A DNA stretch of 47,837 nt, from NCBI RefSeq assembly GCF_900107435.1, contig NZ_FNPZ01000011.1:1-47837 (forward strand). The letters run 5' to 3'. The notes under the pieces were generated by a model. It had not been told where the DNA came from. It saw nothing but the letters and a program-made list of their open reading frames with translations, and searched no databases. This document shows, in pieces, positions 1 to 47,837 of the stretch. The stretch's first letter is position 1; the number at the start of each line of letters is the position of its first letter. Source of the DNA: Herbiconiux ginsengi (GTDB taxonomy: Bacteria > Actinomycetota > Actinomycetes > Actinomycetales > Microbacteriaceae). A program made the translations under genes and the position numbers.

Positions 1-465
1 CACCGAGATGCAGGTGACCTCGGCGCCGGTGCCGCCCGTCGTGGGCACGGTGATGACCGGCACGCCGGGCCCTGGCACGAGGAACTCGCCGTAGTAGTCG
101 CGCACGTCGCCGCCGTTGGCGAGCACGATCGAGACCACCTTCGCGAGATCCATGCAGGAGCCGCCGCCGATGCCGAGGATGGCGTCGACCTGGGTGTGTC
201 CGAAGCGCTCGATCACCTGCACGACGTCTTCGCGCGGGAGGTCGGGCTCGGCCTCGGCGTAGATCGAGACGTCGACGCCGGTCGCCTTGATGGCCTCGAT
301 GATCTCGAGGAACTCGGGAGTCGTGGCCATCCGCGCATCCGTCGTCACCAGCAGGTGCTCGGCGAGGGGCCGCACGATGTGCGGGATCTGGTGCCGCTTG
401 CCCGGTCCGAAGAGCACGGTCTTCGGTTGGCGCAGGATGCCCATGTCGGGCGTGGTGGTGCTCAT
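1..465 (-). CDS. Iron-containing alcohol dehydrogenase (N-terminal part; C-terminus beyond window)
   Basis: The first 155 residues of a group III (iron-type) alcohol dehydrogenase are visible; the rest lies left of position 1. The N-terminus (MSTTTPDMGILRQPKTVLFG) is typical of the family. The NAD-binding motif GIGGGSCMDLAK lies near residues 98-109, followed by the TVPTTGGTGAE signature. The metal-binding His/Asp residues would be in the missing half. The start is 3 nt downstream of the aldehyde dehydrogenase stop on the same strand, so the two are one operon and probably act in sequence, alcohol to aldehyde to acid. The exact substrate cannot be read; maleylacetate reductase or lactaldehyde reductase are relatives. 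Confidence 0.88.
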   Translation of the reverse strand, partial: MSTTTPDMGILRQPKTVLFGPGKRHQIPHIVRPLAEHLLVTTDARMATTPEFLEIIEAIKATGVDVSIYAEAEPDLPREDVVQVIERFGHTQVDAILGIGGGSCMDLAKVVSIVLANGGDVRDYYGEFLVPGPGVPVITVPTTGGTGAEVTCISV

Positions 466-468
466 GCT

Positions 469-1962
469 CTATTCCAGTCCTTTGCTCTCATCGACGGTGA
501 TGGCGAGGTATTTCGGTTCGAGGAACTCGTCGATGGCGTGGTGCCCGCCCTCGCGGCCGAGGCCGGACGACTTGACACCACCGAACGAGGCGGCGGGATC
601 GGCCATGATCCCGCGGTTGATTCCCACCATGCCCGAATCGAGCCGCTCGCTCACGGCGATGGCGCGCGACAGGTCGCGGGTGAAGACGTAGGCGGCCAGG
701 CCGTAGCTGGTGTCGTTGGCCACCCGGATCGCCTCGGCGGTGGAGTCGACCGTGTAGATGGTGGCGATCGGGGCGAACAGCTCCTTGTTGCAGACGTCGT
801 TGTCGCGGTCGTTGACCTTGAACACCGTGGGTTCGAAGAAGAAGCCGTCGCGGTCGACGGGCGAGCCGCCGGTGAGCAGTTCGGAGTCGATGGCACTGAG
901 CTGAGCCACCAGCGAGGCCACCCCGTCGCGCTGCTTGGCCGAGATGATGGGGCCCACGTCGACGCCGTCGGCGAACCCGTCGTCGACGCGCAGCTTCTTC
1001 GTGAGCTCGACGAAGCGGCGGGTGAACTCCTCGGCCACCGCGCTGTGCACGATGATGCGGTTCGCGGCCACGCAGGCCTGCCCGGCGTTGCGGAACTTGT
1101 TCACGATGGCCTGCTGGGCGGCGAGTTCGACGTCGGCGTCGTCGAGCACCACGAAGGGGCCGTCGCCGCCGAGTTCCATCGACGCGTTCACGATGCCGGG
1201 CGCCGCCTGCTTGAGGAGGGTGCTGCCGACCCCGGTGGAGCCCGTGAAGCTCACCTTCCGCAGCCGCGGGTCGGCCATCACAGCGGAGGACACGTCGGCC
1301 GAGTGGGTGGTGTGGATGAGGTTCACCACGCCGGGCGGGAAGCCCGCGTCGTGCAGCACCTCCACGAAGAGGGCGCCGGTGAGCGGTGTCTCCTTGGCCG
1401 ACTTGACGACGACCGTGCAACCTGCACCGAGTGCGGCTCCGGCCTTGCGCGCGATCATGAGCAGCGGGAAGTTCCAGGGTGTGATGAGCAGCGAGGGCCC
1501 CACCGGCTGGTGGGTCGTGACCACGCGGTAGCCCCCGCGGGAACCCTCGGCGTAGGTGCCATGGAGGTGCGCCACCTGCTCGGCATACCAGAGGAAGAAG
1601 TCGGCCGACAGCTGGAACTCGCCGCGTGCCTCCGCGAGCGGCTTGCCGCTCTCGAGGGTCATCACCTCGGCGATGGCATCGGCGCGCTCGAGCAGGAGGG
1701 CGTGCGCCCGGTGGAAGAGGTTCGCCCGCTCACGGGGCGGCACGAAGCGCCAGGAATCCTGCGCGGCCGCGGCGGCGTCGAGAGCGGCCAGCGCATCCGC
1801 CGCCCCGCCGTCGGCGACCTGGGCGACGACCTCGCCGGTGGCCGGGTTGACGACGTCGAAGGTCGATTCGACGGGCAGCCACCCGCCGTCGATGTAGAGG
1901 CCGATCGGCACGGTGTGGTCACGGAGCGTCACGCTTCCGCTCTCCGTCGTCAGAGTCGTCAT
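469..1962 (-). CDS. NAD(P)-dependent aldehyde dehydrogenase, succinate-semialdehyde dehydrogenase-like
   Basis: A full-length 497-residue aldehyde dehydrogenase. Visible motifs are TPWNFPLLMIARKAG (substrate and cofactor channel), FTGSTGVGS (nucleotide loop), the general base Glu in MELGGDGP and the catalytic Cys in NAGQACVAANR. The length and the closing GREGGHHAIDEFLEPKY are typical of semialdehyde dehydrogenases of the GabD group. An AAAGGA ribosome site sits 7 nt before the ATG. It is the first gene of an operon with the iron alcohol dehydrogenase and is divergent from a GntR regulator. The pair probably oxidises a hydroxyalkanal or hydroxy-acid to a dicarboxylate or semialdehyde product. 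Substrate unknown. Confidence 0.93.
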   Translation of the reverse strand: MTTLTTESGSVTLRDHTVPIGLYIDGGWLPVESTFDVVNPATGEVVAQVADGGAADALAALDAAAAAQDSWRFVPPRERANLFHRAHALLLERADAIAEVMTLESGKPLAEARGEFQLSADFFLWYAEQVAHLHGTYAEGSRGGYRVVTTHQPVGPSLLITPWNFPLLMIARKAGAALGAGCTVVVKSAKETPLTGALFVEVLHDAGFPPGVVNLIHTTHSADVSSAVMADPRLRKVSFTGSTGVGSTLLKQAAPGIVNASMELGGDGPFVVLDDADVELAAQQAIVNKFRNAGQACVAANRIIVHSAVAEEFTRRFVELTKKLRVDDGFADGVDVGPIISAKQRDGVASLVAQLSAIDSELLTGGSPVDRDGFFFEPTVFKVNDRDNDVCNKELFAPIATIYTVDSTAEAIRVANDTSYGLAAYVFTRDLSRAIAVSERLDSGMVGINRGIMADPAASFGGVKSSGLGREGGHHAIDEFLEPKYLAITVDESKGLE

Positions 1963-2008
1963 TGGTCTGTCCTTTCACTCACGTCTTCGAGAGCGTCTCA
2001 CGATCATC

Positions 2009-2024
2009 TCGTATTACGGTACGA
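2009..2024. promoter_or_regulatory. Candidate GntR/FCD operator in the divergent promoter region
   Basis: An imperfect palindrome, TCGTATTACGGTACGA, has 5-bp outer arms (TCGTA/TACGA) and contains the perfect 9-mer CGTATTACG. It lies in the 152-bp gap between the divergent aldehyde dehydrogenase and GntR genes, where an autoregulating FCD-family repressor normally binds. This is inference from position and symmetry only. Confidence 0.4.
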
Positions 2025-2114
2025 TGCAATGACTGTCCGGATGCGCCGGTGCATCGAATTGAGACAGTCGCCACGACGACGCAGTCGGCACATCGACTGC
2101 ACGAGGAAGACCAG

Positions 2115-2837
2115 ATGCAATCGACGAAGATCGAACGTCACGCCGCACCCCTGCGTCAACAGGTGGTGCGCCTGCTCCGCGAAGACATCCTCGAGGGCGT
2201 GCTCGCCCCGGGGGAGCGGTTGCTCGAGAACGCGATGTGCGACAGCTACGGCGTCTCCCGCACCGTGATCCGCGAGGCGTTGCGGCAGCTCGAGACCGAG
2301 AGCCTCATCACGATGCTGCCGAACCGCGGACCCATCGTGACCGTGCTCACCAAGCGCGACATCCAGGCGCTGTACGAGGTGAGGAGGGTGCTGGAGGGCC
2401 TGGCCGGCGAACTGTTCGCCCGGCGCGCCAGCCCCGAACAGGCCTCCGCCATGCGGGCGCTCATCGTGGAGATGGAGGAGACCTACCTCCGCGGCACCGT
2501 GCACACCCGCGAGGAGAGCAAGGAGCAGTTCTACGACCTGCTGCTCGCAGGAGCCGGCAACCCGGTGCTCGAGAACGACCTCCGCGGGGTGCACACGCGC
2601 ATCGGCCTGTTCCGCCGCTACGCCTTCGTCGACGAGCACCGCGTCGCCCTGTCGATGGAGGAGCTGCGGCAGATCGCCCGCGAGATCGCCGAGCACCGCG
2701 ATCCGGATGCCGCCCGCCGCGCCTGCGAGCACCACATCCAACTGGCCGGTGAACTGGCCATCCTGGAATACACGAAGCGTCTGCACCAGAGCGACACCGA
2801 TTCCCGCGCCGAAAGCGCCACCGAAATCGCAATCTAG
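2115..2837 (+). CDS. GntR family transcriptional regulator, FadR/FCD subfamily
   Basis: A 240-residue regulator with an N-terminal winged helix (residues ~10-75, with YGVSRTVIREALRQLETE as recognition helix region) and an all-helical FCD ligand domain (~85-225). The start at 2115 was chosen over an earlier in-frame codon at 1962 because GAGGAAG lies just upstream and the protein then begins right before the helix-turn-helix. In most FCD proteins a metal-binding His follows Phe near FHxxL; here the motif reads EQFYDLLL, so one metal ligand appears replaced by Tyr while the later His (EHH) remains. It probably represses the divergent alcohol/aldehyde dehydrogenase operon. Confidence 0.9.
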   Translation: MQSTKIERHAAPLRQQVVRLLREDILEGVLAPGERLLENAMCDSYGVSRTVIREALRQLETESLITMLPNRGPIVTVLTKRDIQALYEVRRVLEGLAGELFARRASPEQASAMRALIVEMEETYLRGTVHTREESKEQFYDLLLAGAGNPVLENDLRGVHTRIGLFRRYAFVDEHRVALSMEELRQIAREIAEHRDPDAARRACEHHIQLAGELAILEYTKRLHQSDTDSRAESATEIAI

Positions 2838-2865
2838 CTGTGACTTGACCTCCGACCGAGGAGCC

Positions 2866-2982
2866 ATGAAGATGACGATACGATCCACCCACCAGTCCCT
2901 CCCGGTGTGCACGCACCCGACCGGTCCGATGTTCTCGACGACGAGACAAGCGGCGTCGTCCGAACCCGCGGACAGACCCTAG
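2866..2982 (+). CDS. Possible 38-residue leader ORF upstream of the GAF/Fis activator
   Basis: A short reading frame starts at an ATG preceded by GAGGAGC and ends with a TAG whose last bases form the AGGAG ribosome site of the next gene, which starts 9 nt later. Such an arrangement allows translational coupling. The peptide (begins MKMTIRSTHQSLPVCTHPTG) has no recognisable domain, no signal peptide and no run of one regulatory amino acid. It could be a coupling leader or chance; the good ribosome site and stop placement are the only support. Confidence 0.4.
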   Translation: MKMTIRSTHQSLPVCTHPTGPMFSTTRQAASSEPADRP

Positions 2983-2991
2983 GAGTTCACC

Positions 2992-4716
2992 GTGCCTCTC
3001 CACTTCGACGCCGACCGCGTGCAGGAGGTCAAAGACGACTTCCTGGCCGCGGGGGCACCCACCCACACCGTCAATCCCGAGCTGCTCAGCTCGTGGCAGC
3101 GGTCGAAAGCCGCCCTCGGCGTGCCGAGCAACATCCGCGACGTTCCGCTGGTCGCCGACGACCTGCTCGACGCGCACCTGCTCGACATGTTCCAGGCTCC
3201 GCTCACCCGGGTCTCCGACGACCTCGACGGCACGGGACTCGGTCTGCTGCTGGCCGACTCGCAGGGGCGCATCCTGCAGCGCTGGTCGCACGACCCCAAC
3301 GCCCTGCACCACCTCGACCGCCTCGGCACGGTGCGCGGCGCCGTGCTCGCCGAAGACGTCGTGGGCACCAACGGGGTGGGCACCGTCGCCGCCACGGGCA
3401 AGAGCGTGCAGATCTCGGGCGTCGAGCACTTCGCCGACTTCTACAGCGGGGCGGTGTGCACCGGATCGCCGGTGCGGCATCCGATCACCGGAAAGCTGCT
3501 CGCGGTGGTCACGATCTCGAGCGACATCTCGGAGCGCAGCGGCCTGCTCCGCCCGCTCATCAACTCGGTCACCATGCAGCTGGAGCAGCAGGTGCTCGAC
3601 GTCGAGCAACCGGCGGCCCGGATGATGTTCAGCACCTTCCTCGACACCGCACGAGCCCAGTCGGGCCCGGTCGTGGCCTTCGGGCCGCAGGGCCTCGTGA
3701 TGCAGAGCCAGAAGGCCGGGCGGCTCACCATGGCCGACCTCAACCTCATCCAGCAGCTCACCACCGAGCAGCCGCGCTCGGGCCGCTTCGCGCTCGAGCT
3801 GTCGACCGGAACCGCGGAACTCAAGGTCACCGCCCTCGACGGGGGCGCCGGCGTGATCGTGGTGCTCGACCGCGAACGCCGCAACACCACGATGAGCATC
3901 GGCCCGGCCCGCCCGCAGCTGGTGGGGCGCTCGCCGGAGTGGCTCACGGTGGTGCACCAGGTGGCACGGCACCGCGAATCGCGGCGGCCGCTGATCATCG
4001 CCGGCGAGCCCGGCACCGGCAAGGCGTCGCTCGCCCTCGGCCTGCCCTTCCGCCCCGGGTCGCCGGTGACGCAGGGACTGGTGACGGATGCCGCCGAGCG
4101 CCACGTCACCGGGAGCCGCAAGTGGCTGCAGAAGCTCTCCGAACGGCTGAACGCCTCGGCGCCCGTGATCGTGCGCGGTATCGAGACCCTCGACGCGCAC
4201 ACCGTCGACGGCGTGAAGTCGCTGGTGGAGACCACCACCGGCCGCGGCCCCGTGCTCTTCACCCTCTCGGCACCGTCGCGCGAAGAGGCCGAGACGCAGG
4301 GCGGCAAGCTCGGCATGTCGGTGATCTGGGTGCCGCCGCTGCGCGATCGGGCCGCCGACGTGTCGGCGCTCTGGCACGTGTTCGCCGAGCAGATCGCTCC
4401 CGGCGCGGGGCTCGAGCTGCGCGCCGACGCACTCGAACTGCTGCGCACCTACCGCTGGCCCGGCAACCTCAAGGAGCTGCGCAGCGTGCTCGAGCAGCTC
4501 TCCATCACCGGCAAGCGCGGCGCGGTGCTGCCGGGGGATCTGCCGCCGGCGATGCAGGGGACTCGGGTGCTGTCGATGATCGAGCGCGTGGAGTTGGAGG
4601 CGATCCGGAAGGCGTTGCAGGAGGCTGATGGGAATCGGTCTAAGGCGGCGGAGATTCTGGGTCTGTCTCGGGCTACCGTTTATCGGAAGATGAAGGCTTA
4701 TCGGTTGACGGCCTAG
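2992..4716 (+). CDS. GAF domain, degenerate AAA+ and Fis-type HTH transcriptional activator (AcoR-like)
   Basis: A 574-residue regulator. Residues ~60-190 form a GAF-like sensor (note EDVVGTNGVGTVAATGK and ERSGLLRPLIN, both typical of AcoR). Residues ~310-500 form an AAA+ module with Walker A IIAGEPGTGKASLALGLP and the late R-finger region YRWPGNLKELR. Residues ~525-573 are a Fis helix-turn-helix (GNRSKAAEILGLSRATVYRK). The GAFTGA loop that contacts sigma-54 is absent, and no sigma-54 is expected in actinobacteria, so it must activate differently. GTG start with AGGAG 6 nt upstream. Neighbouring alcohol/aldehyde dehydrogenases are the likeliest targets, as for other AcoR-like proteins. Confidence 0.9.
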   Translation: MPLHFDADRVQEVKDDFLAAGAPTHTVNPELLSSWQRSKAALGVPSNIRDVPLVADDLLDAHLLDMFQAPLTRVSDDLDGTGLGLLLADSQGRILQRWSHDPNALHHLDRLGTVRGAVLAEDVVGTNGVGTVAATGKSVQISGVEHFADFYSGAVCTGSPVRHPITGKLLAVVTISSDISERSGLLRPLINSVTMQLEQQVLDVEQPAARMMFSTFLDTARAQSGPVVAFGPQGLVMQSQKAGRLTMADLNLIQQLTTEQPRSGRFALELSTGTAELKVTALDGGAGVIVVLDRERRNTTMSIGPARPQLVGRSPEWLTVVHQVARHRESRRPLIIAGEPGTGKASLALGLPFRPGSPVTQGLVTDAAERHVTGSRKWLQKLSERLNASAPVIVRGIETLDAHTVDGVKSLVETTTGRGPVLFTLSAPSREEAETQGGKLGMSVIWVPPLRDRAADVSALWHVFAEQIAPGAGLELRADALELLRTYRWPGNLKELRSVLEQLSITGKRGAVLPGDLPPAMQGTRVLSMIERVELEAIRKALQEADGNRSKAAEILGLSRATVYRKMKAYRLTA

Positions 4717-4737
4717 GGTCGTTGATTCGGGTGGGGC

Positions 4738-4822
4738 GCGGAGGGCGGCGGGTTTCGCACTCCCGCCTAAGGGTTGAGCGGAGCTCAAAGGCGGCGGGAG
4801 CACGAAACCCGCCGCCCTCCGC
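4738..4822. repeat. Long inverted repeat, 20-bp perfect arms
   Basis: Arms 4738-4757 (GCGGAGGGCGGCGGGTTTCG) and 4803-4822 are perfect reverse complements separated by 45 nt, which themselves carry smaller complementary parts (CTCCCGCC / GGCGGGAG). There is no T-tract. It lies 21 nt after the stop of the Fis-type regulator and 38 nt before the next gene on the same strand, so it could act as a terminator or RNA-stability hairpin, or be a palindromic repeat element. Confidence 0.8.
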
Positions 4823-4847
4823 TACGCGATCGGGGAGAGGGGGCGCG

Positions 4848-4860
4848 TAACGTCGTGGGT
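4848..4860 (+). promoter_or_regulatory. Leaderless -10 element for the Gfo/Idh gene
   Basis: TAACGT (4848-4853) ends 7 nt before the ATG at 4861, and no ribosome binding site precedes that ATG. The spacing places the transcript start on the A of ATG, the leaderless layout common in actinobacteria. Confidence 0.5.
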
Positions 4861-7339
<2,479 letters not shown>

Positions 7340-7393
7340 CGCACCGCGCACCCTCATCGTGGTGCGCAGCCCTGGATGCGGGTGGGTCGTGCT

Positions 7394-7483
7394 CGACGAC
7401 CCAGAGTTCGCGTGAGGCCGCGAATCGACCTCACGCGAACCTGTCGCACGGCGCCGGGCAAGGCCCGACCTGCGGACACCGCC
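7394..7483. repeat. Dispersed palindromic repeat, copy A
   Basis: About 90 bp that recurs at 18729-18822 with roughly 80 percent identity by hand alignment. In this copy the core is a perfect 12-bp stem, GTTCGCGTGAGG (7406-7417) with CCTCACGCGAAC (7429-7440), around an 11-nt loop, followed by the shared GCGCCGGGCAAGG. It sits between the Rox-like gene and a convergent minus-strand gene. Any translation across it is an artefact of the repeat. Confidence 0.8.
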
Positions 7484-7536
7484 GGAGCCTCGAGATGATC
7501 AGTGCGAGGCGCCCCTCTGCCGATTCTCCATACCGG

Positions 7537-8322
7537 TCACAGTGAGCAGGCGGGGTTCAGCGCGGTGAACGTGAAGGGGCCGACCCAGATGTTCTGGTTG
7601 GGACGGTCGCCCACAGCCCGCCCGGAGTTGTTGGCGATGAAGGTGAGGCTGAACGCGCTGACGGACGCAACGGTGACAGCGACGTTTCCGGCGGCGCTGG
7701 CCGGAGCGACTTCTGGGTTCGGTGAGCCGGTGGACGGACGCCACGGGTCGCTGCCTGTTCCCTGGCCCTGGATCCAGGTGGCGTTGTAGGTGCCGGCGCC
7801 CTCGGACAGATAGACACGCTCCGCGCCTCCGCGATTGTCGAGCGCTTGCACCCCGTCGATGTCCTTGATCTTGTAGGAAAGGTCGTTGACCGTCGTGGGC
7901 ACGCCGTCGAGGGCGAAGTTGAACGTCACCCGCTCACCTCCGCCGATGTTGCGGAGGTCAGCCGTGTCGAGCGAGAGGCGAACGCTCGCTTGAGCCTCGC
8001 CGCCTTGCGTGGAGCTGTCCAGTACGAGGTTGTTCGTCGTGTTGATGGTCATGTTGCTCGCGCCGTTGTTCTCAGCGGTGAGCATCAGCGTGAGGTCTTT
8101 GCCGTCTCCGAATGGAGCGACCCAGGTGAACAGCGCCGACGTGGCGCTGAGCCTCGAGTAGGCAGCCGTGGTCGTGCTGATCGTCGCGGTGCAGACGGTG
8201 GACGCGGCGGCAGTCGGCGTGGCCACGGCGAGGGCGACGACAGGCAATGACCAGGCCGCGCCCTGAATGACCGCCCTTCGGGACAGGCCGCTGTTCTCTG
8301 CTCTCATGTTGTTCTCGTTCAT
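7537..8322 (-). CDS. Tat-exported surface or secreted protein of unknown function
   Basis: A 261-residue protein beginning MNENNMRAENSGL, then a twin-arginine signal (SRRAVIQGAAWSLPVVALAV, cleavage likely after ATPTAAA). The mature part is Ser/Thr/Asn-rich and looks like all-beta repeats (TFNFALDGVPTTVNDLSYKI, WVGPFTFTALNPACSL), with two cysteines (one just after the signal, one at the C-terminus) that could form a disulfide. No catalytic motif or sortase/LPXTG tail is seen. The start could also be the internal ATG at 8306. It is divergent from a response regulator/kinase pair and may be its target or an extracytoplasmic partner. This protein type is common in Microbacteriaceae; function unknown. 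Confidence 0.75.
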   Translation of the reverse strand: MNENNMRAENSGLSRRAVIQGAAWSLPVVALAVATPTAAASTVCTATISTTTAAYSRLSATSALFTWVAPFGDGKDLTLMLTAENNGASNMTINTTNNLVLDSSTQGGEAQASVRLSLDTADLRNIGGGERVTFNFALDGVPTTVNDLSYKIKDIDGVQALDNRGGAERVYLSEGAGTYNATWIQGQGTGSDPWRPSTGSPNPEVAPASAAGNVAVTVASVSAFSLTFIANNSGRAVGDRPNQNIWVGPFTFTALNPACSL

Positions 8323-8830
8323 CGGATCACATTCCCCATTCGATAGAGCCGGAGGTACGTCATGGTTTTCCGCACAGGAGTCCGGTTGCCCCGGCCGTCT
8401 CGTCGGTCGAAACCCGCCCGAGTCGGGAAGGCGGCGACGGCTGGCGTTGCTGTGCCCAGAACCATGCGCCAACGACCCCCATCGCGCTCTTTCCGACCAG
8501 GATGCCTGCGTGCTTGTTCCCGGTTGTCTGACAGATTGCCAGCGGCGTCCAGGGATGAAGAAGAGCAATCGGTTGAATGACCCCCGAACGGGGATCACGT
8601 CCCGAGATGCTCGACACCGGTCGTCATCACCGCGACCGACCTGCCGCTGCTTCGATTGCAGGCCGCCGTCAGCGCTGCGACGTCGGGGAGTGAGAAACGA
8701 CAGCTGTAGATGCTTGCTAGGCTCCCGTTTGCGGGAGTCGTTGGGTGAACTCCTGCTTGTGGGAATCGTTGGGGGGAATGTGCACGGGAGCGCGCCGACG
8801 ACGGGCGCCGATGCGACGCGGGAGTGGCGT
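8323..8830. other. 508-bp divergent intergenic region
   Basis: No convincing gene is present; frames that stay open here have no ribosome site or recognisable domain. The right part holds the hairpin CTCCCG(8722)-TTTG-CGGGAG(8737), the extended -10-like TGCTAGGCT (8722 region) and two near-identical direct repeats, GGGAGTCGTTGGG (8733-8745) and GGGAATCGTTGGG (8761-8773), 28 bp apart, which probably belong to the promoter of the response regulator gene. Confidence 0.5.
8733..8773 (+). promoter_or_regulatory. Pair of direct repeats upstream of the response regulator
   Basis: GGGAGTCGTTGGG at 8733-8745 and GGGAATCGTTGGG at 8761-8773 differ at one base and are spaced 28 bp start to start. Tandem direct half-sites are typical for response regulators, so autoregulation is a reasonable guess. 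Confidence 0.35.
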
Positions 8831-9478
8831 GTGGCGATCGTGGAAGACCATCTGTTGCAGCGGAAGCGCACGGAGGAGCTCGTCGGCAGCCAAGCGGGAC
8901 TCCGGGTGGTGCACGGCTCCGAGACCATGCCCGAGTTCCTCGCCTGGCTGAAGACCGCCGAGCGAGCCGGCTGGCCGCACCTGCTCATCCTCGATCTCAT
9001 GGCCGACCGCCAGCCGAGCGTCGATCCAGCCGTGGTCAAGGGACTGGTCGAGGCCGGGCTGCGGATCGTGGTGCTCTCGGCGCTGGTATCGCCCGCTCTG
9101 GTGCGCGAGATCGTGCGCGCCGGGGTCGGCGGGATCGTGGGCAAGCGCGACTCGGAAGACGACATCGTGACGGCGATCTGGGCGGTGCTCAATCACGGGG
9201 AATGGATGACGACGGAGCTGGCGGGCGTGATCGCGAGCGATCCGACGCGGCCCCCGTTGAGTGTCCAGGAGGAGCGCGCTCTGGTGCTCTACGCCTCGGG
9301 GCTGACCCTCGACGCCGTGGCCACGTCGATCGGAGTGAAGCGCGACACGGCGAAGCAGTACATCGACCGGGTCAAGGCGAAGTACACGGCGGCGGGCCGG
9401 CCGGTCAGCACGAAGCTCGACCTGCACCGGATAGCCGTGGCCGACGGCTACACCGAGACGGCGTATTCGGCCACCTGA
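8831..9478 (+). CDS. LuxR/NarL-like response regulator
   Basis: A 215-residue response regulator. The receiver domain has the acidic pair in VAIVEDHLLQRK, the phospho-acceptor Asp in LLILDLMADRQ, the Ser in VVLSAL and the Lys in GIVGKRDSED. A C-terminal helix-turn-helix follows (LSVQEERALVLYASGLTLDAV then GVKRDTAKQYIDRVKAKY). GTG 8831 was chosen because GGGAG lies 6 nt upstream and the receiver starts directly; GTG 8780 behind a G6 tract is an alternative and would add 17 residues. The kinase-like gene follows in the same direction. Probable partner pair; target unknown, with the divergent Tat-secreted protein the nearest candidate. Confidence 0.85.
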   Translation: MAIVEDHLLQRKRTEELVGSQAGLRVVHGSETMPEFLAWLKTAERAGWPHLLILDLMADRQPSVDPAVVKGLVEAGLRIVVLSALVSPALVREIVRAGVGGIVGKRDSEDDIVTAIWAVLNHGEWMTTELAGVIASDPTRPPLSVQEERALVLYASGLTLDAVATSIGVKRDTAKQYIDRVKAKYTAAGRPVSTKLDLHRIAVADGYTETAYSAT

Positions 9479-9925
9479 GCCGTCAGATCGACCGGCGATC
9501 ACCCGGACCGGTCGCGCCGGGCAGGAGGGCGATGACCATCCGAGGGCGACAGACGACGCCGGGTCGGCTGTTGTCCCACTGTCCCAGACGGATGACGTGA
9601 ACACCCGGCTTCCGGCAGGTGCGCCGGCATTCGTGTAGACACCGAATCCGATCGTCGTCTGGCGTGGGATGCCGGTACCGATCTTTGAGCGCATCGTGAT
9701 GCGCCCCGAGCTCATGGATCGACGAGTTCGAGCGTCATGCCGTCGGGATCGCTGGAGGTGGGGATACCACGCCGGGCAGACCATCCAGCCATGCCCCGGA
9801 CTGGGAGGAGAGCCTCCCGGAATCGGCACGCACCGTCGGCGTCACCTTTCCGTGCTGGGCGACTCCTTAAGTGAAGACACCGAATGCGGGGACTACCGGT
9901 GTCCGAACACGAGAGGGTGACGCAC
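9479..9925. other. 447-bp gap between response regulator and kinase-like gene
   Basis: No intact gene is visible. The minus strand carries a short glyoxalase-like tail (see 9712-9786), and the reading frames around it are broken, so this stretch looks like decayed coding DNA that was inserted or left between two genes that are usually adjacent. The last 20 bases hold the GAGAGGG ribosome site of the kinase-like gene. Confidence 0.4.
9712..9786 (-). pseudogene. Possible C-terminal remnant of a VOC/glyoxalase-family gene
   Basis: Read on the minus strand, the last residues before a TAG/TGA-type stop at 9712 are GIPTSSDPDGMTLELVDP. DPDGxxLELV is the classic end of vicinal-oxygen-chelate proteins, where the Glu is a metal ligand. 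No matching upstream part is found, so at most this is the tail of a deleted gene. It is short and could be coincidence. Confidence 0.3.
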
Positions 9926-11368
9926 GTGAAAGCTGATTCACCGGCAGCGGGACGCGGAGTAGCGGTGGGCGTCAGGGTGCCAGGACGTATCAGCGTCGCA
10001 CCGCAGACCGACCGTGAGTTCACGGAAACCGAGCGGACGACCCTTGATGTCGGCGTGCAGCGCCGTGCGAGACTCCGGGTCGCCGAAGACACCAGACTCC
10101 TCCATGACACCGCGATCAACACCTTGCTCGCGATCGCCAACGGCGTGGCCGGTACCATCTCCACTGACGAGATACGACAGCAATGCGCCCGCGATGTCGC
10201 TCTGCTCCGCGCGCTGACCGAGCGTTCGGCCGATGGTCTCGACGCGCGCGCCTCGCTGCACGAGGTGTTCGGCTTCCTGAGTCTGCCCATCCGCCGCACG
10301 GGTCTCGACGACGAGCACCTGGATCGCGTGACCGGGCAGCTGTCACCGGCGACGGTGAGAGCCCTAGTGGCCTGTGCCCGGGAAGCCATCACGAACGCCG
10401 CCAAGCATTCAGGGAGCAACGACGTCGAGGTCGGCTACCACCACGAAGGTGGGCAGCTGAGCCTGATCGTGAAAGACGACGGGATCGGGTTCGACCGCGC
10501 GACGGCGACCGGCTACGGGTTGGCGAACTCGATCTTCGCCCGGGCTGCCGACCATGCGATCACGGTGGACCTCCGCACGGCGCCTCGAGAAGGAACCGCG
10601 ATCGTGCTGCGAGTACCGATCGCCCCCTCAGATGCCGCCGTGGTTCTCGGGTCGGGCGACCCACTCGTCTGGCGGGCGTCCGCCGCCACTGTCGGCGCCG
10701 TCATCGTCGCAGTCGTCGCGGGCCTCGGCCGCATCTGGACCCGCATCCTGAACACCGACTCCCGACGCGGCCGTCAATCGGCGCTACCGCGACAGCGCCG
10801 GTCCGTGGCCCGTGTCACGTATCGGCAGGCTGACGCACAACCGTCCCACGCGCGCTGGCGCGAAGCCGGACTGGATGCCGCGATCCGCCTCCTGGCAGAC
10901 ATTGCTGACGGCCACCTCGATCCCCGTTCCGCGAGCGTCCGCGACGCTTGTCGCCGCGAGGAGATGTATCTCCGGCAACTGGCCCGGATCAGCCCGGAAC
11001 TGCTCAACCTCGGCCGTGCCGTGGTCGCCGCACTCTCCGAGACCCGCACGCGCGACGTCTCGCTCAGCGTGAATCTCGGTGCGCTGGACACACCGAACCC
11101 TGCGGTCGCAATCGAGATCGGCCGGGCGATCCTCATGGCCGTCCGCAACTCGCCGCGAAGAAGCTCATTGGTCGTCACCGTGTTCCCGGTGCGCGATGGA
11201 ATGCAGTTGACCGTGATCGGTCCACGACCCTCCACGGACCCGCTCAGCGGATTCACGCAGAGCCCGCATGTTGTCGACTGCTCCCGCCGCCGCCTCTCCG
11301 GCACCGCGACGCTCGCCCAGATCATCTTTCGCTCGACATCCGAACGTCTGGACGACTCCGTGCGGTGA
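9926..11368 (+). CDS. Histidine-kinase-like ATPase protein without a membrane sensor domain
   Basis: About 480 residues. Near residues 55-75 is a DHp-like helix of the NarL/HisKA_3 kind (RLLHDTAINTLLAIANG, candidate phospho-His in LLHD). It is followed by an HATPase_c domain with N-box EAITNAAKHSG, D-box VKDDGIGFD and G-box GYGLANSI. A hydrophobic segment follows (ATVGAVIVAVVAGLGRIW), then a second helical/ATPase-like region with no catalytic boxes. GTG 9926 is preferred because GAGAGGG lies 8 nt upstream; ATG 9884 is an alternative. There is no N-terminal sensor or transmembrane segment, so it may sense in the cytosol or through its C-terminal half. It is probably the partner of the upstream response regulator. 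Confidence 0.75.
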   Translation: MKADSPAAGRGVAVGVRVPGRISVAPQTDREFTETERTTLDVGVQRRARLRVAEDTRLLHDTAINTLLAIANGVAGTISTDEIRQQCARDVALLRALTERSADGLDARASLHEVFGFLSLPIRRTGLDDEHLDRVTGQLSPATVRALVACAREAITNAAKHSGSNDVEVGYHHEGGQLSLIVKDDGIGFDRATATGYGLANSIFARAADHAITVDLRTAPREGTAIVLRVPIAPSDAAVVLGSGDPLVWRASAATVGAVIVAVVAGLGRIWTRILNTDSRRGRQSALPRQRRSVARVTYRQADAQPSHARWREAGLDAAIRLLADIADGHLDPRSASVRDACRREEMYLRQLARISPELLNLGRAVVAALSETRTRDVSLSVNLGALDTPNPAVAIEIGRAILMAVRNSPRRSSLVVTVFPVRDGMQLTVIGPRPSTDPLSGFTQSPHVVDCSRRRLSGTATLAQIIFRSTSERLDDSVR

Positions 11369-11558
11369 GCAATTCCCTGGGAAGACCTGTCCCCGGTCGT
11401 GACCGCCGATCCGGTGCCCGTTCTCGGGCAGGTCGTTGCCGGCCCGTCTCGGGGCGAGGTGGTGTTTCCGCTGGGGGCTGCAGTGCGGGGTGGTCGGGCC
11501 ATACGCCACGACGGGCGCCGAGCTCAAGGCTGCGGACCGGAGCTGCGCGGCAACAACT

Positions 11559-11570
11559 TAGACTCGGTGG
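11559..11570 (+). promoter_or_regulatory. Leaderless -10 element for the MFS transporter
   Basis: TAGACT (11559-11564) lies 6 nt before the ATG at 11571, and the gap CGGTGG is not a usable ribosome site at that distance. The layout matches leaderless transcription. Confidence 0.5.
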
Positions 11571-12791
11571 ATGCCCGAGCACCGCCCACTGCCGATCTGG
11601 GCGGGACGCGGGGCCGCGCTGCTGGGTATCGTGCTCGTCGCATTCACCCTTCGCCAAGCGGTTGCCGCGATATCGCCGATCCTCAGCGACATCCGGGCGG
11701 ACATCCCGATATCGAACATCGGCGTCGGATTGCTCGGCACATTGCCGCCCATCCTCTTTGCGGTATCGGGGTTCATCGCGCCGCAGGTCGCTCGCCGCAT
11801 CGGTCTCGACGGCGGCATCCTGCTCGCGCTGGTGCTCATGACCGCGGGTCACATCACCCGCGCGATCGCCCCGGGCTTCGCGATACTGCTCGTCGGGAGC
11901 ATCGTCGCCTTCGCCGGTACGGGCATCGGCAACGTGCTCCTCCCGTCCATCGTCCGGCGGTACTTCCCCGACCGCGTCGCTCTGCTCACCGCGGTGTATG
12001 CCTGCATCGTGGGAGTGAGCACGGCCGTGCCTGCTGCGCTCGCCGCCCCGATCGCCGAGCAGGGCGGCTGGCGGTTCTCGCTCGGTGTGTGGTCGGCGAC
12101 ATCAGTGGTCGCGTTGGTTCCGTGGATCATCATCCTGGCGCGGGAGCGCCGCCTACGACTCCCGGATGCGGTTGCCGTCGAGTCCCGGCCTGCAGCCCTC
12201 GTCAAGCGACTGTGGCGCTCCCGCGTGGCCCTGTCGATCACCGTCTTGTTCTCGACGAGCACGATCTGCACCTACGCGGCGTTCGCGTGGCTGCCGGAGA
12301 TCCTCGGCGACGTCGCCGGTTCGACGCCGACCGAGGCTGGGGTGTTGCTCGCGGTGACCGGCATCGTCAGTGTGCCCGGAGCGCTCATCGCGCCCCTTCT
12401 CGTCGAACGGATGCGCACTGTCGGCTGGCTGATCGCCGCCGGTGTCGCGAGCTTCGCTTTCGGGTACCTCGGGCTGCTGTTCGCGCCCGCGACATCGACG
12501 CTCCTCTGGGTGCTGCTCATCGGGTCGGGGTCGATCCTGTTCCCGGTCAGCCTCGTGCTCATCAACGTCCGCACCCGAACCCAGGGCGGCACCGTCGCGC
12601 TGAGTGGCTTCGCCCAGGGGATCGCCTACGCGCTCGGCGCGCTCGGTCCGCTGATCGTCGGGCTGTTGCACGACGTCACTGGCGGGTGGACCCTGCCATT
12701 GCTCTTTCTGCTCGCGGTCGCCCTCGTGGCGACCATCCCGGCGATCACGCTTGCGCGACCCGTGTTCGTGGAGGACGAACTCGACCGTTAG
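11571..12791 (+). CDS. MFS transporter, CynX/NimT (cyanate permease-like) family
   Basis: A 406-residue membrane protein with about 12 hydrophobic segments in two six-helix halves. The first helix (GIVLVAFTLRQAVAAISPIL) and the following IRADIPISNIGVGLLGTLPPI match CynX/NimT transporters, which carry cyanate, 2-nitroimidazole or other small anions and drugs. The loop between helices 2 and 3 (FIAPQVARRIGLDGG) is the usual MFS signature position. It stands alone and starts without a leader; substrate unknown. The genes before (a two-component pair) and after (F420-type reductase) may or may not be functionally linked. Confidence 0.88.
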   Translation: MPEHRPLPIWAGRGAALLGIVLVAFTLRQAVAAISPILSDIRADIPISNIGVGLLGTLPPILFAVSGFIAPQVARRIGLDGGILLALVLMTAGHITRAIAPGFAILLVGSIVAFAGTGIGNVLLPSIVRRYFPDRVALLTAVYACIVGVSTAVPAALAAPIAEQGGWRFSLGVWSATSVVALVPWIIILARERRLRLPDAVAVESRPAALVKRLWRSRVALSITVLFSTSTICTYAAFAWLPEILGDVAGSTPTEAGVLLAVTGIVSVPGALIAPLLVERMRTVGWLIAAGVASFAFGYLGLLFAPATSTLLWVLLIGSGSILFPVSLVLINVRTRTQGGTVALSGFAQGIAYALGALGPLIVGLLHDVTGGWTLPLLFLLAVALVATIPAITLARPVFVEDELDR

Positions 12792-13144
12792 TCACGCGGC
12801 GCCACGACGCACGGCATCCACCCATGCGTTCCTCTCGGCAGCTGCCCCCATGGGTGTGAGCGGCGCGGCCATCGCATTCTCGCAAAATGTCGACACCTGA
12901 CACCGACGGCTGCAGGACGGATGGAACGTGGTCGAGGACCGCAATGAAGACGGGTTCTCCAGGGATGAGGCGAGCGCTTTCCACGGACCAACCATTTCGT
13001 GGGCGTTTTCCCCTCCCTCGGAATAGATGAGGCACCCCTCCGGTTTCATCCACCAACCGGAGGGGTGCCTCACCTTGTATTCGAGTCGACTCCACAGCGA
13101 CCGCCCCACGGCTGACCGACAGAACCACGACGAAGGAGAACAGC
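12792..13144. other. 353-bp intergenic region without a gene
   Basis: No supported coding region. It contains the strong hairpin at 13028-13072 and, at its right end, the AAGGAG ribosome site (13133 region) of the next gene. The long distance from the MFS stop to the hairpin suggests the hairpin belongs to the leader of the reductase gene rather than to MFS termination. Confidence 0.6.
13028..13072. repeat. Perfect 18-bp inverted repeat in the leader of the reductase-SDR operon
   Basis: Arms TGAGGCACCCCTCCGGTT (13028-13045) and 13055-13072 are perfect reverse complements around a 9-nt loop. The predicted hairpin is very stable and ends 73 nt before the ATG at 13145. It is not followed by a T-tract. 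It may be an attenuator-like structure, a stabilising 5' hairpin, or a terminator for transcripts from upstream. Confidence 0.8.
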
Positions 13145-13768
13145 ATGACGAGCATCAGTATCATCGGCTCGGGGAACATGGCCGGCGCCATCGGCGCCCT
13201 GGCTCTGAAAGGCGGCGACACGGTCGAGATTTCGGCCCGGGATGCCGCGAAGGCGGCGTCACTGGTCCGCACGCTCGGCGGCGGCGCCACGGTCGGAACG
13301 TGGGGCGCCGCGCCCGCCGGCGACATCGTGGTCCTGGCCGTCCTGTTCGAGAGCGCCGTGGATGTCGTCCGCGAATACGGAGAGGCGCTGGCAGGCAAGA
13401 TCGTCGTCGACATCACGAACCCGTTCAGCCCCACCGCCACGGGGCTGGCCGTCCCGCACGACACATCCGTCGCGCAACTGATCGCCGCGGCCGCCCCGGC
13501 CGACACTCAGGTGGTGAAGGCGTTCAACACCCTCTTCCGTGACGTGCTCGCCTCGGGTGGTCCGCGGGACGTGTTCATGGCCGGCGACAGCGCCGACGCC
13601 AAGGCGAGCCTGGCGGCGTTCATCACGCTCATCGGGCATCGGCCTCGTGACGTCGGCGACCTCGGCATGGCGCACTGGCTGGAGGGAGCGAGCCTGTTGG
13701 AGATGGGGCTCGCACGAAGCGGCCTGGGGTTCGGCCTCTCGCTCGGCGTCGATCTCGGAGGAAAGTGA
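13145..13768 (+). CDS. NADPH-dependent F420 reductase family protein (NAD(P)-binding)
   Basis: A 207-residue protein that begins with the Rossmann motif ISIIGSGNMAGAIGALALKGG and carries SARDAAKAASL, where F420:NADP reductases bind NADP phosphate. Later come VDITNPF and VKAFNTLFRDVL, both diagnostic of the family. It may move hydride between NADP and a deazaflavin, or act as a plain oxidoreductase; many actinobacterial homologues have no proven F420 use. AAGGAG lies upstream of the ATG. Its stop overlaps the spacing region of the next gene (SDR) by coupling, so both form one operon. An F420-dependent Ddn-type protein elsewhere in the window (33928-34422) suggests the organism uses F420. Confidence 0.88.
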   Translation: MTSISIIGSGNMAGAIGALALKGGDTVEISARDAAKAASLVRTLGGGATVGTWGAAPAGDIVVLAVLFESAVDVVREYGEALAGKIVVDITNPFSPTATGLAVPHDTSVAQLIAAAAPADTQVVKAFNTLFRDVLASGGPRDVFMAGDSADAKASLAAFITLIGHRPRDVGDLGMAHWLEGASLLEMGLARSGLGFGLSLGVDLGGK

Positions 13769-13770
13769 TC

Positions 13771-14505
13771 ATGGGAAAGCTGGACGGCAAGGTCGCGGTG
13801 ATCACCGGCGCCACGAGCGGGATGGCCCTGGCCGGCGCGAGGCTGTTCGTGCGTGAAGGGGCTCATGTCTTCATCACCGGCCGGCGGAAGGATGCCCTGG
13901 ACGAAGCCGTGAAGTCCATCGGCCGGAATGTGACGGGGGTGCGGGCCGATGCCGCGAACCTCGCCGACCTGGATCGTCTGTTCGAGACGGTTCAGCAGGA
14001 GAAGGGTTCGATCGACGTGCTGTGGGCGAGCGCCGGAGGCGGCCAGTCGGCCAGGCTCGGCGAGATCACCGAGGAGCAGTTCGATGCCGCCTTCTCGCTC
14101 AACGCCCGCGGCACGCTCTTCACGGTGCAGAAAGCGTTGCCGCTCATGAACGACGGTGGTTCGATCATCATGACCGGCTCGAACGCGTCTCTGAGGGGCT
14201 ATCCCGATTGGAGCGTGTACGCCGCGAGCAAGGCGGTGCTCCCCGCTTTCGCGCGGGTATGGGTGTCCGAGTTGAGAGACCGGAAGATCCGGGCGAACGT
14301 TCTGACCCCCGGCTCGGTCGCCACCGCGATGATGGGTGACGTGCTGAGCCCGGAGATGAAGGAGATGTTCGCATCCGTCATCCCTCGGCGCGAACTGGGC
14401 CGACCCGAAGAGATCGCATCGGTCGCGTTGTTCCTCGCGTCGGACGATTCCAGCTACGTCAACGGCATGGAACTGGTGGCCGACGGCGGCACCACTGTGA
14501 TCTGA
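13771..14505 (+). CDS. Short-chain dehydrogenase/reductase (classical SDR)
   Basis: A 244-residue classical SDR. The cofactor loop reads VITGATSGMALAGARLF, with Met in place of the usual Ile-Gly. The NNAG motif is altered to ASAGGG. The catalytic Ser (SIIMTGSNAS) and Tyr-Lys (YAASK) are intact, and the C-terminal FLASDDSSYVNG is normal. The ATG at 13771 was chosen (GGAGGA 8 nt upstream) over an overlapping GTG at 13765. It follows the F420-type reductase with only 2 nt between them, so the two are co-translated. Substrate unknown; such pairs often detoxify carbonyl compounds. Confidence 0.88.
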   Translation: MGKLDGKVAVITGATSGMALAGARLFVREGAHVFITGRRKDALDEAVKSIGRNVTGVRADAANLADLDRLFETVQQEKGSIDVLWASAGGGQSARLGEITEEQFDAAFSLNARGTLFTVQKALPLMNDGGSIIMTGSNASLRGYPDWSVYAASKAVLPAFARVWVSELRDRKIRANVLTPGSVATAMMGDVLSPEMKEMFASVIPRRELGRPEEIASVALFLASDDSSYVNGMELVADGGTTVI

Positions 14506-14520
14506 GCCTCCGCAGCCTGA

Positions 14521-14583
14521 TCGCCGGGTAGCGCGACGTGTGCGTTCCCTCGATCGGAGCGGGCACTTAGCGCTACCCGGCGA
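14521..14583. terminator. Bidirectional terminator-like hairpin between convergent genes
   Basis: Arms 14521-14534 (TCGCCGGGTAGCGC) and 14570-14583 are perfect reverse complements, with a 35-nt loop. It sits exactly between the SDR stop (14505) and the stop of the minus-strand permease (14585), the expected place for a shared terminator, though there is no T-tract on either side. Confidence 0.55.
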
Positions 14584-14584
14584 G

Positions 14585-15649
14585 TCAGGCGGGTGGGGAC
14601 TCGCGGGACGACGCGCGGTGGGCGGCTCTTCGGCGGAGGAGGCCGGGGACGAGTTCGCGGAGCAGGACGACCCCGATCAGCACCACCGCCTGCGCGATGA
14701 GCTGCAGCGCATCCTGCCAGCCCACCGAGCGCAGCAGCTGCCCCAGCTGGGTGAGGAAGAGCGCCGCGATACCGGTCGACACCACGCTCGCGAGCCCACC
14801 GGTGAGCGCGGTGCCGCCGAGCACCACGGCCGCCACCGAGGGCAGCAGGTACGAGTCGCCGAGGAACAGCGCCGGGGTCTTCGTGTAGCCCGCGAGCAGC
14901 ACGCCGCCCGCTCCGTAGCAGAGGCCCGCGAACGCGTAGGCGAACATCTGGTAGGCATTGACGCGGATGCCCAGAGCCGCCGCGGCCCGCTCGCTCACGC
15001 CGACCGCGGTGAGCCGCTTGCCGATGATCGAGCGTTGCGTCACGAGACCGGCGATCACCACGATCACCACGGCGATCAGCAGCGTGTTCGGGATGCCCAG
15101 GGTGCGGTCGAGCGCGAAGCCGTTCAGTGCCGCGGGTGCGCCCGAGGGTGTGCCGTCGGCGACGAAGAACACGGTGCCGAGCAGCACGGCGTTCATGCCG
15201 AGGGTGACGACGAGCGGCATCACCCGGAAGTACGTCACCAGGATGCCGTTCACGAGCCCCACGATGCCGGGGCCCACGATGCCCGCGATCACGGCGGCCC
15301 AGAGCGGCCAGCCGTAGTTCTGCGGAAGACCGGTGGAGAGCACAGCGGCGAGCGCGATCATCCCGGGCACCGAGAGGTCGAGGCCGCGCTGCTGCACCAC
15401 CAGGGTCTGCCCGGCGGCCACGATGGCCAGCACGGAGGCGAACGGCAGCATGCTGAGCAGCGGCGCCGCTCCGAGACTGCCGGGGGCGATGATCGGCGAG
15501 AGCGCGAAGAGCAGCGCGGTGGCGACCACGATGCCCACCCAGCTGCCGGAGAGCATCCGGCGCCAGGTCGACTCGACGGCGTTGGGTGCCGGTGCGCTCC
15601 CGCCGGTCGGCGCGTCGGAGGGGCTTCGGGTGGTGGTGGGCGTGGTCAT
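14585..15649 (-). CDS. Sugar-type ABC transporter permease (RbsC family)
   Basis: A 354-residue BPD_transp_2 permease with about 8-10 membrane helices. The N-terminus is Thr/Ser/Pro-rich and cytosolic (MTTPTTTRSPSDAPTGG). The family signature LVVQQRGLDLSVPGMIALAAV is present, as is the TAVGVSERAAAALGI loop that contacts the ATPase, and the C-terminus is Arg-rich. The ATG overlaps the TGA of the upstream fused ATPase-permease by 4 nt (ATGA). With the permease half of that protein it would form a two-subunit channel, as in autoinducer-2 or rhamnose importers, rather than the homodimer of RbsC. Substrate probably the same compound as the upstream binding protein (19567-20721). Confidence 0.9.
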   Translation of the reverse strand: MTTPTTTRSPSDAPTGGSAPAPNAVESTWRRMLSGSWVGIVVATALLFALSPIIAPGSLGAAPLLSMLPFASVLAIVAAGQTLVVQQRGLDLSVPGMIALAAVLSTGLPQNYGWPLWAAVIAGIVGPGIVGLVNGILVTYFRVMPLVVTLGMNAVLLGTVFFVADGTPSGAPAALNGFALDRTLGIPNTLLIAVVIVVIAGLVTQRSIIGKRLTAVGVSERAAAALGIRVNAYQMFAYAFAGLCYGAGGVLLAGYTKTPALFLGDSYLLPSVAAVVLGGTALTGGLASVVSTGIAALFLTQLGQLLRSVGWQDALQLIAQAVVLIGVVLLRELVPGLLRRRAAHRASSRESPPA

Positions 15650-18285
15650 GACGCGCTCCCTTCGGAGGAGATGGGCGAGGCGATCGGCGTGCGGGGTTCG
15701 CGTGGGATGCCCGCCACCGCCCGCTTGCGCCGTCGGGTGCGCCGCAGCTGCGCGTAGAGCACGGCCGCGGCCAGGGTGATGAGGCCGGGCAGCCAGTACG
15801 ACCAAGCCTGCGAGAGACCGAGGAACGGCGACACGTTCAGCACCTGCTGCACCAGGAAGGCGGCGGCGAGGATGCCGATGAACGACCCCCGTCCACCGAA
15901 GATCGACGCACCGGCCAGCACCACCACGGTGACCGACGACAGCGTGTACGACAGCGAGGGCCGTCCGTCGCCGATGCCGATCTGCGCCATCATGATGACC
16001 GCCGCGGGCAGCACCAGGAACGAGCAGAGCACGTAGGAGAAGAACTGCGTGCGCTTGACCTTGATGCCCAGGCGCCCGGCCGCGTCGATCCGCGAGCCGA
16101 CCCCGCGGAGCTCCACGCCCCAGCGGGTGCGGCGCAACGCGAACTCGAGCACGAGCAGCACGACGACCGCCACGATGGTGACGACCGGCACGATGCCGAT
16201 GCGGGCCTGGATCTGGTCGGCGATCGGTCCGAAGATGATGCCACCCGGGGTCGAGCGCAGAGCGAGATAGATGCCCTGTAGCGCCATGTAGGTGGCCAGG
16301 GTCACCACAACCGGATTGATAGTGAACCTCGTCACGAGGAACCCGTTGATCACCCCGGTGGCGATCGCCCCCGCCACCATCAGGGCGATCCCGACGTAGA
16401 GATTGCCGCCGTCGACGATCCAGTATGACGCGAGCACCACCAAGAACCCCATCAGGGGCCCGACGGAGAGGTCGAACCCGGAACCGAGCACCACCACCTG
16501 CTGCGCGGCGCCGACGAAGAGCAGGGGAGCGGCCATGAAGAGCAGGTTGTTGATGTTGAACGCGCCGAGATACGAGGGGTTCGTGGCCGCGACCACCACG
16601 CCGAGCAGCAGGAAGATCGCGCCCAGAACGGCGGCGGGCGACTGGTCGCCGCGCATCCACCGCCGCAGCTTCACACCGCGCGCCGACTTGTCGGCATCCG
16701 TCCGCTCGCGCACCGTGGTGGAGGTGAGGGCGGCGCGGGCGATGGCGGCCTCGGAGACCTCCTCGCCCACCAATTCCTGCACCACCGAGCCGCGCGACAT
16801 GATGAGCACGCGGTCGCACAGGCCCTCCAGCTCCACGCCGTCGGAGGAGAGGATGACCACGGCCGCGCCCGAATCGGCGGCGTCGCGGAGGATGCGATAG
16901 ATGTCGACGCGGGCGCCGGCGTCGACGCCCTGGGTGGGCTCTTCGGCGAGCAGCACCGTGGGCTTCGCCAGCAGGGTGCGTGCGAGCACGACCTTCTGCT
17001 GGTTCCCTCCTGAGAGCGAGGAGATCGGGGTGCGCGGCGACGGCGTCTTGATGGCCAGTCGTTTGATCTGCTCCACGGCCGTCTGGACGATGCGGCGTTC
17101 GCTCACCATGCCGCCGCGGGAGACCTTGGGCAGCGTCTTGGCAGCGATGTTGTCGCCCACGGAGAGCGGCAGGAAGACGCCCTCGCCGTGCCGGTCGGCC
17201 GGAACGTAGACCACACCGGCGGCGGAGGCGGCCGCGTTCGAGCCGTTCGAGATCGGCGTGCCGCCCACCGCGATCGTGCCGGTGGTGGGTTCGAGCCCGG
17301 CGAGCGCGCGGATGAGCTGGGTCTGCCCGTTGCCCTGCACACCCGCGAGCCCGACGATCTCGCCCGCCTTCACGGCGAAGGTGATGTCGTGGAACTCGTC
17401 GCTGTGCAGGTCGGTGACGGCGAGCCGGTCATCCGCTCCCACCGATCCGGTGGCGCTCCCCTTCTCCGGGAACACCGTCTCGAGCTTGCGCCCGATGACC
17501 CGCTCCACGATCTGCGACTCGTCGACCTCGTCGGCGTCGAAGGTGCCGCGCACCTGACCGTCGCGGAGCACCGTGATGCGGTCGGCGATCTGTTTCACCT
17601 CGGGGATGCGGTGCGAGATGTAGACCACGGCGGTGCCGCCGGCCACGAGCTCCCGCACCTTGCGGAAGAGCTTCTGCACCTCTTCGAGCGAGAGGTGCTC
17701 GGTGGGCTCGTCGAGGATGAGCACCTTCGGGTCGAGGGCGAGGGCCTTCGCGATCTCCACGATGAAGCGCTGCTCCACCGACAGGTCGATCACGCGGGTC
17801 TTCGCGTCGATGCCCATCTCCCAGCCGTCGAGCTGGCGCTGCGACCACGCCACGGCACGGCCGAGACCGCCCACCCGCTTGTAGCCGACGCCGACGGCCA
17901 TGTTCTCGGCCACGGTGAGATCCGGCAGCAGGGCCGGGTCTTGCCGCACGATGCCGAGCCCGAGTTCGCGCGCTTCGTCGGGCGACGCGCTCGTGAGCGG
18001 TGCGCCGCCGATCTGCACGGTGCCCTCGTTCGGTGCCAGGGCTCCGGATGCGACGGCCATCAGTGTCGACTTGCCCGCACCGTTCTCGCCCACCAGGGCG
18101 TGCACCTCGCCGGCGAGCACGTCGAGAGTGACGTCGGTGAGGGCGCGAACCCCCGGGAAGGTCTTGACGATGCCGTCGAGCTTCAGCACGGTGGGGCCGA
18201 AGTTCCGCGCGGCATTCGCGTCGGCGGTGGTCGTGGCGGCATCGCCGCTCACGGTGGCGACGTCGTAGAGGTCGGAATTCGTCAT
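15646..18285 (-). CDS. Fused ABC transporter: two ATPase domains plus permease (RbsA-RbsC fusion)
   Basis: An 879-residue polypeptide. ATPase domain 1 (~30-260) has Walker A GENGAGKST, Q-loop VRQDPALLPDLT, Walker B LILDEPTEHLS and an unusual signature, LSVEQRFIVEIAKAL, in place of LSVGQ. ATPase domain 2 (~290-520) has the degenerate Walker A VQGNGQTQLI typical of RbsA, signature LSGGNQQKVVLARTLL and Walker B EEPTQGVD. An RbsC-type permease (~555-850, LGSGFDLSVGPLMGFLVVLA) follows. RbsA and RbsC are normally separate proteins. AAGGAG lies 8 nt before the ATG. The gene starts 563 nt after the SDR of the same-strand operon, across a tandem-repeat leader, and is coupled to a second permease. Confidence 0.92.
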   Translation of the reverse strand: MTNSDLYDVATVSGDAATTTADANAARNFGPTVLKLDGIVKTFPGVRALTDVTLDVLAGEVHALVGENGAGKSTLMAVASGALAPNEGTVQIGGAPLTSASPDEARELGLGIVRQDPALLPDLTVAENMAVGVGYKRVGGLGRAVAWSQRQLDGWEMGIDAKTRVIDLSVEQRFIVEIAKALALDPKVLILDEPTEHLSLEEVQKLFRKVRELVAGGTAVVYISHRIPEVKQIADRITVLRDGQVRGTFDADEVDESQIVERVIGRKLETVFPEKGSATGSVGADDRLAVTDLHSDEFHDITFAVKAGEIVGLAGVQGNGQTQLIRALAGLEPTTGTIAVGGTPISNGSNAAASAAGVVYVPADRHGEGVFLPLSVGDNIAAKTLPKVSRGGMVSERRIVQTAVEQIKRLAIKTPSPRTPISSLSGGNQQKVVLARTLLAKPTVLLAEEPTQGVDAGARVDIYRILRDAADSGAAVVILSSDGVELEGLCDRVLIMSRGSVVQELVGEEVSEAAIARAALTSTTVRERTDADKSARGVKLRRWMRGDQSPAAVLGAIFLLLGVVVAATNPSYLGAFNINNLLFMAAPLLFVGAAQQVVVLGSGFDLSVGPLMGFLVVLASYWIVDGGNLYVGIALMVAGAIATGVINGFLVTRFTINPVVVTLATYMALQGIYLALRSTPGGIIFGPIADQIQARIGIVPVVTIVAVVVLLVLEFALRRTRWGVELRGVGSRIDAAGRLGIKVKRTQFFSYVLCSFLVLPAAVIMMAQIGIGDGRPSLSYTLSSVTVVVLAGASIFGGRGSFIGILAAAFLVQQVLNVSPFLGLSQAWSYWLPGLITLAAAVLYAQLRRTRRRKRAVAGIPREPRTPIASPISSEGSAS

Positions 18286-18353
18286 CTCGGCATCTCCTTA
18301 TGGGTTCGGGGTTGAGCAGTGGTGGTGGTCGGAGGGAATCGGCGGTGGGCGGT

Positions 18354-18669
18354 GACACGAGGTGGAGGTGGGGTGGGACGGCGAGGCGGTGGTGGGACGT
18401 GAAGGTGGGGTGAGACATGAGGTGGAGGTGGGCCGGGGAAGCGGTGGTGGGACGGAGGGTGAGGTGAGACGTGAGGTGGAGGTGGGCCGGGGAAGCGGTG
18501 GTGGGACGGAGGGTGAGGTGAGACGTGAGGTGGGGGTGAGGCGAGGAATCGGTGGTGGGACGGAGGGTGAGGTGAGACGTGAGATGGAGGTGAGGCGAGG
18601 AATCGGTGGTGGGACGGAGGGTGAGGTGAGACGTGAGATGGAGGTGGAGCGGGGAAGCAGTGAGGGGAG
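18354..18669. repeat. 54-bp tandem repeat array in the leader of the fused ABC gene
   Basis: Four full 54-bp units begin at 18412, 18466, 18520 and 18574, with a partial unit at 18628 and a diverged one before 18412. Units differ at a few positions and fall into two subtypes (GGCCGGGGAAGC and AGGCGAGGAATC). On the transcribed (minus-strand) RNA each unit has about 33 C and 5 G. Because 54 is a multiple of 3, all frames can stay open, giving a Pro/His/Ser-rich translation, but no ribosome site or domain supports a protein. It lies between SDR 18848 and the ABC gene 18285, inside the likely operon. Confidence 0.9.
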
Positions 18670-18728
18670 AGGCGGACGGCGGAGCCGCGGCACCGCTCGG
18701 CACGAGATCCAAGGCAACAGGCCCTTAT

Positions 18729-18822
18729 CGACGACCCAGGGTGAGCGCGAGGCCGCGAAGCGACCTCACGCGAACATGTCGCGGAGCGCCGGGCAAGGAC
18801 CGGCGCGACCCGTGGACGCCGC
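18729..18822. repeat. Dispersed palindromic repeat, copy B
   Basis: Second copy of the element at 7394-7483. Shared blocks include CGACGACCCAG, GAGGCCGCGAA, CGACCTCACGCGAAC, TGTCGC and GCGCCGGGCAAGG. Here the left arm of the stem is worn (GTGAGCGCGAGG, about 9 of 12 positions still match), while the right arm CCTCACGCGAAC is identical. It lies between the SDR stop (18848) and the 54-bp repeat array. Confidence 0.8.
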
Positions 18823-18847
18823 GCGAAGCACGGCGCCCACGGCAGCA

Positions 18848-19570
18848 TCACTGCGCCAGATACCCCCCGTCGATCACGAGCTCCGACCCCGTCACGAAGC
18901 TCGCCTCGTCGGAGGCGAGGAACACCAGCCCGGCGGCGATCTCGTTCGGCTTGCCTGCCCGGCCCATCGGGGTCATCGACACCACGTACTCGTTGATCTC
19001 CGGCGCCTGCGCATCGGTGAGCGGTGTCTCGATGAACCCCGGATGTACCGAGTTCACCCGCACGTTCTCCTTGGCGTAGGTGATCGCCGCGCTCTTGGAC
19101 ATGTTGCGCACCGCGCCTTTGGTGGCGTGGTAGGCGTGGGCGCCGGAGACGGCGACCGAGCCCCAGATCGACGAGATGTTGATGATCGATCCGCCGCCCT
19201 GCGCGATCATGTGCGGGATGACCTCGCGCATGCCGAGCCAGGTGCCGGTCTGGTTCACCGCGATGACGGTGTTCCAGTCGTCGAGGGTGAGGTCGTGCAG
19301 CGTCTCGTAGGCGATGATGCCGGCGTTGTTGGCCAGCACGTCGACGTGCCCGTGGGTGCTGATGGTGTCAGCCACCACCCTTTTCCAGTCCTCCTCCTTC
19401 GCCACGTCGAGCTGCTGGTAGTGCACCCCGTCGGGGAAGGTGGTGTCGGAGGCGGCGCGCCCGGTCGCGATGACCGTGGCGCCCTCCTCCGCGAAGGCCT
19501 CGGCGATGGAGCGGCCGATGCCGCGCCCGGCGCCCGTCACGATGGCGACCTTGCCGTCGAGCCGGTTCAC
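18848..19570 (-). CDS. Short-chain dehydrogenase/reductase in the transporter operon
   Basis: A 240-residue classical SDR with cofactor loop [22 protein letters not shown], catalytic Ser in INISSIWGS, Tyr-Lys in YHATKGA and the C-terminal [20 protein letters not shown]. The GTG start overlaps the TGA of the binding-protein gene (GTGA), which shows co-translation with the uptake system. Its cofactor and fold fit a secondary alcohol dehydrogenase of the 3-alpha-hydroxysteroid, carveol or cyclohexanol dehydrogenase kind, acting directly after import. With the divergent Baeyer-Villiger enzyme this suggests alcohol to ketone as the first catabolic step. Confidence 0.9.
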
Positions 19571-20721
19571 TGGAAGAGCTTCTTCAGCGAGTCGACGCTG
19601 AGTCCGGAGGAGAGGATCGCGTCGGGCGGCAGGTCGGCCTCGCACTTGGGCTGCAGGTCGGGGTTCGTCGAGTCCTCGATGATCTCGAGGTTGTAGGTCG
19701 ACGGCTCGTCGTTCGGCAGTCCGTTGGCGGCGGCGAGGCCCTTGTGCAGAGCGGCCGCGACGACCCAGTTGCGCGAGGACTCGGTGGCGATCTGGTAGGT
19801 CGGCTGCGCATCCTTGTACTGGTACCAGAGGCACGCGAATTCGTTCGAGTCGTTGGCCGACCAGACGGGCAGCGGCTTGCCGGCGGCCTCGAAGGCGCGG
19901 ATGCCGCCCACCGAACCTCCGCCGTAGTCGGCCACGATGCCGTTGATGTCGCCGTACTTCGTGATGAGGCCCGCGACCACCTGCTGCGTCTTGCCGGGCT
20001 CCCAGTCGGTGGCGACGGGGCCGTCCTCGTTGAGGAGGGTGATTCCGGGGTTGGCCTGCACGGCCTCCATCACGCCGTCGAACACGGCCTGCGAGTACGA
20101 GTTGCCGGCGATGCCGCCCAGCATGACCAGGTTGCCCTTGCCGCCCATCTTCTCGATGGTCCACTCGGCGAGGTTCTTGCCGTAGGTGTTGATGTCCTCC
20201 GACACGAAGTCGACGTAGTCGGTGCCGGGCACGCCGCCGGGGGAGCCGACGAAGGGAACGACCTTGACGCCGGCCTCGGTGGCCTTCTTGATGGTCGGCA
20301 GCAGCGCCTCGCCGCCGTCGACGAAGGTGACGATCACGTCGACGCCCTGGGCGACCAGCGAGTTGATGTCGCTGATGGCCTTCTGGGTGTCGCCCTGCGC
20401 GTCCGTGTAGATGACCTTCTTGATGTTCGGGCACTTCGCGGCCTCTTCTTCGAAGATGGCCCGCGTGATCTTGCGCCAGGAGTTGCCGCCGAAGCCGTCG
20501 GCGAGAGCGACGGTGAGATCCTTGTCGCCGCAGAATTCGCTGATGTCCTGGATGTCGCCCTGAACGCCGACCGTGCCGACGGTGACCTCGGAGGCGGCAC
20601 CGGAGGAGTCGGTGGAGCCCGCGTCGTCGCCGGCGGAGGAGAGGGAGCCGGTGGAACAACCGGCGAGGGCGAGTATCGCCACCGCGCCGATCGCGGCGAG
20701 TGACGCTTTCTTGGTGAACAT
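19567..20721 (-). CDS. Periplasmic-type sugar-binding lipoprotein of an ABC importer
   Basis: A 384-residue solute-binding protein. It has a lipoprotein signal peptide with lipobox LALAGC, a Ser/Gly/Asp-rich linker, and a periplasmic-binding fold of the ribose/autoinducer class ([52 protein letters not shown]). It is the first gene of the minus-strand operon. The cysteines at ECG, KCP and KCEA positions may form disulfides. It would present the ligand to the fused ATPase-permease and the second permease downstream. The ligand is probably polar and sugar-like or cyclitol-like, judging by family; the neighbours suggest it ends as a cyclic ketone. Confidence 0.92.
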
Positions 20722-20940
20722 GGGAATCGTCCCGCTTTCTCTTCGTTGAGTGGACCGCTGCTGGTGTTCTCGTGGACACGCATGCCGGGCGGAGGCCTGG
20801 CGTTTCTAGAAGTCTCAGAGCATTCCCGCGGGTGTTTCGCATCACCCTGAGACAGCGGTGCGTCATTTTGCGACAAGCGGTTCGGGAGCCGATCCGCGCG
20901 GTCATCCTGGTGTCATTCCCCGACGATGAGGAGAGATTGC
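20722..20940. promoter_or_regulatory. Divergent promoter region of the two catabolic operons
   Basis: 219 bp between the binding-protein and esterase genes. It holds GTCTCAG (20812-20818) with its inverse CTGAGAC (20847-20853), the near-palindrome GGTGTTTCGCATCACC inside them, and a further TCGCA (20837) / TGCGA (20869) pair. One regulator bound here could control both operons, but no dedicated regulator gene lies beside them; the nearest activators are more than 10 kb away. GAGGAGA precedes the esterase ATG. Confidence 0.45.
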
Positions 20941-21855
20941 ATGTCCGCGAATCAGCCCACCGACCTGCTCGGCCGGATCTACGCCGAGTGGACCGTGGAG
21001 TTCGAGGCCAACCCGGAGATGTCGCTGCAGCTGCTGCGCTGGGTCTTCGAGGACTGGCAGCGCGCCACGACGGAACCTGAGGGTGTGACCTACCAGACGA
21101 CCTCGATCGGCGGTGTTCCGGGCATCCGGGTGACGCCGCTCGACGCCGACCCAGCCCAGATCCTGCTCGTGCTGCACGGCGGCGGATTCGCGCTCGGCTC
21201 CTCGTCGAGCCACCGCAAGCTGGCCGGGCACCTCGCCAGGGCCTGCGGGGCCACCGCGTTCGTGCTCGACTTCCGGCTCGCGCCCGAGCACCCGTATCCG
21301 GCGCAGATCGAGGACACCCTCGCCGTGTATCGCGCGCTCCTCGCCGACGGGTTCTCACCGGCCGATGTCACCTTCGTCGGCGACAGCGCCGGCGCGAGCA
21401 TCGCCATCGCCTCCGTGCTCCGACTGCGCGACGAGGGCGAACCGCTGCCCGGCCGGGTCGCGACCATGTCGCCCTGGCTCGACATGGAGAACTCCGGCAC
21501 CACGATCGAGACCAACGACGACACCGACTTCCTGATCGCGCGCGAAGGCCTGCAGGGCAACATCGACCGCTACCTCTCCGGGGGAGCATCGCCGACGCAT
21601 CCGCTGGTCAACCCGCTCTACGCCGACTTCACCGGCTTCCCGCCGCTGTACATCGTGGCCAGCGACGCCGAGTCGCTCTTCCACGACGCCCAGCGACTGG
21701 ATGCGCTCGCCCGCGCCGCCGGGGTCGACGTCACCTTCGCCGTCGGCGAGGGGATGCAGCACGTCTACCCGTTGCAGGCGGGCAACCTGCCCGAAGCCGA
21801 TCAGGCGATCGCCGACCTCGCCGCCTGGTACACGAACACTCGAAAGGACAACTGA
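20941..21855 (+). CDS. Alpha/beta hydrolase, hormone-sensitive-lipase (GDSAG) family esterase
   Basis: A 304-residue esterase. The oxyanion-hole motif HGGGF is at ~79-83, the nucleophile Ser is in VGDSAGAS (~149), the acid Asp is in ASDAESLF (~242) and the His is in GMQHVYPL (~274), a complete HSL-family triad. It has no signal peptide and so is cytosolic. GAGGAGA lies 8 nt before the ATG. It is the first gene of an operon with a Baeyer-Villiger monooxygenase and an SDR, 1 nt apart from the next gene. In known pathways this family includes caprolactone and monoterpene-lactone hydrolases that open the ester made by the monooxygenase. That role is inferred here. Confidence 0.9.
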   Translation: MSANQPTDLLGRIYAEWTVEFEANPEMSLQLLRWVFEDWQRATTEPEGVTYQTTSIGGVPGIRVTPLDADPAQILLVLHGGGFALGSSSSHRKLAGHLARACGATAFVLDFRLAPEHPYPAQIEDTLAVYRALLADGFSPADVTFVGDSAGASIAIASVLRLRDEGEPLPGRVATMSPWLDMENSGTTIETNDDTDFLIAREGLQGNIDRYLSGGASPTHPLVNPLYADFTGFPPLYIVASDAESLFHDAQRLDALARAAGVDVTFAVGEGMQHVYPLQAGNLPEADQAIADLAAWYTNTRKDN

Positions 21856-21856
21856 C

Positions 21857-23488
21857 ATGAGCACCTCCCCCTCTCGCGATTTCGACGCCGTGGTCATCGG
21901 CGCCGGATTCTCCGGACTCGCCCTGCTGCACCACCTGCGCGAGATCGGCCTGAAGACTCTCGTGGTCGACGGCGAAGACGGCATCGGCGGCACCTGGTGG
22001 GTGAACCGCTACCCCGGCGTGCGCACCGACAGCGAGTTCAGCTACTACTCCTTCTCGTTCTCGAAGGAGGTGCGCGAGGAGTGGACCTGGTCGCAGCGGT
22101 ACCCGTCAGGACCCGAGGTGCTCGAGTACCTCAACTTCGTGGCCGACCGGCTCGACCTGCGCAAGGACATCCGTCTCAACACCCGCGTCGACTCCGCCGT
22201 CTACGACGAAGACGCGAACCTCTGGACCGTGAACTTCGCCGACGGGTCGTCGGTCACCACGAAATACCTGATCAGCGGCATGGGTGTGCTCTCGCAGGCG
22301 ATCTACCCCGACATCCCGGGGATCGACACGTTCCAGGGCGAGAAATACCACACGGCGCACTGGCCGCGCACCGGGGTCGACCTCGCCGGCAAGAAGGTGG
22401 GACTGATCGGGCTGGGCGCCTCCGGCATCCAGATCGTTCCGGTGATCGCGCCCGAGGTCCACGAGTTCTTCGTGTTCCAGCGCACCCCGAACTTCATCGT
22501 CGAGACCACCAACGAGGGTGTCTCGACGGAAGAGATGCAGTACGTGCGGGAGAACTACGACGCGATCTACGAGAAGGCCGCGAACCATCCGTTCGGGGTG
22601 GCGATGGAACCGGCCGAGTTCTCGGCGCTCGAGGTCTCGCCCGAGAAGCGGCGCGAGATCTTCGAGTCGAAGTGGAACGAGGGCGGATTCCATTTCGCCA
22701 ACGAGTGCTTCAACGACCTCGCCACCAACCACGAGTCCTCGGAGCTGGCGGCGGAATTCATCCGCTCGAAGATCCGCGAGATCGTGAAAGACCCGGCCAC
22801 GGCCGACCTGCTCTCGCCCAAGACCTACTCGTTCAACGGCAAGCGCGTGCCCACCGGACACGGCTACTACAACACCTTCAACCTCCCGCACGTGCAGTTG
22901 ATCGACACGGCGAGCGAGCCCATCACGCAGATCACCGAGAAGGGCGTGAAGGTCGGCGACACCGAGTACGAGCTCGACGTGCTGATCTTCGCCACCGGAT
23001 TCGACGCGATGACCGGCACGCTCACCCACATCGACATCCGGGGACGCGGCGGGCGCACCCTGCGCGAGAAGTGGCAGGAGGACGGCTTGAAGTCGAACCT
23101 CGGCATCAACGCGAACGGGTTCCCGAACTTCTTCATGTCGCTCGGGCCGCAGACGCCGTACTCGAACCTGGTGGTGCCGATCCAGCTCGGCGCCCAATGG
23201 CTGCAGCGGGCGCTGAAGTGGGCCGAGGAGAACGGGATCGAGCGTTTCGAGGCCACCCCCGAGTCGGAGGAGTGGTGGGCCGCCGAGACCGAGCGCACCG
23301 GCAAGGCCACCGTCATGTACAGCGAGGGCAAGAAGGCCAAGGCGTGGTTCCTCGGTGAGAACGTGCCCGGCAAGGCCGAGGAGTTCCAGGTCTACATGGG
23401 GGGAGGCCAGGTGTACCAGGAGCACTGCCGGCGGGCCGAGGCCGAGGGCTACGCGTCGTTCCTCGCGCCGGCGCCGGTGAACGCGTGA
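21857..23488 (+). CDS. Baeyer-Villiger type flavin monooxygenase
   Basis: A 543-residue class B flavin monooxygenase. The FAD loop is VVIGAGFSGLALLHHLR (~13). The Baeyer-Villiger fingerprint FQGEKYHTAHWP (~159-170) matches FxGxxxHxxxWP. The NADPH loop is VGLIGLGASGIQIVPVIA (~182). The C-terminal ATGFDAMTGTL is the second family motif. Length and motifs are those of cyclohexanone and 4-hydroxyacetophenone-type enzymes, which insert oxygen next to a ketone using NADPH and O2. The ATG follows the esterase stop directly. Together with the flanking SDRs and esterase it implies conversion of a cyclic or other ketone to an ester or lactone. Substrate not predictable from sequence. Confidence 0.95.
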   Translation: MSTSPSRDFDAVVIGAGFSGLALLHHLREIGLKTLVVDGEDGIGGTWWVNRYPGVRTDSEFSYYSFSFSKEVREEWTWSQRYPSGPEVLEYLNFVADRLDLRKDIRLNTRVDSAVYDEDANLWTVNFADGSSVTTKYLISGMGVLSQAIYPDIPGIDTFQGEKYHTAHWPRTGVDLAGKKVGLIGLGASGIQIVPVIAPEVHEFFVFQRTPNFIVETTNEGVSTEEMQYVRENYDAIYEKAANHPFGVAMEPAEFSALEVSPEKRREIFESKWNEGGFHFANECFNDLATNHESSELAAEFIRSKIREIVKDPATADLLSPKTYSFNGKRVPTGHGYYNTFNLPHVQLIDTASEPITQITEKGVKVGDTEYELDVLIFATGFDAMTGTLTHIDIRGRGGRTLREKWQEDGLKSNLGINANGFPNFFMSLGPQTPYSNLVVPIQLGAQWLQRALKWAEENGIERFEATPESEEWWAAETERTGKATVMYSEGKKAKAWFLGENVPGKAEEFQVYMGGGQVYQEHCRRAEAEGYASFLAPAPVNA

Positions 23489-24258
23489 CGGGCCGGCTGG
23501 CGGGCAAGGTCGCGCTCATCACGGGCGCGGCCTCGGGGATGGGCCGCGCGACCGCGGAGCTGTTCGCGGCAGAGGGGGCGACCGTCGCGGTCACCGACTT
23601 CAACGCCGTGCTCGGGGCCTCCGTGGCCGACGACATCGTGGCGGCCGGCGGAGCGGCGCGGTTCTGGGAGATGGACGTGTCTCGGGAGGCGAGTGTCGCA
23701 TCCGTCGTCTCCGCCGCGGCCGCCGTCTTCGGGGGGCTCGACATCCTGATCAACTGCGCCGGCATCATCGGGGTCGACAAACCCACCCACGAGGTGAGCG
23801 AGGAGGAGTGGGATGCGCTCTTCGCGGTCGACGTGAAAGGCGTGTTCTTCGCCACCAAGCACACCGTGCCGCACCTGATCGAGCGGGGTGGCGGGTCGAT
23901 CGTGAACTTCTCGTCGATCTACGGGCTCATCGGCAACGACGAGTTCACGCCGTATCACGTGGCCAAGGGGGCGGTGACGATGCAGACGCGGCAGGATGCG
24001 GCGTCGTACGGTCGCTACAACATCCGCGTCAACTCGGTGAACCCGTCGACGGTGCTGACGCCGTTGGTCGAGGGCATCGCCGCCGAGTTCCCGGGCGGAT
24101 TGCCCGCCTACGAGGAGATGATGACGGCGAACCAGTCGATCCGGAGGCTCGGCCGGCCGATCGACGTGGCCTACGGGGTGCTCTACCTCGCCTCCGACGA
24201 GGCGAGCTGGGTGACCGGGGTCAATCTGCCGATGGATGGCGGTTACACGGCGCGGTAG
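23485..24258 (+). CDS. Short-chain dehydrogenase/reductase in the Baeyer-Villiger operon
   Basis: A 257-residue classical SDR: ITGAASGMGRATAELF, INCAGI (Cys for the second Asn of NNAG), Ser in IVNFSSIYGL, Tyr-Lys in YHVAKGA, and FYLASDEASW-like end (YLASDEASWVTG). The GTG start overlaps the monooxygenase TGA. It differs clearly from the SDR in the divergent transporter operon, so the island holds two dehydrogenases, perhaps for the ring alcohol before and a hydroxyl product after lactone opening. It is the last gene of the plus-strand operon; the next gene is convergent 33 bp away. Confidence 0.9.
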   Translation: MTGRLAGKVALITGAASGMGRATAELFAAEGATVAVTDFNAVLGASVADDIVAAGGAARFWEMDVSREASVASVVSAAAAVFGGLDILINCAGIIGVDKPTHEVSEEEWDALFAVDVKGVFFATKHTVPHLIERGGGSIVNFSSIYGLIGNDEFTPYHVAKGAVTMQTRQDAASYGRYNIRVNSVNPSTVLTPLVEGIAAEFPGGLPAYEEMMTANQSIRRLGRPIDVAYGVLYLASDEASWVTGVNLPMDGGYTAR

Positions 24259-24291
24259 CGCCGGGGCGACCGGGTGGGTCGGCGTCGCCCG

Positions 24292-25239
24292 TCAGCCGCG
24301 GCGGCGAAGCTTGTTGATGCCGCGGCCGAGCTTGCGGGCGCCGCGCTGCACGAGATTGCGGTGCACGCGCGGGGCCTTCCATCCGTCGTCCTGGCGCACC
24401 AGCACGGCCATCGCCTGGTCGAAGAGCTCCCCGGTGGGCACCCACGACTCGAGCGAGAAGCCGGCCTCGCCCCAGACCTTCTCGACCCACGGACGGGGAG
24501 CGACGGCCCAGGCGTAGAAGCTGCGGGCGCGGGGCCCGTCGTCGTCGGCGCCGCCCCCGGCGAACACGAACTGGCCATGGCCGGCGGCCTTGGCGCTCGC
24601 CTCGGCATCCGGAACCACCTGGGCGAGGTTGGTGGCGAACTTGTCGGCTTCACCCGCGGCCACGGCAGCCTGGGCCCCGGCCACCACGGCGAGGAACTGA
24701 GCCTCGAGCACGGTGATGTACACGCGGGACCCCGGATGCGTGAGCCGCCCGAACTCGGCGGCCCACTTGCGGTGCGCGTCTTCGGAGAGGTGCGAGAACA
24801 CGCTGAACGCGGTGATCGCGTCGAAGGTGCCCTCACGGAAGACGGTGGGCGGCCAGGGAGCATTGGTGACGGCGTTCAGGCCCGGCAGCGTGCTCTGCAG
24901 CAGCACCGACATGCTCGAGTCGACGTCGCTCGACCAGAGCTGGTCGGCGCGCAGCCGGCGCAGCAGCATCCGGCTGATCCGGCCCCAGCCCGAGCCGAAG
25001 TCGAGCACCGTCTGGGTGGCGAGATCGCCCTCCGGCCACTGCTCGAACGCGCGGTCGACGAAGCGCTCGGCCTCGGCGTAGGCGGCTTCGTAGTTGGCGC
25101 CGACGAACTTCTCCTGGATCTGCTGCGGCGGGTTCCGCGGCGCGCGATCCACCGGATCGGCGATCTCGGGGAGCTCCTCGAGCGTGGGAGCGGCGGCGAG
25201 CCTCCGCACGAAATCGCTGACGGTCTCGTCGCTCGGCAT
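24292..25239 (-). CDS. Class I SAM-dependent methyltransferase
   Basis: A 315-residue protein with motif I VLDFGSGWGRISR (residues 78-90), the acidic end of strand 2 in WSSDVDSSMS and the motif IV/post region FDAITAFSVFSHLSED. The C-terminal third is variable and ends in a strongly basic tail (NLVQRGARKLGRGINKLRRRG). GGAGGA lies before the ATG. It stands alone, convergent with the Baeyer-Villiger operon and divergent from the SPFH gene. The family includes methyltransferases of glycan and small-molecule synthesis; nothing here identifies the acceptor. Confidence 0.85.
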   Translation of the reverse strand: MPSDETVSDFVRRLAAAPTLEELPEIADPVDRAPRNPPQQIQEKFVGANYEAAYAEAERFVDRAFEQWPEGDLATQTVLDFGSGWGRISRMLLRRLRADQLWSSDVDSSMSVLLQSTLPGLNAVTNAPWPPTVFREGTFDAITAFSVFSHLSEDAHRKWAAEFGRLTHPGSRVYITVLEAQFLAVVAGAQAAVAAGEADKFATNLAQVVPDAEASAKAAGHGQFVFAGGGADDDGPRARSFYAWAVAPRPWVEKVWGEAGFSLESWVPTGELFDQAMAVLVRQDDGWKAPRVHRNLVQRGARKLGRGINKLRRRG

Positions 25240-25391
25240 CGGTCCTCCAACGGTTCACTGGCGCGCCCATCTTGGCACATTTCGACGGGCGCGACAGGCC
25301 CGTGGCCCGGTCGACCCGACATACTGGAGGCACCGGAATCGACCCCGAACGATTTCACCGTCACGACCGCTCCCGCCAGGAAGGCCGCCTC

Positions 25392-26927
25392 ATGTTCCCG
25401 TTCGACTCCCTCCTCATCGCCGCGCTCGTCGCCGTGGCCGTGATCATCGTCTTGATCGTGGTGATCACGTTGCTGCGCGGCATCAAAGTCGCCAAGCCCG
25501 ATGAGGCGATCATCGTCACCTCCCGCCAGAAGGCCGTGAAAGCCGGCCAGACGCCGCTCGAGGAGACCGAGAACGCCGGGCAGCGGGTGGTGTTCGGATC
25601 GCGCGTGTTCGTGAAGCCGATCGTCGAGGCGCACTTCAAGCTGTCGCTCCGCAGCCGCCAACTGAACGTGCAGGCCACCGCGCAGACGAAGGACGCCATC
25701 ACCATCAAGGTCAACGCCGTCGCGGTGGTGAAGGTGGGCGGCTCGGAGTCGATGGTGCGCGCCGCCGCCCAGCGCTTCCTCAACCAGCAGGACCAGATCG
25801 AGACGTCGACCGAAGAGGTGCTCTCGGGTTCGGTGCGATCGATCGTGGGTCAGCTGACGGTGACCGAGATCATCACCAACCGGCAGGCGCTGCAGGGCCA
25901 GGTGCTCGATGCGGTGCGCGAGTCGCTCGACGTGCAGGGTCTGCAGATCGACACGCTCCAGATCAAGGAGATCGACGACGACAACGGATACATCCGCGAC
26001 CTGGGCCGCGCCGAGGCCGCGCGCGTGAAGCAGGTCGCCGAAGTGGCCGAGTCGGTCGCCCGCCGCACCTCGGAGGAGGCCCGCATCGAGGCCGACCAGG
26101 CCGTCGCCGAGCAGCAGCGCAAGCTCGATCTGCGGAACGCCGAGATCCAGAAGGAGACCGACAAGGCGCGGGCCGAGGCATCTGCTTCCCGCCCGCTGGC
26201 CGAGGCGATCTCGCAGCAGGAGGTCATCGCGCAGCAGGAGATCACGGCCGGCAAGCGCGTGGGCCTGCGCAAGCAGGAGCTCGACGCAGAGATCCGCGCC
26301 GTGGCCGACGCCGAGGCGTACTCGCTGGAGAAGAAGGCGCAGGCGGATGCTGCGGCCGCTGTCGCCGCCGCCAACGCCGAGCGCGACCGCCGCAAGGCCC
26401 AGGCCGAGGCCGTGGAGGCCGAGGGTATCGCCGAGCGCAACCGCCGGCGCTCGGCCGCGGAGGCGACCGAGGCCGAGGGTATCGCCGAGAAGAACCGGCG
26501 CATCGCGGCGGCCGAGGCACTGCGGGCCGAGGGTGAGGCCGAGGCGAACTCCATCCGGGTGAAGGGCGCCGCCGAGGCGGAGGCGACCCGGGCGCAGGCC
26601 GACGCCCTCGAGGAGCGCGCCGACGACCTGCTGCGGCAGCAGGTGATCGGGCAGTTGCCGGCCATCGTGCGCGCCGCATCCGAACCCCTGGCGGCGATCT
26701 CGAACATGACCGTGATCTCCAGCGACGGCGAGGGTGCCGGCCAGGTCGGGCAGAACGTGGCGGCCCAGCTGGCGACGTCGATGCAGCTCGTGAAGGATCT
26801 CGTGGGCATCGACATCGCCGAGATCGTCACGGGCCGAGCCACGGGCGCGGCGGCCGGCGCCGCCTTCGCGCAGGCAACCCCCGCCCCCACCCGCGCCGCC
26901 CCGACCGCCTCCACCCCCGCGGAGTAG
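25392..26927 (+). CDS. SPFH/flotillin-family membrane scaffold protein
   Basis: 511 residues. An N-terminal membrane helix (LLIAALVAVAVIIVLIVVIT) is followed by an SPFH/PHB domain (~30-210, containing RSRQLNVQATAQTKDAITIKV and TVTEIITNRQALQGQVLDAV). A long Ala/Glu/Arg-rich coiled coil follows (~215-425, repeats such as AEAVEAEGIAERNRR and AEATEAEGIAEKNRR), then a flotillin-like end and a Pro/Ala/Thr tail. AGGAAGG lies 7 nt before the ATG. Flotillins form cytosol-facing assemblies on the inner membrane and are linked to membrane fluidity and secretion. No NfeD partner gene is adjacent, and none is seen in the window. Confidence 0.9.
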   Translation: MFPFDSLLIAALVAVAVIIVLIVVITLLRGIKVAKPDEAIIVTSRQKAVKAGQTPLEETENAGQRVVFGSRVFVKPIVEAHFKLSLRSRQLNVQATAQTKDAITIKVNAVAVVKVGGSESMVRAAAQRFLNQQDQIETSTEEVLSGSVRSIVGQLTVTEIITNRQALQGQVLDAVRESLDVQGLQIDTLQIKEIDDDNGYIRDLGRAEAARVKQVAEVAESVARRTSEEARIEADQAVAEQQRKLDLRNAEIQKETDKARAEASASRPLAEAISQQEVIAQQEITAGKRVGLRKQELDAEIRAVADAEAYSLEKKAQADAAAAVAAANAERDRRKAQAEAVEAEGIAERNRRRSAAEATEAEGIAEKNRRIAAAEALRAEGEAEANSIRVKGAAEAEATRAQADALEERADDLLRQQVIGQLPAIVRAASEPLAAISNMTVISSDGEGAGQVGQNVAAQLATSMQLVKDLVGIDIAEIVTGRATGAAAGAAFAQATPAPTRAAPTASTPAE

Positions 26928-26932
26928 ATCCA

Positions 26933-26984
26933 CTCGTCCCGAACGGGGCTTCCCGGCGCTTTTTGGCCCAGTTAGGGACGAGTC
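26933..26984 (+). terminator. Hairpin with internal T-run after the flotillin gene
   Basis: Arms ACTCGTCCCGAAC (26933-26945) and GTTAGGGACGAGT (26972-26984) pair with one mismatch and enclose a second GC-rich part and TTTTT. The hairpin begins 6 nt after the stop codon and ends 24 nt before the next promoter, the expected place for a terminator. Confidence 0.55.
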
Positions 26985-27008
26985 GGTGACGAAAGAGGAT
27001 GCGCCGGG

Positions 27009-27020
27009 TAGCGTGGGGCC
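27009..27020 (+). promoter_or_regulatory. Leaderless -10 element for the NHEJ polymerase gene
   Basis: TAGCGT (27009-27014) ends 6 nt before the ATG at 27021, with no ribosome site in the gap GGGGCC. Confidence 0.5.
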
Positions 27021-28058
27021 ATGGCGAGCGAAGTCGAGATGCTGACCGTGCCGGGGCCGCACGGACCGCGGGAGGTGCGGCTGTCGAGCCCCTCGCGCGT
27101 GATCTGGCCCGAGCCCGGCATCACGAAGCGCGACCTGGCGCAGTACATCATCACGGTCGGCGAGGCCTTCGTGGCCGCCAACGGCGACCGGCCGCTCTCG
27201 CTGCAGCGCTTCCCGGGCGGCATCGACGGCGAGCAGTTCTTCTCGAAGAACCCGCCGAAGGGCGCCCCTGACTACGTGCGCTCCGTGCCGGTGGTCTACC
27301 CGAGCGCCCGCACGCATCCGCAGCTCGTGATCGACGAACCCGCGGCGGCGGTGTGGGCGGTGCAGATGAACACCGTCGTGTTCCACCCCTGGCCCTCGCG
27401 CGCCGAGACCTCCGATTTTCCCGACCAGTTGCGCATCGACCTCGATCCGCAGCCCGGCACCGACTTCGACGACGCGATCCCCGCGGCCATCGACCTGCGC
27501 GCGGTGCTCGAGGAGGCCGGTCTCACCGCCTTCATCAAGACCTCCGGCAACCGCGGCCTGCACGTGTTCGCGCCGATCGAGCCCACGCACGAGTTCCTCG
27601 AGGTGCGCCACGCGGTCATCGGCATCGCGCGCGAGCTCGAACGGCGGATGCCCGAGAAGGTCACCACGAACTGGTGGAAGGAAGAGCGCGGCGAGCGCAT
27701 CTTCGTCGACTTCAACCAGGCCAACCGCGACCGCACCATGGCCGGCGCCTACAGTCCGCGCGCCCTCGCGCACGCACCCGTCTCGTGCCCGATCACCTGG
27801 GACGAGTTGGAGAGCGCCGATCCGCGCACGTTCACCATCCTCACCCTGCCGGAGCGTCTCGCGACGGTGGGTGACCCGTGGGCCGAATTCGGTGCGCATC
27901 CGGGCACCATCGAGCAGGCGCTCGGCTGGTGGGAACGCGACCTGGCGGCGGGGCTCGGCGAACTGCCGTTCCCGCCCGACTACCCCAAGATGCCGGGCGA
28001 ACCGCCGCGGGTGCAGCCGAGCCGGGCGAAGAAGGAGCCGGCGGCGTCGGCGGAGTGA
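27021..28058 (+). CDS. LigD-type polymerase (archaeo-eukaryotic primase) domain protein
   Basis: 345 residues forming a stand-alone LigD polymerase domain, as in mycobacterial PolD-type proteins. Visible motifs are SLQRFPGGIDGEQFFSKNP, the metal-binding RIDLDPQPG (two catalytic Asp, ~140), IKTSGNRGLHVFAPI and the late FVDFNQANRDRTMAGAYSPR. There is no nuclease or ligase domain, and the tail is basic and disordered (RAKKEPAASAE). It adds nucleotides or ribonucleotides during double-strand break end joining. It faces a convergent ATP-dependent DNA ligase only 10 bp away, which fits a split LigD. Ku is not in the window. Confidence 0.92.
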   Translation: MASEVEMLTVPGPHGPREVRLSSPSRVIWPEPGITKRDLAQYIITVGEAFVAANGDRPLSLQRFPGGIDGEQFFSKNPPKGAPDYVRSVPVVYPSARTHPQLVIDEPAAAVWAVQMNTVVFHPWPSRAETSDFPDQLRIDLDPQPGTDFDDAIPAAIDLRAVLEEAGLTAFIKTSGNRGLHVFAPIEPTHEFLEVRHAVIGIARELERRMPEKVTTNWWKEERGERIFVDFNQANRDRTMAGAYSPRALAHAPVSCPITWDELESADPRTFTILTLPERLATVGDPWAEFGAHPGTIEQALGWWERDLAAGLGELPFPPDYPKMPGEPPRVQPSRAKKEPAASAE

Positions 28059-28068
28059 TGCCGGGGCG

Positions 28069-29130
28069 TCACACCAAGACGTCGCTCAGGTCGTAGGCGA
28101 TCGGTCGCTCCAGCTGCTCGAAGGTGCAGGAGCGGGCATCGCGATCGGGTCGCCAGCGGTCGAACTGCACGGTGTGGCGAAAGCGCATCCCCTCCATCTG
28201 GTCGTAGCGCACCTCCATCACGCGGGTGGGTTCGAGACGCACGAACGAGACGTCCTTGCCCGACGAGAAGCGGCTGCGCTCGGTCTCGCCCGTGACGGCT
28301 GCTCCGGATGCGTCGTGCAGCACGAGCGGGGCCAGTTCGTCGACCAGTTCGAGCCTCCGCGCGTCGCTGAACGCCGAGGCGCCGCCCACGTTGCGCAGTT
28401 CGCCGTCGGCGTCGTAGAGGCCGAGCAGCAGCGATCCGACGCCCTGTCCGCTCTTGTGCACGCGGTAGCCGAGCACCACGACATCGGCGGTGCGGTGGTG
28501 CTTCACCTTGAGCATCACGCGTTTGCCGGGTGCGTACGGCGCGGCGAGGGGTTTGGCCACCACACCGTCGAGGCCGGCGCCCTCGAACTCGACGAGCCAG
28601 CGGCGGGCGAGCGCGACATCCGTCGTCGCCTGGGACACGTGGATGGGGTCGCCGAGTCCGGCCGCGAACGTCTCGAGGGCGGCGCGCCGCTCGCCGAACG
28701 GTGCGTCGAGCAGCGACTCGTCGCCGAGCGCGAGCAGGTCGAAGGCCACGAACATCGCGGGCGTCTGCTCGGCGAGCAGGGCGATCCGGCTCTCGGCCGG
28801 GTGGATGCGCTGCGACAGCAGCTCCCAGTCGAGCTTCTCACCGCCCGGCGCGCCGCTGCGCACCACGATCTCGCCGTCGAGAACGCAGGGCCCGGAGAGC
28901 AGGTGTGCGAACGCCTCGACCAGCTCGGGGAAATAGCGGGTGAGCGGCTTCGCGCCGCGACTCGCGATCTCGACGGTGGTGCCGTCGAACGAGACGATGC
29001 CGCGGAAGCCATCCCATTTCGGTTCGTAGCTCAGCCCTCCGTCGATGCGGTCGGGCTCAGGGACGGCGTCGACCGCCTTCGCGAGCATGGGGGAGACGGC
29101 GGCGGCGGTGGCGAGGGCAGTGGAGGCCAT
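28069..29130 (-). CDS. ligC: ATP-dependent DNA ligase (LigC-like)
   Basis: 353 residues. The adenylated Lys lies in YEPKWDGFRG (K38), followed by motifs RYFPELVEAF, VLDGEIVV, MFVAFDLLAL, GLDGVVAKPL and VMLKVKHHRTADVVVLGYR, then an OB-fold with MEVRYDQMEGMRFRHTVQFDRWRPD. This is the compact nucleotidyltransferase-OB ligase seen as LigC in mycobacteria, without polymerase or nuclease parts. A CATGAT hexamer 6 nt upstream of the ATG and no ribosome site suggest leaderless transcription. It would seal ends for the convergent polymerase protein; both are dispensable repair enzymes in relatives. Confidence 0.92.
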   Translation of the reverse strand: MASTALATAAAVSPMLAKAVDAVPEPDRIDGGLSYEPKWDGFRGIVSFDGTTVEIASRGAKPLTRYFPELVEAFAHLLSGPCVLDGEIVVRSGAPGGEKLDWELLSQRIHPAESRIALLAEQTPAMFVAFDLLALGDESLLDAPFGERRAALETFAAGLGDPIHVSQATTDVALARRWLVEFEGAGLDGVVAKPLAAPYAPGKRVMLKVKHHRTADVVVLGYRVHKSGQGVGSLLLGLYDADGELRNVGGASAFSDARRLELVDELAPLVLHDASGAAVTGETERSRFSSGKDVSFVRLEPTRVMEVRYDQMEGMRFRHTVQFDRWRPDRDARSCTFEQLERPIAYDLSDVLV

Positions 29131-29186
29131 GCCTCGATCATGCTCTGATCGGGCAGCGCGCGACAGTCGCGTCGGATTTTCGCTAG

Positions 29187-29199
29187 GTAATCTAGTTAC
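29187..29199. promoter_or_regulatory. Candidate MarR operator
   Basis: GTAATCTAGTTAC is an inverted repeat (GTAA-TCTAG-TTAC). It lies 14 bp upstream of the probable -10 TACTGT (29213-29218) of the marR gene, so a bound protein would cover the -35 region. Autoregulation through such a palindrome is typical of MarR proteins. Confidence 0.5.
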
Positions 29200-29212
29200 G
29201 TTGCGATCGGTC

Positions 29213-29225
29213 TACTGTTGAGCCT
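29213..29225 (+). promoter_or_regulatory. Leaderless -10 element for marR-type gene
   Basis: TACTGT (29213-29218) ends 7 nt before the ATG at 29226, without a ribosome site between them. Confidence 0.45.
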
Positions 29226-29717
29226 ATGGATGCGCCCGAGGGAGATTCTGTCACTCACTTCTGGTACTCGGGAGAGCCTGAGTCGCAGGCCGCCGTCGAC
29301 GTGCTGCAGGCGCTCCGACGATACCGCGTAGCCGAGACCCGGATGCGCGCCCGCACCCGCCAGCAGATGCGGATGGGCGAGAACGACATCCTGGCCGTGC
29401 GGCACGTGATCCGCGGTCGGCAGACCGGGCGCTTCATCAGCCCGAAGGATCTCGCGGAGCTGCTCGACATCTCCTCCGCCTCCACCACCACGCTGATCGA
29501 CCGGCTCGAGAAGTCGGGGCACATCGAACGCCGCCCGCATCCGACCGACCGGCGCGCCCTCATCCTCATGCCCACCGACAGTGCCGACGGCGATGTGCGG
29601 GCCGCGCTGGCCGACGCGCACGCGCGGATGCTCGAGGTCGCCGAGTCGCTGACGGCCGAAGAGCGGGGGATCGTGGTGGCGTTCCTCGACCGGATGTCGG
29701 GGGCCGTCGGCGCCTGA
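29226..29717 (+). CDS. MarR family transcriptional regulator
   Basis: 163 residues. A dimerising helix (AAVDVLQALRRYRVAETRMR) is followed by a winged helix with FISPKDLAELLDISSASTTTLIDRLEKSGHIERRPHPTDRRALILM, read here as the recognition helix TTTLIDRLEKSG and the wing HPTDRRALIL, the classic MarR signature. No neighbour is clearly its target: the ligase gene is divergent, 95 bp away across a shared operator-like palindrome, and cation antiporter genes lie downstream. It could sense a phenolic or oxidant. Confidence 0.9.
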   Translation: MDAPEGDSVTHFWYSGEPESQAAVDVLQALRRYRVAETRMRARTRQQMRMGENDILAVRHVIRGRQTGRFISPKDLAELLDISSASTTTLIDRLEKSGHIERRPHPTDRRALILMPTDSADGDVRAALADAHARMLEVAESLTAEERGIVVAFLDRMSGAVGA

Positions 29718-29719
29718 GC

Positions 29720-30053
29720 GCCGCCCTCCCTTCGCGATCGCGCGCACCAGGACCACGACGCCGGTGGCGACACCCGCTGCCGCGGCGACGGCGAGGGCCA
29801 CGGTCTTCGGATGCTCCTTGGCGGCCGGGGTCGGATCGAGGCCGTGGTCGGGTGCGCCGTGATCCGGCACACGCGGGTCGCGCGGGTCGCACGGCTCACG
29901 TGGGTCATCCGGAGCCCGGCCGAACGGACGACGCGCGTGGTCGGCGGCGGCGCGGCGCGCATCCGTGGTCGACGACGAGCGGGGATCGGGAGGTCGTCGA
30001 GCGCGGCAGGATGTGCCTCCTCCCCATCGTGCGCCCCTTCGGCGAGATCGCAA
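29720..30053 (-). CDS. Possible small membrane-anchored protein, C-terminal limit unclear
   Basis: On the minus strand a frame carries a charged, Asp/Pro/Arg-rich part (DPREPCDPRDPRVPDHGA) followed by HPKTVALAVAAAAGVATG and VVVLVRAIAKGG, a single transmembrane helix with a basic end. This is typical of small actinobacterial membrane proteins. The frame does not stop where the MarR gene ends but runs on antisense through it, so either the protein overlaps, or a frameshift is present, or the frame is chance. The start is also uncertain. No other gene is seen in the 373-bp gap between MarR and the antiporter subunit. Confidence 0.3.
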
Positions 30054-30078
30054 CCCCTGGAGCCGGTCTCGCGCCTGC

Positions 30079-30090
30079 TACCGTTGCCTC
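30079..30090 (+). promoter_or_regulatory. Leaderless -10 element for the antiporter operon
   Basis: TACCGT (30079-30084) ends 6 nt before the GTG at 30091; TGCCTC in the gap is not a ribosome site. Confidence 0.5.
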
Positions 30091-30585
30091 GTGGGCGTGC
30101 GAATCGAGAAGGTCGACCTGCCGGGCATCGGTGTCCGGCACGACCTGCTGACCGAGAACGGGCGGCGGGTGAGCGTCGTCTCGCACCGCGACGGCGACCG
30201 GGATCTCGCCCTCTTCGACCTCGACGACCCCGACTCCTCGAGCGACTCGGTTCCCCTCACCGACGACGAGGCGGCGGCGCTCGCCGACCTGCTCGGCAGC
30301 TCGGTGACCATGAGCCGGCTCACCAGCCTCGCCGGCGACGCGGCGGGCCTGTTCACCGAGCAGTTGCTGCTGCCCACCGACTCGCCCTACCTCAACCGTC
30401 CGCTCGGTGACACCAAGGCGCGCACCCGCACGCGGGTGTCGATCGTCGCGCTGGTGCGGGACACCAAGGTCATCCCGTCGCCGACGCCGGCCGACATCCT
30501 GCGACCGGGCGACATCATCGTCGCGGTCGGAACGCGCGAGGGCCTCGACGCCCTCAGCCACATCATCGCCAACGGCCCGGGCTAG
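30091..30585 (+). CDS. Cation:proton antiporter regulatory subunit (KhtT-like, TrkA-C domain)
   Basis: 164 residues with an N-terminal domain (VRIEKVDLPGIGVRHDLLTE, as in KhtT/YhaT) and a C-terminal RCK_C/TrkA-C domain (~85-160, ending ILRPGDIIVAVGTREGLDAL). KhtT controls the KhtU potassium/proton antiporter and its RCK_C domain binds c-di-AMP in Bacillus. GTG 30091 fits the KhtT N-terminus and a leaderless -10. The antiporter gene follows 10 nt after the stop, so both are one operon. Ligand binding is inferred from the family. Confidence 0.88.
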   Translation: MGVRIEKVDLPGIGVRHDLLTENGRRVSVVSHRDGDRDLALFDLDDPDSSSDSVPLTDDEAAALADLLGSSVTMSRLTSLAGDAAGLFTEQLLLPTDSPYLNRPLGDTKARTRTRVSIVALVRDTKVIPSPTPADILRPGDIIVAVGTREGLDALSHIIANGPG

Positions 30586-30595
30586 GGGCCCGCCC

Positions 30596-31777
30596 ATGCA
30601 TGAGACGACGTTGATTCTGATCGAGGTCGGCGCGCTCTTGCTGGGTATGAGCCTGCTGGGGAGGCTCGCCATCCGTATCGGCATCTCGCCGATCCCCTTC
30701 TATCTCGTGGTCGGGCTGCTGTTCGGCGAGGGCGGCATCGTGCCCCTGGACGCCAGTGAGGACTTCTTCCAGGTCGGCTCGGAGATCGGGGTCATCCTGC
30801 TGCTCGCGCTGCTGGGCCTGGAGTACACGGCGCAGGAGCTGCTCACCAACCTGCGGCAGTCGCGCACGGCGGGGCTCATCGACGGGCTCTTCAACGCGTT
30901 GCCGGGGGCGCTGCTCGCGCTGCTGCTGGGCTGGGGGCCGGTGGCGGCGGTGGCGCTCGCCGGCGTGACGTGGGTGTCGTCGTCGGGTGTGGTGGCGAAG
31001 ATGCTGCGCGACCTCGGGCGGCTGAGCAACCGGGAGACGCCCGTGGTGCTCGCGATCCTCGTGATCGAAGATCTCGCGATGGCGTTCTACCTGCCGATCC
31101 TCGCGGCGCTCGTGGTGGGGGTGAGCCTGCTGCAAGGGGCGATCGCCGTCGCCATCGCCGTGGGGGTGGTGGCCGTCATCCTCTACATCGCGTTGCGGCA
31201 CGGCTCGGTGATCTCGCGCATCTTCACGCCCGAGCATCCGGAGCCCCTGCTGCTCGGGGTGCTCGGCCTCACCATGCTCGTCGCCGGGCTCGCGGCCGAG
31301 GTGAACGTCTCGTCGGCGGTGGGGGCGTTCCTCGTGGGCATCGCGGTCTCGGGGCGGGTCGCGCAGCGGGCGAGCCAAGTGCTGACGCCGTTGCGCGACC
31401 TGTTCGCCGCGGTGTTCTTCGTGTTCTTCGGGTTGACGACGGATGCGAGCGAACTCACGGCCATGCTCATCCCGGCCGCCCTGCTGGCGGTCGCGACCAT
31501 GGCGACGAAGGTGGCTTCGGGCTACATCGCGGCGCGGCGGGCCGGGATCGGGGTGCCCGGGCGGTGGCGCGCGGGCCTGGCCCTGACGCCGCGCGGAGAG
31601 TTCTCGATCGTGATCGCCGGACTGGCGCTCTCGGCCGGGGTCGAGCCGAGGCTGGCGCCGCTGGCGACGGCCTACGTGCTGATCACGGTGGTGGTGGGGC
31701 CGTTCCTGGCACGTATTCCCGATACGGCATGGTTCAAGGATGCGGTGCGGCGGCGTCGCCGGGCCATCGCGAGCTAG
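30596..31777 (+). CDS. CPA2 family monovalent cation:proton antiporter (KhtU-like)
   Basis: 393 residues with about 12 membrane helices. Typical CPA2 elements are ISPIPFYLVVGLLFGEGG (helices 1-2), VILLLALLGLEYTAQEL, ILVIEDLAMAFYLPILAAL (the ED pair that carries ions), AAVFFVFFGLTTDASEL and LALTPRGEFSIVIAGLAL. It has no fused RCK domain; that role is played by the adjacent KhtT-like protein. The pair would export potassium (or sodium/ammonium) under osmotic or alkaline stress. Confidence 0.92.
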   Translation: MHETTLILIEVGALLLGMSLLGRLAIRIGISPIPFYLVVGLLFGEGGIVPLDASEDFFQVGSEIGVILLLALLGLEYTAQELLTNLRQSRTAGLIDGLFNALPGALLALLLGWGPVAAVALAGVTWVSSSGVVAKMLRDLGRLSNRETPVVLAILVIEDLAMAFYLPILAALVVGVSLLQGAIAVAIAVGVVAVILYIALRHGSVISRIFTPEHPEPLLLGVLGLTMLVAGLAAEVNVSSAVGAFLVGIAVSGRVAQRASQVLTPLRDLFAAVFFVFFGLTTDASELTAMLIPAALLAVATMATKVASGYIAARRAGIGVPGRWRAGLALTPRGEFSIVIAGLALSAGVEPRLAPLATAYVLITVVVGPFLARIPDTAWFKDAVRRRRRAIAS

Positions 31778-31798
31778 TCGGGGTGAACCCCGGGCGGG

Positions 31799-32641
31799 TC
31801 AGGGGAGGTCGACGACCGGCGTCATGGCGGCGAGATCGTTCTCGATGCCGATCTCGACGAGGTCGACCCGGCCTGCCAGGCGGGCGCCCGCACCCAGCAG
31901 CAGGCCGGCCTTGATGCCGCCGAAGGTGACGGTGACGTCGGCCGGCAGCACCGCGTCGTCGGCGACCGCGCCGGTGTCGGGGTCGATACCGCTCGGGATG
32001 TCGACCGCCACCACGATCGGTCCGGGTGCGTGGGTGGCCTCGGTCGGGCCGCCGATGTCACCGTCGGCCCCGGCGCGCTCTCCCAGACCGGAGCGGATGG
32101 CCAGAACCACCGCGCGGGCCGTGCCGCGGAGAGCGGGGGAGCCCGTGGACGTTCCGGTGCCGATGATCCCGTCGACGATGATGTCGTAGTCGGATGTCGC
32201 GCGGGCCGGCAACTCGCGCGGGGCCTCGGCAGGGGAGCGGAGGGCGGTGTCGGCGGTGTCGGTTCGGCCAAGGGCGTCGATGGTCGCGGCGTCGGCGTCG
32301 ACGAAGCGCACTCCCGCGGTGAGCGCTTCGGCGCGGCCGGCCTCGTGCATCCGCGAACCCACACCGAGGGCGGAGACCTCCACGGTGCGACGCGGGACAT
32401 CCGCGCCCGCGAACACCCCCGAGCGCGCGAGGCGAGCCCCGGCGAACAACGCGTCGCCCCCGTTGTCGCCCGAGCCGATGAGCAGCAGAACCCGCGGCCG
32501 TGGGGCATCGGGCCGGGACTCGAGCAGCTGCAGGATGCGGTCGGCGAGCGCCTGCGCGGCCCGCTGCATGAGTGGCTCGCCGGCGGCCAGGTGCGGTCTC
32601 TCGGCCTCGCGCACCTGCTGGGCGGTGTATCCGCGGATCAT
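31799..32641 (-). CDS. nnrE: NAD(P)H-hydrate epimerase (YjeF_N domain)
   Basis: 280 residues. The motifs are GYTAQQVREAERPH with PLMQRAAQAL at the N-terminus, LLIGSGDNGGDALFAGARLA (substrate and K+ site), VDGIIGTGTSTGSP (catalytic Asp) and VAVDIPSGIDPDTGAV. It interconverts R and S forms of damaged NAD(P)HX so that the dehydratase can repair them. Only the epimerase half is present; the NnrD dehydratase, often fused, is absent, so it must be encoded elsewhere. The central loop is enlarged with Ala/Arg-rich residues (GRTDTADTALRSPAEAP and GERAGADGDIGGPTEA). Single gene, convergent with the antiporter. Confidence 0.92.
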   Translation of the reverse strand: MIRGYTAQQVREAERPHLAAGEPLMQRAAQALADRILQLLESRPDAPRPRVLLLIGSGDNGGDALFAGARLARSGVFAGADVPRRTVEVSALGVGSRMHEAGRAEALTAGVRFVDADAATIDALGRTDTADTALRSPAEAPRELPARATSDYDIIVDGIIGTGTSTGSPALRGTARAVVLAIRSGLGERAGADGDIGGPTEATHAPGPIVVAVDIPSGIDPDTGAVADDAVLPADVTVTFGGIKAGLLLGAGARLAGRVDLVEIGIENDLAAMTPVVDLP

Positions 32642-32734
32642 GCCCTCATCGTCGGCCGGTCACGGCAGGGGCGCAACCGCGATCGGGAAACGCCTGGTCA
32701 CGTGGAGAAACCTCTCAGGATCACCGCACATACT

Positions 32735-32880
32735 TGTTGCTTCAATCGTTTGCCCCGGGAAACCCGAACACCCGATACCCCCCCCGGATCTCCGTGAACG
32801 CTACCGCCGAAGCCGTGCCGGCTTCCCGGTAACCCGACACCGACCGTCACCGCCAACTGCCGCGCGGACCCGCGACCCTT
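32735..32880 (+). ncRNA. Structured leader, possible c-di-AMP (ydaO/yuaA-type) riboswitch
   Basis: The 320-bp leader before a secreted transglycosylase gene holds two related blocks, CCCGGGAAACCCGAACACC (32754-32772) and CCCGGTAACCCGACACC (32825-32841), in a pseudo-repeat. Next to the second is a hairpin AAGCCG-TGC-CGGCTT (32810-32824) extended by TACCG/CGGTA. Genes for Rpf/transglycosylase-type wall enzymes in actinobacteria often carry ydaO riboswitches, whose two halves are related by pseudo-twofold symmetry. The match is from memory and partial; it is a candidate only. Confidence 0.35.
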
Positions 32881-32962
32881 CGTCGCGCTGTTCCGCCGCG
32901 CCCGCTCGAGAAGCGAGTTCTGCGGCAGGAGTGCTCCCGAGCGCATCCGTGCGCATGCACCC

Positions 32963-33889
32963 ATGGCTCAACCATTGGAAAACATGTTCAACGCTCCCCG
33001 CAAGACCACGCCCGAAACGCTCACCCCGCAGAAAAGCACCGCCCCGAACACCGCCCCGGCCCCGACCGAATCCGCGGTCACGCGCCGCTCGCTCCGCCCT
33101 CAGCGCGGCTCCGTCATCGCCCCGTTCGCCGGCATCGCGGCGGCCGCCGTTCTGGTGACGCTCGCCTCCTTCGCGAATCCGGCCATCGCCAACGCAGAGA
33201 ACGCCGCCGGCTCGACCGCCTCGGCCGGCGCCACCACCGCTCCGAAGGTCGACGAGCACGCCGAGCTGCTGCAGCGCACCACCGAGCGGGCCGACACCCG
33301 CGCCGAGGAGACGGTCGCCCAGGCGACCGCCGTGCTGGCCACGGTGAAGGGCAAGGTCGACACCGCCCCGCTCATCTCTTCGGTCGCCTCCCTGGCGAAC
33401 TACCCGTACCTCGACACCACCACGGTGCAGACTCTCACCAACACCGCCGTCACGGTCACGAGCCAGGCCAAGGCACAGGCCGCCGCGGTCGACAAGGCCG
33501 CAGCGGATGCCGCAGCCGCAGCAGCCGCGCAGGCCGCGGCGGACGCACAGGCCGCGGCCGACGCGATCGCAGCCGCCAACACGCCCGACGGCGCCCGCAC
33601 CGTCGCAGCGCAGATGGCCGCCAGCCAGTACGGCTGGGGCGACGACCAGTTCCAGTGCCTCGACTCGCTCTGGACCAAGGAGTCCGACTGGAACTACCAG
33701 GCCGAGAACGCCGGCAGCGGCGCCTTCGGCATCCCGCAGTCGCTGCCGGGCAGCAAGATGTCGTCGATCGCCGACGACTGGGCCACGAACGCCGTCACCC
33801 AGATCTCCTGGGGCCTCGACTACATCGCCCGCGGCTACGGCACCCCGTGCGCCGCGTGGGGACACTCGCAGTCCGTGAACTGGTACTGA
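32963..33889 (+). CDS. Secreted transglycosylase-like (aggregation-promoting factor C-terminal-like) wall protein
   Basis: 308 residues. A cytosolic start is followed by a signal/anchor helix (SVIAPFAGIAAAAVLVTLAS with NPAIANA as likely cleavage site), a coiled Ala/Glu/Thr-rich region (~75-200, including many AAADAQAAADA repeats) and a C-terminal SLT/APF-like domain starting at MAASQYGWGDDQFQCLDSLW, with ESDWNYQAENAGSGAFGIPQ carrying the catalytic-type Glu. The domain ends in AAWGHSQSVNWY. It probably cleaves peptidoglycan during growth or resuscitation. ATG 32963 lacks a good ribosome site; ATG 32984 in frame is an alternative. The leader is structured. Confidence 0.88.
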   Translation: MAQPLENMFNAPRKTTPETLTPQKSTAPNTAPAPTESAVTRRSLRPQRGSVIAPFAGIAAAAVLVTLASFANPAIANAENAAGSTASAGATTAPKVDEHAELLQRTTERADTRAEETVAQATAVLATVKGKVDTAPLISSVASLANYPYLDTTTVQTLTNTAVTVTSQAKAQAAAVDKAAADAAAAAAAQAAADAQAAADAIAAANTPDGARTVAAQMAASQYGWGDDQFQCLDSLWTKESDWNYQAENAGSGAFGIPQSLPGSKMSSIADDWATNAVTQISWGLDYIARGYGTPCAAWGHSQSVNWY

Positions 33890-33915
33890 TCCCGATGGAT
33901 GCCAGGCCTTCGCAC

Positions 33916-33927
33916 TAGCGTGAGGGC
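33916..33927 (+). promoter_or_regulatory. Leaderless -10 element for the Ddn-type gene
   Basis: TAGCGT (33916-33921) ends 6 nt before the ATG at 33928 (gap GAGGGC). Confidence 0.5.
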
Positions 33928-34422
33928 ATGGCGTCGATCGTTCGAGGGGTGCGGCGGGTGGTCGCGCGATTCTCGCGCAGCCGGTTCTTCCGGCGGGTGG
34001 GGCCCACGATCATGCCACCGCTCGAGCGCGGCATGACCTGGCTGACGCGCGGGCGCGTGCAGTTGAGCGGATTGCTCGTGCCCTCCCTCGTTCTGCACAC
34101 CACCGGCGCGAAGTCGGGCCTCGAACGCGAGACGGCCCTGATGTACTGTCCGGAGCCCAGAGGGCGGATGCTCGTCACCGGCAGCAACTTCGCCGGACCG
34201 CACCACCCGGCGTGGAGTACGAATCTGCTCGCGCATCCGGATGCCTGGGTGAGCCTGCACGGTCAACACGTCGACGTGCGCGCGATCCTGATCGGCGACG
34301 ACGAGCGGGAAGCGGTGTGGGCGTACATCGAGCGGCAGTGGCCGGGCTATCGGGGCTACGAACGCGCATCCGGTCGCACGCTGCGCATCTTCCGCCTCAC
34401 GCCCGTCGCCTCCGGGCGTTGA
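33928..34422 (+). CDS. F420H2-dependent reductase, Ddn (deazaflavin-dependent nitroreductase) family
   Basis: 164 residues of the flavin/deazaflavin oxidoreductase B split barrel. Visible are VLHTTGAKSGLERETALMY (the phosphate-binding TGxKSG turn), GSNFAGPHHPAWSTNLLAHP (the GxxxxPxWxxNLxAxP motif that holds F420) and PGYRGYERASGRTLRIFRL. It reduces quinones or nitro/enone compounds with F420H2. It stands alone, and a hairpin follows the stop. Specificity unknown. Confidence 0.93.
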   Translation: MASIVRGVRRVVARFSRSRFFRRVGPTIMPPLERGMTWLTRGRVQLSGLLVPSLVLHTTGAKSGLERETALMYCPEPRGRMLVTGSNFAGPHHPAWSTNLLAHPDAWVSLHGQHVDVRAILIGDDEREAVWAYIERQWPGYRGYERASGRTLRIFRLTPVASGR

Positions 34423-34423
34423 G

Positions 34424-34472
34424 CCGCACGTCTTCGCGCTTCGGACGCGGAGGATGGCGCGAAAACGTGCGG
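34424..34472 (+). terminator. Terminator-like hairpin after the Ddn-type gene
   Basis: Arms CCGCACGT-CT-TCGCGC (34424-34439) and GCGCGA-AA-ACGTGCGG (34457-34472) pair with a 2-by-2 internal loop, directly after the stop codon. No T-tract. Confidence 0.5.
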
Positions 34473-34474
34473 AT

Positions 34475-34711
34475 GGGGGAACCGGCGCGGCCGGCGCCAT
34501 CCTGACGGCAGCGGTGCGAGCCGCGTTCCCATCGCGCACCGGCGCCGACGGCGTGAGCGCCGTCGGGGCGGTCAACGCGAAGCTCGCCGGCGACCTCGGG
34601 AGCGTCGGCAGCGTCGCCACCCTCTTCCAGGCCGTCGTCGACACCGCGTCCGGTCGCATCGACTACGCGGTTGCCGGCCACGGCCACCGCCTCTCGGCGA
34701 TCGTGCGCCGC
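34475..34711 (+). pseudogene. Remnant of a SpoIIE/PP2C-type serine phosphatase gene
   Basis: This plus-strand stretch translates to GAAGAILTAAVRAAF, then AVNAKLAGDLGSVGSVATLF, then DTASGRIDYAVAGHGHRLSA. It follows the SpoIIE/RsbU phosphatase pattern (GxxA..mxxvraal, N..L...ATlf.avld..tGrl.yanAGHpp) in order. The N-terminal metal-binding half and the final part are missing, and there is no ribosome site before it. It is a deletion remnant between the Ddn gene and the STAS remnant; the convincing part is about 75 codons. Confidence 0.55.
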
Positions 34712-34739
34712 ACGTCCTCGCCGCACGCCGCCGTCGCCC

Positions 34740-34883
34740 GCTTCGCCGAGCTCGCGGCATCCGCTCGCGCCCCGACGACGTCACTGTCGCGCAGGGCCGG
34801 TGCGGTCTGGAGACCGTGTTCAATCGCCCGTCGCCGCGGATCACCGCGATGCCGCCGCCGAGCGATGCGGTCGCGAACTCCAT
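34740..34883 (-). pseudogene. Frameshifted remnant of a STAS-domain (anti-sigma antagonist) gene
   Basis: On the minus strand an ATG at 34883 has a good ribosome site (GGGGGAG, 6 nt upstream) and gives MEFATASLGGGIAVIRGDG then RLNTVS, the first strand of STAS domains. The frame is then lost; in another frame the sequence continues QTAPALRDSDVVGARADAAS, which is how the STAS helix should read (SAPALR). The serine-phosphorylation loop (DSSG) is missing. It meets the PP2C remnant tail to tail, so a deletion or inversion joined the two decayed partner-switching genes. Confidence 0.5.
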
Positions 34884-34951
34884 CGATGTCTCCCCCTGGA
34901 AGTAAGCTGGGTTCAAGCTATCGAAAGCGCTGGCTGCCGAGAGGAGGAGGG

Positions 34952-35167
34952 GTGTCCGATCCGGAACGCGCGATCGCGCGCATCGTGCAGACGTATCCGA
35001 ACGTGAAGGTCGTGCTGAGCGACTCGGTGTTCAGCGACTCCTACTTCCATTCCGCCGGAGCCGACGGGGGCATCCTCTACATCAACGCCGAACTCACCGG
35101 AGTGATCGCCGCCCAGGAGGGCTGGACCGGATCGATCATCACGACCGAGGCGCTGCCCGAAGCGTGA
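34952..35167 (+). CDS. Small conserved-looking protein of unknown function, coupled to a phosphatidyltransferase
   Basis: 71 residues (starts MSDPERAIARIVQTYPNVKV, ends in SIITTEALPEA). GTG 34952 has a near-ideal GAGGAGGAGG ribosome site, and its TGA overlaps the GTG of the phosphatidyltransferase gene, so translation is coupled. No signal peptide or membrane helix; it looks like a compact alpha/beta fold, rich in Ser, Tyr and Gly in the middle (SDSVFSDSYFHSAGADGG). I do not recognise a family. Its coupling suggests a role next to the membrane enzyme. Confidence 0.7.
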   Translation: MSDPERAIARIVQTYPNVKVVLSDSVFSDSYFHSAGADGGILYINAELTGVIAAQEGWTGSIITTEALPEA

Positions 35168-35721
35168 ACGTGCCCAACGCCATCTCGTTCGGGCGACTCC
35201 TCATCCTCACCCCGTTGTTCGTGGTGCTGCTCCTGGTATTTCGCAACCCGCTTCTGGCGCTCATCACGCTCGTCGTGCTCGGCATCACCGACTGGGCCGA
35301 CGGCTTCATCGCCCGCCGTTTCGACCAGCAGACCGATCTCGGCAAGAAACTCGATCCGATCGCCGACCGCGTCAGCCAGTTCGTGGTGTGCGCCACGCTC
35401 GTGGTGGCCGCGCTGGTGCCGTTGTGGATGGCGATCGTCATCCTGCTGAGCGATCTGCTGCTCGGAATCACCATCCTGGTGCGAAAGCCCGGCATCGTGA
35501 AGGTGCGGTGGATCGGGCGCTTCCGCACCGTGCTGCTCATGGTCGGGTTCCCGCTGCTGCTCGTGATCGCGTCGTTCTGGCCCGGAAACGCGGGGCTGAA
35601 CCTGTTCGCGCTGATCGTGGTGGGCGCCGGATGCGTGCTGCACGCCATCGCGAACCTCGAGTACACCTACGCGCTGCTGCGGGCTCCGGCGCGACCTTCC
35701 GAAAAGGCCGACGCGGGCTGA
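35164..35721 (+). CDS. CDP-alcohol phosphatidyltransferase family membrane enzyme
   Basis: 185 residues with about five membrane helices. The catalytic CDP-alcohol motif is complete: DWADGFIARR followed by DLGKKLDPIADR, i.e. D-x2-DG-x2-AR-x8-G-x3-D-x3-D. Such enzymes move a phosphatidyl group from CDP-diacylglycerol to an alcohol (glycerol-phosphate, inositol-phosphate or a phospholipid for cardiolipin). The sequence is closest in style to PgsA-like and cardiolipin-synthase-like proteins; which is not decidable here. The GTG start overlaps the previous gene. Confidence 0.88.
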   Translation: MNVPNAISFGRLLILTPLFVVLLLVFRNPLLALITLVVLGITDWADGFIARRFDQQTDLGKKLDPIADRVSQFVVCATLVVAALVPLWMAIVILLSDLLLGITILVRKPGIVKVRWIGRFRTVLLMVGFPLLLVIASFWPGNAGLNLFALIVVGAGCVLHAIANLEYTYALLRAPARPSEKADAG

Positions 35722-35742
35722 GCGGCCTCGGGCCCGGGCCGG

Positions 35743-36117
35743 TCAGCCGCGGGCATCCACCTCGGCGATCCGCCGCTCGACGATGAGACGCACGGTGGCT
35801 TCGCTCAGCGGGGCGTCGTTCGGGAACTGCACGGTGGCGCCCGAGAGTCTTCCCTCGGTGAGTGCGCCCTCGGCTTCGAGCGCCTTGGCGAGCGGTGGAC
35901 TCATCAGGTGCAGGCTGCAGTGCTTCTGGGCGGCGGAGAGACCGAGCAGGCCTTTGCCGCGGTAGGAGAAGATCGGGATCTGGTAAGAGATGCCCTCGGT
36001 CGCGTCCGGGATCGCCGCCAGCAGCGCCGCGCGCACGGCGGCGAGCGCCGGGCGCTGCTCGTCGGGCACGGCGGCGAGGTACTCCTCGACGGTCTCGGCA
36101 GCGTATCCGCGTGGCAC
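35743..36117 (-). CDS. DUF1801/YdhG-like protein
   Basis: 124 residues. The N-terminal VEEYLAAVPDEQRPALAAVR and the middle ATEGISYQIPIFSYRGKGLLGLSAAQKHCSLHLM are the YdhG/DUF1801 signature (quoted in two parts it spans residues ~8-75), and the end is LIVERRIAEVDARG. The family is often labelled an iron chaperone after a frataxin-like fold, but the function is not established. GTG 36117 was chosen because GAGGAGGA lies just upstream; an earlier ATG would add 34 unrelated residues. Single gene downstream of the molybdate operon. Confidence 0.85.
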   Translation of the reverse strand: MPRGYAAETVEEYLAAVPDEQRPALAAVRAALLAAIPDATEGISYQIPIFSYRGKGLLGLSAAQKHCSLHLMSPPLAKALEAEGALTEGRLSGATVQFPNDAPLSEATVRLIVERRIAEVDARG

Positions 36118-36273
36118 GTGATCCTCCTCGATCGGCTTGGTTTCAGGGTATTTCCCGATGGAGGCCGCCACAATGCAGGGAATGAGCACCACCGACGCCT
36201 CATAGGACCCCGGTGCCACGCATTCTGTGCATTATGGCGGTCGCGTCCGGTGCCGGTGCCGGTGTCGACGGGA

Positions 36274-37554
36274 TCAGAGCGGATAGGCGACGGCGTCGGC
36301 TGCGTCGAAACGGCAGAGCACGGTGACTCCAGTGGTGAGGTCGAGGGCGGCGACCTCAGCGGGGGCGAGGTCGGCGGCGATGCGCTCGGTGCGCACGTGC
36401 ACGACGTCGCCGCGCGGCTCGAGGTCGAGCACGGTGCCGGGCACGATGTTCGTTGTGGTGGAGGCGGTGGTGCGCGCACTCGCCGCGGAGATGGCTGCTG
36501 CGGAGGCGGAGGTGTCGGCGAAGGGCGGTGAGGTCTCCACCGAGACGAGGGCCGGCCTCACGGCCACTGCGGCGCGTGCGCCGGGCACGAGCGGCTCGTC
36601 GGCGGCCGCCACGATGCGCTGCCCGCCCTCGATCACGACCGATCCCCACTCCGGCTCGCGGGAGCCGGCCGCGTCGGCCAGTGCCGAATCCGCGATGTGC
36701 GTCGCCGGCTGCGACGCATCCGCCACCCCGATCAGCACGTTCAGGGCCGCGAGGCCCGCGGTGAATTGGTTCGAGGGGCGTTCGAGCACGGCGCGGGTGT
36801 GGCCGATGTCGACGATGCGGCCGCCGTCCATCACCACGACGCGGTTGGCGAGGGTGAAGGCGTCGAGGATGTCGTGGGTGACGATGATCGCCGTGCGCCC
36901 GTCGAGCACGCGCCGGAGCATGCGGCGGAGGGCGGGCGCAACGGCGATGTCGAGAGCGGCCATCGGTTCGTCGAGCAAGAGGAGGCGGGGGTCGGATGCG
37001 AGGGCGCGGGCGACCGCGATACGTTGCGCCTGCCCGCCGGAGAGTTGGGCCGGCTTGCGATCGGCGAGCTCGGCGGCGTCGACTTCGTCGAGCCAACGCG
37101 CCGCCAGTTCGTTCGCGTCGCCCGTGCTCGGCCGCCGGCGCGCGCCGCGGCGGCTGCGCGGGCCGAACGCCACGTTGTCGAGCACGCTCAGGTGAGGGAA
37201 GAGTAGCGCCTCCTGGGCCAGCAACGACACCCCGCGCTCGTGCGGCGGCAGCCACCGCCGCCTGCCCGGGTCGCGGCGACCGCCGCCGCCCCGCCCCGCG
37301 TGCTCCGGTGCGCCGGAGCTGCCCCGCCCCGCATCATCCCGTGCTCCGCCGTCGCGCGGCCCCACGTCGAACAGCACCGTCTCGCCCAACATCGCCCGGC
37401 CGGCATCCGGGCGCACCAACCCGGCGAGCACGTTCAGCAGCGTCGACTTGCCAGCGCCGTTCGGCCCGAGCACCGCCACGGTCTCGCCCTCGGCCACCGA
37501 CAGGGAGACGTCGAACCCGCGCTCGGCCAGACGTGCGCCGAACTCCAGGCTCAT
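36274..37554 (-). CDS. modC: Molybdate ABC transporter ATP-binding protein
   Basis: 426 residues. Walker [17 protein letters not shown]-loop [13 protein letters not shown], signature [15 protein letters not shown], Walker [13 protein letters not shown] and H-loop [11 protein letters not shown] are all intact. A C-terminal MOP/TOBE-like region that binds oxyanions follows (~300-426). Between Walker A and the Q-loop is an insert rich in Gly, Arg and Asp ([20 protein letters not shown] and [13 protein letters not shown]), about 35 residues long and absent from typical ModC. A second Ala/Ser/Thr insert lies in the TOBE part. The ATG overlaps the modB stop. Confidence 0.93.
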
Positions 37555-38426
37555 GCCGCCCCGCTCTTCCGCACGGGCGTGGGTGCTGTCGTGGCAGGCG
37601 CCGCCCGCAGTCCGCCCCGCAATGGTCCCGACTCCCCGGCCTGGTGCGCGATGCTCACGACGATGATCGCCACCACCACCAGCACCAGCGAGAGTGCCAC
37701 CGCGGCATCCGGATCGGTCTCGCGCTCCAGGTAGATCTCCAGTGGCAGGGTGCGCGTGACTCCCTGCAGACTGCCCGCGAAGGTCAGCGTCGCCCCGAAC
37801 TCACCGAGCGCCCGCGCGAACGAGAGCACCGCGCCCGAGAGCAGGGCCGGCAGCACGAGTGGCAGCGTGATCCTCCGCAGCACCGTCGTGGGAGCCGCGC
37901 CGAGTGTGGCCCCGACCGCCTCGTAGCGTGTGCCCACCGTGCGCAGGGCTCCCTCGAGGCTCAGCACGAGGAACGGCAGCGCCACGAAGGTCTGCGCCAG
38001 CACGACGGCGGTGGTCGAGAACGCGATCTCGATGCCGAGCACGTCGAACGTCGACCCGAGCAGCCCGCGGCGGCCGAAGGTGTAGAGCAGCGCGATTCCC
38101 CCCACCACAGGCGGCAGCACGAGGGGCAGCAGCACGAGCGATCGCAGGATCTTCTGCCCCCAGAACTGCGTGCGCGCCAGCACGATCGCCATCGGCACGC
38201 CGAGCAGGATGCACAGTGCGGTCGCGGTGAGCGAGGTGCGGAGGCTGAGCCAGAGCGCATCGATCGACGACTCGGAGGTGATGAGCGGGATGAACTGCGC
38301 CCAGTTCACCCGCACGACCATCCCGACGAGCGGCACCACCACGAAGAGGGCGCCGACCGCGGCGACGACCGCGACCCACCGAGGCACGCCGGCGTAGCGG
38401 GCGGATGCAGAGGGTGTGGCGGTCAT
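37551..38426 (-). CDS. modB: Molybdate ABC transporter permease
   Basis: 291 residues with six membrane helices and the BPD_transp_1 EAA loop [45 protein letters not shown] and [15 protein letters not shown] are typical ModB stretches. It is coupled to modC by an ATGA overlap and separated from modA by 119 nt that hold a hairpin. Confidence 0.93.
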
Positions 38427-38455
38427 CGGAGCCTCACGATCGGGGTGGCGGTGAT

Positions 38456-38519
38456 TTCGGGAGGAGGAGAGTGAAAGCGAGGCCGTATTCGGGCCCGCTT
38501 CGCTCCACGTCCTCCCGAA
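38456..38519 (-). promoter_or_regulatory. Intercistronic hairpin between modA and modB
   Basis: TTCGGGAGGA (38456-38465) and TCCTCCCGAA (38510-38519) are perfect reverse complements, with further partial pairing inside (GAAAGCG / CGCTTCG). Hairpins after a binding-protein gene commonly hold its mRNA stable or lower read-through so that more binding protein than permease is made. Confidence 0.5.
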
Positions 38520-38545
38520 TTGACGACTCTCTGGCGGCGCGCGGT

Positions 38546-39388
38546 CTAGGGTGCTCCGAATCCGGCATCGGCGAGCACGCTCTGGCCCACCGAGCCTGTC
38601 ACGTAGTCGACGAAGGCCTGCGCGACCTCCGCCTCCGCGGAGTCCTTCACCACGGCGATCGGATAGGTGTTCACCGCTCCGCTCGACTCGGGGAACTCGA
38701 TGCCCTTCACGGCGTCGCCCGCGGACTTGACGTCGGTGACGTAGACGAGCCCGGCATCCGCTTCGCCCGAGGTCACCTTGCCGAGCACGTCGGTGACCGA
38801 CGACTCCTCGCTCACCGGAGAGAGTGTCACGCCCGAGGCCTGCTCGACGGCGACGGTGGCCGCTCCGCACGGCACCTGCGGGGCGCACACCACGAGCTTG
38901 ACGCCGGGCGCGGCCAGATCGGCGAAGGAGGTGATGCCCGCGGGGTTGGTGGGCGGCACCGCGATCTCGAGCACGTTGGTGGCGAAGTCGACGGGCGCGG
39001 CGGGGTCGATCAGAGCCGCGTCGGTGAGCTTGGACATGTTCTTCTCGTCGGCCGAGGCGAAGACGTCGGCGGGCGCACCCTCGGTGATCTGGGTCACCAG
39101 GTCGCTCGATCCGGCGAAGTTCAGCTCGATGGTGGTGCCGGGGTTCTCGGCCTCGAATCGCGCGGCGAGATCGGTGAAGGTCTGTTTGAGCGAAGCGGCG
39201 GCGAAGACCGTGATCGAGCCGTGGAGCGAGCCGGCGGTGGGGGTCGCGGATGTCGGCGTGGAAGCCCCGGGGCCGTCATTCGTGCCGGAACCCGACCCCG
39301 CGCATCCGGCCAGCACCGCGACGACGGATGCGGCGAGCAGCCCGACCGCGATGCGGGCGACCGCGTTCCTCGTGGCCACGCGGGTCAT
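38546..39388 (-). CDS. modA: Molybdate-binding lipoprotein
   Basis: 280 residues. It has a lipoprotein signal with lipobox VAVLAGC, a Ser/Thr/Gly linker, then the ModA fold: [17 protein letters not shown] at the start, [12 protein letters not shown]-type oxyanion loop ([20 protein letters not shown]), [11 protein letters not shown], and the late [20 protein letters not shown]. The Ser and Ala residues that hold molybdate or tungstate are in place. The ATG overlaps the stop of the mop regulator gene. Confidence 0.94.
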
Positions 39389-39789
39389 GCGTTGCCTCCG
39401 GGGGTCTCGATCATGACCGTCGTGGCCTTCACGACGGCGATGGCGACGGAGCCGAGTTCGAGGCCGAGTTCGCGAACGGCTTCGCTCGACATGAGCGAGA
39501 CGACGCGGTGCGGGCCGCATTGCAGCTCGACCTGGGCCATCACCGTGTCGAGGGTGATCCCGGTGACGAGCCCCACGAAGCGGTTGCGGGCGCTGCGCCC
39601 GATCTCCGACGGATCGGCCGGCAGCACGGCGTTCTTGCGAGCGAGTCGCGCGAGCGAGAGGCCGTCGACCGCGGTGCGACCGGATGCGTCTTTGCTGTTC
39701 TCGAGCAGACCGGAGTCGATCCAGCGACGTACGGTGTCGTCGCTGACGCCGAGGAAGGCGGCGGCGTCTTTGATCCGAATTTGCGACAT
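39385..39789 (-). CDS. Molybdopterin-binding (TOBE/MOP) regulator with excisionase-type HTH
   Basis: 134 residues. A MerR/excisionase-like helix-turn-helix (IRIKDAAAFLGVSDDTVRRW, residues ~5-50) is followed by a MOP/TOBE domain (~65-130: SARNRFVGLVTGITLDTVMA, VSLMSSEAVRELGLELGS, VKATTVMIE) that binds molybdate. This layout is a common molybdate sensor at the head of actinobacterial mod operons. Start 39789 was chosen because a TAGCAT hexamer lies 7 nt upstream (leaderless); ATG 39798 would add MDS. Confidence 0.88.
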   Translation of the reverse strand: MSQIRIKDAAAFLGVSDDTVRRWIDSGLLENSKDASGRTAVDGLSLARLARKNAVLPADPSEIGRSARNRFVGLVTGITLDTVMAQVELQCGPHRVVSLMSSEAVRELGLELGSVAIAVVKATTVMIETPGGNA

Positions 39790-39796
39790 GGAATCC

Positions 39797-39802
39797 ATGC
39801 TA
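39797..39802 (-). promoter_or_regulatory. Leaderless -10 element for the mop-mod operon
   Basis: On the minus strand TAGCAT is followed by 7 nt (GGATTCC) and then the ATG at 39789. It lies only 35 nt downstream of the tRNA-Cys 3' end. Confidence 0.45.
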
Positions 39803-39836
39803 CTGCCGCACGTGCGGATCAAGGACGCTGAAAACG

Positions 39837-39908
39837 AGGCACCTACGGGATTCGAACCCGTGTAAACGGTTTTGCAGACCGCTGCGTAGCCACTCCGCCA
39901 AGGCGCCG
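39837..39908 (-). tRNA. tRNA-Cys (GCA)
   Basis: A 72-nt cloverleaf on the minus strand. The acceptor stem GGCGCCT pairs with AGGTGCC, the discriminator is U, the D arm is in GCGGAGTGGCTACGC, the anticodon loop CTGCAAA reads GCA, and the T arm is ACGGGTTCGAATCCCGT. CCA is not encoded. The mop-mod operon follows 38 nt downstream. Confidence 0.97.
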
Positions 39909-39967
39909 GGGTGTGCGGTCGACACTAGTCGAGCGAACGCACAGGGGTGTCATTGTTACGCCGGGGG

Positions 39968-39979
39968 TAGTCTCGGCCC
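39968..39979 (+). promoter_or_regulatory. Leaderless -10 element for the small membrane protein
   Basis: TAGTCT (39968-39973) ends 6 nt before the ATG at 39980 (gap CGGCCC). Confidence 0.5.
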
Positions 39980-40276
39980 ATGTCGGGAACGCTCGTGGTC
40001 GTCTCCGTGGTCGTGGCGCTCGCCGCGGTCGTGGTGGGCCTGTTCGCGCTCGGCGCCTGGTATCGCCGGCATCCGGAGAAGTGCGGCGCGAGTGCGCCGG
40101 GCGCCGGACTCATGACGGCGGCCTACGACGAGGTGTTCAACCCGCACGCCGCGCTGGCCCGCGACGCCATCGACGTCGAGCAGCGCCTCGTGGCGCCCGC
40201 TCCCACGCCCGACGGCGACCGGGGCATCGCGGGAGGGCGCATCCGTCTCGACCTGGACGAGCCGCGAGCGCACTGA
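39980..40276 (+). CDS. Small single-pass membrane protein of unknown function
   Basis: 98 residues. An N-terminal membrane helix (LVVVSVVVALAAVVVGLFAL) is followed by WYRRHPEKCGASAPGAG and a soluble tail (LMTAAYDEVFNPHAALARDA, then IDVEQRLVAPAPTPDGDRG). The tail end RIRLDLDEPRAH is well formed, and codon use is like the neighbours, so I consider it real. A leaderless -10 precedes it. No family recognised. It stands between tRNA-Cys and a convergent LacI gene. Confidence 0.75.
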   Translation: MSGTLVVVSVVVALAAVVVGLFALGAWYRRHPEKCGASAPGAGLMTAAYDEVFNPHAALARDAIDVEQRLVAPAPTPDGDRGIAGGRIRLDLDEPRAH

Positions 40277-40345
40277 CCGGCCGCTCGTTCGTCGAGTCGC
40301 GTCGCCCCCCGCCCCGGACTCGATTCACCGGGCGGATCGGGACGG

Positions 40346-41629
40346 TCACCGGGCGGATCGGGAAGGTTCGCGAGGCGACAGCTCGGATCCGCGCAGGATC
40401 AGCTGCGTCGGCAACACCGTGACCCTTGGGGCTTCGGCCGTGCCGGTCAGACGAGCGAGGAGTGCGCGGGCCGCGGTCTCGCCCATCAGCGCGACGTCCT
40501 GCGCGACGACCGAGACCGCCGGACGCACGAGCGTCGCCGACTCGAAGTCGTCGTACCCGATCAGGGGGAGCCGGATGCCGGCGCGCGTGAACGCCTCCAG
40601 GGCGCCGATCGAGGAACGGTTGTTCGCGGCGAACACGGCGTCGGCCCGCCCGGTGCCGAGCAGAGCACCGACGACGTCGGCCGCTTCGGCGGCGGTGTGC
40701 GCCGAGGTGACCACGAGGTCGTCGGCGTCGCTCTCGGCTCCACCGGAGGCGCCGCGCACCGCCCGCCGATACCCCTCGAGGCGTTCGCGCATCGTGTAGA
40801 GCTCGAGCGAGTCGCCGAGGAAGAGCACCCGCCGCGCGCCCTGAGCGAGCAGTTCGCGAGTGGCGGCCTCGGCCCCGCCCGCATTGTCGGCGAGCACGGT
40901 GTCGACCGCGACCGCGTCGGCCCAGTCGCTGGCTGAGGCGCCGCCCGGGGTGGCATGGCTGCTCGCGGAGGCGCTGCCATGGGTGGCGTGCCCGTTTGCG
41001 GAGGCGCCGTTTGGGGCGGGGTGCCCGCTCGTGGCGGTGCCGTCCGGGTTGGGGTGCCCGCTCGTGGAGGCGCCGCCCAGGAGGGCGGGGCTGTTTGCAG
41101 AGGCGCCGCCCGGGCGATCGCCGTCTGCAGACCCGTCGTCGGCCGGCCGGGCCTCCGACGGCAGCACCGGCCGGTCGATCGCCACGAGCGGCAGGGCGGC
41201 CGCCGCCGACCGCGCCCAGTCGAGCCCGTCGCGCCGCGGTGGGGCGGCGATCAGCCCGTCGACGCGCTGCGCGATCAGGCGGTCGACGAGCAGGCGGTGC
41301 CGCTCCGCGTCTTCCTCGGAGCTCACCGTCATGAGCAGATAGCCGTTCTCGCTCAGCACCCGCTCCACCGAACGGGCCAGCGCCGACCAGTACGGGTTGC
41401 CGAGATCGCTGATCACCAGACCGATCACCTTCGCCGAGCGCCCGGGCCGGATGCTCGCCGCGGCCAGGTTGTGCCGATAGCCGAGCGTCACGATCGCCGC
41501 CGCGATCCGGCCGGCGAGCACCGGATCGATGTTCGTGGCCCCGTTCACGTGCCGCGACACGGTCTTGAGGCTCACTCCCGCCTCCGCCGCGACATCCTTC
41601 ATGGTGGGCGCTTTGGGCATGTCGATCAT
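40346..41629 (-). CDS. LacI family transcriptional regulator with an 11-residue repeat insertion
   Basis: 427 residues against the usual ~335-350. The LacI helix-turn-helix is TMKDVAAEAGVSLKTVSRHV, and the periplasmic-binding-like core is normal on both sides (VIGLVISDLGNPYWSALARS; FAANNRSSIGALEAF; PLIGYDDFESA). After PVLPSEARPADDGSADGDR comes an insert of six 11-residue units of the form GGASASGHPxP, encoded by 33-bp repeats at ~40935-41120. Start ATG 41629 or 41620; no good ribosome site. It likely represses the adjacent kinase and divergent aldolase genes through the palindrome at 42859. Confidence 0.88.
   Translation of the reverse strand: MIDMPKAPTMKDVAAEAGVSLKTVSRHVNGATNIDPVLAGRIAAAIVTLGYRHNLAAASIRPGRSAKVIGLVISDLGNPYWSALARSVERVLSENGYLLMTVSSEEDAERHRLLVDRLIAQRVDGLIAAPPRRDGLDWARSAAAALPLVAIDRPVLPSEARPADDGSADGDRPGGASANSPALLGGASTSGHPNPDGTATSGHPAPNGASANGHATHGSASASSHATPGGASASDWADAVAVDTVLADNAGGAEAATRELLAQGARRVLFLGDSLELYTMRERLEGYRRAVRGASGGAESDADDLVVTSAHTAAEAADVVGALLGTGRADAVFAANNRSSIGALEAFTRAGIRLPLIGYDDFESATLVRPAVSVVAQDVALMGETAARALLARLTGTAEAPRVTVLPTQLILRGSELSPREPSRSAR
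40935..41120. repeat. 33-bp tandem repeats coding for the insert in the LacI regulator
   Basis: Units begin at 40935, 40968, 41001, 41034, 41067 and 41100 (last partial). Each opens with GAGGCGCCG or a near variant. The period is exactly 33 bp, so the reading frame is kept. Units are diverged from one another by several bases. Confidence 0.85.
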
Positions 41630-41762
41630 CGTGCCCGCCGCCCGCCCCGCGACGGTGACGCCGCGCCGTCCCGCACCCCGGCCCACGCGCCGTGCCGTCC
41701 GGTGTCCCCTGCGCGGCCCCGCCCCGTGCGCCGCGCCCCGGCCCATGCGCCGCCCGGCGCCA
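41630..41762. other. 133-bp GC-rich spacer between the kinase stop and LacI start
   Basis: Made of imperfect short repeats such as CCCATGCGCCG and CCCCGTGCGCCG. No promoter hexamer or ribosome site is obvious, so the LacI gene may be expressed by read-through from the kinase gene. Confidence 0.4.
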
Positions 41763-42818
41763 TCAGCCCTCCACGGTCGCGAAGAGGTTCGCCGCGGCGG
41801 GCAGGATGCCCGACATCACCTCGGCGGTCGGCCGCCGCCCTGAGATCACGGCCGCCGCAGCCGCCGCCGCGGTGTGGGCCGCCAGCGTGGGCGAGGCCCC
41901 GCGGGAGACGGCGAAGAGCAGACCCGCCGTCGAGGCGTCTCCGGCGCCGTTCGTCGTCACGACCCGCTCGACCAGGAACGGGCGCACCCGCAGCGAAGTG
42001 TCGGCCCAGCTCGACGCGAGCGGTGCCAGCAGGCGCCCTCCCCGCTGCAGCCGCTCGGCGCTCGCCGTTCGGAGGAGAAGGCCATCGCTTCCGGCCGAGA
42101 TCGCCACCACGGCGGCTCCCCAGCCGAGCAGCAGGTCGGCGTAGGCCTGAGCGGCGGTGGCCGCGGGAAGCGGCGGGATGCCCGAAGTCGCGCCGAGCGC
42201 CGAGGTGAGGTCGTCGAGGCTCGGGCTGAGGATGTCGGTCATCGCGGCGGCCCGGCGCAGGACGCCGGTCCAGTCGACCGATCCGACCTCCGACGACGGA
42301 TCGACCACCGCCAGGTCGAGCGACGTGGTCGCCCCGCGCTCGCGCGCCCGCCGGAGCAGTCGCTCGAGGGGAGCACCTCCGTCGTCGAGGAGGGCAGGCA
42401 GCAGCGGCGGATAGCCGACGTGCAGCAGAGGTGCGTCGCCGACGTCGAGGGTGTCGCCGGTGAAGACGGCGTTGGCGCCGGTGTGGTGCCAGAAGGTGCG
42501 GTCGTGCCCGGCGGGCTCGAGCACGAGGCTGTAGGAGGTGGTGCGACCGGGGGCCACGTGGAGGTCGGAGTGCAGGCGCGGGCGGCGGGCCACGGTGTCG
42601 GCCAGGATGCGGCCCAGCTCGTCGTCGCCGACGGTCGAGTGCAGGCTCACGTCGGCGCCGAGGTCGGCCAGGGCGAGCCCGGTGTTCGCCACGCAACCGC
42701 CGAGCCCGATGCCGAGCGGGCCGACGTCGATCAGCCGCCCGGGGTCGAGTCGTGCGCTCGCGCCGAGTTGCGGCGTGAGGTCGAGACAGATGTGTCCGGC
42801 CACCACCATTGCGGTCAT
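41763..42818 (-). CDS. PfkB/ribokinase family carbohydrate kinase
   Basis: 351 residues. The N-terminal GHICLDLTPQLG, the glycine signature IGLGGCVANTGLALADLGAD and the C-terminal catalytic motif RVVTTNGAGDASTAGLLF (Asp as base, anion hole GAGD) are intact. The middle FWHHTGANAVFT is unusual. Such kinases phosphorylate sugars or sugar derivatives at a primary hydroxyl. It faces, across a LacI operator, an aldolase and a Gfo/Idh gene, so phosphorylation followed by aldol cleavage is a natural order. The substrate is not known. Confidence 0.92.
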   Translation of the reverse strand: MTAMVVAGHICLDLTPQLGASARLDPGRLIDVGPLGIGLGGCVANTGLALADLGADVSLHSTVGDDELGRILADTVARRPRLHSDLHVAPGRTTSYSLVLEPAGHDRTFWHHTGANAVFTGDTLDVGDAPLLHVGYPPLLPALLDDGGAPLERLLRRARERGATTSLDLAVVDPSSEVGSVDWTGVLRRAAAMTDILSPSLDDLTSALGATSGIPPLPAATAAQAYADLLLGWGAAVVAISAGSDGLLLRTASAERLQRGGRLLAPLASSWADTSLRVRPFLVERVVTTNGAGDASTAGLLFAVSRGASPTLAAHTAAAAAAAVISGRRPTAEVMSGILPAAANLFATVEG

Positions 42819-42858
42819 GCCGCTCCTTCCGCGTCGAGACGAGCCGGCGATTCCGGCT

Positions 42859-42872
42859 AGACAACGTTGTCT
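42859..42872. promoter_or_regulatory. LacI-family operator (perfect 14-bp palindrome)
   Basis: AGACAACGTTGTCT is a perfect palindrome with the central CG typical of LacI/GalR operators. It lies in the 133-bp gap between the divergent kinase and aldolase genes. TAGACA (42858-42863) with TATTAC (42879-42884), 15 bp apart, could be the -35/-10 of the aldolase direction, so the repressor would block the -35. Confidence 0.8.
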
Positions 42873-42951
42873 CGCAGGTATTACTGTGACACATCGAGAG
42901 GGGTCGACGAAACCCCCGGCCGATCACACCCCACGATCAGGAGTTCCCGCA

Positions 42952-43824
42952 ATGACGCTGTACCGCCTCAATCGCCTCTTCAACCCGCGCTCCGGCCGGG
43001 CGCTCGACGTGGCCGTCGACCACGGCTTCTTCGGGGAACGCTCGTTCGTCACGGGCATCGAGAACATGGACGCGGTGGTGCGCACCCTGGTCGACGCCGG
43101 CCCCGATGCCGTGCAGCTCACCATCGGGCAGGCGCGACGCTTGCAGAGCGTGCCGGGCAAGCAGAAGCCCGGTCTGGTGCTCCGCACCGACATCGCGAAC
43201 GTCTACGGCAACCCGCTCGACTCGCAGCTGTTCAGCATCCACGTGCCGCACGCCATCGAAGAAGCGGTGCGACTGGATGCGGTCGCCGTGTGCGTCAATC
43301 TGATGGAGCTGCCCGGGCACCCGGAGGTGCGCGAGGCGAACATCCGCTCGATCCTCGAATTGCGGCGCGAGGCCACGCGCTACGGGATGCCGCTCATGAT
43401 CGAGCCCCTCGTGATGCAGGACAACTCGACCGCCGGCGGCTACATGGTCGACGGCGACATCGAGAAGATCGTGACCCTCGTGCGCCAGGGCGTGGAGCTC
43501 GGCGCCGACCTCATCAAAGCCGACCCGAGCGACGACCTCAGCCAGTACGGCCGCGTCATCGAGGTCGCGGGCGACGTGCCCGTGCTCGTGCGCGGCGGCG
43601 GGCGCGTCGACGACCGCACGCTGCTCGAGCGCACGGTCGCCGTGCTCGCCGCGGGCGCCCAGGGCATCGTCTACGGGCGCAACATCGTGCAGCACGAGAA
43701 CCCGGCCGGCATCACGGCTGCGCTGCTCGCGGTGCTCCACGACGGCGCCGACGTGGAACAGGGTCTCGCGATCCTGGCCGAGTCGGATGCCGCGCGCGCC
43801 GAGTCCGGGGCGGTGCAGGCATGA
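42952..43824 (+). CDS. DhnA/DeoC-family class I aldolase
   Basis: 290 residues forming a TIM barrel. LDVAVDHGFFGERSF opens the first strand (the DHG motif of DhnA-type FBP aldolase and LsrF). MPLMIEPLVMQ and GADLIKADPSDDL hold the Schiff-base Lys region, and VLVRGGGRVDDRTLLERT with GAQGIVYGRNIVQHENP is the phosphate site (GG and GRN). AGGAG precedes the ATG. It is likely to cleave a phosphorylated ketose made by the PfkB kinase into two three-carbon or similar pieces. Its stop overlaps the start of the Gfo/Idh gene. Confidence 0.88.
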   Translation: MTLYRLNRLFNPRSGRALDVAVDHGFFGERSFVTGIENMDAVVRTLVDAGPDAVQLTIGQARRLQSVPGKQKPGLVLRTDIANVYGNPLDSQLFSIHVPHAIEEAVRLDAVAVCVNLMELPGHPEVREANIRSILELRREATRYGMPLMIEPLVMQDNSTAGGYMVDGDIEKIVTLVRQGVELGADLIKADPSDDLSQYGRVIEVAGDVPVLVRGGGRVDDRTLLERTVAVLAAGAQGIVYGRNIVQHENPAGITAALLAVLHDGADVEQGLAILAESDAARAESGAVQA

Positions 43825-44969
43825 GTGCCGAACGCGTCAACGTCGCCATCGTCGGCGGTGGGCTGATGGGGCGCGAGATCGCGGCCGCCATCCAGCGCTG
43901 GCCCGCCCTCATCGACCACCCCGTGCGTCCGCGGCTGACCGCGGTGTGCGACATCAATCCCGCCGCGCTCGACTGGTTCGACGAGATCGACACGGTGGTC
44001 ACGAAGACCACCGACTACGCCGACATCCTCGCCGACGACAGCATCGACGTGGTGTACGTGGCCGTGCGGCACGACCTGCACGAGAAGATCTACCGCGACG
44101 TGATCGCCAGCGGCAAGAGCCTGCTGGCCGAGAAGCCGTTCGGCATCGACGGCGCCGCGGCGCAGGCCGTGCTGGCGGAGATGGCCGCGCATCCGGAGAG
44201 CTTCGTGCGCTGCTCGAGCGAGATGCCGTTCTTCCCCGGGGCGCAGCTGGCCATCGACTACGTGCGTTCGGGGGCGCTCGGCACCATCATCGAGGCGCGC
44301 AACAGCTTTCTGCACTCCAGCGACCTCGACCTGTCGAAGCCCGTGAACTGGAAGCGGCAGAAGCAGTTCTGCGGCGAGGCCGGGGTTCTCAACGATCTCG
44401 GCATGCACACCTGGCACGTGCCGCTGCGGCTCGGCTGGGCCCCCGAGTCGGTCTACGCGGTGCTGCAGGATCTCGTGCCCGAGCGCCCCGGCCCCGACGG
44501 CACGCTCGTGCCCTGCGACACCTGGGAGAACGCGGTGCTGCACAGCCGGGCCCGGCACGAGGGCGTGCAGTTCCCGCTCACCACCGAGACGAAGCGGATC
44601 GCTCCGGGGCAGAAGAACACCTGGGAGTTCGAGGCCATCGGACTCGACGGCGGGGTGCGGTTCAGCACCAAGAACCCGAAGTCGGTCGAAGTGTTCGCGG
44701 TGGTCGACGTGCCCGGCGGCGGGCGCGAGCAGGTCTGGCAGCAGATCGACGTGGGCAGCCAGTCGGTGTGGCCGACCGTGACCGGGCCGATCTTCGAGTC
44801 GGGCTTCTCCGACTCGATCCTGCAGATGTGGGCGGCGTTCCTCGCCGAACGACACGGCTCGCTCGGCGACCGCTTCGGCGCCGCCCGCCCCGAGGAGGCG
44901 GCACTCACGCACGACATCTACCGGGCGGCGCTCCAGTCGCACGAGGAGGGACGCGCGGTCACCCTCTGA
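43821..44969 (+). CDS. Gfo/Idh/MocA family oxidoreductase
   Basis: 382 residues. The Rossmann loop is VAIVGGGLMGREIAAAI, the cofactor motif is AEKPFGIDGAAAQ, and the catalytic-type sequence is GEAGVLNDLGMHTWHVPLRL with the Asp and His expected. It is longer than usual, with a domain that reads WENAVLHSRARHEG and FPLTTETKRIAPGQ. ATG overlaps the aldolase TGA (ATGA). It probably oxidises the pathway's sugar or polyol before phosphorylation. Not closely related to the other Gfo/Idh gene in this window. Confidence 0.9.
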   Translation: MSAERVNVAIVGGGLMGREIAAAIQRWPALIDHPVRPRLTAVCDINPAALDWFDEIDTVVTKTTDYADILADDSIDVVYVAVRHDLHEKIYRDVIASGKSLLAEKPFGIDGAAAQAVLAEMAAHPESFVRCSSEMPFFPGAQLAIDYVRSGALGTIIEARNSFLHSSDLDLSKPVNWKRQKQFCGEAGVLNDLGMHTWHVPLRLGWAPESVYAVLQDLVPERPGPDGTLVPCDTWENAVLHSRARHEGVQFPLTTETKRIAPGQKNTWEFEAIGLDGGVRFSTKNPKSVEVFAVVDVPGGGREQVWQQIDVGSQSVWPTVTGPIFESGFSDSILQMWAAFLAERHGSLGDRFGAARPEEAALTHDIYRAALQSHEEGRAVTL

Positions 44970-44989
44970 CCCCGCGCACTACCCCTGGC

Positions 44990-45044
44990 GATCCGTCACT
45001 TGATGCCGCTTAGACCCCATCAAAGCGGCATCAAGTGACGGATC
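44990..45044. terminator. 22-bp perfect inverted repeat between convergent genes
   Basis: Arms 44990-45011 (begins GATCCGTCACTTGATGCCGC) and 45023-45044 are perfect reverse complements around an 11-nt loop. It lies between the Gfo/Idh stop (44969) and the stop of a minus-strand LacI gene (45060). Being symmetric it can serve both strands, although neither side has a T-tract. Confidence 0.7.
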
Positions 45045-45059
45045 GGCGGGGGTGGGGGC

Positions 45060-46046
45060 TCAGGCTGGGGCGATCCGGCAGGAGTCGCGCTCGACCAGGG
45101 CGACGGGCAGCACGGTGGTGCGGCGCAGGCGGCGGCCCGGATGCGCGGCGCGCTCCACGAGGCGGGCGGCGGCCAGGCGCCCGAGCGCCGCAGGGTCTTG
45201 GGCGACGACCGTGATCGACGGCGTGAGCGAGTCGGCGAGCGGGAAGTCGCCGAAGGCGGTGAGGGCGATCGGATGCGCGGTGATCGCCGGCACCGCGGCC
45301 ATCGTGCAGCGCGCATCCGACGAGAACACCGCGGTCACGCCCAGCTCGGGCGCCCGCAGCTGCGCGAGAGCATCGGCCGCTCCCGGTCGGGTCGCCGCGC
45401 CCAGCGCCACGAGCGCGGGGTCGAACGGCAGCCCCGCCTCGGCCAGCGCGTCGCGATAGCCCTCGAGCCGGGCGGCGATGGTGGGCGCCGAGAGCGCGTC
45501 GCCGAGGAAGCCGATGCGTGTGTGCCCATGCCCGATCAGGTGTGCGGTTGCCTCCCGGGCGCCGCCGCGGTCGTCTTGCAGAAAGGCGTCGGCCACCAGC
45601 CCGCCCGGCGCGCGGTCGACGAAGGCGATCGGGATGCGGGCCGCCCAGGCCGCGAGATAGCGGTGATCGTTCGTGGTCGGCGCCACGACGAGCCCCGAGA
45701 GCTGCCGCCGGACCACCGATTCGAGCGCCGGCCGCTCCCGGGCGGGGTCGTGGCCGAGGCTCGTGACGAGTGTGGAGAGGTCGTCGGCGAGGGCTGCCTC
45801 CTCCACCGCGTTCACGATCGCCGCGAAGAACGGGTCGACGATGTCGGGCACCGCCACACCGACGACGGGGGAGCGGCCGGAGCGGAAGGTGGTGGCGAAG
45901 GCATTCGGCACGTAGTCGAGCGCGCGCATCGATCGCTCCACCCGCTCCCGCGTCGCGGGGGAGACGTGCGGGTCGTCGTTGAGCACCCGGGACACGGTCT
46001 TCGGGCTCACACCCGCGTCCGCGGCCACGTCGCGCATTGTCGCCAT
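45060..46046 (-). CDS. LacI family transcriptional regulator
   Basis: 328 residues, normal length. It has the helix-turn-helix TMRDVAADAGVSPKTVSRVL and hinge TTFRSGRSPVVGVAVPDI, and the effector domain has the usual DPFFAAIVNAVEEAA, GLVVAPTTND, AFVDRAP, HTRIGFLGD and VFSSDARCTMAA. Near the end AFGDFPLADSLTPSITVVAQ replaces the commonest GFDD. GGGAGGG precedes the ATG. It lies 50 nt downstream of the SDR gene on the same strand, so it is in its operon and probably represses it. Confidence 0.93.
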   Translation of the reverse strand: MATMRDVAADAGVSPKTVSRVLNDDPHVSPATRERVERSMRALDYVPNAFATTFRSGRSPVVGVAVPDIVDPFFAAIVNAVEEAALADDLSTLVTSLGHDPARERPALESVVRRQLSGLVVAPTTNDHRYLAAWAARIPIAFVDRAPGGLVADAFLQDDRGGAREATAHLIGHGHTRIGFLGDALSAPTIAARLEGYRDALAEAGLPFDPALVALGAATRPGAADALAQLRAPELGVTAVFSSDARCTMAAVPAITAHPIALTAFGDFPLADSLTPSITVVAQDPAALGRLAAARLVERAAHPGRRLRRTTVLPVALVERDSCRIAPA

Positions 46047-46096
46047 CTGCCCTCCCGGGGTTCGGATGCCCGCCCGTGGCGCGCATCCGGATCTGA

Positions 46097-46825
46097 TCAG
46101 CGGGCGGTGAAGCCGCCGTCGATGGGCAGCGAGACGCCCGAGATCATGCTCGCAGCGTCGCTCAGCAGGAAGACCACCGGGGCCGCGATCTCGTCGACGG
46201 TCGCCCAGCGGCCGAGGGGCATCTGCTCGAGGTAGGGTCCTTCGATCTCGGGGCGTCCCCAGTACCAGGCCGACATCGGCGTCATGATGACGGTGGGGTT
46301 GACGCTGTTCACGCGGATGTTGAACGGGCCCAGTTCGAGGGCCGAGACCCGGGTGATGTTGTCGAGCGCAGCCTTGGACGACCCGTAGGCGATGTGGCCC
46401 ACGAGGGCGACGAGACTGGCCTGGCTCGAGATGTTGACGATGGCGCCGCCCAAGCCCTGCCGGATCATCTCGCGCGACGCGTACTTCGTGACGAGCAGCG
46501 ACCCCCGGGCGTTGATGACCATGACCTTGTCGAAGACCTCGATGTCGGAATCCTGCGGGGTGGCGATCTCGCCGCCCCAGCCGCCCGAGTTGACGACGCC
46601 CCAGATGTCGCGACCTTCGATGGCCTCGCGGATGCTGTCTTCGCTCGTGAGGTCGAAGGGAAGCGGCGTCGCGCCGGTCTCGGCGGCCACCTTCTCGAGT
46701 TGCTCGACGTTGCGGCCCGAGGCCAGCACGGTGGCGTTCGCCTCGACGAGGTGGCGCACGGTCGCGCCTCCGATGCCGCCGGACGCGCCGGTGACGAGGA
46801 TGGTGCGGCCGGTGAAGTCAGTCAT
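46097..46825 (-). CDS. Short-chain dehydrogenase, L-xylulose/dicarbonyl reductase-like
   Basis: 242 residues. The cofactor loop is ILVTGASGGIGGATV, then ASGRN for NADP and PFDLTSEDSI. The usual NNAG is VNSGGWGG, which is uncommon. The Ser is in NISSQASLVAL and Tyr-Lys in YGSSKAAL. The tail EQMPLGRWATVDEIA is like that of L-xylulose reductase relatives. It is the head of the SDR-lacI operon, divergent from the kinase gene at 47023. A pentulose or polyol is a reasonable substrate guess. Confidence 0.88.
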   Translation of the reverse strand: MTDFTGRTILVTGASGGIGGATVRHLVEANATVLASGRNVEQLEKVAAETGATPLPFDLTSEDSIREAIEGRDIWGVVNSGGWGGEIATPQDSDIEVFDKVMVINARGSLLVTKYASREMIRQGLGGAIVNISSQASLVALVGHIAYGSSKAALDNITRVSALELGPFNIRVNSVNPTVIMTPMSAWYWGRPEIEGPYLEQMPLGRWATVDEIAAPVVFLLSDAASMISGVSLPIDGGFTAR

Positions 46826-46874
46826 GGTTCTTCCGTTCGAACGAGGGGTGGTGGCCGCACCATCATAACCACGG

Positions 46875-46936
46875 AATGACGCGGATGACACCCGTGTCAT
46901 GAGAATTCGTGTCACCGGTGTCATTTCGATTGACAC
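46875..46936. promoter_or_regulatory. Array of TGACAC/GTGTCA half-sites in a divergent promoter
   Basis: Within 52 bp there are five copies of one hexamer: TGACAC at 46886-46891 and 46931-46936, and GTGTCA at 46894-46899, 46909-46914 and 46918-46923, plus a related TGACGC at 46878. The first two form ATGACAC-CC-GTGTCAT (46885-46900); the last two form GTGTCA-N7-TGACAC. The array lies between the SDR-lacI operon and the kinase gene, so one regulator could control both. Confidence 0.7.
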
Positions 46937-47022
46937 GGATGCCCGGCCCTGCGTACGGTAGGCCCGGCGGACCGTCATCCCGGCACGGTCCGAGCCCGTC
47001 GACGACGACCAGGAGGACACCG

Positions 47023-47685
47023 GTGAGCGACCACCCGAGCGACCAGAGCGACGCGACTCCCGTCACTCTCGACGACCTGCTCGAGCGGTGCCGAGCGCTC
47101 ATCGCGAGCGGTGAGCGGCGCATCCTCGGCATCGCCGGAACGCCGGGCGCCGGCAAGTCGACGCTGTGCGCGGCGCTCATCGCCGGTCTCGGCGGCCAGG
47201 CCGTGCTCGTGGGCCAAGACGGCTTCCATTTCGCCAACCAGGAGCTCGAGCGCCTCGGCCGCCGCGACCGCAAGGGCGCTCCCGACACCTTCGACGTCGA
47301 CGGGTTCGTCGCCCTGCTCGGGCGCCTGGGCCCGTCGGGCGCGGACACCGTCTACGCGCCGGTGTTCGACCGTGCCCTCGAGGAGTCGATCGGCAGCGCT
47401 GTGCCGGTGCCCGCATCCGTTCCGCTCGTGATCACTGAGGGCAACTACCTGCTGGCCGACGACCACGGCTGGAGCGCGGTGCGCGAGCACCTGCACGAAT
47501 CGTGGTTCGTCGACGTCTCGCCCGAACTCCGCCGCGATCGGCTGGTGCGCCGCCGTGTCTCCTACGGGCACTCGCCGGCCGACTCGGCCGACTGGGTGCG
47601 CGAGGTCGACGAGAAGAACGCGGCCGTGGTCGACGCCACCCGCACCAACGCCGACCTGCTGCTGCACCTGACCACGGTGCTCTGA
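47023..47685 (+). CDS. P-loop kinase of the nucleoside/nucleotide (uridine/pantothenate/fructokinase-like) family
   Basis: 220 residues. The Walker A is ILGIAGTPGAGKSTLCAALI, followed by VGQDGFHFANQELERLG (the DGFH motif of the phosphoribulokinase/uridine/pantothenate kinase group), GAPDTFDVDGF, and ITEGNYLLADDHGW (Walker B region, EGNYLL), then an Arg-rich lid (DRLVRRRVSYGHS). Homologues are often found with sugar transport genes and annotated as YggC-like fructose or nucleoside kinases. GTG start with AGGAGG 6 nt upstream. Divergent from the SDR-lacI operon, it probably phosphorylates the pentulose or polyol of that module. Confidence 0.9.
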   Translation: MSDHPSDQSDATPVTLDDLLERCRALIASGERRILGIAGTPGAGKSTLCAALIAGLGGQAVLVGQDGFHFANQELERLGRRDRKGAPDTFDVDGFVALLGRLGPSGADTVYAPVFDRALEESIGSAVPVPASVPLVITEGNYLLADDHGWSAVREHLHESWFVDVSPELRRDRLVRRRVSYGHSPADSADWVREVDEKNAAVVDATRTNADLLLHLTTVL

Positions 47686-47837
47686 GGAGGCCGCCCAGCC
47701 ACTTCCGCCTCCCATCCACCCCCACCCCATCCGCCACCGCCCCCCACCCCATCCACCCCGGCCGCCACCCGCACCCCGATTCGCCCGCCTGACCGCCCCC
47801 TCCCGATCCGCCACCGCCGCCCCGACCGCCCCCCACC
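47686..47837. other. C-rich, G-poor tail at the window end
   Basis: About 150 bp of CCACC/CCGCC/CATCC-type low-complexity sequence directly after the kinase stop. It contains no gene. In the transcribed direction it is very rich in C and poor in G, the composition expected of a Rho-loading (rut) region, so Rho-dependent termination is possible. Confidence 0.4.

Follow-up and report, generated by a model that had tools for sequence, protein, structure and literature searches.

The window (the whole stretch analysed, 47,837 nucleotides of a Herbiconiux ginsengi contig) contains at 14585-24258 seven intact genes, which by ORF and Pfam reading are arranged in two divergent operons. All the genes that a sequence-only reading had named on the two strands are present as open frames; its plural "ATPases" is correct for two ATPase domains, which reside in one fused protein and not in separate ones. 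The two arms share a promoter region of 204 bp. Overlaps of 4 bases join SDR1 to SBP and BVMO to SDR2, and HSL and BVMO are separated by 1 base. The features referred to below are:

1..465, - strand: iron-containing alcohol dehydrogenase (iron ADH), N-terminal portion, truncated where the contig begins
469..1962, - strand: SSADH-like aldehyde dehydrogenase (ALDH); best PDB match GabD 3jz4, E 1.1e-120
2115..2837, + strand: GntR/FadR-type regulator; Pfam GntR and FCD; start picked inside ORF 1962-2837
2992..4716, + strand: AcoR/DhaR-like activator; Pfam GAF, AAA lid and Fis-type HTH
14585..15613, - strand: RbsC-type permease of the importer; BPD_transp_2, E 4.7e-29
15646..18285, - strand: RbsA-RbsC ATPase-permease fusion; two ABC_tran domains and BPD_transp_2
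18848..19570, - strand: SDR1, proposed alcohol-to-ketone dehydrogenase; PDB matches headed by R-specific alcohol dehydrogenases
19567..20721, - strand: CUT2/RbsB-type substrate-binding lipoprotein (SBP); Peripla_BP_4 and AF2 model
20848..20875, + strand: operator-like site of 28 bp within the promoter region common to both arms; motif conservation
20926..21855, + strand: HSL-family esterase (HSL), proposed lactonase; Abhydrolase_3, E 2.2e-49; HGGG and GDSAG
21857..23488, + strand: type I Baeyer-Villiger monooxygenase (BVMO); fingerprint and PDB matches
23485..24258, + strand: SDR2; PDB matches including cyclohexanol dehydrogenase 4ure

The iron ADH gene is split by the contig end (by tblastn, the window encodes residues 7-160, and residues 160-415 are encoded where contig C12, L087, ends); a relative's full-length gene is assigned to Fe-ADH by Pfam.

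Importer and enzymes

The CUT2 ABC importer set is complete, with an RbsB-fold lipoprotein, a double ATPase and a BPD_transp_2 permease. The AF2 model of SBP (pLDDT 85.8) has the RbsB fold, which Foldseek supports, and the Foldseek matches provide no ligand. CUT2 importers serve mostly sugars and polyols. The scores of the three components lie below sugar-specific cut-offs: SBP reaches at best 62.6 of 389.55 bits (xylF) among NCBIfam equivalogs, the RbsA-RbsC fusion 432.8 of 689 bits (AraG, among the best 25 of 196 families), and the RbsC permease at best 99.6 of 398 bits (PRK09512). In alignment, SBP does not retain Asp89, Arg90, Arg141 and Asn190, which we take to be ribose contacts.

The BVMO carries FQGEKYHTAHWP, which fits FxGxxxHxxxWP (this fingerprint had been read as intact, and is), together with the two Rossmann motifs GAGFSG and GLGASG. 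Its best E values in the PDB are 4.4e-140 for phenylacetone monooxygenase (PAMO), 2.3e-135 for steroid monooxygenase and 1.5e-133 for cyclohexanone monooxygenase, and the two-residue PAMO bulge is missing. For SDR2, 4ure is the third PDB match, with levodione reductase 1iy8 lower down. Oxidation of the alcohol is proposed for SDR1, SDR2 or both. A steroid side-chain reading (steroid monooxygenase, esterase and SDR) was considered and set aside, since it leaves the iron ADH, the SSADH-like ALDH and PcaIJ/PcaF without a role.

When the ALDH is aligned to GabD, both substrate-carboxylate arginines are found, and both are kept in 29/29 ORFs in which the two motifs are readable (54 ORFs in all). 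Two arginines bind the substrate carboxylate in SSADH, according to passages of PMC11681614. Because the serine equivalent to human Ser498 of SSADH is absent (alanine in 34/34 readable ORFs) and SSADH models stay under their cut-offs (e.g. 481.4 of 646.35 bits), the enzyme is graded from its sequence as SSADH-like and not as SSADH (ALDH5) proper; its proposed role is to convert an omega-semialdehyde to a dicarboxylate. The iron ADH is closest to methanol dehydrogenases and also matches 1,3-propanediol dehydrogenases. A close lambda-crystallin-type 3-hydroxyacid dehydrogenase is present in 20/20 searched genomes, its best pieces being 57-100% identical (100% in the query's own genome). Relatives of lambda-crystallin oxidise L-gulonate.

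Conservation of the cluster and of its promoter site

Conservation was assessed at 48 loci bearing a BVMO at least 57% identical. All seven genes keep order and orientation at 30 of these (the divergent orientation being the same in 30/30, with SDR2 in every one of these importer loci), an arrangement that is therefore not due to chance; the importer is absent at 14, and 4 cannot be judged. Of 150 family genomes, 5, the window's own among them, have an SBP orthologue, and these same 5 are the ones with a BVMO orthologue; neither was found in the same-genus genome G038 by these searches, which in some genomes scored only part of the first-pass candidates. The sequence-only reading would have been refuted by failure of the two operons to co-occur in relatives; they do co-occur, and this, with the conserved divergent order, makes the two operons one unit.

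The conserved unit is larger than seven genes, and extends to the activator, the ALDH, the iron ADH and the 3-hydroxyacid dehydrogenase. HSL is found at 46/48 loci, SDR1 at 42/48 and the GntR/FadR-type regulator at 29/48; the activator (40/48), ALDH (37/48), iron ADH (31/48) and 3-hydroxyacid dehydrogenase (30/48) are counts in which many misses mean that the sequence ends first. The ADH/ALDH pair at 1-1962, previously judged "far away", is part of the conserved cluster, since in relatives it adjoins the seven-gene unit. In G057 (one contig, 1.76 Mb), the activator, ALDH, iron ADH, 3-hydroxyacid dehydrogenase and PcaIJ/PcaF-type genes are found in one block that reaches to SDR2. At one locus (L032) the BVMO comes after a thiolase, with neither HSL nor SDR2 alongside.

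Mycobacteria, Amycolatopsis, one Streptomyces and Paraburkholderia have an importer-less form of the core. SBP is not matched at E<=1e-40 in the 14 genomes of importer-less loci, and the same query does find matches among the family genomes. This importer is thus not strictly required for the substrate, and it appears accessory to a broader catabolic core.

Between the two arms, the 28-bp site is matched at 17 or more of 21 positions in 36/45 regions (none in 10 x 45 shuffles) and a TGNGACA element is found in 38/45 SBP-HSL or SDR1-HSL regions (dinucleotide shuffles: mean 9.0, maximum 15), both figures being partly circular in that TGNGACA was derived by reading palindrome output. (The palindrome search itself yielded no exact palindrome with 5-7-bp arms common to both promoter regions of one genome.) Two of the 36 sites (L039, L044) are on the opposite strand, and nine regions, Cryobacterium among them, have a weaker site (13-16 of 21). 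With up to 3 mismatches allowed, the 4.85-Mb genome of the window contains no second copy of the site. The second-best match in the window, at 2039..2066 (+) in the ALDH/GntR intergenic region, is weak (12.2 bits vs 46 for the best), with one half-site exact. The ALDH side is the fairer test of TGNGACA: the element occurs there in 23/38 rows (shuffle mean 5.5, maximum 10), or 20/32 when 6 place-repeating rows are removed, and the full 28-bp site is not found (best 10-15 of 21). The AcoR-like activator probably drives the cluster by binding to the dedicated 28-bp site between the arms.

Linked genes of the beta-ketoadipate lower branch

A CoA-transferase was found by the island at only 10/48 loci and also in Agromyces, G057 and the window's genome, whose pcaI- and pcaJ-family copies score 369.2 bits (cut-off 128.5) and 292 bits (cut-off 243.55). 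The thiolase does not reach the PcaF cut-off (462.2 of 597 bits), but 3-oxoadipyl-CoA thiolase models still rank first. A different thiolase, found near 5 mycobacterial loci, is left out of the thiolase counts. Of four neighbouring IclR genes found, the three tested exceed the PcaR/PcaU cut-off of 284.75 (334.1, 314.6 and 309.3 bits). A PcaR-like operator precedes the CoA-transferase at 1 of 4 loci looked at, an observation of little weight; passages of PMC9582017 and PMC8222616 do not name the PcaR inducer.

No intradiol dioxygenase is matched in 4 of 20 genomes searched (G057 included), and all four have a PcaI-type CoA-transferase within the island or next to it; the same linkage is seen in 5 of 15 other distinct genomes (chance about 0.03, uncorrected for kinship). 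The single PcaI-type gene of G057 is inside the block that runs from thiolase to SDR2. The best PcaI-type gene is located away from the island in 9/20 genomes, and one MAG (G178) has only a weaker match, at 238 bits. In the window's genome, C6 carries a further PcaIJ/PcaF-type set, and C2, C3 and C12 give intradiol dioxygenase matches, so that the island-side set could serve aromatics there.

Pathway, substrate and known systems

What has been observed is which genes are present, that their order is conserved and that they co-occur, that the promoter site is conserved and that some of the genomes link the cluster to PcaIJ/PcaF-type genes. This cluster of soil and freshwater actinobacteria probably serves to import a small oxygen-bearing ring alcohol, to cut the ring via a lactone and to pass the pieces to central metabolism. 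The CUT2-type importer (SBP, RbsA-RbsC fusion and RbsC) would take up the ring alcohol, SDR1 and/or SDR2 would oxidise it to a ring ketone, BVMO would insert oxygen to give the lactone, and HSL would hydrolyse this to a hydroxyacid, whose newly exposed primary alcohol the iron ADH and SSADH-like ALDH would then convert to a carboxylate. (The order alcohol, ketone, lactone or ester, hydrolysis, iron ADH/ALDH had been anticipated; gene content supports it, with the reactions themselves putative.) The lambda-crystallin-type dehydrogenase may oxidise the resulting 3-hydroxydicarboxylate to a 3-oxo-dicarboxylic acid, which a PcaIJ/PcaF-type CoA-transferase and thiolase would split. The whole reading, in which the genes form a regulon for breaking down a small and polar ring alcohol of the secondary type, with deduced reactions, step order and substrate, seems to us evenly balanced between right and wrong. 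Weighing against it are the few loci with an island-side CoA-transferase, the thiolase under the PcaF cut-off, the absent Ser498 equivalent of the ALDH, the 14 loci lacking the importer, the possible service of the window genome's island-side set to aromatics and the arrangement at L032.

The polar ring substrate proposed from the sequence survives in part. An oxygen-bearing compound would fit better than a purely hydrophobic one; because of the PcaIJ/PcaF/PcaR-type neighbours, a lightly oxygenated six-membered ring is favoured as the likely class over the polyhydroxylated cyclitol or deoxysugar. The simplest substrate to give each of the enzymes a step would be a cyclohexane dioxygenated at positions 1,4 (or 1,3), which might proceed through 4-hydroxycyclohexanone, 5-hydroxy-caprolactone, 4,6-dihydroxyhexanoate, 3-hydroxyadipate and 3-oxoadipate to succinyl-CoA and acetyl-CoA. 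We suggest tentatively, leaning somewhat to the doubtful side, that a transporter-fed ring of the 1,4- or 1,3-cyclohexanediol type is turned into beta-ketoadipate in this way with no aromatic intermediate, which would give the beta-ketoadipate pathway a non-aromatic entrance.

Four other explanations have to be weighed. An ordinary cyclohexanol or cyclopentanol (Chn/Cpn-type) pathway to unsubstituted adipate or glutarate, with roles elsewhere or as accessories for importer and 3-hydroxyacid dehydrogenase, is consistent with the match of SDR, BVMO, HSL, ADH and ALDH to the known Chn steps, with the likeness of SDR2 to 4ure, with a BVMO devoid of the PAMO bulge and with the 14 importer-less loci. 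It is nevertheless unlikely: a close 3-hydroxyacid dehydrogenase is present in all 20 searched genomes, PcaIJ/PcaF-type genes are within the block in some, and inspection by eye of ORF clusters of at least 5 loci reveals no acyl-CoA ligase or acyl-CoA dehydrogenase. The PcaR/PcaIJ/PcaF-type neighbours, the loss of the presumed ribose contacts from SBP and the 14 genomes without importer argue against a polyhydroxylated ring (cyclitol, deoxy-inositol or glycoside aglycone), for which the family preference of CUT2 importers, echoed in the SBP matches, and a lambda-crystallin-type enzyme acting on a polyhydroxy acid, as its relatives do on L-gulonate, would speak; we regard this as less likely still.

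A linear hydroxyketone, which BVMO would turn into an acetate ester for the esterase to split, as in methyl-ketone degradation, is improbable. HSL esterases and type I BVMOs do also serve linear ketones, and the iron ADH matches 1,3-propanediol dehydrogenases, but the two SSADH arginines of the ALDH fit a carboxylate semialdehyde such as a lactone-opened ring would give, and some genomes show linkage to PcaIJ/PcaF-type genes. That the importer and the catabolic genes are separate modules merely side by side would agree with the importer-less core of mycobacteria, Amycolatopsis, one Streptomyces and Paraburkholderia; the SDR1/SBP overlap, the invariant divergent order, the shared occurrence of SBP and BVMO in 5 of 150 genomes and the one conserved site between the arms make it very improbable.

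The system is compact and conserved, and has a binding protein and an operator-like site to itself. On the dioxygenated-ring reading, its spread over Actinomycetota and its retention in a 1.76-Mb genome would suggest that soil and water contain a common alicyclic compound which has escaped notice. If that reading is right, one of the best-known catabolic routes gains a non-aromatic entry, and BVMOs with matching dehydrogenases and lactonase become available for dicarboxylic acid production. Ring opening by flavin monooxygenases is proposed for recalcitrant ocean organic matter in the SAR202 papers PMC5395668 and PMC6946804. The open-licence literature among the matches listed contains neither a report of a BVMO with a ribose- or sugar-type ABC importer nor a description of bacterial cyclohexanediol degradation to 3-oxoadipate.

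Several known systems resemble parts of the cluster. Degradation of monocyclic monoterpenoids (carveol/menthol type) in Rhodococcus likewise combines SDR, BVMO and lactone hydrolase; we know of no importer or 3-hydroxyacid dehydrogenase there. SBP, double ATPase and permease share fold and domain set with the CUT2 sugar importers (RbsABC, XylFGH), but here the ATPase is fused to one permease, and scores are far under sugar-specific NCBIfam cut-offs among the matches listed. In the ChnABCDE cyclohexanol pathway of Acinetobacter and others, an SDR, a type I BVMO, an alpha/beta-hydrolase lactonase, an ADH and an ALDH lead to a dicarboxylate. The same set (SDR, BVMO, lactonase-type hydrolase, ADH and ALDH) is assembled here, in two parts of the window that are adjacent in relatives. 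What sets it apart from ChnABCDE is the ABC importer (30/48 loci), the additional SDR, the iron type of its ADH, the 3-hydroxyacid dehydrogenase, the AcoR-like activator and, in part of the genomes, the PcaIJ/PcaF-type genes. We read the cluster as a variant form of the Chn route, and no published account of the proposed route was found among the open-licence papers listed. With the lower branch of the beta-ketoadipate pathway it shares a pcaI/pcaJ CoA-transferase and a PcaR/PcaU IclR above cut-offs and a PcaF-like thiolase; it differs in that this thiolase is under the PcaF cut-off and in that the upper pathway linked to these genes is non-aromatic, four genomes having no intradiol dioxygenase match.

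The seven-gene unit and its layout

The divergent cluster around the Baeyer-Villiger monooxygenase (BVMO) is a real, conserved and dedicated catabolic regulon. It lies in the window at the start of contig C1 of the 4.85-Mb genome, and its seven core genes are all open, with family motifs intact. SDR1 overlaps the gene of the binding lipoprotein (SBP) by 4 bases, as BVMO does SDR2; HSL and BVMO are spaced by 1 base, and 204 bp of promoter region lie between the divergent arms.

Features of the window
1-4716: iron ADH, ALDH, GntR and AcoR-like activator, ~10 kb away from the importer
4774-14505: ~10 kb of other genes splitting the unit's two halves (GFO/IDH/MocA oxidoreductase, FAD aromatic hydroxylase, kinase-like, response-regulator-like, MFS (by eye), F420-type oxidoreductase, SDR)
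14585-24258: RbsC, the RbsA-RbsC fusion (RbsAC), SDR1 and SBP on (-); HSL esterase, BVMO and SDR2 on (+)
18365-18662: 54-bp tandem unit, 5.5 copies, 91% match, inside the 562-bp RbsAC-SDR1 gap
20848-20875: TGAGACA-N4-TGNSTCA-N3-TGCGACA, between SBP and HSL

In 24 of the 30 loci that bear the importer, under 500 bp separate the activator from the permease. H. moechotypicola, too, has extra genes between the two halves of the unit. The remaining part of the iron ADH is found at the end of contig C12, together with a lambda-crystallin-type 3-hydroxyacid dehydrogenase, a PcaR-type IclR, a PcaF-like thiolase and the two subunits of the CoA-transferase. The 54-bp array looks strain-specific, since none is reported at the same place in two near relatives (L009 and L011). 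L009, titled Corynebacterium-like bacterium B27, has a BVMO copy 95% identical to the window's and groups with Herbiconiux; its name may be wrong. Short repeats in open frames were also picked up by the tandem-repeat scan at 26415-26534 (a flotillin-like gene, by eye) and 33476-33565.

Conservation, importer and regulation

A BVMO scan covering a single genome of each species yields 74 loci, of which the 48 with BVMO identity of at least 57% (L009-L056) are the basis of counts; the other 26 (identity at most 43%) are left out, seven of them serving as tree outgroup. The seven genes keep one divergent order in 30 of the 48, with orientation preserved in 30/30, and the sequence-only reading of two operons as a single island is thus borne out. 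Four loci could not be judged, three being cut by contig ends (L047, L050, L054) and L032 being rearranged as well as cut (a thiolase, then BVMO, with sequence ending within RbsC). The two operons also co-occur, as that reading would have it: in a 150-genome family sample, SBP (E<=1e-90) and BVMO (E<=1e-180) are found in exactly the same five genomes, own genome included, and neither is found in a second genome of the genus. For the other four genomes the chance of coincidence would be ~5e-8 if they were independent, which they are not (the five come from three genera). Three of the five are only 1.4-1.8 Mb.

Clustering of neighbouring ORFs across loci reveals a wider unit. In the sequence examined around the 48 loci, the activator is present in 40, ALDH in 37, iron ADH in 31, 3-hydroxyacid dehydrogenase in 30, GntR in 29, CoA-transferase A and B in 10 each and PcaF-like thiolase in 9; a close 3-hydroxyacid dehydrogenase exists in 20/20 genomes searched.

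The importer is missing in 14 of the 48 loci: ten mycobacterial-type (L017-L020, L022, L025, L027, L030, L049, L053), Amycolatopsis taiwanensis, Streptomyces olivaceoviridis and two Paraburkholderia. Their genomes contain no SBP match at E<=1e-40. On the BVMO tree (a quick tree with some weak forks) importer presence requires at least four changes, the importer-less mycobacterial group is nested within importer-bearing lineages, and Paraburkholderia has the catabolic core without importer. The importer therefore looks like an accessory that has repeatedly been lost or gained, and presumably some cells take up the substrate without it. An RbsB fold is seen in the structure model of SBP (pLDDT 85.8), and in family profile comparison SBP falls below every named sugar family's cut-off. 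Residues that we take to be the ribose contacts of ribose-binding protein are not conserved on alignment to 2ioy.

At least 17 of 21 positions of the 28-bp site are matched in 36 of 45 SBP-HSL-type regions, but in no shuffled region (10 x 45; the consensus being drawn from the same regions). Scored with a weight matrix built from 37 non-Herbiconiux sites, the window's own site comes first (46 bits), followed by a weak match (12.2 bits) at 2039 in the ALDH/GntR gap. A search of the whole 4.85-Mb genome allowing up to three mismatches finds the site once and a reversed control pattern not at all. The AcoR-like activator is the likely binder: neither it nor a good site was found at the two Paraburkholderia loci (12 and 13 of 21 positions), and both are kept in mycobacterial loci, where GntR is not found.

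Proposed chemistry and the beta-ketoadipate link

SDR2 matches in the PDB include cyclohexanol dehydrogenase and levodione reductase; for SDR1, R-specific alcohol dehydrogenases are at the top. The two-residue bulge seen in phenylacetone monooxygenase is missing from the window's BVMO, as it is from cyclohexanone monooxygenase. The 3-hydroxyacid dehydrogenase exceeds the PRK06129 cut-off (406.1 and 412 versus 347 bits), with lambda-crystallin as nearest PDB relative. PMC11681614 describes Arg213 and Arg334 of human SSADH as binding the substrate carboxylate. Alignment of the SSADH-like ALDH to E. coli GabD retains equivalents of both, which are present in 29/29 orthologous ORFs with both motifs readable (among 54 ORFs, some of them fragments or repeated places); the third SSADH residue, Ser498, is Ala in 34/34 readable ORFs. 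Judged by these residues, ALDH would fit a semialdehyde with a far carboxylate (a hydrolysed-lactone product) rather than succinate semialdehyde.

The candidate substrate is most likely a lightly oxygenated six-membered ring. We infer all reactions and enzyme roles of the following scheme: a ring ketone with a 4-hydroxyl would yield 4,6-dihydroxyhexanoate, then 3-hydroxyadipate and then 3-oxoadipate, the substrate of PcaIJ; a hydroxyl at position 3 could also lead to 3-oxoadipate. Each enzyme would be employed once, excepting the second SDR, which may handle the other stereoisomer.

The CoA-transferase and thiolase could instead be aromatic-pathway genes that are near by chance. The thiolase scores under the PcaF cut-off, and the own genome has, besides a second PcaIJ/PcaF-type set on C6 (32361-34956), intradiol dioxygenase matches on three contigs (C2, C3, C12). 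But in all four of 20 genomes with no intradiol dioxygenase match (G057, G009, G177, G182; three are drafts or a MAG), a PcaI-type CoA-transferase is in or beside the cluster. In G057 it shares a single block with the unit; Agromyces (G182) and L032 (G177) have it in a single run along with ALDH, iron ADH and 3-hydroxyacid dehydrogenase; and in Salinibacterium (G009) it lies, with its thiolase, ~1.6 kb away from SDR2. Among the remaining 16, the PcaI-type gene shares the island's stretch in six (G120, G001, G002, G003, G004, G010) and lies elsewhere in nine, while in MAG G178 there is just a weaker match; G120, of the window's own genus, and G002, the H. moechotypicola genome of L012, are one genome (same match coordinates), leaving 15 distinct. 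The comparison is 4/4 versus 5/15, with a chance of 0.03 by counting that ignores kinship.

G057 is one contig of 1.76 Mb, and the block's CoA-transferase is its sole PcaI-family match. The order is thiolase, CoA-transferase B and A, an MFS gene, 3-hydroxyacid dehydrogenase, iron ADH, ALDH, activator, RbsC, RbsAC, SDR1, SBP, then HSL, BVMO, SDR2. That the whole block is unbroken (L114 1-18626) is notable for so small a genome. Beside it (L115 1010-12631) are, by eye, sugar-acid degradation-like genes (dehydratase, amidohydrolase, FMN-dependent hydroxyacid dehydrogenases, ALDH). In the own genome, C6:133468-167782 holds four of eight FMO-family matches and is possibly another BVMO region.

No description of the regulon was found in open-licence literature among the matches listed. 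It probably works in the manner of the Chn pathway for cyclohexanol (SDR, BVMO, lactonase, ADH and ALDH, to a dicarboxylate), but differs in its uptake, its 3-hydroxyacid step and the beta-ketoadipate exit that is linked to it in part of the genomes.
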